Shown here: piece after piece, positions 1 to 64,000 of the stretch
Layout: each line of letters opens with the position of its first letter
How positions within the stretch are numbered: the first letter of the stretch is position 1
Source: Phallus indusiatus
Lineage: Eukaryota; Basidiomycota; Agaricomycetes; Phallales; Phallaceae
Direction: 5' to 3'
Length of the DNA stretch: 64,000 nt
NCBI GenBank assembly: GCA_027605045.1
Contig: JAQFWX010000038.1
Span: 124,001-188,000 of the forward strand
Program-made: the position numbers and the translations under genes
Notes under the pieces: generated by a model
What the model was told of the DNA's origin: nothing
What the model saw: the letters and a program-made list of their open reading frames with translations, nothing else
The model's database searches: none

Positions 1-1238
1 ATTAGAGACAGCGATGACCAAATGGGTAGACCGATTGTATAATATATCCTATCCTCGAATCTGATCGAATAAGTAGGATAATTACCAAGTTTCTCAATTT
101 CTTCTTCGCGAGAGCGATGGTTGACTGGGACGGTTCTTTGCGAATAAAGCCGGCATGCTTCGGAAAACGGATCCTCGAGGGGAAGCTGGCTGACATTAGG
201 GTCCATCCCCAGGTCATACGGAGTCATATCACATGAGAGACGCCTAATAACGTGAACGAAGAGGTCGAAATTTACCCACATGTCTTCAACGGGGGAAAAC
301 TCAACGCCGTCCCTATCAAAAATGGCCACACAGAATTTCCTGCCAAAAATGAGTAGACCAACTGAATACATTTGGAACGGTTTAGCGGACATATGAAGTC
401 GAGCGTAATCGGCGGCCTGAGCGGTAAAATCCGTCGCGACAGGCGGCTCAATATTGGCAAGTCGCACGTCCTGTTTTGACGATGCCTTCAGTTCAACAAA
501 CGCCAGCCGACGACGCCATAAGCATTTGCCGTGGTTAACTTCGAGTGTGGGATTCCTTGGGTCCACTACTTCGCAGATGGTGAAATCCGGGATAATTTCG
601 GGAAAAGAGAATGTATCGCCTTCTGATTTAAGTTTGGAATCTTTTATGAAAACCCACTCTCTTTCAAACCTCGGGGTACTAGCTATAGACGTCCTTATCA
701 TCTCAAAAATTGAGTGCTATAATTGATTTCAGGGAAAACGGTTCATCTTCTGAGACCAAAGACTTACAAGAGGCTCCATCATCAATTTTTCTCGTCTACC
801 ATTCACCTCCTTGTAGTTTATCTTCTTCTCTTCGGCGTCGTCGTCTATTATCTTTTCTTCATCATATATCTCTTTGGGAGTTCTAGAGTCAGCAATGGCA
901 ACCAGCTTAACGAGGGTTTCTTTGATCTGGGCGAAGTCGGTGTTTAAATGATTGACGCAGTCCTGTACCAGATTGGCATCAACATCATCGACACCCAGAC
1001 GTCGAAGAACATTTTGCCTTTCGACTTGCATATTCCCCTTTAGTTCATCTTTTAAAAAAGGACGAATGTCTTTGGCATCATATGTGGCAATGCCTGGAGC
1101 AGTGGCGAAACTTTGCGTACGACCATAAGCTTTCTGAGGTGAAGATTGCATCGTGATGATTAACGTTTCTTCCCAAGTTATCTGCTTAAATACACATACC
1201 TCCTCGTATGGATGTTCATCTTCGGGGTCATTGGCCAT
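1..1238 (-). CDS. FunK1 (fungal-type) protein kinase, N-terminal part, runs off the window
   Basis: This is the N-terminal region of a basidiomycete FunK1-type protein kinase; the catalytic core lies beyond position 1. The model is three exons: 1238-1200, 1133-768 and 716 to the edge. The introns are 1199-1134 (GTATGT..CAG) and 767-717 (GTAAGT..TAG). The first intron is 66 nt, keeps phase and contains no stop, so it could be retained. Diagnostic stretches are KAYGRTQSFATAP and DAKDIRPFLKDELKGN near the start, then DYARLHMSAKPFQMYS, GLLIFGRKFCVAIFDRDG and the W..FDLF..VIRRL segment, all typical of the region before the FunK1 catalytic loop. FunK1 proteins form large families in Agaricomycetes and their substrates are mostly unknown. 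No stop or frameshift is seen in the visible part. The start at 1238 is the first ATG of the open frame; the internal Met at 1149 is an alternative. Confidence 0.85.
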
Positions 1239-2590
1239 GTCAATTGTTTGACAATTTGACAGATGCTCAATTTCTCGAGAAAAACTTGAATAAGGACTTG
1301 GAAACTTAATATAATAGGGATGTACAGTTATTCTGCACGCGGAAATACCACTTTAATAAAATCCTTTGGTCAATAAATAAAAATGGGCAAATGTGAGAAG
1401 AGAATGAGTAGAAAGGCGCGTCACGGTGCAACACTGCAGGAATGGCCATTGGCCAAAAATGCACGTGTCACAGTTCGGCTAAACACCCATCATTGTCCAA
1501 TCACCCACCGCGGCCACTAGTACTAACATTACAAGACAGCATTGGAGTATCTTCTTGTCGTGAGTGACATAAAGAACTCCTCAATCTCATTAACAACTGG
1601 ATCATTAGTAGCTCATGTCGCGATAGTCGAAGAGTTCGAGCCCCACGCCATGTTTTTAATGCAGCTCGATATTAAATCCAATTTTCAAATTCCTCTCGGA
1701 AATCAAAGATTTAAAAGGGCTTCGGACACAAATGGGTAAATGGACAGAACAGTTATTGGACAGACATTTTTTATTAAGACTCGTATATCACGGTATATGT
1801 TCCAAACAATGAAGCCCGCGGATTTGTCAACTTGGGTTTGTGCATAACACCACTTTTTTCAGTCTTCAAATCATAATTATTGGACAACTGTCGTATGACC
1901 AGTGTGTGAATGGCCGTTCTCACCGAGAAACCAAAAATAGACACACGTAAGTACATATTGAGGACTTGCGACGTATTGACAAGCACATAACCGGGGTCCG
2001 GGGTAATGATCCTTTTTGAGTACGGCTGAGCGATCCTTTCAATTTCAAACTGTATGCATGGGCAAACGCCGCCCGCGTGTCTCCATTTGATCTAGTTTCC
2101 CAATATCAAATTTTCATTGTCTTCACTAACGAAGCTTTTCCATCGAAATTCACATCTACAGAGGAATTTGGCGCGGGTCCTATTCTAAGCTCGACTTGAC
2201 CATGTATGTATGTGGTTTGATATATGATGTGAAAGCATTCACCAATGACCAACTTCCAGCTATTGTAAAACAGCGGCTTCTATCAATCTCGCATGCCCAA
2301 AGCCATGGTACGAAGCGGAGGGCCAGCTATTCAAATGATCTGACCGGCACTTCAAAGTCTTCAAGAGATGATATATATACTCACATGTTAACGTATTGAT
2401 TTTCCTCGCGAAAGTGCTAGCACCAGAGTGCAACACAGATATCTTAGATCCGAACCTCACTGGCGGCACAGGAAACTGGCGGTTAAATCAAAAAAAATTC
2501 GAATTGAGGAGCCTTTGTGCTCAAGTGATCAAAGATGGAAAAACCTACTCCTTAAATGAAATTCAACTTGTTGAAATATTAGTCATAGCC
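1239..2590. other. intergenic, no gene recognised
   Basis: The region is AT-rich with only short random ORFs. A B-box-like string (AGTTCGAGCCC near 1641-1651) resembles a tRNA T-arm, but I could not fold an A-box or acceptor stem around it. From about 2,320 the sequence resembles the DNA upstream of the second GFA gene, sharing AGCTATTCAAATGAT and GTATTGATTTTCCTC, so this is probably duplicated promoter DNA. Confidence 0.5.
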
Positions 2591-2606
2591 ATATATATAT
2601 ATATAA
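2591..2606 (+). promoter_or_regulatory. TATA-like (TA)n tract upstream of first GFA gene
   Basis: An ATATATATATATATAA run lies about 65 bp before the ATG at 2669. The spacing suits a TATA element, but TA repeats are common in AT-rich intergenic DNA. Confidence 0.35.
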
Positions 2607-2668
2607 ACATGCACACTGCAAATAACGATGACACCCAGCAACCCAAGTATCAAGTCTCCTTCACCGTC

Positions 2669-3153
2669 ATGTCGGTTCCGTCTTATGAAACTCTATTGAG
2701 CGTCTATCCGCGCAGAACGCCTGAAACGCCAACAAAAGCTTATACAGGAAGTTGTCACTGCGGAAGGCTCAAATTCGAATGTAACCACCCCATTCTGGAA
2801 GATGGGTTCGAAGCTTTGGTCTGCAACTGTAGTATTTGTACTAAGAGAGGTTTGATTATGATGTGTGTCGTCAAAATAAGCCATTACTTGCAATGCACTG
2901 ATAATAAAAACGTAGGTATATCTTTGATCCGGAGAAAGATTTTAAGATGACGAGTGGGAGCCTAAGTGAATGCCATCGGTATTCTTTCAAAAGAGAGGCG
3001 TTTATTCATCTTTCCTGTCCCAATTGCGCAACCCCCGTATTTTGCGAAATACCCCATAACATCCTTGGCATCAATGTTCGGACCATCGATGGGATCAATG
3101 AAAATTTGGAACAACTTGCCATACGCAAGTTTGAAGGTAGAAAGTTGGCATGA
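2669..3153 (+). CDS. CENP-V/GFA domain zinc protein (copy 1)
   Basis: This is a small protein (143 aa) made of one CENP-V/GFA domain, the zinc-binding Mss4-like fold of glutathione-dependent formaldehyde-activating enzymes and relatives. Two exons are 2669-2862 and 2916-3153, with a GTGTGT..GTAG intron; joining them gives IMMYIFDPEKDFKMTSG, the expected family strand. Zinc ligands are visible as SCHCG (near residue 32), CNCSIC (near residue 56) and CPNC (near residue 105). The family acts on small thiol adducts, but most fungal members have no assigned substrate and I do not assign one. A close paralogue with the same intron position and exon 1 length lies at 26117-26600. ATG 2669 is chosen because both paralogues begin MS(V/A)PSYET there, although the frame is open further upstream. 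Confidence 0.88.
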
Positions 3154-3289
3154 TGTGACAGTCTCAATTGTGCGCTATATGTACCAAAAAGATTAAAGTA
3201 CCACTCCGTTCGTAAATTTACTTCATTTTTATCCCATGTTTGTCGATTTGTGTTCAGGTTATGGTGTGAACTAATGAGTTGTCACGGAG

Positions 3290-4330
3290 GCGGCCCTGTA
3301 GGTTCGTAGGTTCGTACCAAGCCGCTTTTCCGAATTGAGACTCAGTCAGTCACCGTGACATCGTTCTCGTGCGTTCGGAAAAGGGGCTTGGTGCAAACTC
3401 GACCTCAAAGGGGGGTAGCCTTTTCGTCTCTACCGTCTTCCACGTTTATTTTTGCACTTTCTCAATGTGGAACATGTTGGAGAGGAGATATGTAGAGATA
3501 TATTTGGTCTGAAAATACTTCGCGTTTTGCGGCGGAACTGGAGGAAATTAGGATTTAGGTGGGGAGTGTTTTTCTTCATGCAATCAGCTTTTTCCATTTT
3601 ATCCGCTTATTTACATCTTGACCTTATTTTTCGTTTCAAACCTGTCAAAAACATGTTATTTATCTTTGTGCTCATGATATCAACTTTTTGAAATGCTTAA
3701 ACCGTCCGTCTCCAGCTTATTAAAGTGATTCTGGAACAGAAAATAGTCGCGTCCCTTGTCAAACCGCTACATATCTGGAGAAATTCGCAACTACAGTTTT
3801 TTACCATGAAGTTCCCCCATAATATAGACGACTTGTTCCTTTATTTTGATATTTACAGGGTTTTAACAAAGAATAAACTTAATGTCAAGCCTGTTCAAGG
3901 CTAAAAATCACGTGATTTCACCGTCCAGAAGATTGCAGTTTCTCAAATAATTTGGTATAATTTTAATCTTTGTGTCTTATCAAAACCCGTCCGGATTCAC
4001 TATTTCAGTGATCTCAAGAATGTACGAGTCTTTAGGATTTTTTTTTGGAGGCGGCGTGTCATGATCATTCCGCGTGACGCTCATCTAACTTGACCGTGAA
4101 ATTGTGTGATCCACATAAATGCAGAAATAATAGTTATACCTCTGATAAATTCCAATATATATGTAGTTTATTTTTGTGATATTGTATACAAAATTTATTT
4201 ACAGAATAATTCACAGTTCTCGAAAACGCTACCCCCCTTAGCGGAAGCATTTGCTCCAAGCCCGTTCTTTGAACGTGTGAACCTGAAGTTCACCGGCTTG
4301 CGCCGAACCTAGCGGCCCTGGGTTCGGCCG
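3290..4330. repeat. candidate non-autonomous element with long imperfect terminal inverted repeats
   Basis: The left block (about 3288-3419) and the right block (about 4226-4322) are imperfect reverse complements. They share GGGGGGTAGC, GGCTTGG.GCAAA and TAGGTTCG in order. The middle is AT-rich with no long ORF. The left block also contains a local hairpin (ACCAAGCC..CTTTTCCGAA at 3316 pairing near 3373). I could not fix the exact ends or a target-site duplication, so the class is open. The remaining stretch 3154-3290 shows nothing. Confidence 0.4.
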
Positions 4331-7300
4331 AACGTTTTACACTCAGACTCCGATTCAAACACCTAACCACCCTGTCCCACAGTGCGGCACAATCAAGTTT
4401 AAATCATCGAATTTTGACTGAACTCCTTACTATATCCATCTTCACCTTTGTCGACCCTTTTATTCGGAACAGTTATGTCCTCATTTTTTTCTGTCGTCGA
4501 TGGCGGTCCGTGTTTAGTCTGCCATGCTTCTTCATAATACCAGATTTGGACCCTCTTGCGCTATGTCGGAGGGGGCTCGATTGCAGCTCCTTGAGGAAAT
4601 ATTTGATCGCCCTAAGTCTCACGAACTAGATGTCGATTTCTAGGCAGCCTTGGTTCAAGAATTTCTGCTACAAGATTCTGTATGGTCTGTAGCTGTTTAG
4701 CTCATTGAAGACGTTCAACGCTCTTAGAACTTGCTTGCGGGAATTATCAAAACAGCATGGGGTTTACATAAAGGGCTTGATAGGGAGTATAGGAATGATT
4801 TTGTGTCTGAGTCATGTGGGCTTCTTGGCAACGTCCGTCGCTAACGCTGTATCCTCCCGTCTGCAGTATCTGGCCCTTTCAGGTTCATACCGTTACACCT
4901 TCGGAATTTTCAAAGCTGATTTTTATCTCACGTTGATGACGGCTTGAGCTGGGTCATTCTGAACATCGGACTAGGAATTGTGGTGTGCAGAGAACCAACC
5001 ATAACATCGCTGAAGTTGAAAATTCTAAGCTCGGATCTACGGGGTGAACTTATCAGATCCAGGCTCCTAACTTTGATATACAGATACATTCCGTGATTAT
5101 GGGTCCTTCTAGATGATTCAGGGCTTCGGTTCCACAGACAAATACCTGTCGTTTCCCATCGCTTGTGTCCCGAGCGAGCCTTTCACAACTGGGCTCAGGC
5201 TGTCAATCATTGTCAAAAAATTTCTTTCTGCGAACGAGGGTTGCCGACAGGGGTTATAATTGTCGATTTCTTGGCGAAGGATTCCCAATTGGGTGAAAAG
5301 ATATTTCCTGAGAATAATTGTGTAGGTTTCTAATTTAATCGAGCTCACGACAGACTATGAATTCATTTTTAGCGTCGACATTTGTTTCTGATTCCTTGTT
5401 GCGTAATGCCAATTCGCAATCCCGACGCTAACTATACACAGCCCTAGTTTATTGAAATCTCTAACCTTTTGTTGGATGGCTCAAACGACACTCCCACGGC
5501 TCGAACGGCTCACGTATTACAATTGGGTTCTGGTTAACGTTACCACTTCCTTCATTCATCGGGTGGTACAAGCGGACAAAAAACCTTTGAAACTGAAAAA
5601 TTTCACGATCATTACCAATAGCCAATTCAATACACTTGAAAAAGCTATGATTCGCAGCCCTAATAATGCTGTAACGAAAAGGAACGCATTGAGATGTGGA
5701 TGTTCTTTTCGACAACAGTGATCGTATTTTAGAAGAGCTGCTAGGCAAGCTAGGCGAATGAACTAGTCCTATCAAGTACCAATTGTCAATGGGTACGCTT
5801 CTTGATTTCATTATATTGTGCCAAAAAAGCATCAACTAAAGTATCTATTTCAGGCAACACTGCCATTTTCGTGTATACACCTGCTTTACCATCTGATCCC
5901 ACGTCGCAGTTGTTCTAACGTACGCCCCCTGACTCGAACCATTACACGGAATTGAGAACGGGAACAGAAGCTTCGTTTTTAACAAAACACATTGGTACGA
6001 CTGAATTTCATATTTATAACACCATGACCTGAGGGATGAATTAGATTTATGGGCACGTGCTGGCTCACTCCCGGAATTATCCGTCAACGCCGCCAACAGT
6101 GAAGTACCTGACGATCACAGTTAGCGTGCATTATCTAGCGTCAGAGGTAGTCGTTAAATGGTGAACCCGCAAATAGTTTGCGATTTCTTCTATTGCAACG
6201 ACTTTGAAGAAGTCTTTCATTATGGCTACCTTCGTTGTGAGCAATCCTACATCCTTCCGAGGTTCACGTGGATGTCATCTTGGGCTCTTCTCCGGTCCTA
6301 ATGGAGATAAGTATGTATAGGCGATTATAACTGGCTCGTTTATCGTTTACCGCTGATGGAGGTACCTGTCCGAGTAAGCGAATACCCCCGCTTTTCTGAA
6401 GATTTTCTAGGGTGCTTTTCACAGATTTTCTGGAGGCAGGGGATATGTACATAAAGCTTGAAGCTCGAAAGATCAGGCGGCGACAGACCAAGCGATCAAA
6501 TATAATTCGCATGTCTCCAAGTTGACATCCGATTAACCTCATTTAGCCACCAAAACTATGTTCACAAATTGGTTGTGGGAGAAGTTTTAGCGGCGCAGGC
6601 TGCATCACTAACTTCAACAGACAAGTCTATAAATTGCGGTAATTTGAGCTGTTTTCTCATCAAATAAATACATAGTTAGTAGCACTCTTGCGTACGGTCT
6701 GAAATCTCCGTATTTTCAATCACGCTTCGAGACTCCCGGCTTTCCCTGCAAGATCAACAATATGTAGCGAATGGATAAATTTCGTTTCCGGGTCAATAAA
6801 CTTAAAACCCAATTTCTTCGAGCTTAAGCCAGAAGCGGTGAACAGTGAGCCAGAAGTGTTTTACTCCTTTTCGAAGTAGGAAACGAAGTTCCAACATTTG
6901 TCAAAAATGCAAACTGCAAGGATCCGCTGCCCCTGTGTGTGAGTGGACATGAATAGGGTTTGTATCCTCCCCGTTCATCTGTGGAGCATTAACAGCTTGG
7001 CGCTTCAATCCTCACCATCACCAAAGTTATATGTACATACCATGTACCTTAACAACGAAAGTTGTGCTATTGGTGGATGTGCGCGACGTCATTTTACTCG
7101 ATGCATTGGTTGTCCGTCGCGTACCCTTGCTCCACGTTGACACGCCGAATTTTTGCAATTGTTATTTCGTTTGACACCCGAGTCGTTATCTTCCCGATTT
7201 TGCTGAATATCCTTATAAGGGTGTTGATCTATTCCGCCCTTCTATTGGCGGTAAAAGGCGCACGCATTCATCAAATCTTATAGACAACGGTTGGCGGGGT

Positions 7301-8687
7301 TTCTTTCAAAATATATACTACTCAAATATGTATCAGTTTTTTTTCTCAAGAAGAACTTCTGCGGAAGGGTTGCTGAAAAGCTCTGGAGTCAAATTAAACG
7401 CCGAAAGTATACACAGTAGGGTCGTGTTTATTCAGGTTCAACAAAATTCTTATAGGATCGGGTAGCGGGGAAAACATCCAGTTAAATCTCGATTGAAGTA
7501 AATCTTCGTACCAGTTACCGCTACATACATACATACATATTCGAGTTCATTCTGTATACCTCCAAGGCAGTTCCCGAATCCGCTCGTATCAACTACAACC
7601 AACCGAACGTACAATCGGTGTGATAGCGCGTGACCGCGTGACGTCCGAATTGTGTCGGCTAAGCTCAAAGTTCGTCATGTCAAAACTAAGAAAAACTCAG
7701 ATCATGTGGGAACCTTCTCTTCAATCTTCCTTGGAAGGCTATTTTTCTTCTTCACTGTCTTTTTTTGATTGTTCAGCGTTACTATGGGATGATGGAGCAA
7801 ACCAATTCCTCGTACGGCGATGAGGCCGGAACCAACGTGCTCGCCTATTTCTAGGCAAGGCAGCCGATTTTCCTGTCGAACCAATGAACAGCTGAACACA
7901 TGGCAAATTCTGTTGCATTATTGATGTCTCCCTTAGACAGGAACCTGTGTTTTTCGGTGCGTGCTATTTGATGTCCTGACGCGTATGCCTTCACTATCGC
8001 TATTTGCTACCAACTCACTTCTGGCTCCAAAAATTTCGCCAGTTATCGCTAGGCAACACACCGGCTTGTGGAGTGACATTTTAGGCGAAATTCGGTGCTC
8101 AATAAATCAATTGCGGCGGAGGTAAAAATTTCCTTTTTTATGTGTGAGCAACATTCTATCAGAACGGCAATATCAAACGATGTCAGCTATTTTAATTCGA
8201 TTCTACGTCCATTTCAGTCTACTACTTGATCGGAGAAGACGCTAATTCACCTAGCAAGCACATCACTTTACGCCAATATCTATCTCGATCATTTCAAATG
8301 GCTTTTTTATTTTGGTCGTATGAACCTTTCCATGACGCATTCGGAGGCTTTTTTATTGCTTCTTGTATATCCTGAACGGTAGCATCGACGATCAGATTCC
8401 CATACTATGTACGAATGTTTCTGACCCTGCTATTACAAAGCCAAAAATTTGCCTAACCCTGCCACTATCTCATACATAGCGCCCCAAAAACTGCTCGCCC
8501 TGTCATCCGGATGATTTTTTTAAAACTGGAAACAGCGCAGACGGCAACGACACACCCAAGCGAGGGCTAATTAGGTCAAGGAAGAAAAAAAAAGAACCCC
8601 GTCGGAACATATTTTATTGTCGGTTATTTCTTGAATTGGAAGGATCTATCTTACCGAACCTGACAGACCGGATACACCAGCCAGCCA
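4331..8687. other. long gene-poor interval with a possible F-box/LRR relic
   Basis: No intact gene is recognised across 4.3 kb. At about 4565-4600 one frame reads LQLLEEIFDR, like the core of an F-box, and 4850-4890 reads RLQYLALSG, like an LRR strand of F-box proteins. Several stops and frame changes separate them, so this is at best a decayed F-box gene. A (CATA)n microsatellite is at 7525-7540. The rest is AT-rich with only short chance ORFs. Confidence 0.3.
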
Positions 8688-8694
8688 TATATAA
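8688..8694 (+). promoter_or_regulatory. TATA box of the seven-helix membrane protein gene
   Basis: TATATAA lies 180 bp before the ATG at 8874, with a CA-rich stretch around it. This suits a transcript with a 5' leader of roughly 150 nt. It is an inference from sequence only. Confidence 0.4.
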
Positions 8695-8873
8695 GAGAGC
8701 TCACCCCGTCTGGCCCATTCCGGGCAAGCCAAAAGTCTATTCGGTTTTCCAACCTTGGACAGTCCGTTGTTATATGTTCTCTCGCCTCTGATTTATATTC
8801 TGTATACTGATATTGCGAGCAAAGAAAATCACTTTCTTTCAAACAAAGGCATCCACCCGTTCGATTCATCATC

Positions 8874-10708
8874 ATGCCCATCAGATTAGACGTCTCAGCT
8901 CTTACTGGGATGATAACTCAAGCCCTGCTTAATGGAGCATTTCAAGTGAGTGCATGCTTATTTTTTTTTTGACCTACTCAATTCTCCAACCGCAATGACC
9001 AGGTATTGTTCATTGCTTGTGTTTACATTCTGCTCACAAAGTAAAAGCTTTCCTTTATTATTCATATGGATAATCTTATATATTTTCTATAGGCGAAATG
9101 GGCATATCAACTGGCCATTGCTCCTTACCTCCATTACAATGGTGAGTGAAACAGTGCCGGTGTGGACGAGAGCGGCAGCTAACCCAAGTTCGCAATAAAG
9201 TGGTTCCTCATTAGTCTCAATCTTGCGCTGAGTTGGAGTCGGATTATGGGTGGGTTCACATTTTCACGAGCATTCAAAATCACAGAAATAATAAACTTTT
9301 CTTTCAGACGCCTTTATTTACACGCAGCCTGAGCTGGCTCAGAATCCGAACGCGATTAATGAATACTTCGATGATGTGGCGAAATGGTGGGTTGAGCATT
9401 TTTTTATGTGAGAACAGGACAGCTTATGATTACATTTGTGCTTCAGGAAAGAGGTAATTCGTGTCGTTGTCGTCTCGTCTCGTGCTTAAACAATAACGCT
9501 GGTATCAGGTGTTCAGATCGGTCGATTACTTGGTTTTAACAGCTGTCGCCGATTCTTTATTCGTAAGTTACGCCTTTCCCCGCGCAAACAAAATATCACT
9601 TAGCGTTTTCAAAGATCTACCGACTTTACATTGTGTGGGGTATGTCAATGATTCATATACAAGGTATTTTCGGAAATTGAATGCATCACTTAGGCCAGAA
9701 CAAATTCATCGTCATACTCCCAATGATCTTGTTGGTCGCCTCTACAAGTCCGTGGTTATTCATCCCTTCGTTTTATACAATCATCCTCATAATCCTATCA
9801 TTCAGCGTGTGCTATTGCCATCGCAGTTGTTCTTTCCACCGAAACTGGAACGGTAAGGATTATATGGATCTGAGCTTATTGTATATCCCGATTTACATGG
9901 TTTCTACCAGATATTTGCCTCTAATTTGGGACAGTGGGCGAAATCATTTTTCAGTATTTCACTCGTTCAAAATGTCATAACAACACTGCTTATCATGTGG
10001 GTATCTATCTCATCATCGTCCTGTTCTGTCTTGCCGTCAGCTGATCATCATTCTGTGTTTTTAGCCTTCGTATTTGGTATGTCAACCGAAAGGTACAAGG
10101 TACAACAGGCCATTCTCTATGGCCTGTGATCGCTATCTTGCTCGAGAGTGGTGCTATTTACTCAAGTACACTATTCGTTCTTTTGGTTACGTACATTTTG
10201 GGTAATTTTGGTCAATACATCGGTATGTGGTCTCCTCGGAATATACCTGAATTTTCAACGTGATGCTAAACAAATTTCCTTTTCTTTTTAGCGATTGACA
10301 TGCTCGTTCCCATCATTGTAAGCCATCTGTGCAAAAGTAATTACGCCTTTTCCCGAGATACTAATTGTCTTAACTAACAGGGAATCACATTCACTTTAAT
10401 CATTGTCCGTGTACGTAAAAAAAATCCCGACCACTCTTCGCAAATTCAAAATATCAACTAATTCCCCCTTTCCCTTTTTCGTCTTTTCTAAAAATGATTA
10501 GATCGGTCTTGGTATATCCCACGATCGCAGACACGGCGTTTCAACCACTACCAAAGCAGCTTTCAATAACGTTTCGCTCAGAAAAGTATCAATCAACGTT
10601 TCGAAGCAAGTTACTGTCGACCACGACGACCTCGAAACTGGTAAAATGGACACACTCGAGGATGATTCTTCTGCGCAATGGAACAAAGGAAGACCCGCTG
10701 CGTTCTAA
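8874..10708 (+). CDS. Seven-helix integral membrane protein of an Agaricomycete family, 15 exons
   Basis: I resolve 15 exons that join without a stop into 326 aa: 8874-8945, 9003-9040, 9093-9141, 9201-9249, 9308-9386, 9447-9453, 9509-9562, 9615-9639, 9694-9747, 9806-9852, 9911-9996, 10065-10222, 10292-10317, 10381-10410 and 10502-10708. The translation shows about seven hydrophobic segments (for example VLFIACVYILL, INWPLLLTSITM, FIVILPMILLVAST, VIAILLESGAIYSSTLFVLL) followed by a polar, probably cytosolic tail of about 70 aa. IYRLYIVWG after helix 3 and GQYIAIDMLVP before helix 7 are familiar landmarks of these orphan proteins. Their function is not known; a receptor-like role is often guessed but not shown. 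Exon 6 is only 7 nt. The exon 9 donor (GTCCGT) is weak and is the least certain junction. Confidence 0.82.
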
Positions 10709-12892
10709 TAAAAAAACACAGAGAAGCAGCATCGTATCGTGTGTCTTAAACTTTGCAAAATCATAGTATCGGTTGTGTTCATATGTAGTTTACATAACAA
10801 CCTTGATCTCGACTGCGAGGTTGCCTTTATTGTAGAGCGAATGAAAATTCGGTTTTCGGTTACACAAGCCAATAGACCGACGACGCAGGAGAAAACTCTT
10901 TTTCCCCTCCCTGTCTTCGCAAAATGTACTAGTTTGTATGTCAAAAATAGTAATACACCGATTCTTTTCTTGGAATTCCAATAATCGCTTGAAAGGGGCA
11001 GAATAATTGAGTCTGGTTGGTAGGTAACAAGGCCCCACTAACTTAGAACGCGTTCAGCTGAGCTGCAGGAAGCGCCGTCGCGGCTGCATTGTCTGTTGAC
11101 CCTCCTCTGCCCAGCGCGGCAGACATCTCAAGATCTCATGTCTCATCGATTCTCCATTTTCTCTCAGAATTCCTTCTTCCGTGCATCCCAGATAGCTTGG
11201 TGTTTTAGAATGTGTCTTTTCAGCTGGATCAAAAACAGTAGGAGCGGCTGGGTCGAATCAAAAGGTGGCCGCACTTCCTCGCCCGTCCTGCGGCGTCTAG
11301 ACCCATCCTAGTCAACTTCATTTCTTGACTCGGTTGGCAACATCTACTCAACTTCTATGAGGAACATAGTAGCGGTAGCCTAGTGGGAGGAACGGCTGCG
11401 GATTTCCATTTACATTGTCTAGCTCAACAGCCAGTTCGTGTGGTGGAGCAGGAATGGGACGGAGGATCAACTGCGAGGCTCGGTGGGATGGGGATCGGTG
11501 ATTGATGATCACGGTCGCAGTTGTGGGTGAGCGGTTCACCTCCGCTCAGCACCAAAGTTTTCACCCTTGAGAGTGGTGGTCAACTGAAAGACTCCCAGTC
11601 CTTCGGGGTCTTCCAAGCCGATGACACTCGCAAGTTATCAGTACAAGTGCATAATATGTTACACATAATTGCAATTGAGGTATAAAAGCCTTCCGGGAGT
11701 GTTAGCGACGTTTGGAGGACTTGGCGTGGGTTCATCCGAGAAACCAACCGACCTCGTATGTATATGTAATTTGTTACAGATGCGCATCAATATTTCCTAA
11801 ACCCCCTTTTCGTTGTTCTTCTGCCAGTGAATTTAAAATTGGGGCACTGCAACGTTATATCAGTTGCACCCAGATCATGGAAAAATTACCTGTTTGAAAT
11901 ATGTAATGATACCAACGGGTAGATGTGTAGTTTGACCGGACTGAATGGGGTTTTAGTCCATTCCTTCCGTGCGTCTTTCGAGAAAGAGGTCGGATGTCCC
12001 GAGTTGCATTTGCCTATGCCAATCAGTAATCTGGGTTTTAATCTGTTTGAATCCTGGAGCACGTTCCGCCATCTGGAAGTCTCCCGAGTCCAGAACGCTC
12101 TGGAGACTTCCTCTGGAGACTTCCAGATGGCGGCATGTGTCATCTCTGAAATTAAAAACCCAGATCACTGATCAGTGAGACGAAGTTCAATAAGGGATCA
12201 TGATGATGTTTTGAATTATTTTTGTGTGTTTGTGTAGGATCAAGCACATTGCCAATGAAGTTGAATGAACACATCTCGTTGATAATTAAAATCTTCGTCG
12301 TGGGAGATCTGTTGTGGGGTGATTTTGTTTAGTGTGCACATACATATATAAAAATCTCAGTTTTGCCGTTACATAACAAAAGGCTCAACTACGTCGAGAA
12401 CGAAACAGAACGCGAATACGGATCGAGGGCCTATGTGTCCAGAAGCTCTGAGAACGGGTGGGAAGGCTAGATAACCTCACCCAGATCACTGATGCGGCCC
12501 ATGGGTGACATTTTTGTTCGTATTGACATTTCCGTCAAGACGATCAGCACTTCAAGCTCTTTCTTTGCTCTTGCTCCTATTAGAGCGCCATTTTTCCATC
12601 AAGTATCAGCACGCCACGAAAAATCATCTCAAGATCCCGTTCAAGTTATTATAGCGATGCGATACGATGCATTCGAGTCAGTGATGGCCAAGTCCCAAAT
12701 TTTACCATAAGACTCGAGTATTTCTTACCGTAAATGCCGGCTCCTCTCAGTTGAAAAAATGGCAGCGATACCATCACGTACTATCGAAAACCTCGTTTCC
12801 TTGGTGATGATTGAAATATTTTGATCCATGATTCAAATCCCATATAAGGCCGTGTTACACATCAATTCCTATATCGTCATTCTCTCCATATT
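10709..12892. other. intergenic, no gene recognised apart from a palindromic repeat
   Basis: The 2.2 kb are less AT-rich around 11,050-11,560. A 63-codon minus ORF at 11539-11348 there (ending YRYYVPHRS) could be the tail of a lost gene, but nothing upstream supports it. A TATAAAAG string at 11,680-11,690 has no gene behind it. Confidence 0.4.
12022..12176. repeat. nested inverted repeat, about 155 bp, MITE-like
   Basis: The outer arms (ATCAGTAATCTGGGTTTT at the left, AAAACCCAGATCACTGAT at the right) and the inner arms (CGCCATCTGGAAGTCTCC and its complement) pair. The spacer between them has diverged. The outer motif CCCAGATCACTGAT recurs at 12481-12494, so it is repeated in this area. No clear target-site duplication was found. 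Confidence 0.55.
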
Positions 12893-14637
12893 ATGAACAG
12901 CACAAATATTACTGCTATAACTGCGGAGATTATCCAAGAGACTTACGAAAGGCATGTGTCAATTCTAATCTTCTTGTCTGCCTTTCATTACATATGATTA
13001 TGGAATTAGCCATGTTTTCAACTTGTTCCTCATCAGTGCAACAGGTATTAAGCAACAACGTCGGAATAAAGTGCTGCTAAGACAACAACCCCTAGCACTT
13101 AGTCTCTATACTACTCTAATAACCTTCTCTCAAGAAAAAGAGCATATATGGTCTAGGCCATTTACTTTACCTACTTTATTGTACATTTTTGCAAGATATG
13201 GAAATTTGCTGGCCCAGGGATTTGTATTCTCACATGCATTCATTCCGGTAGGTTAATACACGTTGTCACAGTGGTACTTCCAATGTCTTACTGTTGTTAT
13301 ATCCCACTTTCCCAAAGCTCGGAAGGTGAATAACCTTATACATCCTCAAATGCAAGTTCACCGAAATCACAGAAACTTAAAGATTATGCAACATACTCGG
13401 TGATGTACTGAATGTTCTTCCTGTTTTGACATATATTGGTATTCAAGGTCTGTGTTCCTTTTACTTATTTCGCAAATTTTGTAATAAGCCCTTAGGGCTG
13501 TTGACTGTTCGAGCATACTCAATATGCAAAGGAAATAAAATCCTCGGTTCGGCTTTGGCCTGTGGCTTTTTCTCCAACTTGGGTTTGTCATTGTATGGTA
13601 AGAACCCAAAAACAATGATACTTGAATTAGTTCAGTTTACCTCCCATTTAATGATAGAAATAGGAGGATTTCCCGAGTGTGTTTTAAGGTTTGTAGTTCA
13701 TGGAAAATCTCAAAATACTTATGTGCATGCACTAACGACTATCTTTGCTGGCGGAAAAGCATTTCCAAAAAAGGAGAAACCCGTATGGTTCATGCTCATT
13801 AATGTATTAGATGTTCTCATAACCAAACTGATTTAGTCAACAGTATCAATGATATCGTCATTGTTGGCACAAATTTACTTATATCTGGCATTTGCATATG
13901 GGGCGTCTGGGGTATATGGAGATTCAAACGCAACCACGAAACTCAAAGTCATAACCTCGTTTCCATTCTTCTTAGACAAAGTAAGTTTGACGAGGTTTAT
14001 AACAAGTCAGCACTGTCTGAGACCTTGCAGGTATATTTCGAATTTTGTAAGGTCTCATTAATTGATGTTAACAATCATCTCGCGTCTGAATGGCTTTGTA
14101 AGTTTCGTTATTACCATTACTGCTGTCGGTGTACCCGTTCTGCTGGTAAGTTCGTAAACATATAAGATGAGAGAAATTTGGATTGAGTTTCTCTTAGCTT
14201 CGAGGTGTAAGGGCTTCGTTTAATTCTCACACAGCATGTTCCCTAACATATGCTCCGATTAATTTGAATTCTCTTAGTTTTTTGTAGGAGGGAGTTATGC
14301 TCGTCTACAAAATGCGTGAGGTTAAATGTCATCTTGACTCACGTCCTTTTATCATTAACCTTTCCCAAGCCTGTCGGCAACTTTAATAGCCGATTTCACT
14401 CTTGATCTTCGTCGTCTCAATTCCGCCAAAATTGAAGCCAGCCAAATGTCTTTACCATCGCTTCGACTCTCAAATGTTCTTCAACATGTACATCAATCCC
14501 TCATTGTGGAAATGGACACCCCTGAAGAAGGGAATATGGAGAACTTGGAGAACTTACATGATGGAGACAGTAATCCTGGTGATTCACCTTTAGCCAGTGA
14601 TGCCACTCAACCTACTAGTACTGGGACTGGAGCCTAA
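12893..14637 (+). CDS. DUF6533-type membrane protein (exon chain partly resolved)
   Basis: This is a member of the DUF6533 membrane protein family common in Agaricomycetes, function unknown. Recognisable pieces in order: LYTTLITFSQEKEHIWSRP, the conserved helix 1 to WSRP signature, in an exon ending at 13247 (GTAGGT donor); an exon 13383-13447 (NILGDVLNVLPVLTYIGIQ); an exon 13496-13597 (GLLTVRAYSICKGNK, the usual RxYxxxxxxK step); a helix near 14055-14145 ending at a GTAAGT; and a last exon 14390-14637 beginning ADFTLDLRRLNSAK with an acidic, Ser/Thr-rich tail. ATG 12893 opens MNSTNITAI. Phases between 13247 and 13383, and between 13600 and 14050, do not yet close, so either small exons were missed or the gene is decaying. 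Confidence 0.62.
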
Positions 14638-15729
14638 AACATCTAGCACGTGAATTTCACTATATGAAGATTGGTTCATAACGTCCCGGTTCTTTAGACT
14701 TTTATTTATTACTGCGAATTGCTATTGTTCGTCCCGAGAATTTTCATTTTCTTCACTAATATTATGTATCTGTAAGAGTCTGAGCTCTTACATGTAAAAG
14801 CCTTCCAAACGATTGGAGTATCCTCCCTATTATCTATTATCTGAGTATCTCATTTCTCGACATTGATCAAACCCAGGCACCGCTTTGATTATACCTATGA
14901 CTCTAGATGTCTGAAGATGATGTATCTAGAAGAGCACATTTAGAGGTCTACTTATTCGAAAAGTCATGATATAATATTATTCGTGCTTTCAAGTCTAATC
15001 CTGAGAAATAATATTTGTTCCTAAAAATGTACACATGAACTCTTGCATTAGCATGCAAACGAATGTCGCGATTTCACATGTCAATGGATACGCGAAAACG
15101 ACTGACATTCATTAACAAGGTGGCACCTTTACTGGTCAACACAGTCAAAGTTCAAACCATCTTGACAAATTCTACGAACCAGATTTAAAAATCACATGAA
15201 GCTGTCAAAAGCGACTGAAGAACGTATGTTTTCCAAATGCATGTACAGGAGGATCTGAATGGAGAATAAAGCAAGGCTGAGAGCAAAATAATTGAAATAA
15301 ATTATATTATTATCCGTACCTGCAAGTGTATTAATCTCTTGGGCATTTCACTCTTGAAAATAACCGTCTAGAGCAAATCAATCCACACGAGGTAATGCAA
15401 CATGCATCGCGATAAATTTCCATTATAGAAAGACTTTCTTTCTTTACATAGTGCAGTGTCAAGGAATGCACAAAGGACGTAGCGGATTAAGAAAATACAT
15501 TACAAAAGAAAAGAAAAGAAACAAAGACCGAAAAGAAAAAGGAAATAAAGGAAGTCGTGAGTTTTGTTAGAGAAAAGAGTCGAATTACAATCAATCTCTC
15601 CTTGAAGGAACAAAGGAAATAACAACAAAGAAAAAAAAACAAAGAACCGAAACACCAAAAGAAAAAAGAAAGAAAGAATATATATAAAGAAAAGACAAGC
15701 GACGTCGAAACGAAACGGTGAAAGGTGAA
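14638..15729. other. convergent 3' intergenic region
   Basis: This lies between the 3' ends of two converging genes. It is AT-rich, with an A/G-rich tract at about 15,500-15,690. No ORF or RNA gene was recognised. Confidence 0.6.
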
Positions 15730-17354
15730 CTATTCATCAACCCGATGTCTCTTCCTGGGTCCATCGTCTCCTACATTCCCACCACCACCGCCACCACCAC
15801 CTCCTCCAAAGAACGCAGGATTAAAATGTCCACCACTAAATCCACCTCTCCCCATCATCCCCATGCCCATTCCCATATTCATCCCACGCCCACCTCCACG
15901 TCCTCCACGTCCCTGGAACCCACCCCCACCTCCTCCACGATGAAATCCACCGCCGCCACCTCCACCACCTCCGCCGCCCATCATATTTCCACCAAGAGCG
16001 GCAGCAGCCATAGGCATACCCATTCCCATTCCCATCCCTAGTCCTCCCATCCCCGCCAACCCAGCTAACCCTCCCAATCCCATTCCACCCACCGGAAGAT
16101 TCATACCCAAATTCGACAAGCCAGATTGCATACCCATCCCCATTCCCATGTTTACGGGGTTCATCCCACCTGCACCGCCTCCTCCGCCACCACCGGTTCC
16201 GGCACCCATTGGGTTCATCCCGCGTCCCATGTTGTTATTGGGTATGCCCTGACCGCCGCCACCGCCACCGCCACCGCCTCTACCGCGGTAGTTTTGCGTG
16301 TTTTGGTTTGCGCCGCGGCCTAAACCTGAAGGTGCGCGTTGATCACGTGGAGGCGGGTCTGGGTGCGGAAAAACGGAATCAGAAAACGGAAAGATTGATT
16401 GATTTAAATGAAGTGAAAAAAAAAAGGCGAAATGAATTGTTTTTTTTTACCTTTGGGGAGTGTTCTAAAGGGGTTACCTTGCGCTGCGGATGTTAGCGTC
16501 GCAGAAGCACGACGATTTTGAAAATCACTGAAGAAAAACGTTTTTGATTAAAAATTGAAATCATGGCGTTTGTTTTTTGCTGGGCTTACTGAGTGTCGAA
16601 CCAGGTTTTGAGCGCTGAGGCGTCTTCGGCGGTATGACATTCTACATAAGCGATTCTAGACACCAAGAAAAAAAATGTCAGAGAAGTGATGAAGGAGAAC
16701 ACGGGAAAAGGAGAGAACGAACCCTTTGCTTTTGCCGTTGACTTTGTGCTCTGAGAAGGTTATATCGTTGAGGTCGAGGTTTATACTGATACCCAACGCG
16801 ACTTGACGTAAATCCTCATCAGTCGTCCACTATTATACAGACAAAGAAACGTGTCAAAAAGACCCAAAAGGGTTATTATTATGATTACTTACCCATTGCA
16901 AATCTCCAATATACAGAGCGTTGTTCTTGGCTGATCCGTTAGTCGCGTCGTGTCCATGACTACTACTACCACCAGCGCCATTCGCTGCCATTCTTTGCTG
17001 ATGTTGCTGTTGACTCTGATTCTGGATGACAGATCCGCCTCCTGGAGTTAAAGAATCGTGTTCTTCTCGTGGCCTTTTTTCACCTACGACGGGTGAAGGG
17101 GATTTTGCGGATTCTGCCGGTACTTGCCCCGACTCTTGGGCTGTGTCGTGATCTGCCTGGTGAGTTGTCTCATATTGGGCGTCGCCTGTATCAGCGTCGA
17201 GTTGGAGATCAGCATCGTAGGTCTAGAAAAGAAAAGAGAGGGGTGTCAATGATGGAATGGAATACGAGATACTGAAACGTACCTCACTGATACCCAAGTT
17301 ATAGTTTTCGTCGTCACCGTAGATGTCGAAATCTTCTTCTAGTGATCCTGCCAT
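15730..17354 (-). CDS. RRM protein of the CPSF6 (cleavage factor Im large subunit) type, Gly-rich tail
   Basis: This is an RNA-binding protein resembling the large subunit of mRNA 3'-end cleavage factor Im (CPSF6/7), which acts in the nucleus in poly(A)-site choice. Six exons join cleanly to 426 aa: 17354-17283, 17222-16893, 16829-16723, 16655-16590, 16527-16451 and 16358-15730. After an acidic, Gln-rich N-terminal third comes one [19 protein letters not shown] (RNP2), [20 protein letters not shown] (RNP1 region), then [20 protein letters not shown]. The last exon is a long Gly/Met low-complexity tail with GRGG boxes, repeated GMGMGM and polyglycine, ending in a basic PRKRHR signal. Animal CPSF6 has a Pro-rich and RS tail instead, so the tail is lineage-specific. 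Start ATG 17354 gives [18 protein letters not shown], a typical CPSF6-like acidic opening. Confidence 0.87.
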
Positions 17355-18309
17355 GACGAGATTGATGGACTGGGGCTACAATAAAGAAGCTTGCGTTGTG
17401 TTTCTTAGAGAAAAGGGCACAGGCGAATGTTCCCAAAATGCGAGTTGACGAGCAGGTTGTTGCCTTGATGACAAGTCTTGCGAAGCAAACGGGGTACTGT
17501 TCTGTTCTGTTTTGTTTACAAGAATGTGAACGAATGAATAGGTTGGAAAGAGGGAAATGACAACATGTAACCGAAAGAACATACATGAGGGGGTGGTTGA
17601 GATATACAAAAGAGGAGGTCAACGTCAGATTATTAGATACATGCGGAGAATGGAGAAAAAGAGAAAGAAAGAAATAGAAAGAAGAGAAAGAAAAAGAGAG
17701 CGCAATTTGGTTGGTGCGGCTTGTCATTGCATCAGGTTTTCAATTGCACGAATACCATTTCAATTAATGGTTTGTTGTTCAACAACATCAAATAGCAGAT
17801 AGATTACAATGAGCGAGTCAGAGATAGAGAGAAAACTCTTACAGTAGAGAGGGGTCTTTTTTTACAAATGAAGTATACGTGTCTGTGTGTGAGGGCTAAT
17901 ACAGGGTTGTAGAAAAGGTTTTGGAAAGTGTGTAAAGCCCCTTTTTGAGATCTCCTTCAATTTGGAGAATACAATAAATTTCTAATTGATACAATAGCTT
18001 GAAGACAATCGTGGAGAGGTTGGGGACAAGAGCACAAGCGAGGCTGATGATGAACGTGGAGGTTGGTGACAAAAAAGAGTGTCAGTGGTTGACGCGGCGC
18101 TTTTTTAACGGCGTCTATTTGTGTTGCGGGTGGCTTAGTGTGAGACACTCCCCGAAACGGGTCAACAAGTTGATCCACGTTCGGAACTTGTTTCATTTTG
18201 TGTTCTTTATTCAAAAATTATATGAATTTAAACCCCATTTTTTAAAGTTTGTGACATGTTCATTGACGTTAATGGTATCAGTATACAAAGAGCAAAGATT
18301 CCAACAGGT
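17355..18309. other. upstream region of the RRM gene
   Basis: It contains a purine tract (about 17,640-17,700) and no gene. It is likely promoter and 5' leader for the minus-strand RRM gene. Confidence 0.5.
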
Positions 18310-18392
18310 GGTTCGCTGGCGCAGTTGGTAGCGCATTCGCTTCACACAATTGTGATCGCGAGAGGTCGTCGGTTCGAGCCCGGCGTGGACCA
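18310..18392 (+). tRNA. tRNA-Val(CAC) with a 10-nt intron
   Basis: All arms fold. The acceptor GGTTCGC pairs with GTGGACC (two G-U pairs) and is followed by discriminator A. The D-arm is GCGC..GCGC with an AGTTGGTA loop. The anticodon stem is TTCGC/GCGAG, the variable loop AGGTC, and the T-arm GTCGG-TTCGAGC-CCGGC. The anticodon loop is TT-CAC-A (anticodon 18343-18345), interrupted after position 37 by CAATTGTGAT (18347-18356), the canonical eukaryotic intron site. A B-box GGTTCGAGCCC is present. CCA is not encoded beyond the discriminator, as expected for a eukaryote. Confidence 0.9.
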
Positions 18393-19162
18393 TTTATTTT
18401 GTTGGCAATCATCCATTGATCTGATATCATTTTTTGCTTATCGGATTTCCCAGCCTCAGTTAATATTTCTTTAACTATAACGGGCGTAACCTGAAGAAGC
18501 ACAACATAAAATAAAATTGGCACCATCTGATTCGCAGTTTGATGATTTTTTTTTTTTTCAGTACTGCTTGATCTAGAGCAACCACATATAAAATTAAATC
18601 GATTCGCATGTTTTCTAGCAGTTTAAACGTGTCCGAAGAATATGTGAGATTGTGTGAGATTTCATCTTTTAAATTCATTCTGACCCAGGCTTGCGTTCTT
18701 CTTCTTACCGCAAGGCGCAAGAATCTTCTCGCCTGCAGGCTGCCATCGCCTAGAATGGCTAAACTTTCTGACTGCATGTCGATTTAAATGGCGTCATCTG
18801 TCTTTGAAAGATATTGAAGACTCAGGTTTGGATAATAAGATATGCGTATCTCGAAAATTCACAGCTTTCTGAATTGAATCCAGTTTCTCTTTCTGCCGGC
18901 GCACGACGTAACAAATAACCGAATCCGATAAACACAAATTCAAATTTATATTACTCACTTATCTCTCCGTCACCGTTCTCTGACACCTGTATTCGTCGGA
19001 GCCTGAATCATCCCGGAACGGTGTGGTGTGCTGTCTCCCAGACACTGCAACCACCCCATCGCCATCGCCGGCCCTCTTTTTCTTTTCAATTTCTCCTTCC
19101 CCAAAGAGACAACGCATTAAAAAAGGGAATTTTCGTATTTCAATCGGGGGACGTTGTGAGAT
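18393..19162. other. intergenic, upstream of the sirtuin gene
   Basis: A T-rich run follows at 18,546-18,559. No gene is recognised; this is presumably the sirtuin promoter. Confidence 0.5.
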
Positions 19163-22100
19163 ATGACTCTCCACGTCCCGCTTGCGGCTGGGAAGAGCAC
19201 TAACGCTCACGCTCACACCACCACTCACACTCACGTCTCTCGGAATAAACCCAGCGCAAATGCACCATCTTTACCTCCCTTTGTTGCCTCTTCTCCAACT
19301 CCGGACGAACATATGAACTCCGTGTTTGATGCTATCCTTAAAGCGAAGCGTATTACTGTCGTTTGTGGGGCAGGTATTTCCGTTGAAGCGGGCATCCCAG
19401 ACTTCCGGTGAAAAGTTTTCTTTTTCACAATGAAATTTTTAACACTCTTTCTAATAATTAACTTTCAATTTTTGCACTATAGATCCCCTGATGGTTTGTT
19501 TCAATCGTTAAAACGAGATAACCCAAAGGAGTCCCTTTCTTCGGGTAAAGACTTGTTTGATGCTTCCGTTTTCAAAGTACGTCAAAATAAACTCAACTCT
19601 CTAACGTAAAAAAAAAACCTCATTCATTCTCATTTTACTCATTAAAATCATATTACCAGTCTACCGAAAAAACTGCGCTATTCTGTCGGATGATCGCATC
19701 CCTCGCCTCGCTTTCTTCACAAAGCGAGCCAACAGCTTTCCACAGCCTCCTACGCACTTTAGACGACCGTGGCCAGCTTCTCCGTGTATACACGCAGAAT
19801 ATTGACGCACTTGAAATGAAAGCTGGTCTGTCATTTGGTGTTCCCGAGTTTGAAGAGCGTTTTTTGAGAGGTGCGAGTCGAGTTGCGAAGGCGAAAGGGA
19901 AGGCGAAAGATAAGAGTGCCAGTGGCAGCAGCGCGGCGAGCACGAGCGCTGACGTTGTGGGAGACGGAGTTGGGATCTCTGGTGGCGATGTAGAAGTTGA
20001 AGGTGTCAAGAAAGGCAAGGCGAAGACAAAGGCGAAAACCAAGGGAAGAAAGAATACCGGTTCTGGACTTTACTCGTACTCGCCCAGAAAAGGAAAGAAA
20101 AAGACGTTGCCGTCGTCATCGTCAAATGGAGAACTAGAAGCTGGACCGTCTCATGATCGTCCAGTCGTACACGAAGAACAATCAACAAACCATGATACTT
20201 CCGTACCGTATCCACCGTTAAACACGATCCCACGGTGTATTCCACTTCATGGCACACTCCTCTCATTACACTGTCAACACTGCACTCAAACATTTCCTCT
20301 CCACCCACCCCCATCTCAACCCCAATCTCACACCGTAACACCTCCACACTCCCGCTCCTCTTCGTCCTCCCCGGATCCATCTCTCCCAACACCAACACCA
20401 ATAGCAATAGACCAAAACCCCACTCCACAGTCACGCTCTCCCTTAACCCCAACCTCAACCCCAACTTCGCCCGACAATTACACGCTCCACACACTCCTTT
20501 CGCAAGGCACACCACCCCCATGTCCCTCCTGCACATCCCTCGAACAAACGCGTGCGCTCGTTGGAAAACGTCTACGAGGTGTAGGCAAACTTCGTCCGAG
20601 CGTTGTATTGTACGGGGAAGAACATCGAGAGGGGGAGAGTGTCGGGGAAGCCGTCAGAAGGGATTTGTGCGGGATTGAGATTGAAGTTGGAGTTGAGAGT
20701 AGCGTTGTCAAGTCTAAAGAGGGTGAAAGTGGAAATGGGCCGTTGCCTCTTTCGTCACCATCGGAACCGTCATCTTCTTCTCTCCCTGTTTCTTTGCCAC
20801 CATCACCTATACCCACATCCGCATCCGCACCTGCACCTGCGCCTATGCCTTCTCCGACTAAACCACTTCAAAACAAAAAGCTACGCAGTCGAACGACACC
20901 GGGCAAAGGACCCGATTTGCTTCTCGTCGTTGGAACAAGTTTACGCGTGCCTGGTACAAAAAGGATTGTAAGAGAGTTTTCGAAGGCGGTTAGAAGTTTG
21001 AATTCGAGTTCAAGTTCAAGTTCGGGTGGTAGCACTGCGAACTCGGCGAGTACAACGACATCTCCTTCTCCTACGCCAACGCCAACGCCTGCGCCGACTC
21101 CAGCACTTGCGACGGCTCATCTTCCAACACCTACACCTCCTCTTTCTGACCGTGAAACATGTCCTCCATGTCCTGGCACAACTTCAGCTACAACTCAAAC
21201 TCAAACTCCAACCCCGATTCCCACCCCAACTTCAACTCCAACAAAACCACGCACATCACTTTCCTCCAAAAAATCAGAACCAGCTGAACCCAAATCCAAA
21301 TCTCAATCTCAGCCTAAACCTAAACCCATCCGAACGATATATCTCAACAAAGAGTTCCCGTCTCCGGCACGTGAATGGGAAGATGTGTTCGACGTGTGGA
21401 TACAAGGTGATGCGCAAGCGTTTGCGAGAGGTGTTGCTGCGTTGATTGCTGAAATGGAGACTGAGAAGAATAATGGGAATGTTGGTCGGGGTGAGGATGA
21501 AGTTGGAAAGAGTGCGAAAAGGAAAAGGGAGGGAGGGGAGGTGGGTGGTGCTTCGACGCCTACGCCCACGCCCGTGAAGAAGAGACGGAAAGAAGAAGAG
21601 GGAGAGGAAGGAAAAGTTTTGCTTACTCCGCCTGGTAGTGTGCGTCGTCCTAAGGATGTGAAGATGAAGGAGAAGGAGAAGTGTGGTTCGTCGACTTGGT
21701 CATTTGATGAAGACGAAGAAGACGTTGCGAGTGGTCTTGTTCATGACGCGAACATGGACGTAGACATAGACGTGGAGGAATATGAAGATTGTGCTATACG
21801 GACGTTAAGACGAATGGAGATGGAGAAACATTCTGGTAGTGGTAGAGGTGGTGGTGTGTTGTTACCGGAGAAGAAGAAGAATTATAATTATCCAGGTTCA
21901 GCATTTCAAATGCGCCGTCTTTCACATTTGGATGTTGACGTGGACGTGGACGTGGATACTTTGGGGATGGAGGTTGTACCCGATACTGAAAGCGAAGCCG
22001 AAATCGAAATCGAAAATGAAACTGAAACTGGAAGCGGGAGCGGGAGCGCAAGTGCAAGTGGAAATGAAGCTGAAGCTGACTGGGATCGTACGGAGGCAGG

Positions 22101-22620
22101 TGCGACGGCGGTGCCAGTTCGTGACGTGTCTTGTAGTGGGTTGTCATTACAGCTTCAAGTCTCAGAATCTCGGTCGACTGGCTATGGTCGTGCGTATGGT
22201 TATGGATACGGATCTGAATATGATTGTGGGTATGGGTACAGGCGCGAATATGGATACGGATATAACAGTCCTGCGCCTACACCGCCACCACCACCACCGC
22301 TTCCACCTCCTCCTCCTTCGAGGGACAGAAGAGAAAGTATATCGCGAAGAATGTCTGTTCCGAGCGTTATACTACCGCCCAGAGTTCTATATTCATTTGG
22401 TCCGTCTGCTACTGGCCCTGATAGAAGAAGTTCGGTGATGTTGGGACCGTCGTCTGTCGGGTCGTTTGGATCGCGCAGTGCTACTACTGCTACTACTATT
22501 CCTAGATTCGCAGCTGGAGTTGGAGTTGGAGCTGATCCGTTTTTGGTTTTGGATCGGGACAGGATGAGTCCGGGTGTTATTGGCGGTTCTTCTTTCGAGG
22601 CGTATAGAGAGCATCAATAA
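19163..22620 (+). CDS. Sirtuin (NAD-dependent deacetylase), Hst3/Hst4-like, very long disordered tail
   Basis: This is a Sir2-family NAD-dependent protein deacetylase. Three exons are 19163-19407, 19483-19576 and 19660-22620 (1099 aa). Signatures in order: VVCGAGISVEAGIPDFR followed by SPDGLF (NAD pocket), YTQNIDALE (near 19794), the catalytic IPLHGT with His at about 20247, zinc pair CQHC then CPSC, RPSVVLYGE, and LLLVVGTSLRVPG with the late-strand IYLNKEF. The order and the sequence around PDFRSPDGLF suit the Hst3/Hst4 class (histone H3K56 deacetylases in yeasts), though that assignment is inference. Low-complexity insertions sit between TQNID and the HG motif, between the two zinc pairs, and before GTSL. 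About 420 C-terminal residues are disordered with Pro/Ser, VDVDVD, ET/ES and YGYG repeats. The start could also be the Met at 19315. Confidence 0.86.
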
Positions 22621-23169
22621 TGTTGGGCTTATGTTGGGTTTGTTAAAACCATGGTTTTTTGGGATAAGGTCGCGTCGGCTGCTTACGTTCGTCGGTGTAC
22701 TCGAGATACCGATGTCACCTCTCGTTCACCTACTCTCCTTTCAACAAACTGAAATCCTGGACTCCCCATTTTATTACTACTTTAAATCTAATTCTCGTCT
22801 ATCATTTCTTCCACCTATCTCTTACTAGTATTCCTTTCTCTCTGTCTCGTTCTTACCGTTTTTTATTCTTGACTTATTCGTAATGTGTTTCTGTTAGTTG
22901 TTAATGGCTTAACGCCGTGCTTCGTTGTAATGAAATTGGAAATTAGATTAGCTGCATCATGATTCTATAAAAATTGAGCAAATAACAGTTCAAGCATGCG
23001 GTGCATGCAAGATGAAACTCCCACGCCGCGCCGCGAGTTTAAACGTTTAAGCTTTGTTCCTCGTGGAGAATTCGGCCATTTCACGAGTGCGTAGTCGATG
23101 TGAACATCGCTGTCATCGACAGCGCAGCCCCAACAACTTCGCAGCACTTGTAGCTCACCTCTTTCCATC
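22621..23169. other. intergenic between sirtuin and serine hydrolase
   Basis: Pyrimidine-rich 3' flank of the sirtuin followed by the promoter of the next gene. Nothing else is seen. Confidence 0.6.
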
Positions 23170-25465
23170 ATGCTCTGTACTGTTGGAATAGTCGCTTTGG
23201 GTGTTCTCTCCTCGTCTGTGATCGTCGCTGGCAGTCCGATCACTCCAGGTCAAACACCTTTCTTCTCAAAGGGTCACACAACAAATCTCGAACCAATTCT
23301 CGACGACGAATTTGGAGAATGGATGAATGAGATTGGGTATAAATGGGGAATGAACGGTGTCGCTGTTGGTGTAACGCGTAGAACGAAGGACGCAGACGGA
23401 CAATGGACCGACCAATGGGTTACAGAGTCAAAGGGATATGGCGTCGCTGATAGATGGGGTCATCCTGTCGATGAAAATGTGCGTCAGAGCCAAGTAGTCG
23501 TACTTTATAAACACTTACTTTTGAGGGTAGACGTTATTTGGGATTGGCTCCAACTCTAAACTATTCACCGCTCTTGCTCTTGGAATGCTCGTTGAAGATG
23601 AGGCATACTCGCTCAGCTGGGATACGAAAATCAGTGATATTATACCCGGTGGGGAATGGGTGCTGCAAGATCCGTCTATGGAGAAAAATGCTACGCTTAT
23701 TGATATACTCAGTCATCGTACGGGTCTTCCAGCTCATGACTTGAGCTATAGTCGAACAGATACACCCATCTCCTTGGTTAGTCTTTTTACATGCATTTGT
23801 TTTGGAGGTGAAGCTTAGATTATGTAGATTTCCAAGTTACGATATTTGAGGCCTTCAGCTGAATTCAGAGATATGTACGTAAACCATGCCCTCATACCCA
23901 AGATTCTCGAATTTATTAGTTTTCAGAAACCAATACAATAATCGTACGTTTAAACATAACGCCTACTCAAATCATTCGTACTCACTCCAAATACCAGAGA
24001 TGTATGTTACGGCTGCTTACATAGTGGAGCACTTGACGAACCAGACGATCCAAGAATTTGTCACTGAGAAGTTCATCAAACCCCTCGGAATGGACGATTC
24101 GACATATGTTTATGATGAGACCATGTTCGGGCATGGACTTGCGGACGGATTTGTTGCCCTCGAATCTGGTCATCCTGAAGGCAAAGGAAGAGACAAGACT
24201 ATATACAAGCCAATTCCGTATTTTGATCTGCAAGGAGATACGTCTTTAATTGCTGGTGCAGGCGGTATCATTTCAAATGTCAAAGACTCAGTAAGTTTTT
24301 TTTGTTACTAGAGAACAAATGGAATAACTTTTAAATTTCGAAAAGACACGATGGTTGCAGACTTTGCTTCTCATGGGACGGCATCCTGTCACCAACGAAC
24401 AGATTGTACCGGAAGCGGCCATTCAGAAAGCAGCTGAAGGAATAACTGTGATTTTTCCGTTTCCCAAAGATCCATCACTGAGCGCATATCTATATGGCTT
24501 TGGACAGATGAGTTACTCAAACCAAGGACATTTCGTGCGTGTTTACATACACGCCACCCGAGGGCTCGATATGTCAGGAATATTGATACATGTTGAGTAG
24601 ATTGTTGAACACACCGGTGGTACTGTTGGTCATTATACCCTCATAAGCCGTGCACCGTACGATGGAGTAGGTATTGTGATATTGACTAATACCTTGCTTG
24701 CCGGAGCTGACCTTATGGGTTTGGTCAAATGGCGATTGTACGAGAAAGTATTAAACCTCAAACATGTCGATTGGGAATCAAAGTGAGAATATTCATCAAT
24801 CCATACTTTGTTTTATTAAACAAAACTGTCGTTTCAGAATCCCCGTTCCCGAGGAAAAAGAGACTTCTAAAAATTTATCTTTGGAGTTACAAACACCATC
24901 TACCCTCTCTTTACATTCCTACTCCGGAGTATTCACAAACCTAGCTTACGGCACCATCATCATCTGCCCCTTCGACCTTGAAAACTTCTCTCCCCCCACA
25001 CCCGTCGATCCTCAATTCCAATCCCACTGCAACACCACCGTTTCGGAATTATCCCAGGCCTACAACTATAACACTACTCATCAAAAGAAACCTGATCTCG
25101 TCTTTTCCTGGGACAAATACTGGTCTACCCACATTGTTATATCTCATCACGATAAAGACACGTTCACCGCACGCACACTTATCCTTTTTCCTCCACCTTT
25201 TCCTGAAGCCGAGAACGAAATCGACTCGCCGGAGAAGAAGGATAATAAGCCATTTGCGATTGATTATTCGGTGAATGGATCTGCGACGTTTGTTGTGGAC
25301 TCTCAGGCTCAGGATTCAGTCCTTGATGATACCGGTGTTGATGAAAAAGTTGTTCTGGGATTTGCGATGAAGGGTGTCTGGGGCGCTGGGATGGGTGCGA
25401 AGGAAGTGGAAGGGACGAGTAAAGAGACTGCTGAGGTGTGGTTCGATAGGATTAGTCATTTGTGA
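23170..25465 (+). CDS. Secreted beta-lactamase-fold serine hydrolase
   Basis: This is a serine hydrolase of the class C beta-lactamase/penicillin-binding-like fold (PF00144 type). Eight exons join to 636 aa: 23170-23478, 23531-23776, 23828-23874, 23927-23943, 23998-24290, 24346-24534, 24601-24782 and 24838-25465. An N-terminal signal peptide is likely (MLCTVGIVALGVLSSSVIVAG). The catalytic SxxK is SNSK in FGIGSNSKLFTALALG, HRTGLP follows, the Tyr motif is probably YNN in NQYNNQMYVTAAYIV, and the KTG-like third motif is HTGGTVG. The last about 210 residues form the C-terminal extension seen in many fungal members. Bacterial relatives are esterases, peptidases or lactamases; the fungal substrate is not known. 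Exon 4 is only 17 nt but carries part of the YNN motif, which supports it. Confidence 0.86.
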
Positions 25466-26116
25466 TCAAACTGTATGTGTATACTTCAGAATTGAGAATG
25501 GAAGGAATGTGTCTAAGTTTCATATCACGTAGGTCGAGCTTCACTGCATTTAATCAAGACGCGACACGACGATTCCAGCGAGTTATAATCCCAATACATG
25601 GGAATATGTCCCATGGGACTGAATGAATTCCCACACCCATTATTCCAACGACAAGCTTCTCGCTAGTGTAGAAGAGAAGACATTTCGGGTTTACCGTTGC
25701 AACAATGACTCTTCTAGCCTCTTCTAGCTTGCTCCACACGTCCAAAGCGATGACATGAAGAATCAGCTATTCAAATGATACGATTTGCACCTTGATGAGA
25801 CATCATATATCGAGTCTCTGCATCAATGCGCATGCATCGAAGCATGTTATTGTATTGATTTTCCTCACACATGTCATGATTGTTTCCGTTTTGACAGCCA
25901 CCCGTGACCAAAAGAACTCCTCAATCTCAACCTTTTTTGGAGATTTGACAGAGTCAGTCTTCTGAGCCGGTCAAATTCGGATCTGGGAGTTCTGATATAT
26001 CTCAGGCTTGCTTAGATCATAAAGTCTGTCTCAAATAATATTTAAGCCTACGCTCGCTGAAAACGTCAACGACAACTGGTATCTAACCGCCTAGGTATCG
26101 AATTCGCTTCATCATC
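25466..26116. other. upstream region of GFA copy 2, partly duplicated from copy 1
   Basis: AGCTATTCAAATGAT (25767-25781) and GTATTGATTTTCCTC (near 25852) match blocks 270-350 bp upstream of the first GFA gene, so the duplication carried upstream DNA. A TTAA-rich box at 26038-26046 lies about 75 bp before the ATG. No other gene is seen. Confidence 0.55.
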
Positions 26117-26600
26117 ATGTCGGCACCATCTTATGAAACTATGATGAATATCTATCCTCCCAGAACGCCTGAAACACCAAAGAAGACTTATACCGGAAGT
26201 TGTCACTGCGGAAGGTTCAAATTCGAATGCAACCACCCTATCCTCGAAGATGGTTTCGAAGTTATAAGCTGCAACTGCAGTGTCTGTATCAGCAAAGGTT
26301 TGATCATGATGTGTGTAGTTCACATAAAATATTACTATTATAACGTACTACTAATTATAACGTAGGTATATTTTTGATCCGAAGAAAGACTTCAAGATGA
26401 CTAGTGGGAGCTTGAGTGAATGCCATCGGTATTCTTTCAACAGGGGGGTGTTTATACACCTTTCCTGTCCCGATTGCGCAACTCCCGTATTTTGCGACGA
26501 ACCTTATAATATCCTCGGTATCAATGTTCGAACCATTGATGGGATCAACGAACATTTAGAACAACTTACTATACGCAAGTTTGACGGCAGAAAGTTCTAA
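26117..26600 (+). CDS. CENP-V/GFA domain zinc protein (copy 2)
   Basis: This is the paralogue of the gene at 2669-3153 and has the same architecture: exon 1 26117-26310 (194 nt, identical length), a GTGTAG..GTAG intron at the same codon, and exon 2 26366-26600, giving 142 aa. Zinc ligands SCHCG, CNCSVC and CPDC are all kept. Most differences from copy 1 are conservative (for example FDPKKDF for FDPEKDF), so both copies look functional. The two lie 23 kb apart in the same orientation with eight other loci between them, so this is a dispersed rather than tandem duplicate. Substrate is not assigned. Confidence 0.88.
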
Positions 26601-27106
26601 GGAGTGTACATGCTATATAGATATCTCAATAAAGGTACCACTCCTTCGTTCGTAAATGTACTTCATTTTTATCTTGTGCTAAAGGGTAGCTCTGCTCATA
26701 AATGTATTTCTGTCTCCATTTCTGTCGGTTATGTTATGATAGGAGCCAATGTGCTGTTGTTATTCAGGTTCTTACCCGGAACTGCGTCGGTAAAGCTCTT
26801 TCTAGAATTGTTTTTCATAATTTGAAGCGTTTCAAGCTTTCCGTGGAGTCGGAAGTCTGCATTTAGTTATGATTTTTACATCGTCGTCGTCGCCATTTCG
26901 TCTGAATCCGAGAAACTCTGAAACAGCAAATCTGAAACCGTTCAAATGTAGTTTTACTCGTACTACGTACATGATTTATTGGGAATTTTAAGTAAGCTCA
27001 TTTTGTCTATTTAAAGTCAGTTCCTCCATTGTTATCATCCGCCGTCGAGTCGACTTCAGTGTTATTCAGACCGGATCACATTCAAATCTCTGCAATTGAC
27101 TCTATC
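26601..27106. other. intergenic, promoter of the small secreted protein gene
   Basis: No gene is recognised. TATTTAAAG near 27,009, about 98 bp before the next ATG, is a plausible TATA element. Confidence 0.45.
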
Positions 27107-27447
27107 ATGAAGCTTTTGCCTCTTTTACTTGCTTTTCTTTCCATCTCTCATGCAACATTTGTGCCGTCTCATGAAGTGGTCCGTGACACTGATGGTCATT
27201 ATCATCTGGTAAGGCAAAGCTCTCCGTCGTCGTTACTTCAGTTTTATATATTTCTTGAAATGAAAAGACAAATCAGTCCGAGAATGCCATCCCCCTTGCC
27301 TCCTTCCTGTCCGAGGATTGCCAGGGTGCCGTGTGTGGACTGTGGCCATGGGGCGGTTGTAGCTCGGGTTGTTCCTGTCTAATGTCCCCAGGTGACCCTT
27401 TCACCGGATTCTGTGTCTCGCCGTCTAAAATTTCACAGCTTCTGTAA
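27107..27447 (+). CDS. Small secreted cysteine-rich protein
   Basis: Two exons, 27107-27208 and 27277-27447, encode 90 aa. The N-terminus MKLLPLLLAFLSISHA is a clear signal peptide. The mature part is short and Cys-rich (CQGAVCGLWPWGGC, then CSC and FC; seven Cys), with a Gly/Trp turn between pairs. This pattern is typical of small secreted proteins of fungi, some of which are effectors or defence peptides; no family was recognised and no function is claimed. The stop falls inside CTGTAAGT, which could also be a donor, so a longer spliced C-terminus is possible. Confidence 0.65.
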
Positions 27448-28341
27448 GTTCTACACCTTTTCTTGTTGACTTCGGGTACTTAAATTCTTCATCTGAGAAG
27501 GGATATCGAGTGAAGAGACTACTGAGACAATGTAGTTCAATTAGAATTGGAGGTTGGTAACTATGTATGATGTATGCCAACGGTATTTACATGCAGAAAT
27601 TGAGAACGGAGGAAAGAAAGAGTTTTTTGAGTGCCACTAGAGCAGGTTGAGGATTCGATTTTGAGCATTTTGTTTACATAAAGCTAGTGAAAATAGAATT
27701 TGTTCGTACTTGAAGTTAGTCCCGGTGCTCTAGTTGTTACTTAGCCGAGCATAAAGGAATAAATTGCTATTTATTGAAATATGTATATGTACCCATGAAA
27801 CGAGCAGTGGAGGAAATTTCACTCAACAGAAAGTGTCATCCTTGACCAAAAATTTAATCGCATATTGATATGTGCGCCTCAGGAGCGAACAGGAAGGAAG
27901 AGGGAATCAGCGATTGTGTGCTCAGAGGGAAAAAGAGGAGGGAAACATAGTTGTTATTTTAGTAAGCTAAAAGAGGATTTTTATATACATTATGTTGTCT
28001 GAAGAACGTCGGTCAGAAGACGTAGTCTATTAAAAATAACTAAACATACCTGAAGAACGTCGGTCAGAAGACGTAGTCTTCTAACCGACGCTTCAGGTTC
28101 TGCTGTACAGTCCGTTATGTAATTTAACTATCTAATCTAGAGTGACCGTGTCGTTGACTCCAACACATTATTCTGGAGAGTTCCGAGAATATGGAATGGT
28201 GCTAGTATGCAATTGAAAGAGAATGGAAAATATGAAAAAGCTAGAGAAGTTGAATGCAAAAGGTATAAGGTAATGAAATTTGCAAAAGATTGAAATTTGA
28301 CGGACCGGCGCTCTACTTAGCCTGTTCACGCACGCAACACT
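27448..28341. other. intergenic with a duplicated hairpin sequence
   Basis: No gene is recognised. The only structured piece is the repeat at 27998-28096, listed separately. Confidence 0.5.
27998..28096. repeat. 30-bp direct repeat, second copy folded as a hairpin
   Basis: CTGAAGAACGTCGGTCAGAA plus the following GACGTAGTCT occurs at about 28000 and again at about 28051. The second copy continues into its own inverted complement (AGTCTTCTAACCGACG..CTTCAGG), making a stem of about 22 bp. It may be the end of a small mobile element. Confidence 0.55.
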
Positions 28342-28506
28342 ATGTCCCAAAACCCGAATTCTGAATCCTTTGCACCACGTACTACCAACAGTGGCGTCAC
28401 GAGCCGACGCCTCTCACTCTCCCGGAGCTTTTCCGCCAGAAACATACATAATGTTTCTAAGTTCTTCAAAAAGAAGACAGACGGAAAAAGCTCCACGAGC
28501 ACGAAG

Positions 28507-31500
28507 TAATGATTTGCCTGGCTCTGGCTTGAGCCAAAAGCCAAGCCGGGACAGGCCGTTTTAGGCCGGGACAAAGCCGGGCCAAAGCCGTTTTAGGCCA
28601 GAATTAATCGGCCTGGCTGGAGATTATTTAGGCCAGGGCCAAGCCCTTGGGCCACGGCTTATCGGCTGTTGCCCAGGTGGCACGATCGACACTTGTGTGC
28701 TAGGTAATAGTAGATTTTTTGTAAAAAAAAAAGACCGTTCAACCCTCCATCTGCTTGTTGTAATGCCTAAAAAATTACCAGACTTGCCTACTCCTCGTGA
28801 AACAAGTACACGCACACGTATTCCCACCGCCAAACTAGCTGATCCCAACAATGCCGATGCGAATAGGGCACCTCAAAGCTTATTGGCTGGCTGGGTCAAA
28901 CAACCAACTACCGCGGCACCAGCGAAAAAAGCTCGCAACATCCAATGTGTTGAAAGCAGCTCAGATAGCGAGGAGGAATCAGAAGTTGAAGAAGTTGAGC
29001 CTCCTAGGAAAATTGCGAAAACCATACCAGAAAAAAGCCAAGAGGGTTGCTGATTTTTTTTTGTTATTTTTTTCTTCTCTTACTTACTATTAAATAGAGG
29101 CTACCGATAAAGACGAAGAAGGGTTTTTCAAAGATCTTGAGAATCTCGAAGAGATTGATGCTGAAGATGAATCTAAAGAACCTTCATTAAAAAAAACAGC
29201 AGACATTGATGCCTTTTTCATGGCACCTGAAGTTGTGGATGGGAAAGGGAAACGACGGCAATGTAAACTATGCGAGTAAGCAGATAATATAAAATATAAA
29301 TCTATATATTCAGTTATTTCTCAGTATGAAGATCGTTAATGAAGCAACTACTTGTCGGCGTCATATGGAGGCTCATCATGTGGTGTGTTTATAATAATTC
29401 ATTCATTGCTCAGCGTTTATTTGATCCTGCTGTCAAAGGGAAAATATCGCGAATGGGTCAAAAATACACCGGGAGCAGTTAACCGGCTACCAAAACATCG
29501 AGCCGAACTTAAGGTTTCAAACCAGCCCACGATCTCCGAGCACTTTGCAAAGGCTGAACCCAAACCATTCGTGATGCCCTATTCCGATACTCTGTTCAAA
29601 CGTGTGGCTTTGGAATGGCTTATCTCAACGAATCAAGTAAGTTATCATATGGATTGGGAATTCATTCATTTATTCATTTATTTATCTAGCCCATCCAAGC
29701 GCTTGATCATCCTAAATTCAAAGAAATGATCGATATAGCATCAAGGGCAAAGGACAAAGTTCAGATTCCGGCACCAAAAGCCACGCGCGCTGAAATAATG
29801 TCAATGTTTCACAAATACTTGCTAAACTTTAAAAATGGGTTTAAGGTGTGAATTGTACTAAGCTGTTGACTCTGTTCCGTTGTCAAGTTGACGCTCTGAC
29901 ATGTATTTAAAGAGCAAGGGAAAAGTGTCCTTTACTTGTGACGCATGGCAAGCTAGCAACGCAGATGGGTATTTTGCAGTAACCGCCCATTGGATCGAGG
30001 AGTCAGCACCACTACAATGGGAACTCAAAGTCGCTTTGATTGGGTTTAGGCGGATGAATGAATCCCATACCGGTGAACGCTTGGCTCAAGCCCTTTTTAA
30101 GATAATCAAGCGTGTTGGGTTGATCAATCAAGTAAGTCCATTTCTTATCTTCTTGTATTATATTTTGAGATTCCTTTATTTATTAGGTAGGCTGGATAAC
30201 GTCTGATAATGCTACCAATAATCAGGCGATGATGCGTCACTTTGCGCAGTGCTTTCATACTGAAACTGGCAAGATATTTCCGTGGGAGCAGCAATGGATA
30301 CGGTCAGTAAAAGTTAACATCTCATCCATTTCATGTATTCAAATTTTTCTAGATGTCTGGCGCATGTGATTAACCTCTCAGTACAAGAGGTTTTGAAAAA
30401 GTTTTCCTCAGCGGCCTATGTTGAAGATGTTGCAGCAGGTGATGAATTGACGGCAACCCGGGATGAAGTGGGATTAATTCGAACCATAGTGCACAAAGTA
30501 TTTTTTTTTATATTTGAGTTTTTCGTGTATAATTTACCTGCACTCAGATTAGAAGCTCCAGTCAACGTAAGGAAAAATTCCTCAGTATCCAGCGTGCTCG
30601 CACCAATCAGCGTGCCCGTATGATACCACCTGATATGAAGGTGCGATGGTCTTCAACGTTCGTCATGCTTGAGAATGCATACCGGTTGTCACAGGTATGG
30701 TAATTAATCATTTCAATAACAGAATTACTGATCGGCGTTTACACTAGTGTCTTGAACTTTTTGTGGGTGAGCTTGCGGCAGAAGAAAGAGATGCAGGAAA
30801 AAAAAAGAAACTTCAAGAGTTAAACCTCAGCCCCCCGGAGTGGGACTACATTGAAGCATTTATTGACGTGCTTAAAGTAGGCAAATAATTATACAGCTGA
30901 CTGCTGTGAACTAATTTCCTGCAGTGTGCCGATGATGCGCAACAAGCTTTTTCATCTGAAACCTTTCCGACAATACAACTTGCTATTCCGGCACTAGAAG
31001 CATTACACTCAGCATGGAAGAAGCGACTTTCGCGTGCATCACGTCGCTTGGTTCCAGCTCTACAAGCCGGAATGGCTAAAATCGAGGCTTATTATGATAA
31101 AACGGAGAATTCGGATGCTTATATGATGGCTATGGGTATTTTCATATGGCATTTTTATCACTCAACGAACTCAATTATCTTTGACAGTGCTTGATCCAGA
31201 GATGAGGATGAAACATTTTAAAAAGTATTGGGGTGATTTATACGAAGATGTTACAGAGCGCGTTGAGAATATTGTAAGTGTAATATCATATTCATTGTTA
31301 CAGCACCTAATGTGCAGTTCTCGGAACGTTTTCTGGAAATGTATGGTTCCGGCGGCCCACGGAAAGTGAAAGCAAAGCCCAAGCGCAAGATCAGCAGGTT
31401 GCTTATGGAGTTAAGTGACAGTGACGAAGAAGACAAAGAAATGTCGGAGGATGATGGGCTGGCTAGAAAAGTCAACGCGGAAAAACCCTGGTTGAAAGAG

Positions 31501-32192
31501 TTTAAGGATTATCTTGAACATGGAGATATGTATGAGGACATTGGTGTCGTAGCTTGGTGGGGGGTATGAGTTTATATTATTTCTCTTTTTTACTTACTGA
31601 GCAGTTTCTCAGAAAAACTCTGAACGCTATCCAGTATGGGCCTCATTAGCTGCAGACTATCTCTCCATTATGGCATCTTCGGTGTCAAGCGAACGCGCAT
31701 TCTCGGGAGGTGGGATAGTGATTACCAAACGCCGCAATCGTCTCAAGGGTGATATTGTCGAGGCGCTCCAAGTCTTAAAATGTGCCATCAATTCCGACCT
31801 GCTTTTTCTACCACCCATGCCTTCCAGCATACTCGAAGATGAGCTGATGCAGCATGAAGTTGCTGAAACTGACTTACAACGAGAAGTGATGGAGGATTTG
31901 GTGAAAGATAAAGATAATGAGGAGCAGCAGGAGTTCTTGACAGCGATTTTGAATTCAGAAGACGAAGAAGATGGTGAATATTAAATGGCAAAAGAGTATA
32001 TAGTCAGCGTGATAGTACTAAATCATAAATACAAGCTTTTTAGTGTTTGAGCCCCGGCCTGAGCCAAAGCCAGCCGGGCCAGGCCAAAGCCAAATGACAC
32101 CTGGCCCGGCCTGAGATTTCAACGGGCCAAAGCCCGAGTAAGCCGGGCCAAAGCCCTTGGCTTCGGGCCAAGCCAGGGCCAGGAAATCATTA
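28507..32192 (+). mobile_element. hAT-superfamily DNA transposon, apparently complete
   Basis: The 3,686-bp element is flanked by a perfect 8-bp target-site duplication GCACGAAG (28499-28506 and 32193-32200), the hAT hallmark. Its termini are inverted repeats: TAATGATTTGCCTGGCTCTG at the left and, on the other strand, TAATGATTTCCTGGCCCTGG at the right (one indel, one mismatch). Both subterminal regions (28507-28680 and 32045-32190) are dense with GGCC, GCCGGGCC and CCAAAGCC motifs in both orientations, which are likely transposase binding sites. It encodes one spliced transposase with no visible disruption, so it may be capable of movement. Confidence 0.93.
28763..31984 (+). CDS. hAT transposase, 847 aa, 14 exons
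   Basis: Fourteen exons join in frame with no stop: 28763-29045, 29098-29275, 29325-29382, 29439-29636, 29690-29845, 29913-30131, 30187-30302, 30353-30497, 30548-30694, 30748-30876, 30925-31135, 31188-31273, 31318-31563 and 31613-31984. The N-terminus is basic and disordered. A BED-type zinc finger follows (CKLC..TTCRRHMEAHH), then the RNase H-like core with FTCDAWQASN (first Asp) and WITSDNATNN (second Asp), the CLAHVINL motif of the insertion domain, RWSSTFVMLE, and the C-terminal hATC dimerisation domain (YPVWASLAADYLSIMASSVS, SERAFS..RRNRL). An acidic tail ends the protein. The enzyme would cut and join the 28507-32192 element. Exon 4's acceptor (TCAAAG) is the weakest junction. Confidence 0.9.
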
Positions 32193-32395
32193 GCACGAAG
32201 CTCTCAGACCCGGACGAGCTGTATAGTCGTGCCGGGAATTACTATGCTGTTGTCCGTGTACGATTTATATGGCACCCATACTAAGGCCGCATCATTGACT
32301 GGGCTGCTGAAAACATTACAAAAACGAGCTTTGACGCGCAGAATTCCTCTCTATACGGAACTTATTTTTCCTGGTGAAGTTATGAATACAGCTTT

Positions 32396-32699
32396 TTTTT
32401 TTTTTTTTTTTTTTTTTGGTGGAGCTTAAAGATAGTTTTCGAGCGAGAGTGTCATTTTGACACCCCTTGTCAACTCGGTCCACTACCCTAACTAACCGAG
32501 TGGAGAAATGCATTTAGGCACACCTAGATAGGTAGTGTGGGACTCGTCCCCAATACCCACTAAAACTCCGCTCTGCGGTAACAGAGGCCTACATAGCGGC
32601 GTGTTTGAGGGGATTCGAACTCACATTCGGATGAAGGACACCCCTGACATAATCAGAGACACCCCCCGGCGATGGTACTGCTGATCCATCACCCCCCGC
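32396..32699 (-). mobile_element. tRNA-derived SINE with poly-A tail
   Basis: This is a minus-strand element of about 304 bp between two copies of TATGAATACAGCTTT (32381-32395 and 32700-32714), a 15-bp target-site duplication typical of LINE-dependent retroposition. Read on the minus strand, the head has an A-box-like TGGATCAGCAG and a B-box AGTTCGAATCC (32621-32611), the pol III promoter of tRNA-derived SINEs. The body follows, then a 3' poly-A, seen as 25 T on the plus strand (32393-32417). No ORF. Confidence 0.88.
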
Positions 32700-32718
32700 T
32701 ATGAATACAGCTTTACGA

Positions 32719-34379
32719 CTAGGAAAAGTTTAATTCCTCCTCCTCAGTTCCATCGACAGCAATCGTAGTAACCCCCTTTTCGTGTAAAGCAGTAATAGTC
32801 TTTGCGAATTCCGGGTTATTATGGTGTTCAGAGCAAAACCACTCGTCCAACTTGAAAAGCTTTGCCCCAGTCTTTGGAATCACGTCCAATAACATTTCAA
32901 GTGGAACTTCATCACTATCCAGGAATAAAATAAATGTTTCAAGTTTCAAACCATTAGGCAGTGACTTGAGAGCTTCAACTTCGTTCTCGAGACCCGTCAT
33001 CTGTAGCTCAAGAAGACAGGGAAACCAGTCGCGAAAATTGGGCACGGTGAGGACGGTCCAAGCATAACCGATTAACGTGAGGTGTACTATTTGAGGCATT
33101 GAGCGTATCAATTTGACAATAAAAGATCCTTCACAAAAAGGGTTCGACACCGTTCCACCCGAGATGCGAAGTGGAATATTTCGAGGAGTATCAAGATGAG
33201 CATCACTTCCTGTGGGTGCAAATATGATGTTGAAGCTGGGATCTGAATCAGGACCTAGTGCCAGGGACATATAAGAGTAGCGTGAAAAAGGAGAGAAAAT
33301 TCCAGATGGAAGAGACTCCAAAATGTCGAAAGATGGATACCAACACATTTCGTAAATCAGCTGAAATTGAGATAATCGTCCTAAAGCTCCAACATGTGTC
33401 AAAATTCCTCGAATATAGTCATATGCCGATGGGCCTTCTGATATTAATATAAGTCGTTCAAGATTAGGGAAGTCCAGTCTGTCAACTGATGCACTTGTCA
33501 TGATTACAGAGTTTGGAATTATGCCACCTCCGTCTTCATTGTGGTATTCAAGCTCTTCCAAACAAGGACAATTTGACAGAAAGGTCAAAAACGTGGAAAG
33601 AGGGGGAGATGTTGTTGGATAGGTGAGGATGATAGATGTCAAACTGTGGTGAGGATGCTCAAACCATGACCAGGTTATATACGAAAGAGTAAGTCCTTGA
33701 AGGGAAGAAACCTCGATTTGTAAGAAATCGTTCAATGAGGGCGGATTCGGATCGTCTAGCTCGGTTCCGTCAACGCGGAGATCCAAGTAACGCAGGGATC
33801 GTACCGTCGTGGAAGCATTGAATACCTCCTGAATCGCGTTAAATTGAGAACGATGAAAATGGAGGGTTAAAGAATATAAGCGCGGTAGAATCAGTGTCCC
33901 GCAAGATTTGAGAAAATCCAATTTCGGCAATAGTCGTGACCGTGCACAGTCTTGCATGGTCCATGACAATATCAGAGGAGCGTTCTTAGACCGATTTATA
34001 AATAAGTCAACAATTGAACGCCGTCTTTCAGGATTGATGAATCCCCATAAACTCGGCCATCCCAATGCGAATTCCCTCCAACGGCGACAGGTATGCGAAA
34101 TCCTCAAGATAGTTATTTCTGAACCAGGTAAAGAGGATGAATCATAAGCCGCAAAAGCGAATATTTCATAAAGTACACATGGGACCAGTCGATTAACTGC
34201 GAGGCTGGAGTTGTAAATACCGCGAAGCTCCAAAGTGATGGAATCAAGTTCTCCTTCTATGTGTAAAAGGTTGACCAAAGTCAGTTCGCTCGTGTTTGTT
34301 CTGGTGATGATTCTTCATTGATACAATATACACGTTCAAACATGACTTACTTTAATCGACTATGAAATTCAGCAAGTTG
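32719..34379 (-). CDS. F-box/LRR-like protein, 5' end unresolved
   Basis: This is an F-box protein of the large Agaricomycete type, expected to present substrates to an SCF ubiquitin ligase. The main exon is 34300-32719. An upstream exon 34379-34351 joins through a GTAAGT..CAG intron to give LAEFHSRLKTNTSELTLV, the coiled-coil lead typically found before such F-boxes. The F-box is at NRLVPCVLYEIFAFAA, then RISHTCRRWREFALGWPSLW, followed by about 400 residues of irregular leucine-rich strands (LTLHF, LRYLDLRVDG, LEELEYHN, IVHLTLIGY). No ATG lies in frame in these exons, so at least one 5' exon is missing from the model. The stop (32721-32719) sits only 5 bp from the SINE duplication. Confidence 0.8.
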
Positions 34380-34956
34380 CTGTCAGGGTACGTCCCAGGT
34401 TAACGGTCATTCTAGTATATTAGCGTAGTATAGTATAACCTACTTAGATGCCTACGCGCTCTATGTCGGTCATACGGTACCCGGTATGCCGGTCCGTGCT
34501 CAACCCTCACGTATTCTTCCGAACTCTCCCCGTTTCTCCGTTCGCTCCATTCTGTCACATCTCCCTCCTTCTCTATGTCGTTCGTATGTCCTCGACTGCC
34601 GACTCTTCCTATTGGCAGATAATGCACCTGTTAGTTATTGGTTAGAGATAACGTAAACATGTATATATACTTCCGTGCGCGCATGTGTAGTTCCTTGCGC
34701 TATTATAGACTGGGTTACTGGGTTATAGTAGCAGTCCGATCCTTAAGTCTTATCGCTGAACGGTCGTGCCCTAACAGTTGCACTATCAGCTCGTCGTAGT
34801 GTCCCATCAGAAAAACAGTAGTAACAGTTGATGGTGGCGCAGTCCAAACTCAGTTTCACGCCCGGAAAATCCCGAGATGAACTACGCTGTGATTTCGTTC
34901 TGTCACAACTTGCACGAAATGCGTCTTCAGCCACTTTATTGGAACTATATTTTTTT
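34380..34956. other. intergenic at the start of the transposon-rich half
   Basis: Probably holds the missing 5' exon of the F-box gene. TATATATAC at 34,662-34,670 in a stretch resembling LTR promoter DNA is noted, but LTR ends were not found. Confidence 0.35.
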
Positions 34957-35656
34957 TAGCCTCGGAACCAGGCTATTACATACGTCACCCGCCCGTTGCC
35001 CTTTTAGGACAACTAATGGGCGAGTTTCCTCCTATAATAGCCTGGTCCGGACCACATTGGAACCCCTGGTGACACCCTGAATGTCACTTGTTCGGGGTCT
35101 TTTCGATTAGTAATACATCTTTTTGGTTGTCTTTTGCAAGTCTTGTGGAGGAAGTAACATGTATACAAATGACTTGAGGCCGTTGAAAGTTGAATAGCAT
35201 CTAGGCTTATCACTTGCACATTCATATATAAGGTTATACACAGTCAGATTTCAGTGGACAATGCGAGGACAACTTTCAACGCTCGATTTTCATGCGTTGA
35301 TTACGTATTCTAAATTAGATTCCGCGACTTGTGACTACTACTTTTATCTAGTGTGCAACTTATTTCTCCGGCTCTTGTTTTGCGATTTTTATACCCCAGG
35401 ACAAGCTGATCCATGTACAATGCTCCTTATTAACATTGAATCTGCCTAACAATTGTGGAAATTCGCTATATTCAAAGCTTTCTCCAAGCTTTCTCATGTG
35501 TTACTAATCGAAAAGACCCCGAACAAGTGACATTCAGGGTGTCACCAGGGGTTCCAATGTGGTCCGGACCAGGCTATTATAGGAGGAAACTCGCCCATTA
35601 GTTGTCCTAAAAGGGCAACGGGCGGGTGACGTATGTAATAGCCTGGTTCCGAGGCT
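34957..35656. mobile_element. MULE-like MITE with about 155-bp terminal inverted repeats
   Basis: The left arm (34958-35112) and right arm (35502-35656) are near-perfect reverse complements over about 155 bp, beginning AGCCTCGGAACCAGGCTATT. The element is about 700 bp with a 390-bp AT-rich core and no ORF. It is flanked by ATATTTTTTT on both sides (34947-34956 and 35657-35666), a 10-bp duplication as expected of Mutator-like elements. An autonomous partner is not in this window. Confidence 0.82.
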
Positions 35657-36063
35657 ATATTTTTTTGTCCTCTTCACATCAATGATTAATGAGCATTTCC
35701 AACAAAGACGAGCTACCACCTGCCAAAAGTGCAAGAATCTTCCCGTGTTTTCATCCCTTCTCATTTCCTCACCATCCATCCCTGGAGTCCTCGCGCCCTC
35801 AATCATTTAACGGAATGCCTATGCCGATATCCAGCGTTCCGTATTGTAGCCAAGAGGCACTATTGCCTCTTCACCCACATTTTGGCCACCGAGGCGGTCG
35901 CTGCTCTCAAGCACCACATTGCGGTGTCCAGTTCATAACTCAATCTGACAAACCGCCTTCGTGAACGATGGTTCTAGCATGGACCTTCGGAATAGGAAGA
36001 CCTTTGGCATGTATACTTATGATATCCGCGCTGATTCAGCGTTGACTACAAATCCGGTGATTG
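35657..36063. other. unassigned sequence between MITE and solo LTR
   Basis: Short ORFs here (for example one reading HYCLFTHILATEAVAALKHH at about 35,860-35,920) could be a gene remnant; no family was recognised. Confidence 0.3.
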
Positions 36064-36929
36064 TGTCATGATCCGATTCATGACATCACTTCCGGTAATG
36101 TTACATAATCCATATCCGATCATTTACCGTTTATCTCCGTAATCTTATCTCGCTTACGTCACTCACGATAAGACCATCGCATTCAGTCATCCCAATCAAC
36201 CTTACAACTCGAATAGAGACGCACCCGTCTCCCTTAACTCCTGGAACACCCGCGGAAAGGCCTTTCTAGAATATTCCACGCACGTTCCGGTCATGAGATC
36301 ATAGATGACGAACGTAGGTCCATGTATGCACAGCTCTTATCCCTGCACACCTCATGTTCATCACATGAGACATCATACCCTGCATATATTGATGTAACTT
36401 ACGAATCTCACGACTTGTTTGTATTTCTCAAGTTCGGAATCTATTTCGAACTGAGCTAGAATTATTTATCTGACGTGTATATAAACCCTAGCATACACGT
36501 AGATAGTTCTTCAGACTTAATATCGAACGTAGTTCGATATCTCTATAAACTCTCTTTTCTCTTATTCTCTTCACCATTGAACGTCGAGATCTTTCCTCGA
36601 GACTTGCAGCGACGGAAGCCATTCGTCGTTGCCGAGAGCTACATCTTGAAGCGTTCTTCATTATTGTCGAGCTTGATATCATTCAATACGAGATACAGCT
36701 CGCGGCTCTCGAAGCTCGGAACGCACATATCCGTAACGTCCTTGACAAACTCGACGCTCGTGACGAACGTCAGGACAAATCCTGAAGAAGACTGTCGTGG
36801 CACAATCTCTTATAGATTGAGGCCAAGTCCTGACTGCCGTCGACCAACGGTGACGGTTATTGATATTCTATTCAGCGACTAAAATACATTATAGTATCTG
36901 TTACCATTCCTGGATATCGGTACTTGACA
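36064..36929 (+). mobile_element. solo LTR, 866 bp, family 2
   Basis: It starts TGTCATGATCC and ends TACTTGACA, with TGTCA/TGACA inverted ends and a 5-bp duplication GATTG on both sides (36059-36063 and 36930-36934). It contains a promoter-like GTATATAAACC at 36,478-36,488. It carries no coding domain. An open frame of about 68 codons without ATG (36,577-36,784) reads as a coiled coil (AATEAIRRCRELHLEAFF). Confidence 0.83.
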
Positions 36930-37269
36930 GATTGGGATGTTCTTATTAGTTTTGACGCTAATCGGAAAAATGCTCCTACACCTGTATATGGGTCACGACA
37001 ACAATATCGTCGTATGGAACTCGAGCTTCTCAAGCTTACTTTTTCAAAACTTAAAAGTCTTTGGGATAGAGCCTGAAACAGTGGATTTCATGGTATGTGT
37101 CCGGAATACATACGCCTATTCAATCAGATGTCAGCTGATAAATCGCAGTTCTCAACTTCGTAACTTGAGTGGTGTCCTACAAACATCTTCATAGCGAACT
37201 ACATGTACGTCTCTGCCATTCTAGTATGGCCACATAGATTTTATTACAAAAATACGGTACCTCCTCTTT
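36930..37269. other. unassigned sequence
   Basis: No gene or repeat was recognised between the solo LTR and the first chromovirus LTR. Confidence 0.4.
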
Positions 37270-37667
37270 GTTAGGGCTACTCAGCTCAGACTAGAGGGAG
37301 GGGATCCTAAGATAAATATATTGGGGAGAACTAACTACTCACCTAGAGGGAGGGGATCCTAAGAGAACAAGCTTAGGGACCCTCACTCTAGGGACAGCGA
37401 CTATATACATGAAAAACGATAGCGCGGCGCGCGGCCCTGACACAGCTAAGTGCCAGACGCCCGAACCGAACATAAGCGACGTGACGCCTACGGCGTCACG
37501 CCGGGTACGAGCGCGCGACGCGCGCAAGTAGAGAAAGTGGAATAGAGATGGAGGGAGCGAACGGAGGGTGGAAATAATATATGAGAAATATAAATAAAAT
37601 GTAGGGGAGCATATACCGATGATAATATATAAGGAAAAATGAGGGGACGCGGTAGCGTACCCTGACA
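37270..37667 (-). mobile_element. solo LTR A of the chromovirus family
   Basis: 398 bp, reading TGTCAGGGTACG..CCCTAACA on the minus strand. It has a 5-bp target-site duplication CTCTT (37265-37269 and 37668-37672). It is the same family as the LTRs of the complete chromovirus at 43232-59664. Confidence 0.9.
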
Positions 37668-37700
37668 CTCTTTCTATTGCACATACATAATATACGTCAG

Positions 37701-38498
37701 TGTCAGGGTACACTACCGCCGTCTCTCATTTTCTTATTTATTATCATCGGCATCATTTCTTTTCTATTTTATTTATCATTTCCATATTTTACTTTCACTC
37801 TCCGTTTCCTTGTTCTGTCTCTATTTCACTTTCTCTACTCGCGCGCGTCGCGTGCTCGTACCCGGCGTGATGCCCGTGACATCACGTCGCTTATGTTTGG
37901 CTTGGGCGCCTGGCACTTAGCTGTGTCAGGGCTGCACGCCTGTTAGGGCTACTCAGCTCAGACTAGAGGGAGGGGATCCTAAGAGATATATATTGGGAAA
38001 GTACTAACTACTCACCTAGAGGGAGGGGATCCTAAGAGAACAAGCTTAGGGACCCTCACTCTAGGTACAGCTACTATATACACAAAACGACGACGCGGCG
38101 TGCGGCCCTGGCACAGCTAAGTGCCAGGCGCCCAAGCCAAACATAAGCGACGTGATGTCACGGGCATCACGCCGGGTACGAGCGCACGACGCGCGCGAGT
38201 AGAGAAAGTGAAATAGAGACAGAACAAGGAAGCGGAAAGTAAAAGTAAAACACGGAAATAATAAATGAAATAGAAATGAAGTGATGCCGATGGTAATAAT
38301 TAAGGAAAACGAGAGACGGCGGTAGCGTACCCTGACAACGCCGCGTCGTCGTTTTATGTATATAGTCGCTGTACCTAGAGTGAGGGTCCCTAAGCTTGTT
38401 CTCTTAGGATCCCCTCCCTCTAGGTGAGTAGTTAGTTTCTCTTCCAATATATTGTCTTAGGATCCCCTCCCTCTAGCCTGAGCTGAGTAGCCCTAACA
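37701..38498 (+). mobile_element. LTR B of the chromovirus family, split by LTR C, probably a recombinant
   Basis: The pieces 37701-37940 and 38343-38498 make one full plus-strand LTR once LTR C and one duplication copy are removed. The left flank is GTCAG and the right flank is ATCGC, the latter being the middle of an RT gene. Unmatched flanks directly joined to internal pol sequence suggest recombination between an element's 5' LTR and an LTR inserted in its own RT. Confidence 0.8.
37941..38337 (-). mobile_element. solo LTR C nested inside LTR B
   Basis: 397 bp in minus orientation with a 5-bp duplication ACGCC (37936-37940 and 38338-38342), inserted within a CACGCCGCG stretch of LTR B. 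Confidence 0.9.
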
Positions 38499-39203
38499 AT
38501 CGCGGCCTCTTCGAGCCCCTGGTGATGTTCTTTGGTCTCACTAACAGCCCCGCCACCTTCCAGACGATGATGAACGAGATCTTCGAGGATATGATCTCTG
38601 AAGGCGTTGTTGCCGTCTACATTGACGACATTCTCATCTACACGCAGAGTCGGGAACAGCACGACCAGATCACCCGACGTGTTCTCGAATGTCTCCGCGA
38701 TCACAAGTTGTACCTCAAGGCAGAGAAGTGTGAGTTTTGCCGGACCAAGATCGAGTACCTGGGTGTCGTCATTTCCGAGAACACCGTTGAGATGGACCCC
38801 GTAAAAGTCTCGGGTGTCAGAGACTGGCCAGTCCCGAAAAATGTCACTGAGGTCCAGTCCTTCCTAGGTTTCGCCAACTTTTATCGTCGGTTTATCAAGG
38901 ACTTTGCGCATATCGCCAATCCCATGTTTGGGTTAACCAAGAAGGACACCCCCTTCGTCTGGTCCGACAATTGTCAGCATGCTTTCGATACACTAAAGTC
39001 GTCTATCACGTCCGCCCCCATCCTCCTCATTCCCAACCCCGCTAACCCTTACAGAGTTGAGGCCGACAGTTCCGACTTTGCAACAGGTGCAGTTCTCTCA
39101 CAGTTGTCGAACGATGACGGCAAATGGCACCCAGTTGCATTCTTCTCGAAGGCCCTTAGCCCCGTCGAACGCAACTACGAGATTCACGACAAGGAGAAGC
39201 TGG
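38499..39203 (+). pseudogene. chromovirus pol fragment (RT/RNase H), chromovirus 1
   Basis: An open fragment beginning RGLFEPLVMFFGLTNSP, with YIDD in AVYIDDILIYT (RT active site) and FLGFANFYRRFIKDF, then the start of RNase H (NPYRVEADSSDFATGAVLSQ). It is closely related to the complete chromovirus polymerase (56046-59264). It begins abruptly after LTR B and is cut at HDKE by insertion of hairpin element copy I. The rest should lie beyond the window. Confidence 0.9.
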
Positions 39204-39523
39204 TGTAACGGATCCACCGCATGCGGTGGATTGAGTATATGCCACTTAGGCATATACAGAGGGCTTCGCCCTCTGCAGTAGTTACTATTACTTACTCTAA
39301 TAATAGAGGCGCTTAACGCCTCTGGCTCGCCGCGACGCGGCGAGCCATTATGTAATAACTATACATTAGTAGTAGCTACGCGCGTGCTGATTCAGCACAC
39401 GCATTTTGTTTTACACCATAAAAAATACAGCACCCTTGGTCTGTTATTCGTGGTGTGAAACTACAGCGTGATAAAACTTGTGTACTGTACGCGGTACACT
39501 ATAAAAAGTAACGAAACGTTACA
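39204..39523 (+). repeat. 5' LTR of hairpin element copy I
   Basis: 320 bp, TGTAACGG..GTTACA. It is built as a row of perfect palindromes: CCACCGCATGCGGTGG, the TATGCC..GGCATA and GAGGGC..GCCCTC stems, GAGGCG..CGCCTC, a GGCTCGCCGC..GCGGCGAGCC stem, and GTGT..ACAC near the end. TATAAAAAG at about 39,500 and CATAAAAAATAC at about 39,418 are candidate TATA elements. Confidence 0.9.
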
Positions 39524-39595
39524 TCTTTTTTAACACCAAAGGCGTTAAAAACAACCCGCCGCTGTATTAAGCAAGCGAAATTAACCCTTCCTATT

Positions 39596-40431
39596 CACTG
39601 GAGACATCGTAGGGTTTAGCCAAAAAAAGGATCCTAAGAAAATCATGGTTCGAGGCATAGGCTATTGACACTTTACCAAATTGCAAAATCATATTATAAC
39701 TAATACTCAGCTCAAGGGATTCTGGCTTGCAAAATTGTCAGTATACTGCTATAATTATCTTGGCCAAATTATGTAATAATTCTTTATCATATAAGTCCAT
39801 GATCAATGTTATCCACTCAGTAAAATAATGAATAAAATGAAACTTACATTATCATCATCCATATTGAAGAATGTTCTCAAAATCTTTTTTATATTTATTG
39901 TGAAGATATATTTCTATTATAATTTAGATGCATGGAAAAACCTTAATTTTAAGCATGAGATTACACTGTGTAATATCAGAGTTTTCCTAGGAAAACCTTA
40001 ATAATACAGGGATTTCTGGAAAATCTTGAGAAAACTCTAATGTCACATACTGTGACTTCAAGTATTAATTACATAGAAACTCAGTATTTCCCACTCCCTC
40101 AAAATTATGATAAAAAATTGTATTGATAAGTAATTATATCAACTTCATTATATAATTTTCCACTATGGTTAATAATAATATATGTTTTACTTTGTATACT
40201 ATTTGATTGAATAGAAAAAGTTATTGATAGTGTTATATAAGTAAAAATTCTTACATGATTTAACTAAGATAAAAATAGCAACATACTCACAATGTTTCAA
40301 CTCAGAATCTCTTAATCTGAGTGTTAGTTATAATATGATATTACAAGTTAGTGAATTGTCATATGCCTATGCCTCGAACCATAATTTTATTAGGATCCTT
40401 TTTTTGGTCAAACCCTACAATGTCTCCAGTG
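39596..40431. mobile_element. CACTA-like MITE in the leader of copy I
   Basis: 836 bp, ends CACTGGAGACATCGTAGGGT and its complement, with terminal inverted repeats of about 66 bp (39596-39662 and 40366-40431). A 3-bp duplication ATT flanks it (39593-39595 and 40432-40434). Copy II has no such insert at the same place, so this is a real empty-site comparison. The core is very AT-rich with no ORF. The CACT..AGTG ends and 3-bp duplication suggest the CACTA/CMC superfamily; Harbinger is the alternative. Confidence 0.8.
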
Positions 40432-40447
40432 ATTGCAGGAGGATTCA

Positions 40448-43231
40448 ATGGCTCCTACTACCAGGAGTCAGAGTGCACCAGATCGTGGTACACCTGATTC
40501 CAATCAGCCTGACCCACCCGGGCCAGTGCAAACTGAAAATCCCGACCCATCTAGGGAAGGAACCCTCGAAGGAGAGTCATCCACATGGGAGAGAGTGGAT
40601 GCATCAACCCAAAATCCCACTCGTCCTGCATCGCAGACGATGGACCATCAGCCCCAACTTGCTGATGAAGAAGATGAGGACGTAAAGTCCGTAGCATCTG
40701 GTCGCTCCAGACTTAGCATTAGGAGCGATAGGTCCATCCGAAGGGATGAGGCCATGAACACTGTTCACGCATCGTTGCTCGATGGCGTGAGGAACGGGAA
40801 TATGTCCCCGTCAGAACTGCAGAGACTAGCTCGATTAATCGAGAACGTCAACGCAGGAGTTGAAAACCCCGAGCCAGAGCCTGTTACCACGGGCACTGAC
40901 AGGGACCAGGTCAGGACGACAGACTTGTCTCCTGAAGCAGAGCCTGCACGAGCACGCTCTGACAAAGGAAAAAGCAGAGCGGTAGATCCGCCTGCACCAA
41001 GTACGGGATCTACTCGTCCTAGACCAGCAGGGCCGACGAGCCGCCTTGCATATCAATTCACAAACCCAGCCCCACAAGCTAGGTTTGTTACACCGACAGG
41101 ACCGACATACGCCAGTCCGTCACCAGCAACAGCTGGCAATTCCCAATCCCCTGAGCCTGCACCAACAGGCACCAGGCAACGTTCCCAGAACGCTACCCCA
41201 GGACCCAGTACGCGTCCTGTTAGACCTCCTACCCAAGGAGCTACAGCATATACAGCTCCTAGGAATCCCGGCCCCGAGATAGAGGCTGGCAGAGAAACAG
41301 TGAGACGGATGTACCGTTTCACAAGACAACCGCCTCACGAGTCTGACGCGGTTGGTGACTATATCGACACCGAGATAGCCACGCGACTGGTGAACCAGTC
41401 GCGAAATGGAGCACCTCCACGAGAGGATGCTGAAGTGGTCGCCCAAGCTGCCCTCGAATACCAGAGGATAGCAGGGCTACTCTCCGACAGAGCAATCCGT
41501 ACACATGCACGGGCTGTGGAGGCGGCCACTAACGCACTCGAGGAAGCTGTAGCAGGCTCCCTCGAGACTGACACCCCAAACGAGCAGCAACTGCGGATCA
41601 TTCAAGATAGAATCCGTATCGCGAGGGACGCGCGCATGAACGCGGTCCGCCATGCTCGTGTGTTTGAAGGTGGCTATAACGCCATCACTGGCGATAGGAT
41701 CCCATCGCCAGATCCAGCCACAAGCTCTAGTCGCCCAGACGACAGAGCACCACCGCCTGGCAGACAACTGCCCAGGCAAAGTGCCGAGCCCAATGGGCAG
41801 AGGCAAGCATCTGCTAACCCAGCAGAAGCACCACGTATCGATCCATATGATGGATACGCTCGTCGACCACAGTATGGCGAGGATCTCCGCGCCACACCGT
41901 TCGATGAGGAACGTGTTGAAAGGTTTGACCCTTTCAACGACGACGCCCCAGTACTTGAGGGCGTCATAGCCATGGTTCAAGAAGCCCTGATTGCAAACAG
42001 GGATATGATGCCAGGCAACTCGCCCCTTGCGAAAGCAGGAGCGAAGATCGGGCTCCCGCCCACGTACAGCGGCTCATCCAGAGCCGAAGACTTCGACAAC
42101 TTTGTGTCGGGTCTACTACGCTGGCTACGCGTAAACCACCTGCTTGGAGAAGTCAGCCAAGCAGAGCAAATATCCTTTCTGGGCATGCGCCTAGAAGGGC
42201 TGGCCCAAGAATGGTTCACTCAAAACGTGGAGAGAGGCGTTCGCCCCCTCCACGAGTGGACCCTAGTCCCCGCACTGCGGAGACTATATGATCGTTTCCT
42301 GCCACCCCACTCTAGAAGTGAGGTAGCGATTCAATTTGAACGCGAACGGCAGGGGTCGCACTCTGTACACGAGTACATGAGCGCGCTGCTCACGCTAGCC
42401 AACAGACTAGCGCACCCTCCTGATGACTACACATTCAGGAGGAGGTTCCTTGATGGGCTGAACCACAGCCTCGCCACTGAAGTAGCGTTCAGAGGCGGCA
42501 ATCCCGAGCAGATGACTGCTAAGGAACTACTTCTACTGACAATTCAAGTAGAAGAGGCGTTCAAGAAACGCCGCTCGGTAGCGGCGTCTCAAGGAAGCAC
42601 TACCCGCCCGGCAGGTAGCAATAGCGGAGGCAGTAGTAGCGGTAGTGGCAGCAGTAGCAGCCACAACAACCTGGTAAGGCAAGCGCATACCAACAATATG
42701 CGCTTGAACCAGAGGAACCACGGTTCCTCCACGCGTCCTCACGAGACGCGTACAAATGGTAACTCCCCACTGGGGAACCGTCCCTCGAGCTCGTCAAACT
42801 CGAGGAACCATAGCTCGCAGACCACTAGGATTGCCCCAATTAGTACGAACAATCGTACTAGTACAACCCCTCCCACGTGTTTCAACTGTGGGCAGGTGGG
42901 ACACTACAGAAATGCGTGCCCCAGACTGAGACAGGTACGAGCCAATGTGGGTCGTATCGAAGAGGTTGAAGAGACCTCTGGCGAGACAGCGAACGATGTC
43001 CCGCAGGAGAACGTGGAAGACCCCACAGCTGAACAAGCTGTGGAGGAAGAGGTGGCCCAAGACAAGCCCACCAACGACCCCGTCAAAGACGACGAGGGTA
43101 TTCAATACCAATGGGACGATGATGACAATGGTCCCAGTGCGTATATGCTCCTCACCATTGATGATGAGTATGAGGAACGTAGACTGCACTTCGCAGTCAA
43201 CAAGTCATCCTTATTGGATGATGAAGACTCC
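40448..43231 (+). pseudogene. gag part of gag-pol, hairpin element copy I (cut by chromovirus 2)
   Basis: ATG 40448 opens a polyprotein beginning MAPTTRSQSAPDRG. The first about 450 residues are Pro/Ser/Arg-rich and disordered. A Gypsy-type capsid region follows (DFDNFVSGLLRWLRVNHLL, EWFTQNVE, SVHEYMSALLTLANRL, FRRRFLDGLN). A Ser/Asn linker leads to one CCHC zinc knuckle, CFNCGQVGHYRNAC (near 42881), then an acidic stretch (TAEQAVEEEVAQ, YQWDDDDNG). There is no stop before the insertion point. The frame resumes exactly at 59670 after chromovirus 2 and one ACTCC copy are removed, so gag and pol are a single ORF in this family. The other copy has two frameshifts in the same region; this one has none. 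Confidence 0.87.
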
Positions 43232-43628
43232 TGTCAGGGTACGCTACCACCGTCTCTCATTTTTCTATTTATTATCATCGGCATCACTTCATTTCCATTC
43301 CATTTACTATTTCCGTATTTTACTTTTATCTTCCGTTCCCTTGTTCAGTCTCTATTTCGCATTCTCTACTCGCGCGCGTCGCGCGCTCATACCCGGCGTG
43401 ATGCCCATGACATCACGTCGCTTAGGCTCGGTTCGGGCGCCTAGCACTTAGCTGTGTCAGGGCCGCACGCCGCGTTATCGTTTTTCATGTATATAGTCGC
43501 TGTCCCTAGAGTGAGGGTCCCTAAGCTTGTTCTCTTAGGATCCCCTCCCTCTAGGTGAGTAGTATAGTTCTCTCAATATATTTTACTTAGGATCCCCTCC
43601 CTCTAGCCTGAGCTGAGTAGCCCTAACA
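43232..43628 (+). repeat. 5' LTR of chromovirus 2
   Basis: 397 bp, TGTCAGGGTACG..CCCTAACA. It includes a TATATAG box at 43490 and two direct copies of TTAGGATCCCCTCCCTCTAG (near 43536 and 43590). Confidence 0.93.
43490..43533 (+). promoter_or_regulatory. LTR core promoter and presumed transcript 5' end
   Basis: TATATAG (43490-43496) lies 33 bp upstream of AAGCTTGTTCT (43523-43533). If transcription starts there, the first 11 nt of the RNA are complementary to the sequence just after the LTR (43631-43641). Confidence 0.5.
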
Positions 43629-43630
43629 GT

Positions 43631-43641
43631 AGAACAAGCTT
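43631..43641 (+). other. Putative self-priming primer-binding site of chromovirus 2
   Basis: AGAACAAGCTT, 2 nt after the 5' LTR, is the exact reverse complement of AAGCTTGTTCT in the LTR. In Tf1-type elements the first 11 nt of the mRNA prime reverse transcription at such a site. No tRNA 3' end complement was recognised here. Confidence 0.55.
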
Positions 43642-43793
43642 CTACTCGCAGACTGGCCGTTTCTATCGACACTCGTTATCGAAAAATCGCGCTCGACACC
43701 GACTATCGCAGTGTCGTATTTTTCCTTCGAGTCCCGTCTATAATCGACCCCTCTGCTCCATCTTAAAAACCCCTTTCCTTTTCTCTCTCTCTC

Positions 43794-45104
43794 ATGGACT
43801 CTTCACCTCCACCCTCTGCGCCCCAGATCGTCACCCTCAACGATGTGGCGACTATTATCATGCGGCAATTCGCGGAAATGGATGCCCGCATGGCAAGACA
43901 GGAATCCCAGGCCTCACAGATGATTGAGGTCCTACGGGACATCCGAGACACGACTAGAGCTGCCCCCACCCAAAACCCCCCTACTGACGACGCGTCCTCG
44001 CCTGGACAACCACCGGCTCCTGAGCATCAAGCAAGTTCGCGTTCTTCCCGAAACACCCGACCTGCTGTACCTCCTTCGTTCGACGGAGATCGCTCCAAAG
44101 GACGTGCCTTCTGGAACACCGTCGAGTTTTACATGAGTATATGCAGTCGCGACTTCGAGACTGATGAACTCAAGATCGGTTGGGCAATGTCGTACATGAA
44201 CGAAGGCCGCGCCCTCGCTTTCAGTGAGTCTATGTTGAAAAGATACCAAAGAGGAGAAAAGCCTTTCGCCGACTGGAACGCCTTTCGAGAACGATTCAAA
44301 ACGGATTTCTTTCCACAATCCGAGCAGGAGGATGCCATCAACACCCTCTATTCCAACCGCTACATCCAAGGCAACAGAACTGTAGAAGAGTATGTGGACG
44401 CCTTCCGCGTGCTCATCGAGCACGCTGGCTTTACGGAGGGACTCGCCATTAACACGTACTTTCGTAACGGTTTAGACCCGGCAATTGCCTCTCTGGTAGC
44501 GACGATGAAAGACCGACCCGCGCTTCACGACTATGAGGGCTGGATCAGGCAAGCACGCATGTTTGACATGGACAGACGTTCCAACGAGGCATTCACCGCT
44601 GCTCGCCGTCGACTCGTGGGCTCTGGAACGACTCAGACAAATCCCGCGACGGTCCCCATTAATCGACCTCGTCCCAACCCCTTCCCGTCGTATCAGACCC
44701 TCCAGATCCAGAGGAGGCCCCTTGTCCCTTCCTATCAGGCTCCTGCCTACCCACCTCCCAGGCCTATACCCCAGGTCATGCCCGCACCGCCCCCTAGACC
44801 CGCGGCTTCTGCTCCTACACCCCAGGTCAGGCATGATCCGATGGACGTTGACGCTGCTCGTCGACGCTTAGGCCCAGAATCGACCAGGTGCCGTCGCTGT
44901 GGAGCAGCAGGCCACTGGGCTCGCGAATGCCCTCGCGCGTATGACATTCGGTATCTCCAGCCGGACGAGTTAGACGACAGTATCGTACAGTTACTGGCCC
45001 AGAAAGACGCGTTAGAAGCCCAGGCGCGTGGCGACCCTGCTCTGACAGAAGGTGAAACTGTAGCTGCAACAGAGGTAGAGGATTTTCAAAACGGCGATGA
45101 GTGA
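43794..45104 (+). CDS. gag of chromovirus 2
   Basis: 436 aa. ATG 43794 begins MDSSPPPSAPQIVTL and is followed by a coiled-coil stretch (FAEMDARMARQESQASQMI). The capsid domain is VPPSFDGDRSKGRAFWNTVE with WNAFRERFKTDFF and YIQGNRTVEEYVDAFRVL, as in Ty3/Gypsy retrotransposon Gag. A Pro/Arg-rich linker leads to a zinc knuckle CRRCGAAGHWARECP. The protein would form the virus-like particle and bind the RNA. The stop at 45104 overlaps the pol frame, which is offset by one position, so pol is probably reached by -1 frameshifting. The frame is undamaged. Confidence 0.93.
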   Translation: MDSSPPPSAPQIVTLNDVATIIMRQFAEMDARMARQESQASQMIEVLRDIRDTTRAAPTQNPPTDDASSPGQPPAPEHQASSRSSRNTRPAVPPSFDGDRSKGRAFWNTVEFYMSICSRDFETDELKIGWAMSYMNEGRALAFSESMLKRYQRGEKPFADWNAFRERFKTDFFPQSEQEDAINTLYSNRYIQGNRTVEEYVDAFRVLIEHAGFTEGLAINTYFRNGLDPAIASLVATMKDRPALHDYEGWIRQARMFDMDRRSNEAFTAARRRLVGSGTTQTNPATVPINRPRPNPFPSYQTLQIQRRPLVPSYQAPAYPPPRPIPQVMPAPPPRPAASAPTPQVRHDPMDVDAARRRLGPESTRCRRCGAAGHWARECPRAYDIRYLQPDELDDSIVQLLAQKDALEAQARGDPALTEGETVAATEVEDFQNGDE

Positions 45105-45396
45105 TAGATGCACCCTCGTTGCCGACATCTAATAGATTCGACATTTTGTACATAGATCGCGAACAAAATGACATTCCTGATTCGAATCTAACTACCCCTG
45201 CTGCATCCCCTGATAAACCCAAAGAATCGCCTCCACCTGCTACACGCTCTGTTTCCATTCCATGTATGCTGTCGCCTTCTCAATGTCGCTCATTGCCAAG
45301 TGAATACCGACTCGCAGCTACCGCTGGTACGCAGAAGCTGGAGATCCCTGTAGAGCTACAGAGTGTTGACACTGGGACCTTGCTGCACAGCAAGGC

Positions 45397-45717
45397 TGTA
45401 ACGTTTCGTTACTTTTTATAGTGTACCGCTTGCGGTACACAGTTTATATCACGCTGTAGTTTCACGCCACAAGTAACAGACCAAAGTGCTGTATTTTCTT
45501 TGTGGAGTAAAACAGGTTGCGCGTGCTGAATCAGCACGCGCGTAGCTACTACTAATGTATAGTTATTACATAATGGCTCGCCGCGGCGCGGCGAGCCAGA
45601 GGCGTTAAGCGCCTCTGTTATTAGAGTAAGTAATAGTAACTACTGCAGAGGGCGAAGCCCTCTGCATATGCCTAAGTGGCATATACTCAATCCACCGCAT
45701 GCGGTGGATCTGTTACA
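45397..45717 (-). repeat. 3' LTR of hairpin element copy II
   Basis: A row of perfect palindromes: 45421-45440 (9-bp arms, 2-nt centre), 45519-45541 (11-bp arms, 1-nt centre), 45575-45597 (10-bp arms), 45597-45617 (8-bp arms), 45645-45665 (9-bp arms) and 45690-45709 (ATCCACCGCATGCGGTGGAT, a complete 20-bp palindrome). Confidence 0.93.
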
Positions 45718-45779
45718 TCCTCCCCTTGTGACTTGGACTCCAAGTCATAGGATCGCGAAGAGGAGGCATCTGACTGTAA

Positions 45780-47941
45780 TCAGTCAGAGGGATTGCTGTA
45801 GTCAATCTCCATGCTCTCCGAGGCACTCGGATGCGGTGCGTCAAGGTCCTCAGGGGGCCTCAACAATTCCTCGTCCGTCATCTGAATTGGGACGGACGGG
45901 GAGTAAACCTTATTAGGCGGGCCTGCCACGATACTGGCAGGTGATGCCGACGCATGGACGGCGGGGGCGGCTGACTGAGTCGTACGCGCCTTTTTTGTTG
46001 GACGATCCAGTCCACGGCGCACGCGATAGTCATGCGCGATGCGATTAACATCTTCTCCATTGGCGTAACGTTGGAGAAGGGGCGCGATCACCTCAGTGAC
46101 GCGTCTTGTCGTCGCTCCATTGGCGTGCATGGAGCGAATCACCTCCTCTATGGTAATGGAGGAGGGGGATTTGCACTCGAAGGAACGAGTGTAGCCTTCC
46201 ATGAGCGTGGAAGGCAGGTGGGTGGAGGAATTACCCCTACCACCGAGAACTTCTTCCCACACAGTAAGTGCGGGGTCGAGGAGGCATTCAGCCGCCTTCT
46301 CGAGGAACTTGGCACGTACTTCACGAGTACGTGTGACTCGTTTGAGCCATGCGAACACCTCAACATCTTGAGGGTTTAATGATCCATCCGACATTAGTCG
46401 GATGTAGGGAGGGACCTGGTTAGGGTCCGCATTCCAAGTATTGATTAAATACTTGATCTCGGGGTGGATTAACTCTCCCGAGATAAACACCACCGATAGA
46501 CGGTTGGCGGCAGCCTCCATAGCTTCAAGCTTGGCTGTTTTCCTCGCCAGGCGGCGCTCCTTCATGGATCTGCGCCAACGAGTCCATGCGTATGAAATAC
46601 GCATGTGAACCCCTCTGTCATCGGGGTACGTGAACACCGGGGGGTCGGTCCAAACCCGGGTTCCAATCTCGACGAACAATGGTTCGTCGAGGCTGCAGGT
46701 GTTATACCATGCAGTAGGATTGGGGGTGCCAGGCACCAGAGAATGATCCCCACTAACAGTGGGGTCGAAGCCCTTGACGAAGAAGGGCCATGGGTCCCTG
46801 TTGGAGTCCCATCCTGGCTTGGTCCGTGGATACGGACCAGAGGGCTTCCTTGGAGAAACCGGGGCAGCATCGCGAGAGCCCGATGCCTTGGTTGCATCAG
46901 CGTAGGTACGCTGAGGCTTGCGTTTGGTGGACGACGCGATGGAGGCGTCGTCATCATAGTCGTTATCATCGACTATGTCTTCCATGTCGTCGTCAGACGA
47001 CATGTCATTGAAGATATCTGTTAGGGCTACTCAGCTCACACTAGAGGGAGGGGATCCTAAGGTAAATATATTTGGGAGAACTAACTACTCACCTAGAGGG
47101 AGGGGATCCTAAGAGAACAAGCTTAGGGACCCTCACTCTAGGGACAGCGACTATATACATGAAAAACGATAGCGCGGCGTGCGGCCCTGACACAGCTAAG
47201 TGCCAGACGCCCAAACCGAACATAAGCGACGTGACGCCTACGGCGTCACGCCGGGTACGAGCGCGCGATGCGCGCAAGTAGAGAAAGTGGAATAGAGACA
47301 GAGGGAGCAAACGGAGGGTGGAGATAATATATGGGAAATATAAATAACGTAGAGGGAAATATATACCGATGATAATAAATGAGAAAAAATGAGGGGACGC
47401 GGTAGCGTACCCTGACAATATCAGGCAAAGGGGCTGCCTGGGGTGGCTCAGGCGCTTTGTCGGCCTGGTCTCTCGACCGCTTTTTGGAGGTTGATGGGGA
47501 AATCGACGGGCCTGCCGTCGACGCTGAACGTTCAAGTTCAGCAATACGAGCTTTCAACTCGTAGATACGACGATTCGCATCGTCGAGGTGATCTGTCAAG
47601 GACTTGACGTCCTTTTCAGCCTCTTCTAGACGTTCGTCTAGATGATAGTACTCCCTTTTTATGAAGGGAAAGGCCTTGTAAACGGCCTGCTTGACCACGT
47701 CATGGTCAAGGATGATTGCCCCGCTGCCAGCGGGGCCTGCCAGATGACTGGCAAAGTCGTTGCACGCAGTGCAACTATCATTGTTATGATAGACGGATAT
47801 ACATCCGTCCATCGCGTCTAAGGTCCATTCGGACCTCTGCAGAGCCAATTGAGCTTCTGCCTTTTTGAACCTACTAACAGGTTGCGGCGTAGGCGACCGC
47901 GAGCGTGATCATTCGCGTTGTTTTCCCTTGCTGTCAGGCAT
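45780..47941 (-). pseudogene. third ORF of hairpin element copy II, about 585 codons, function unknown
   Basis: ATG 47941 begins MPDSKGKQRE, and then a TGA (47911-47909) replaces an Arg codon present in copy I. The frame continues through an RS-like segment, a Cys pair (CTAC), a long coiled coil (HLDERLEEAEKDVKSLTDHL, RIYELKARIAELE) and a basic KKRSRD signal. There the solo LTR 47019-47417 interrupts it. Excision of that LTR with one ATATC copy restores the frame into a very acidic stretch (SSDDDMEDIVDDNDYDDD), a Trp-rich globular part (DPWPFFVKGFDP, YAWTRWRRSMKERRLARK), a helical part (VIRSMHANGATTRRVTEVIA) and an acidic end. It has no signal peptide or membrane helix, so it is not an envelope-type protein. 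I do not recognise the family. It is also present in copy I. Confidence 0.8.
47019..47417 (-). mobile_element. solo LTR D of the chromovirus family inside the third ORF of copy II
   Basis: 399 bp with a 5-bp duplication ATATC (47014-47018 and 47418-47422). It is the youngest layer of the nest, since it sits inside copy II, which sits inside a chromovirus of the same family. Confidence 0.93.
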
Positions 47942-48075
47942 GGGGGGTGTTGAGGGAGAAAAGACCGTGAACGGACTTTTGGGTTATATACTTGGGCGGC
48001 CTCATGGAGCGCCCAAGTGAAAATTACCTCACCGCGTAGCAGTGAAGTGCCAGTGGATCCCTGTGGGTGGGATCT

Positions 48076-51000
48076 TCAAGCAGATCCCCGAGTGGGATCT
48101 GAGCGCTTGTTGTTGGTCCGCGACTCTCCGTGATTGGACAGTCGTGGCAGCTGCCGAGACTCGCTTACGCCTCGTAATTGCAAGTACTCGTCTAGAGCTT
48201 GCAAGTCCTTACAGTTACTGTAAGGTTCCCAGGTGGTATCCCCAAGGGTCCACTGGACTAGGAACTCGAGATCTTTTTCGCGAGTTCCACTCCAGCGATG
48301 AGCTAGGAGTTCCTCGACGTGCCATTCAGCATCGTCTGGCTGTCCAAAGTCATACGCCGTGAGCGTATCGCGGCGTGGAAATCTCTCATCGTCATTGGCG
48401 ATGTGAGGTTTAATCAAATCCACGTGAAATACGGGATTTATGCGACGTTGCTTGAGCTCTTCAGAGAGCTCAAGTTTTACAGTAATGTTGTCCTTGACGG
48501 ACAGCACTTTGTATGGTCCCACATAACGCGGGATCAACTTCTTAACTCTCCCCTTGGGGAGGTTGAGGTTCCTCGTCGACAGATAGACGAGATCACCCTC
48601 TTTGTACTCCGGTGCATCGCGCCGTGAGTTGTTCGCGTAGTGAGCCTGTTTAACGCGATTGGCTATGATAGCGTCATGCGCTATCATGAGATTCCACTTA
48701 GCCTGTTGAGCAAAGTGTTGAACACCTTTGAATTTGGTGTTCGTCTCAATTTTTCTTCCCAAACTGGGAAGGTAGCCGTAATTGAGTTCAAACGGCGCGA
48801 AACCAGTGGTTTCGCTGGTGCTGCTATTAATAGCAAACTCCACCATTGGGATCCTTTCGGCCCAATCTTTTTGATCGTTCTGTATGACGGAACGAAGTAT
48901 TTGACCAATTGAGCGATTGGCTCGCTCGGTAGATCCATCCGTTTGCGGATGGAACGCCGTGGACATGAGCAATCGTGTCCCCATTAGGCGTTGCAGTTCC
49001 TGCCAGAACTTGGCAGTGAATCGTGCATCCCTGTCACTCACGATTGAGTCAGGGACACCGTGGAGTCTTACGACTTCACTGAGGTATAGCCAGGCTGTGC
49101 CATTGGCGGTCAGCTTGGTGGTGGTTGGCATCAGACGAACCATAGAGGTCAGTCTGTCAATCACGACGAATAGGAAGTCGTGGCTGTTTGAAACGGGTAA
49201 TGGACCGATGAAGTCCATTCCAATCGATTCCCAAGGTCTATTGGGAATCGGGAGTTGTTTTAACAGACCACTGGGGTGATTATTCTCCCCTTTATTGGTC
49301 TGGCACGCTCCGCAGGATCTGCAGAACGTATCGATGTCTTCAATCATCGATTTCCACCAGTACGCTTGTCTAACGTACTGAGACGTTTTGTAACGTCCAA
49401 AGTGCCCAACAATTTGGTGGGCCTCACTGATTATAATCTCAGTGATCCTCCTCCCCTTGTAAAGTGCGTTATGGGGGACGCATAATACGTCGCGGAGGAA
49501 CTGATTCTTGGTAAAGATCAGTTGGTTTTTAATTCCAAACGCCTTGTGAGCGTTTGGGTTGGCAAGGACCAGCTTAAATACTGGGTCCTTGTGATAACCT
49601 TGCTGTATCAGCGAGGTAAATTCAGCAAAGCCCTCAATTTTGGCTTTAAGAAGCTTGCTGTTTTGCTCTGCACTTAGAGCAAGTATATCCTCATCGGATT
49701 GCGCTTCTGTAATATCAGAAGGTGTAGTATTTGAGGGACCTTCAACTCGAGGTTCCTCTCGTACTCGTGAACGTGTAATAACGTTCACTCTCACTTCATC
49801 CCTTCTTTCGATGGGAAGATGATCCCCTTCGGGATCAAGTCTAACGTCAGCATTGACGTATACCTCCGGAGGGTGAACCTCATCCGGAGAGTCCTCTTCG
49901 TAATAACGAGAGAGGCCATCGGCGACATTGTTAGTGACGCCCTTGACATGAATCGTCTCGTAATCAAAACGAGACAGGTATTCATACCACCGTGCTTGGC
50001 GCGGTGACATGCGAGGCTGGGTCTTGAAGTGGACCATGGCCTCATTGTCCGTTACTAGGGTGAATCTTCGCCCTAGTAGTTTGTCTTCCCACTTGAGGAA
50101 GGCTTCAAGTACCGCGATGAGCTCATGCTCATGGGTGCGGTAGTTGTACTGCGCAGGGGTGAATTTCTTCGAGAGAAACCCTGCTGGCCTACATGTCTGC
50201 CATGTAGGCCCTTGCCCATAATAGGCACCGACGCCACATTTGGAGCCGTCGGTTACGACCCAAATTGGATCTGGGTCGTCCACGTTAATAGGCTTCAAGA
50301 TAGGAGCCTTTCGCGTGAGTGCTTTGATTGAATCAAAGCACTTGTTCAACAATGGCGTCCATACGAACGGTCTGTTGTTGTACGTACACCCTGATAGTGG
50401 TGTAGTGTATGCGGCTACCCCTGGTAGGTATGCCGCAACGTATTGTACGAGGCCCAGAAATTTCTGGACATCGTTATACGTGCGTGGAGTTCTCCACTCA
50501 CGTATTTTATCCATCTTCTCGTGATCAGGATGGATACCATCATCGTCGATGATGTAGCCTAAGCACTCCAGTCGCCTAGAGTACAAATCAACTTTACGAC
50601 TACTTAGGTAAAGTTGTGCTTCTCGCAGACGCGAGAAGGCATTCTCTAGATGCTGCTGATGCAGATCTATTGTGTTTGAATAGACGAACACGTCGTCTAT
50701 GTATGCATCCGTCGAACGACCGATGCAGTCCCTAAATATATGGGTCATCAGACGTTGAAACGTCGATGGGGCATTGCAGTCTCCTTGCTGCATGACATGG
50801 CTCTTGAAAGTGCCATAGATGGTGGCAAAGGTCGTCTTGTGGACGTCCTCTGGGACTATGCGTACCTGCTCGTACGCCTCAGTCAGATCAATCTTTGATC
50901 TGTATTTGTGTCTCGCCACGTTCTGGCGGATGGTTTCCTGGTCAGGGAAGGGCGTTACGTCCTTCTCTGTGTTTTCGTTCTGCAGGCGCAGATCGAACAC

Positions 51001-51477
51001 GGTCCGTAGTGCTAAGACCACGGCTCGTTTCTGCAGGCAAAGCATAGGGATTGCCTGTGTAGCTACAGTTGGTTCCCACCAACCTGCAGCTACGTATCGC
51101 TGAATCTTCTCAGCGAGTAGCGCTTTGAGCGCATCCGGGCACCTGGGAAGGTGGTACCGGATCTTCTTATTGGGTTCAATAAGAGGAATCTGATGATTCA
51201 CTTCCCGAAACGGGGGAAGTCGGGAAGGGACAGGACCGAAAAGGTCACTGTACTTGTTCTTCCAGTACTCGATGAGTGCTGGGATATTCTCTTCCGTCAT
51301 CGCAGGGACGGAGGAGCTGGAATGTTGGGTGCTGGCTAGCACCATCGCTCCTGTCTCAGGAGCGTGTCCAATCACATGGTGATTGGTGTCAATCACCTCG
51401 CCGTCGCGGGTGATTGTACCTCTGCTGAAATCCAGGCAGATGTTGTAGCGTCTCAGGAATGGGACGCCAATGATCAC
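48076..51477 (-). CDS. pol of hairpin element copy II (RT, RNase H, integrase, chromodomain)
   Basis: An open frame of 1133 codons from just after the protease region to the stop. RT: KIDLTEAYEQVRIVPEDVHK, QQGDCNAPSTFQRLM, YIDDVFVYS. RNase H: WVVTDGSKCGVGAYYGQ, HEHELIAVLEA, TDNEAMV. Integrase: zinc finger HQIVGHFGRYKTSQYVRQAY..CRSCGACQ; DDE core MDFIGPLPVS, VSDRDARFTAKFWQ, FHPQTDGSTERANRS. Then YVGPYKVLSVKDN and a chromodomain (WHVEELLAHRW, LEFLVQWTLGDTTWEP). The intact catalytic residues suggest an active polymerase, but the upstream gag-protease part is frameshifted, so this copy alone could not make the whole polyprotein. The ORF has no natural start of its own, since gag-pol is a single frame in this family. 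Confidence 0.9.
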   Translation of the reverse strand: MIIGVPFLRRYNICLDFSRGTITRDGEVIDTNHHVIGHAPETGAMVLASTQHSSSSVPAMTEENIPALIEYWKNKYSDLFGPVPSRLPPFREVNHQIPLIEPNKKIRYHLPRCPDALKALLAEKIQRYVAAGWWEPTVATQAIPMLCLQKRAVVLALRTVFDLRLQNENTEKDVTPFPDQETIRQNVARHKYRSKIDLTEAYEQVRIVPEDVHKTTFATIYGTFKSHVMQQGDCNAPSTFQRLMTHIFRDCIGRSTDAYIDDVFVYSNTIDLHQQHLENAFSRLREAQLYLSSRKVDLYSRRLECLGYIIDDDGIHPDHEKMDKIREWRTPRTYNDVQKFLGLVQYVAAYLPGVAAYTTPLSGCTYNNRPFVWTPLLNKCFDSIKALTRKAPILKPINVDDPDPIWVVTDGSKCGVGAYYGQGPTWQTCRPAGFLSKKFTPAQYNYRTHEHELIAVLEAFLKWEDKLLGRRFTLVTDNEAMVHFKTQPRMSPRQARWYEYLSRFDYETIHVKGVTNNVADGLSRYYEEDSPDEVHPPEVYVNADVRLDPEGDHLPIERRDEVRVNVITRSRVREEPRVEGPSNTTPSDITEAQSDEDILALSAEQNSKLLKAKIEGFAEFTSLIQQGYHKDPVFKLVLANPNAHKAFGIKNQLIFTKNQFLRDVLCVPHNALYKGRRITEIIISEAHQIVGHFGRYKTSQYVRQAYWWKSMIEDIDTFCRSCGACQTNKGENNHPSGLLKQLPIPNRPWESIGMDFIGPLPVSNSHDFLFVVIDRLTSMVRLMPTTTKLTANGTAWLYLSEVVRLHGVPDSIVSDRDARFTAKFWQELQRLMGTRLLMSTAFHPQTDGSTERANRSIGQILRSVIQNDQKDWAERIPMVEFAINSSTSETTGFAPFELNYGYLPSLGRKIETNTKFKGVQHFAQQAKWNLMIAHDAIIANRVKQAHYANNSRRDAPEYKEGDLVYLSTRNLNLPKGRVKKLIPRYVGPYKVLSVKDNITVKLELSEELKQRRINPVFHVDLIKPHIANDDERFPRRDTLTAYDFGQPDDAEWHVEELLAHRWSGTREKDLEFLVQWTLGDTTWEPYSNCKDLQALDEYLQLRGVSESRQLPRLSNHGESRTNNKRSDPTRGSA

Positions 51478-54400
51478 ATCATAGTGATCGATGTTGACGA
51501 TGTCAAAGTACTCTTGGACATCGATACCTCCAATTGGATTCGGGTGTACGTTCCATACTGGATGGAAGACTTGCTGCCCTTAACGGCCAGCTGCAGCACG
51601 ACAGGTTTGTCGAGCTTGAAGGTTCTTGCCCCGGTGGCAAGAGAGAAATGAGGGGACATGATCATCCCCTGGCATCCACTGTCGACTAGGCAGTGAGCCA
51701 ATTGGCCATTAACTGGCCAGAAACCCTCAATGGGTCTCGATGCGTTTCTGTCTCGTGTTGGGGCACGAGAGCTCACTCTAGCCGTATGGTCATAGAGTGG
51801 TTCCTTGCTCGTAGCGAGCGAGGACTCATTGTCATCCAATGGCGATGACTTGTGGACCCCGAAGTGCAGTCTGCGCTCCTCATACTCGTCACCAATTGTG
51901 AGGAGCATGTATACACTGGGACCATTGTCATCATCGTCCCATTGGTATTGGATGCCCTCGTCGTCCTCGACGGGGTCGTTGGTGGGCTCGTCTTGGGCCA
52001 CCTCTTCCTCCACAGCTTGTTCAGCTGTGGGGTCTTCCACGTTCTCCTGCGGGGCATCGTTCAATGTCTCGCCAGAGGTCTCTTCAACCTCTTCGATACG
52101 ACCCACATTGGCTCGTACCTGTCTCAGTCTGGGGCATGCATTTCTGTAATGTCCCACCTGCCCACAGTTGAAACACGTGGGAGGGGTAGTGCTAGTGCGA
52201 TTGTTCGTACTAGTTGGGGCAGTCCTAGCGGGCTGTGAGTTATGATTTCTCGAGCTTGATGAGCTCGAGGGTTCCCCAATGGGGAATTGCCATTAGTTCG
52301 CGTCTCATGAGGACGCGCAGAGGGACCGTGGTTCCTCTGGTTCAAGCGCATGTTGTTTGAGTGCGCTTGTCTGGCCAAGTTAGTGTGGCTGCTGCTGCTG
52401 CCACTACCACTACTGCCACTACTACCCGTTGGACGGGTAGTGCTTCCTTGGGAGGCCGTTATCGACCTCCGCTTCTTGAACGCCTCCTCTACTTGGATGG
52501 CGAGTGCAAGAAGTTCCTTAGCAGACATCTGCTCAGGACTACCGCCTCTGAATGCTACTTCAGCGGCGAGGCTGTGGTTCAGCCCATCAAGGAACCTCCT
52601 CCTGAATGTATAATCATCAGGAGGGTGCGCTAGTCTGTTGGCTAGCGTGAGTAACGCACTCATGTATTCGTGTACAGAGTGCGATCCTTGCCGTTCGCGT
52701 TCGAACTGGATCGCCACCTCACTTCTCGAGTGGGGTGGGAGGAATCGTTCGTGTAGTCTCCGTAGCGGGGACTAGGGTCCACTCATGCATGGGACGAGTA
52801 CCTCGTTCCACGTTCTGGGTGAACCACTCTTGTGCCAGCCCTTCTAGGCGCATGCCTAGAAAGGAGAGTTGCTCTGCTTGGCTGACTTCTCCAAGCAGGT
52901 GGTTTACGTGTAGCCAGCGTAACAGACCCGACACAAAGTTGTCGAAGTCCTCGGCTCTGGACGAGCCGCTATATGTGGGCGGGAGCCCTATCTTCGCTCC
53001 TGCTTTCGCAAGGGGCGAGTTGCCTGGCATCATATCCCTGTTTGCAATCAGGGCTTCTTGAACCATGGCTATGACGCCCTCAAGTACTGGGGCGTCGTCG
53101 TTGAAAGGGTCAAACCTTTCAACACGTTCCTCATCGAACGGTGTGGCGCGGAGATCCTCGCCATACTGTGGTCGACGAGCGTATCCATCATATGGATCGA
53201 TACGTGGTGCTTCTGCTGGGTTAGCAGATGCTTGCCTCTGCCCATTGGGCTCAGCACTTTGCCTTGGCAGTTGTCTGCCAGGGGGTGATGCTCTGTCGTC
53301 TGGACGACTTGAGCTTGTGGCTGGGTCTGGCGATGGGATCCTATCGCCAGTGATGGCATTATAGCCACCTTCAAGCACACGAGCATGGCGGACCGCGTTC
53401 ATACACGCGTCCCTCGCGATGCGGATCCTATCTTGGATGATCCGCATTTGCTGCTCGTTGGGAGTGTCAGTCTCGAGAGAGCCTGCTACAGCTTCCTCGA
53501 GCGCGTTAGTGGCCGTCTCCACAGCCCGTGCATGCGTACGGATTGCTCTGTCGGAGAGTAGCCTTGCTATCCTCTGGTATTCGAGGGCAGCTTGGGCGAC
53601 CACTTCAGCATCCTCTCGTGGGGGTGCTCCATTCCGCGACTGGTTCACCAGTCGCGTGGCTATCTCGGTATCGATATAGTCACCAACCGCGTCAGACTCG
53701 TGAGGCGGTTGTCTTGTGAAACGGTGCATTCGTCTCACTGTTTCTCTGCCAGCCTCTATTTCGGGGCCGGGGTTTCTAGGAGCTGTATATGCTGTAGCTC
53801 CTTGAGTAGGAGGTCTATCAGGACGCGTACTCGGTCCTGGGGTAACGTTCTGGGAACGTTGTCTGGTGCCTGTTGGTGCAGGCTCAGGGGATTGGGAATT
53901 ACCAGCTGTCGCTGGTGACGGACTGGCATATGTCGGTCCTGTCGGTGTAACAAACCTAGCTTGTGGGGCTGGGTTTGTGAATTGATATGCAAGGCGACTC
54001 GTCGGCCCTGCTGGTCTAGGACGAGTAGATCCAGTACCTGATGCAGGCGGATCTACCGCTCTGCTTTTTCCTTTGTCAGAGCGTGCTCGTGCAGGCTCTG
54101 CTTCAGGAGACAAGTCTGTCGTCCTGACTTGGTCCCTGTCAGTGCCTGTAGTAACAGGCTCTGGCTCAGGGTTTTCAACTCCTGCGTTGACGTTCTCGAT
54201 TAATCGAGCTAGTCTCTGCAGTTCTGACGGGGACATATTCCCGTTCCTCACGCCATCGAGTAACGATGCGTGAACAGCGTTCATTGTCTCGTCCCTTCGG
54301 ATGGACCTGTCGCTCCTGACGCTAAGTCTGGAGCGACCAGATGCTACGGACTTTACGTCCTCATCTTCTTCATCAGCGAGTTGGGGCTGATGTTCCATCG

Positions 54401-54590
54401 TCTGCGATGCAGAACGAGTGGGATTTTGTGTTGATGCATCCACTCTCTCCCATGTGGATGACTCTCCTTCGAGGGTTCCTTCCCTAGATGGGTCGGGATT
54501 TTCGGTTTGCACTGGCCCGGGTGGGTCAGGCTGATTGGAATCAGGTGTACCACGATCTGGTGCACTCTGACTCCTGGTAGTAGGAGCCAT
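51478..54590 (-). pseudogene. gag and protease part of gag-pol, hairpin element copy II, three frameshifts
   Basis: ATG 54590 (MAPTTRSQSAPDRG) is open to about 52,770, where a 2-nt loss relative to copy I shifts the frame. A 4-nt loss near 52,275 shifts it again just before the zinc knuckle, and a 1-nt loss near 51,535 shifts it after the protease. The protease motif is CLVDSGCQGM (Asp-Ser-Gly), and CCHC and capsid motifs match copy I. The two larger losses lie at short inverted repeats, as if small-hairpin processing changed loop or arm length. Confidence 0.85.
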
Positions 54591-54675
54591 TGAATCCTCC
54601 TGTAATAGGAAGGGTTAATTTCGCTTGCTTAATACAGCGGCGGGTTGTTTTTAACGCCTTTGGTGTTAAAAAAGA

Positions 54676-54996
54676 TGTAACGTTTCGTTACTTTTTATAG
54701 TGTACCGCTTGCGGTACACAGTTTATATCACGCTGTAGTTTCACGCCACAAGTAACAGACCAAAGTGCTGTATTTTCTTTGTGGAGTAAAACAGGTTGCG
54801 CGTGCTGAATCAGCACGCGCGTAGCTACTACTAATGTATAGTTATTACATAATGGCTCGCCGCGGCGCGGCGAGCCAGAGGCGTTAAGCGCCTCTGTTAT
54901 TAGAGTAAGTAATAGTAACTACTGCAGAGGGCGAAGCCCTCTGCATATGCCTAAGTGGCATATACTCAATCCACCGCATGCGGTGGATCCGTTACA
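54676..54996 (-). repeat. 5' LTR of hairpin element copy II
   Basis: 321 bp, one substitution from the other LTR (GGATCCGTTACA here, GGATCTGTTACA there). Confidence 0.93.
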
Positions 54997-55426
54997 AAGG
55001 CCATGCTAGACACTGGGGCTAGCGGTATGTTCCTCGACCGCAACTTTGTCGAGAAACATCGACTTCCCTCCGTACGTCTTGCTAAACCAATTCCCGTGTT
55101 TAACGTCGACGGTACACCCAATCATGCTGGCTCTATCACCCACGTCGTTGATCTGGTCGTTCGCTTTCGGGATCACTCTGAACGTACCTTGTTCGCCGTT
55201 ACCTCGCTCAAGTATCCCGTCTTGTTTGGGCTACCATGGTTCAAGGCCCACAATCCCGTTATAGATTATACAACTGGTCAGGTAGAGTTCATGCGCTGCA
55301 GCCCTAGTTGTCGGTCTTGTGCTCCGCGCTGGCCAGCGGGTAAGCTTTCTAAGCGTGCATTCCAGCAGATCCGACGCGCACCTCTGCCAGAACTTGACAG
55401 CACTGAAGCCGATGACCCTGATATAC

Positions 55427-56035
55427 TGTCACGACCCTCGTGCCACCCGATCCTAATCCGGACCTCTCCGAGGTCCGGCGCCCAAACCCCGTCCATATTT
55501 AGTATATCCGCCAAGTCCGAGTGTCAGTACTTGCCCAACAGTGCGTAGTCCGTTATTCTGTCCACGTCCGGTAAGTCCGAGGTCCGGACTTCGTCCGGAC
55601 TAGGACATTTCCTTATGGGGACATTCTGTCCGGAGCATTAGAAAGCAAGTGCCAGATATGTTTCTGGTGCTGTGCAACTAGTCTCCTTTTAGTTATATCT
55701 CCTTTAGTTCTAGTAGTCTAGCTTTTTGTATTTAAAGCCCCCAGACTTCGTCTGGGGCTCCCCAGTCTGAATATTAAGTTCATTTCGAGTCTATCCTCAG
55801 CCAGTCTCTTTATAATCAATTCTATTCTTATCTATTTCGCTTAAAGTCCGCTCCCAGTACTTGTCCGGACCTGCCCGGACTACGTCCGGGCTGTCTCGGA
55901 CTTCTAGTCCGAAATTAAGGGATATTCAGGGTCGTCTGAGTCGGCGCAGCACATAAGCTGAAGCCAAGTCCCTTTTGTCCCGTAGTCCGGACTCTCCGGA
56001 CTTCCACCCAGACGCCCGGAACACGGCGCGTGACA
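55427..56035 (+). mobile_element. solo LTR E, third Gypsy family, in the pol of chromovirus 2
   Basis: 609 bp, TGTCACGACCC..GCGTGACA, with a 5-bp duplication TATAC (55422-55426 and 56036-56040). It is rich in GTCCGGAC and related CCGGA/TCCGG words in both orientations, and has TATTTAAAG near 55,728. Its removal restores the chromovirus frame (DDPDIPDLVDVE). Confidence 0.92.
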
Positions 56036-59000
56036 TATACCAGACTTGGTCGACGTCGAGTCTGAGATTGAAGAAGGCGATCGACTGTTCGCGATATCGA
56101 TGCTGCCCGACGAGCCCGACGTTCACCGCATATATGCCACAGAGACCGTCTCCCAACGACTAGCCCAGGCCCACGCCAATAACTCGGACGCGCCAGCTCC
56201 CAGAGGCTTTCGGGACATCGTGCCAGAGATGTTCCACGACTTTGCCGACATTTTCTCAAAGGAGTCGTTCGACTCGTTGCCGCAGTCGAAGAAATGGGAT
56301 CACCCGATAGAACTTGTGCCAGGTTCTGAGCCCAAGTCGTGCAAGATCTACCCGTTGTCGCCCAACGAACAGGCCGAGTTAGATGCATTTTTGGAAGAGA
56401 ACCTTGCGTCTGGACGAATCCGACCCTCCAAGTCACCAATGGCATCCCCGGTATTCTTCATCAAGAAGAAGGATGGCTCTCTCCGTCTCATTCAAGATTA
56501 TCGTGCGCTGAATGCTATGACGATTAAGAACCGTTACCCGTTGCCCCTGATCTCAGAGCTCATCAACAAATTGCAAGGTGCTCGGTACTTCACCAAGCTG
56601 GACGTACGCTGGGGTTACAACAACGTGCGGATAAAGGAAGGAGACGAGTGGAAGGCCGCTTTCCGCACCAACCGTGGTCTTTTCGAGCCCCTAGTAATGT
56701 TCTTTGGTCTCACAAATAGCCCTGCGACCTTCCAGACGATGATGAACGAGATCTTCGAGGACATGATCTCAGAAGGTGTCGTTGCCGTCTATATTGACGA
56801 CATCCTCATCTATACTCGGGATCGGGAACAGCATGACCAGGTAACACGACGCGTTCTCGAACGTCTCCGCGAGCACAAGCTGTATCTCAAGGCAGAGAAG
56901 TGCGAGTTCTGTCGGACTAAGATCGAATATCTGGGTGTCGTCATTTCCGAGAACACCGTAGAGATGGATCCCGCGAAAGTCTCGGGTGTCAGAGACTGGC
57001 CTATCCCGAAGAACGTCACTGAGGTGCAGTCCTTCTTAGGTTTCGCCAACTTTTATCGTCGGTTCATCAAGGATTTCGCGCGCATTGCCAATCCCATGTT
57101 CGGGCTAACCAAGAAGGACACTCCCTTCGTCTGGTCCGACACTTGTCAGCATGCTTTCGATACTCTGAAGTTGTCGATCACCTCTGCCCCCATTCTTCTC
57201 ATTCCCAACCCCGCTAATCCTTACCGGGTTGAAGCAGACAGCTCCGACTTCGCAACGGGTGCGGTTCTCTCACAGTTGTCGAACGAAGACGGTAAATGGC
57301 ACCCTGTTGCGTTTTTCTCGAAGGCCCTTAGCCCCGTCGAACGCAACTATGAGATTCATGACAAGGAGATGCTCGCTATCATACGATCTTTGGAAGAATG
57401 GCGACACTTTCTTGAAGGCGCGTCTCACCCTATCGACATACGGACTGATCACAAGAATCTCGAGTACTTCATGACCGCGCGTAACCTCAATCGTCGTCAA
57501 GCTAGATGGTCAGTATACCTCTCACGATTCGACTTTACTCTACAGCATATACCGGGTAAGTCGATGGGTAAACCTGATGGCTTATCCCGTCGCCCAGATC
57601 ATGGCTCGGGAAAGGACGACAATCGTGGCGTCACCTTAATCCGACCCGAAATGTTTGCAATCAATGCCCTGCAAACATTCCGTCTTAAAGGGGAGGAGGA
57701 GGACCTTTTACGCCAGATTCGCAAGGCCAATCGAGAAGGCAAGGTCGAAGATAGCGTGTCCAAAGCCGTTGCAACACTCCGCGCCCTGGGTGGTCGTTCA
57801 GCTCACTCATCGGAATGGTTTGAAGACCAGGACCTCCTCTACTATCGCGGCAAGGTTTACGTGCCAAATGTGGACAAATTGCGTCGGAAAATCCTTTCCA
57901 GACACCACGACACCAAACTCAGCAGTCACCCTGGTCGTTTCAAGACTCTCGAGCTCGTTTCGCGCACCTTCTGGTGGCCAGGTGTCTCTAGGTATGTTCA
58001 GCGTTACGTTGAGGCCTGCGACATGTGTTTGCGTACGAAACCTTCACGCCATGCACCCTACGGTCTTCTCCGACCCACAGAAGTACCAAGTCGACCTTGG
58101 GAACACATCTCGGTCGATTTCATCGTGGAACTACCAGAATCCAACGGTTTCGACGCGATCCTCTCTGTCGTCGACTCTCTCACCAAACGGGTTCATTTCG
58201 TGCCGACATTTACGACACTTGACGCGACAGGTCTAGCCCGACTGTACCTTCAACACGTCTGGAAGCTCCATGGTCTCCCCTTGAAGGTGATCTCTGACAG
58301 AGGCCCCCAGTTCGCGTCTCGCTTCACGCAGGAACTTTCTAGGCTCCTTGGCATACGGCTTGCACCCTCGACGGCATATCATCCTCAAACCGATGGTCAG
58401 ACAGAGCGCGTCAACGCAGAGGTCGAACAGTACCTTCGACTTTTCACCTCTGAGCGACAGGACGACTGGGACCAGATACTGCCCTTGGCTGAGTTCGCAT
58501 ATAACAACCACGTACACTCAGCTACGCGTGCGACACCGTTCGAGCTCGACACTGGACGACATCCTCGTATGGGATTCGAACCGTTGGTCGCCGACTCGAA
58601 GATCGAATCTGTCAACGAGTTCAAGACGCGTATGGAGTCGACGATCGAGGAAGCCAAGGCTGCCATCGCCAAGTCGAAGGACGAGATGGCCAAGTACTAC
58701 GATCGGAAACACATCCCTGCACCTGAATACAAGGTTGGCGATAAGGTCTACCTCGATTCGAGCGACATTCGCACCACCAGGCCCTCCGCCAAGTTGTCGC
58801 ACCGGTACCTAGGCCCTTTTCCGATAGTCAGCAAGGTCGGATCACACGCATACAAGCTGCGTCTACCACTGTCGATGTCAAGGCTTCATCCAGTGTTCCA
58901 CGTCGGGAAGTTACGTCCAAAGGTTGAAGACACGATCCCGGGTCGTCGCGTTAAGGCTCCTCCGCCTCCTGAGGTCAGAGATGACGGTGAACACTACGTC

Positions 59001-59262
59001 GTAGAACGGATTTTGGACAGTCGCGTGTTCCGGAGACGACTCGAGTATAAGGTGCGTTGGGAAGGCTATGGTCCCGAGCATGACCAATGGGAACCCGAGT
59101 CGAACATTGCAGCCCCGGATCTCATTAGGCAATTCCACCGCGAACATCCGAGTGCGCCACGCTCGATAAATGGTCTTCTTTTCCATCGTCGCCCTCGGTT
59201 CGATTTCTCTAAGTTACAGGCATCATTAGTCGAGGCTACAGGCGTCGGGACGTCGCCTCGTT

Positions 59263-59276
59263 GAAGGGGGGGGTGG
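59263..59276 (+). other. Polypurine tract of chromovirus 2
   Basis: GAAGGGGGGGGTGG directly before the 3' LTR, overlapping the pol stop codon; it would prime plus-strand synthesis. Confidence 0.75.
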
Positions 59277-59664
59277 TGTCAGGGTACGCTACCACCGTCT
59301 CTCATTTTTCTATTTATTATCATCGGCATCACTTCATTTCCATTCCATTTACTATTTCCGTATTTTACTTTTATCTTCCGTTCCCTTGTTCAGTCTCTAT
59401 TTCGCATTCTCTACTCGCGCGCGCGCGCCCGGCGTGATGCCCGTGACATCATGTCGCTTAGGCTCGGTTCGGGCGCCTAGCACTTAGCTGTGTCAGGGCC
59501 GCACGCCGCGTTATCGTTTTTCATGTATATAGTCGCTGTCCCTAGAGTGAGGGTCCCTAAGCTTGTTCTCTTAGGATCCCCTCCCTCTAGGTGAGTAGTA
59601 TAGTTCTCTCAATATATTTTACTTAGGATCCCCTCCCTCTAGCCTGAGCTGAGTAGCCCTAACA
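59277..59664 (+). repeat. 3' LTR of chromovirus 2
   Basis: 388 bp. It differs from the 5' LTR mainly by loss of 9 bp in the CG-alternating stretch near 59,420 and by substitutions such as CCCGTGAC for CCCATGAC. Confidence 0.93.
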
Positions 59665-59669
59665 ACTCC

Positions 59670-62600
59670 TCGCTCGCTACGAGCAAGGAACCACTCTATG
59701 ACCATACGGCTAGAGTGAGCTCTCGTGCCCCAACACGAGACAGAAACGCATCGAGACCCATTGAGGGTTTCTGGCCAGTCAATGGCCAATTGGCCCACTG
59801 CCTAGTCGACAGTGGATGCCAGGGGATGATCATGTCCCCTCATTTCTCTCTTGCCACTGGAGCAAGGACCTTCAAGCTCGACAAACCTGTCGTGCTACAG
59901 CTGGCCGTTAAGGGCAGCAAGTCTTCCATCCAGTATGGAACGTACACCCGCATCCAATTCGGAGGCATCGATGTCCAAGAGTACTTCGACATCGTCAACA
60001 TCGATCACTATGATGTGATCATTGGCGTCCCATTCCTGAGACGCTATAACATCTGCCTGGACTTCAGCAGAGGTACAATCACCCGCGATGGCGAGGTGAT
60101 TGACACCAATCACCATGTGATTGGACACGCTCCTGAAACAGGAGCGATGGTGCTAGCCAGCACTCAACATTCCAGCTCCTCCGTCCCTGCGATGACGGAA
60201 GAGAATATCCCAGCACTCATCGAGTACTGGAAGAACAAGTACAGTGACCTTTTCGGTCCTGTCCCTTCCCGACTTCCCCCATTTCGGGAAGTGAATCACC
60301 AGATTCCTCTTATTGAGCCCAATAAGAAGATCCGGTACCACCTTCCCAGGTGTCCGGATGCGCTCAAAGCGCTACTCGCTGAAAAGATTCAGCGATACGT
60401 AGCTGCAGGTTGGTGGGAACCAACTGTAGCTACACAGGCAATCCCTATGCTTTGCCTGCAGAAACGAGCCGTAGTCTTAGCACTACGGACCGTGTTCGAC
60501 CTGCGTCTGCAGAATGAAAACACAGAGAAGGACGTAACGCCCTTCCCTGACCAGGAAACCATCCGCCAGAACGTGGCGAGACACAAATACAGATCAAAAA
60601 TTGATCTGACTGAGGCGTACGAGCAAGTACGCATAGTCCCAGAGGACGTCCACAAGACGACCTTTGCCACCATCTATGGCACTTTCAAGAGCCATGTCAT
60701 GCAGCAAGGAGACTGCAATGCCCCATCGACGTTTCAACGTCTGATGACCCATATATTTAGGGACTGCATCGGTCATTCGACGGATGCATACATAGACGAC
60801 GTGTTCGTCTATTCAAACACAATAGATCTGCATCAGCAGCATCTAGAGAACGCCTTCTCGCGTTTGCGAGAGGCACAACTTTACCTGAGTAGTCGTAAAG
60901 TTGACTTATACTCTAGGCGACTGGAGTGCTTAGGCCACATCATTGACGATGATGGTATCCATCCTGATCACGAGAAGATGGATAAAATACGTGAGTGGAG
61001 AACTCCACGCACGTATAACGATGTCCAGAAATTTCTGGGCCTCGTACAATACGTTGCGGCATACCTACCAGGGGTAGCCGCATACACTACACCACTATCA
61101 GGGTGTACGTACAACAACAGACCGTTCGTATGGACGCCATTGTTGAACAAGTGCTTTGATTCAATCAAAGCACTCACGCGAAAGGCTCCTATCTTGAAGC
61201 CTATTAACGTGGACGACCCAGATCCAATTTGGGTCGTAACCGACGGCTCCAAATGTGGCGTCGGTGCCTATTATGGGCAAGGGCCTACATGGCAGACATG
61301 TAGGCCAGCAGGGTTTCTCTCGAAGAAATTCACCCCTGCGCAGTACAACTACCGCACCCATGAGCATGAGCTCATCGCGGTACTTGAAGCCTTCCTCAAG
61401 TGGGAAGACAAACTACTAGGGCGAAGATTCACCCTAGTAACGGACAATGAGGCCATGGTCCACTTCAAGACCCAGCCTCGCATGTCACCGCGCCAAGCAC
61501 GGTGGTATGAATACCTGTCTCGTTTTGATTACGAGACGATTCATGTCAAGGGCGTCACTAACAATGTCGCCGATGGCCTCTCTCGTTATTACGAAGAGGA
61601 CTCTCCGGATGAGGTTCACCCTCCGGAGGTATACGTCAATGCTGACGTTAGACTTGATCCCGAAGGGGATCATCTTCCCATCGAAAGAAGGGATGAAGTG
61701 AGAGTGAACGTTATTACACGTTCACGAGTACGAGAGGAACCTCGAGTTGAAGGTCCCTCAAATACTACACCTTCTGATATTACAGAAGCGCAATCCGATG
61801 AGGATATACTTGCTCTAAGTGCAGAGCAAAACAGCAAGCTTCTTAAAGCCAAAATTGAGGGCTTTGCTGAATTTACCTCGCTGATACAGCAAGGTTATCA
61901 CAAGGACCCAGTATTTAAGCTGGTCCTTGCCAACCCAAACGCTCACAAGGCGTTTGGAATTAAAAACCAACTGATCTTTACCAAGAATCAGTTCCTCCGC
62001 GACGTATTATGCGTCCCCCATAACGCACTTTACAAGGGGAGGAGGATCACTGAGATTATAATCAGTGAGGCCCACCAAATTGTTGGGCACTTTGGACGTT
62101 ACAAAACGTCTCAGTACGTTAGACAAGCGTACTGGTGGAAATCGATGATTGAAGACATCAACACGTTCTGCAGATCCTGCGGAACATGCCAGACCAATAA
62201 AGGGGAGAATAATCACCCCAGTGGTCTGTTAAAACAACTCCCGATTCCCAATAGACCTTGGGAATCAGTTGGAATGGACTTCGTCGGTCCATTACCCGTT
62301 TCAAACAGCCACGACTTCCTATTCGTCGTGATTGATAGACTGACCTCTATGGTTCGTCTGATGCCAACCACCACCAAGCTGACCGCCAAGGGCACAGCCT
62401 GGTTATACCTCAGTGAAGTCGTAAGACTCCACGGTGTCCCTGACTCAATCGTGAGTGACAGGGATGCACGATTCACTGCCAAGTTCTGGCAGGAACTGCA
62501 ACGCCTAATGGGGACACGATTGCTCATGTCCACAGCGTTCCATCCGCAAACAGATGGATCCACCGAGCGAGCCAATCGCTCAATTGGTCAAATACTTCGT

Positions 62601-63466
62601 TCCGTCATACAGAACGATCAAAAAGATTGGGCCGAAAGGATCCCAATGGTGGAGTTTGCTATTAATAGCAGCACCAGCGAAACCACTGGTTTCGCGCCGT
62701 TTGAACTCAATTACGGCTACCTTCCCAGTTTGGGAAGGAAAATTGAAACGAACACCAAATTCAAAGGTGTTCAACACTTTGCTCAACAGGCAAAGTGGAA
62801 TCTCATGATAGCGCATGACGCTATCATAGCCAGTCGCGTTAAACAGGCTCACTACGCGAACAACTCACGGCGCGATGCACCGGAGTATAAAGAGGGTGAC
62901 CTCGTCTATCTGTCGACGAGGAACCTCAACCTCCCCAAGGGGAGAGTTAAGAAGTTGATCCCGCGTTATGTGGGACCATACAAAATATTGTCCGTTAAAG
63001 ACAATATCACAGTAAAACTTGAGCTCTCTGAAGAGCTCAAGCAACGTCGCATAAATCCCGTATTTCACGTGGATTTGATTAAACCTCACATCGCCAACGA
63101 CGATGAGAGATTTCCACGCCGCGATACACTCACGGCGTATGACTTTGGACAGCCAGACGATGCTGAATGGCACGTCGAGGAACTCCTAGCTCATCGCTGG
63201 AGTGGAACTCGCGAAAAGATCTCGAGTTCCTAGTCCAGTGGACCCTTGGGGATACCACTTGGGAACCTTACAGTAACTGTAAGGACTTGCAAGCTCTAGA
63301 CGAGTACTTGCAATTACGAGGCGTAAACGAGCCTCGGCAGCTGCCACGACTATCCAATCACGGAGAGTCGCGGACCAACAACAAGCGCCCAGATCCCACT
63401 CGGGATCTGCTTGAAGATCCCACCCACAGGGATCCACTGGCACTTCACTGCTACGCGGTGAGGTAA
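59670..63466 (+). pseudogene. pol part of gag-pol, hairpin element copy I
   Basis: The frame continues directly from gag after chromovirus 2 (..DEDS then SLATSKEPLYDHTAR). Protease VDSGCQGM is near 59,812, RT YIDD near 60,789, RNase H VTDGSKCGVGAYY near 61,240, and the integrase zinc finger and DDE motifs are as in copy II. At 63214-63217 a run of four A replaces five A in copy II, shifting the frame inside the chromodomain (SGTREK then a stop at 63233). The lost part continues in another frame to 63466. This is the only lesion seen in gag-pol of copy I apart from the chromovirus insertion. Confidence 0.88.
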
Positions 63467-63500
63467 TTTTCACTTGGGCGCTCCATGAGGCCGCCCAAGT

Positions 63501-63507
63501 ATATAAC
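63501..63507 (+). promoter_or_regulatory. TATA-like element before the third ORF of copy I
   Basis: ATATAAC directly follows a strong stem (ACTTGGGCG pairing with CGCCCAAGT, 63471-63500) and lies 45 bp before ATG 63546. The same arrangement exists in copy II (near 47,985). It suggests the third ORF may have its own transcript. Confidence 0.4.
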
Positions 63508-63545
63508 CCAAAAGTCCGTTCACGGTCTTTTCTCCTCACACCCCC

Positions 63546-64000
63546 ATGCCTGACAGCAAGGGAAAACAACGCGAACGATCACGCTCGCGGTCGCCTACGC
63601 CGCAACCTGTTAGTAGGTTCAAAAAGCAGAGGCTCAACTGGCCCTGCAAAGGTCCGAATGGACCTTAGACGCGATGGACGGATGCATATCCGTCTATCAT
63701 AACAATGATAGTTGCACTGCGTGCAACGACTTTGCCAGTCACCTGGCAGGCCCCGCTGGCAGCGGGGCAATCATCCTTGACCATGATATGGTCAAGCATG
63801 CCGTCTACAAGGCCTTTCCCTTCATAAAGAGGGAGTACTATCATCTAGACGAACGTCTAGAAGAAGCTGAAAAGGACGTCAAGTCCTTGACAGACCACCT
63901 CGACGATGCGAATCGTCATATCTGCGAGCTGAAAGCTCGCATTGCTGAACTTGAACGTTCAGCGTCGACGGCAGGCCCGTCGACTACCCCATCGACCTCC
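63546..64000 (+). pseudogene. third ORF of hairpin element copy I, frameshifted, runs off the window
   Basis: ATG 63546 gives MPDSKGKQRERSRSRSPTPQ with the Arg codon that is a stop in copy II. At about 63,630 a single G is missing relative to copy II (TTCAAAAAGCAG versus TTCAAAAAGGCAG), and the frame fails within about 20 codons. The downstream sequence is otherwise colinear, with the DAMDGCISVYH part and the coiled coil. The two copies are broken at different places, so the ancestral ORF was open in both. Confidence 0.82.

Follow-up and report, generated by a model that had tools for sequence, protein, structure and literature searches.

Short perfect hairpins tile a Ty3/Gypsy-type LTR retrotransposon family and its sister family in a probably basidiomycete genome

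The window, which is the whole stretch of 64,000 nucleotides that was analysed, belongs to a genome assembly of 67.2 Mb in 206 contigs and harbours a set of nested retroelements. The host is probably a basidiomycete, judging from the named relatives of the pol protein in Trametes, Phanerochaete, and Phlebia (51-53% identity; closest relative 62%). Element A displays Pfam matches in the order protease, reverse transcriptase (RT), RNaseH, and integrase, which is the Ty3/Gypsy order, and is interrupted by a chromovirus (chromovirus 2), with ACTCC bordering the insertion at positions 43227-43231 and 59665-59669. Chromovirus 2 is itself interrupted by copy B. A preliminary description of this DNA had described one element, which corresponds to element A, but copy B is a second, complete copy. 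Both belong to F1, a family of Ty3/Gypsy-type LTR retrotransposons, and F2 is its sister family. The features are, in the order of their coordinates:

39204-39523, plus strand: 5' LTR of element A, hairpin-tiled, 93.5% identical to the LTR of copy B
40433-43231, plus strand: part of the gag ORF of element A, with Retrotrans_gag and zinc knuckle, hairpin-tiled
43232-59664, plus strand: chromovirus 2, inserted in element A, not hairpin-tiled, ACTCC at both junctions
54996-45397, minus strand: copy B, a complete F1 element with 321-bp LTRs and a GCCTT direct repeat
45397-45717, minus strand: 3' LTR of copy B
45780-47003, minus strand: ORF3 of copy B, no Pfam family, hairpin-tiled
47019-47437, minus strand: chromovirus solo LTR inside copy B, not tiled
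48076-51477, minus strand: pol of copy B (RT, RNaseH, integrase, and a weak chromodomain), 68 hairpins with arms of at least 6 bp
52719-54590, minus strand: ORF in gag position of copy B, no Pfam match in this copy, hairpin-tiled
54676-54996, minus strand: 5' LTR of copy B, 321 bp, stems of 6-11 bp
59665-63233, plus strand: protease-RT-RNaseH-integrase ORF region of element A, hairpin-tiled
63234-64000, plus strand: element A beyond pol toward ORF3, hairpin-tiled, continuing outside the window

The LTRs of copy B (321 bp) are 99.7% identical to each other, with GCCTT on both flanks, and at least 40 genomic places are 97-100% identical to a 601-base piece of pol. Element A (39204-64000) and copy B are 92.8% identical in gag and 97.8% in pol, a mosaic identity that suggests recombination between sub-families. 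Copy B (45397-54996) and an F2 copy (L041, L042) both lie inside chromovirus sequence related to chromovirus 2, and a target preference is possible. An ORF3 follows pol in both families (407 aa at 45780-47003 of the window, minus strand; 606 aa in F2, L041:2848-4668, minus strand); neither belongs to a Pfam family at cut-off, and the F2 protein gave weak coiled-coil matches only, with no solved relative below E 0.7. No TGG primer-binding site was found after the 5' LTR (window 54591-54675, minus strand, and L042), the longest LTR complement in the leader being 9 nt, and a leader block, ATCTTTTTTAACACC, together with a hairpin containing one A.C mismatch, is common to F1 and F2. Priming of reverse transcription in these families may hence be unusual. 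Elsewhere in the window, a long ORF (19690-22620, plus strand) begins with a short Sir2 match.

Hairpins were counted as perfect arms separated by loops of 3-15 nt, and coding sequences were compared with 200 codon-preserving shuffles. In the pol of element A (59715-63233), 73, 44, and 26 hairpins were present with arms of at least 6, 7, and 8 bp, respectively, against shuffle means of 12.8, 4.1, and 1.3 (maximum of 200: 26, 10, and 4). The gag ORF (40433-43231) contained 38, 22, and 10 hairpins against 7.2, 1.75, and 0.54, and the gag of A as well as the pol, gag, and ORF3 of B all showed a 16-22-fold excess at arms of at least 8 bp. Between positions 63567 and 64000, element A still carries nine non-overlapping hairpins with arms of at least 7 bp. 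In contrast, chromovirus 2 pol contained 11, 2, and 1 hairpins against 10.7, 3.1, and 0.62 in its shuffles, and neither pol nor gag of the chromovirus showed an excess, nor did two further ORFs, single hairpins aside. The preliminary description had claimed about 30 distinct hairpins in 59700-60905, a density beyond chance, and a contrast with chromovirus 2. Indeed, 28 perfect hairpins with arms of at least 6 bp (24 non-overlapping) were counted in 59670-60905; all seven hairpins that it had quoted were present, two of them one pair longer (60128-60146 and 60308-60327, with 8-bp arms). Neither of the two outcomes that it had named as refuting, a density within the shuffle range or an equal density in chromovirus 2 pol, was found. 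The stems listed share no common sequence, so that a repeated hairpin unit was ruled out; their loops range from 3 to 13 nt. Known RNA families were absent at the gathering threshold from 36000-64000.

The preliminary description had placed the tiling in coding sequence. This was borne out for gag, pol, and ORF3, but the tiling extends to the LTRs, with 15.6 hairpins with arms of at least 7 bp per kb. The F1 LTR contained six arms of at least 8 bp versus 0.08 in 500 dinucleotide shuffles (maximum 2), and a chromovirus LTR one hairpin versus 0.43 in 300 such shuffles. Enrichment in the pol of copy B (arms of at least 6 bp) was 5-12-fold for loops of 3-13 nt, 2.4-fold for 14-16 nt, 1.3-2.3-fold for 17-60 nt, and 0.8-fold for 61-80 nt. 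Copy B as a whole contained 18.1, 11.8, and 7.4 hairpins per kb at arms of at least 6, 7, and 8 bp, against 2.45, 0.68, and 0.17 in the random genome, as estimated from 17 of 20 random 10-kb stretches (L012, L018, and L027 excluded). Two of the 20 stretches were dense over kilobases and both contain F1 or F2 elements; L012 contains a 500-base hairpin cluster. The probability that chance, base composition, or codon bias explains the tiling is practically nil, as no supporting point was found, as the 26 arms of at least 8 bp in the pol of A compare with a shuffle maximum of four, and as two families and the F1 LTR all agree on the excess, the F2 LTR alone being weaker.

The collection of genomic copies and relatives revealed the sister family F2, which is tiled too. 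Its members are L027, from the random sample, and nine of 12 pol stretches that were retrieved later; they are 69-71% identical to F1 in DNA and 74-77% in protein. F2 pol contains 33-42, 13-17, and 1-3 hairpins with arms of at least 6, 7, and 8 bp, against about 9.7, 2.6, and 0.7. F2 is thus enriched in stems of 6-7 bp, and those of 8 bp or more are rare in it; the peak in F1 is at 8 bp, and arms of exactly 8 bp numbered 20 in F1 (0.9 expected) and two in F2 (0.6 expected). The LTRs follow the same tendency, with arms of 6-11 bp in F1 and mostly 5-6 bp, with one of 9 bp, in F2. The F2 LTR contained five arms of at least 6 bp versus 0.93 in 500 dinucleotide shuffles (maximum 5), which is not decisive by itself. 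The typical stem length is family-specific, also in LTRs, which are free of protein constraint.

The contrast with chromovirus 2 that the preliminary description had drawn holds, but another LTR-type family of the genome, a reverse-transcriptase family (L056, L058-L060), is weakly tiled, hairpins being enriched 1.9-2.3-fold at arms of at least 6 bp. Further, 13 loci with Gypsy-type pol were retrieved from bacterial records (L043-L055), which probably represent eukaryotic contamination; 12 of these were scored, one frame being too short. L052 had 14 hairpins with arms of at least 6 bp against about 4.4-4.6 (maximum of 300 shuffles 13), L054 had 18 against 10.9, and nine against 2.8 at arms of at least 7 bp, and L043 had seven against 4.1 at arms of at least 6 bp. 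The remaining loci were near expectation (0.5-1.6-fold at arms of at least 6 bp). Among viral contigs, no DNA relatives of the element were found.

Overlaps between hairpins are far below random, so that the hairpins exclude one another, as folding on a single strand would lead one to expect. In six stretches (copy B for F1, and F2), 10 overlapping pairs were found versus 62 at random placement, and in the pol of A four versus 30, whereas the overlaps among chance hairpins in shuffled sequence come close to random (6.8 versus 7.6). The tiling is real and travels with the F1 and F2 families, and its hairpins are compatible with one another on one strand. Overlap exclusion was considered as decisive evidence for selection and rejected, since a template-switch simulation with fold competition also yields it.

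RNA folding, which the preliminary description had proposed, revealed a folding-energy excess over codon shuffles of 39.4, 31.0, and 27.7% for the pol, gag, and ORF3 of F1, respectively, with an excess of 21-43% in all 17 F1 fragments, and of 10.7-12.2% for F2; chromovirus pol (-3.0%) and the ORF with the Sir2 match (0.0%) showed none. This would be expected from selection for a generally structured nucleic acid, in which hairpins arising by ordinary mutation are kept in folded genomic RNA or minus-strand cDNA, the benefit conceivably being escape from host RNA silencing or nucleases, or better packing. Such selection is a serious, albeit minority, possibility. Besides the folding energy, it can draw on the exclusion of overlaps and on a stem length that is typical of each family even in the LTRs. 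However, selection on a sense RNA should favour G.T pairs. In F1, stems of at least 7 bp with G.T numbered 22 versus 16.5 expected and those with A.C 58 versus 25; in F2, the values were 28 versus 15 and 46 versus 26, respectively, so that G.T was not preferred over A.C in the stems of either family. These counts make use of gag 52719-54590; for the F1 fixed-mismatch and one-arm comparisons, gag 52159-54590 lies partly in another frame, which makes the shuffle control slightly off. The folding excess of F1 pol is larger on the sense strand (39 versus 32%). Relative to rates outside stems, stem transitions in F1 numbered 22 versus 34.8 toward A.C and 29 versus 20.7 toward G.T, and in F2 17 versus 22.9 toward A.C and four versus 21.1 toward G.T. 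The strand signals thus disagree, as fixed mismatches of F1 favour the antisense strand, its polymorphism the sense strand, and F2 polymorphism the antisense strand; opposite strands in the polymorphism of the two families speak against selection for structure. In the other reverse-transcriptase family, the folding excess was 12-15% sense versus 5-8% antisense (L056, L058-L060; L057 and L061, 3-5%), and stems of L058 with G.T numbered 13 versus 6.4, and with A.C nine versus 9.7. This pattern resembles ordinary structure in a sense RNA.

Compensatory changes, seen between close as well as more distant relatives, also fit selection for structure. Indeed, when pairs of F1 stems with arms of at least 6 bp had changed on both sides in F2, Watson-Crick pairing was kept in 20 of 36 cases (56%; control 38%); in the reverse direction, this was so for 17 of 27 (63%; control 41%). 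At arms of at least 8 bp, it was kept in seven of 18 cases, without excess over the control. Many F1 stems are broken in F2, yet both families are dense in hairpins. Within families, one 7-bp stem shows a compensated pair between L029 and L036 of F2, and four such pairs were seen between B and L018 of F1, which are about 6-13% apart; in one LTR hairpin of the latter two, all 20 arm bases are the same and all three loop bases changed. Of the hairpins tallied, 41 of 85 in B are broken in L018 and 16 of 70 in L018 are broken in B, the LTR of L018 being compared with both B LTRs, and hence counted twice, and hairpins with indels being excluded. Similarly, in F1 as in F2, shared third-position variants are less common in stems than in loops, with frequencies of 0.050 in stems (219 sites), 0.136 in loops (110), and 0.064 outside in F1, and of 0.012 (171 sites), 0.051 (99), and 0.047 in F2. 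Single-copy variants, however, are rarer in stems in F1 only, the values for F2 being 0.094 versus 0.071, and correction by template switching would likewise give compensation and low stem polymorphism. Change was not concentrated in one arm beyond random between F1 and F2; F1 stems of at least 7 bp had a weak left-arm excess (100 versus 72, p 0.04) that was absent in F2.

Traces of template switching were sought in three LTR hairpins of copy B:

54923-54945, minus strand: LTR hairpin 1, 10-bp arms, loop TTC (GAA in other copies)
54798-54820, minus strand: LTR hairpin 2, 10-bp arms, loop ATT (AAT in three of 58 places)
54853-54877, minus strand: LTR hairpin 3, 11-bp arms, loop GCC (GGC, GAC, and GTC in other copies)

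Among the matches listed for hairpin 1 (100 of 132), the loop was TTC in 86, GAA in nine, TTT in two, and GTC, AAA, and GAC in one each; a further search within two mismatches gave GAA at 15 of 19 places. The GAA loops occur on both flank types, GTAG and GTAA. GAA is the exact reverse complement of TTC, so that it would take three transversions by substitution and one event by inversion, and transitions make up 86-97% of the changes in the F1 and F2 alignments (in F1, 58 of 60 changes confined to a single copy and 56 of 65 shared ones; in F2, 167 of 195 and 45 of 50, respectively). Hairpin 2 had ATT in 55 places and AAT in the other three, and hairpin 3 had GGC, GCC, GAC, or GTC. For hairpin 3, 51 of the listed places were used, nearly all of the others belonging to a sub-family whose inner arm carries T. 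The middle-base flips GAC/GTC, ATT/AAT, and GGC/GCC are each possible by one transversion. An unpaired control triplet varied among TAC, CAC, and CAT only (few transitions), without an inverted form, a coding loop was CAT in 56 of 56 places and never flipped, and the F2 loop letters, obtained at eight of 156 places, were all TCG. In LTR pairs, assigned by spacing (same-strand places 8.5-11 kb apart), one of 23 was discordant for hairpin 1 (TTC versus GAA) and three of nine for hairpin 3, namely two GAC versus GTC and one transition. Element A has GAC in its 5' LTR (11-bp hairpin at 39323) and GTC at the presumed 3' LTR 26.1 kb downstream.

In the part of the source drawn on here, template switching at inverted repeats is described as inverting the loop and homogenising the arms (PMC8604942). 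Template switching across the LTR hairpins of F1 is therefore strongly indicated, by inference from the flips. At most, however, the flips show switching and not the origin of the tiling, since they are an expected by-product of any long-armed hairpin. Template switching during reverse transcription, selection for RNA structure, and a hairpin mutator had all been proposed in the preliminary description; switching as such is backed by the loop inversions, with reverse transcriptase as its probable agent, and mutation and selection are both candidates for the main driver. Switching could also act on DNA, through host polymerase or repair at chromosomal inverted repeats, and the hairpins could alternatively be binding sites of dimeric proteins, but a DNA-level process of either kind is improbable. 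Short-inverted-repeat template switching has been described in chromosomal replication, as far as the parts of the two sources used here extend (PMC8604942, PMC8794818), and the differences within LTR pairs could postdate insertion. Against this, no enrichment was seen in chromovirus 2, in the window's remaining ORFs, or in random genome stretches, several LTR copies have uncorrected transitions in their hairpin arms, and the stems listed have no sequence in common and loops of 3 to 13 nt.

We put at about an even chance the proposal that the tiling was built by arms being re-copied from each other during element replication, filtered by protein constraint. A single-stranded replication intermediate would fold into a chain of short compatible hairpins, within which the enzyme making the copy, most probably the reverse transcriptase of the element itself, would occasionally switch template. 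One arm would then be re-copied from the other and the loop might flip; as changes tolerated by the protein are kept, stems would become and stay perfect, with a length typical of the family. The density, its spread over the whole length, the exclusion of overlaps, the joint changes of paired bases, and the LTR loops in both orientations are observed; that switching caused the flips, that reverse transcriptase was the enzyme, and that copying rather than selection was the main driver is what we infer from them. Simulated switching on random genes reached or exceeded the F1 density in most runs if 2-5% of amino-acid changes were tolerated. Strictly synonymous simulations reached a plateau at 22-30 hairpins with arms of at least 6 bp per 3 kb (about 62 in F1), and low switching rates gave little gain. 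Without fold competition, 19-30 of 28-39 arms of at least 8 bp were 9 bp or longer, versus six of 26 in F1 and none of two in F2. Simulated overlap relative to random was 0.5-1.05 without fold competition and 0.17-0.35 with it; since the latter reproduces the low overlap, overlap exclusion does not separate copying from selection. Copying is favoured by the loop flips and by the lack of a G.T preference, whereas the ceiling on stem length points to selection or a property of the enzyme.

Searches of open-access full text that were aimed at a hairpin-tiled LTR element listed none. In fungal mitochondrial DNA, double-hairpin elements occur as inserted repeats that are related in sequence and have spread through the genome, whereas the F1 hairpins differ from one another and are written into coding sequence. 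The genome-scale ordered RNA structure (GORS) of persistent RNA viruses, as characterised in the excerpts drawn on here, resembles F1 and F2 in its consecutive stem-loops through the genome, its large folding-energy excess, and its individual pairings, which are poorly conserved between relatives while the overall structure is kept. Unlike in GORS, F1 is an LTR retrotransposon, probably fungal, with short perfect Watson-Crick stems and no G.T preference. The excess of 28-39% in F1 lies above the 23.4% given as the highest recorded in the portion used of a coronavirus paper (PMC7642675), fragment length and shuffling method being different. Template switching at inverted repeats, in the sections used of PMC8604942 and PMC8794818, brings about arm homogenisation, loop inversion, and compensatory changes as seen here, but it concerns single inverted repeats of cellular genomes and not a whole tiled element of about 9 kb. 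The RNAs of Ty3, Ty1, and HIV-1 are mosaics, with stable structured regions making up to 30% of Ty1 and Ty3 (PMC11381356, in part); Ty3 is, like F1, a Ty3/Gypsy-type element with structured RNA regions, and the same portion of its description does not mention tiling by perfect hairpins.

Mutation rather than selection may set the structure of the whole element, a retroelement rewriting its own genes into palindromes over many cycles; this is a tentative reading, quite possible yet falling short of an even chance. F1 and F2 constitute a natural many-copy system in which the origin of hairpins can be traced from sister families down to the LTRs of one insertion. They allow tests of whether selection is required for compensatory evolution or template switching can drive it, and also of whether a structured genome shields a mobile element from its host.
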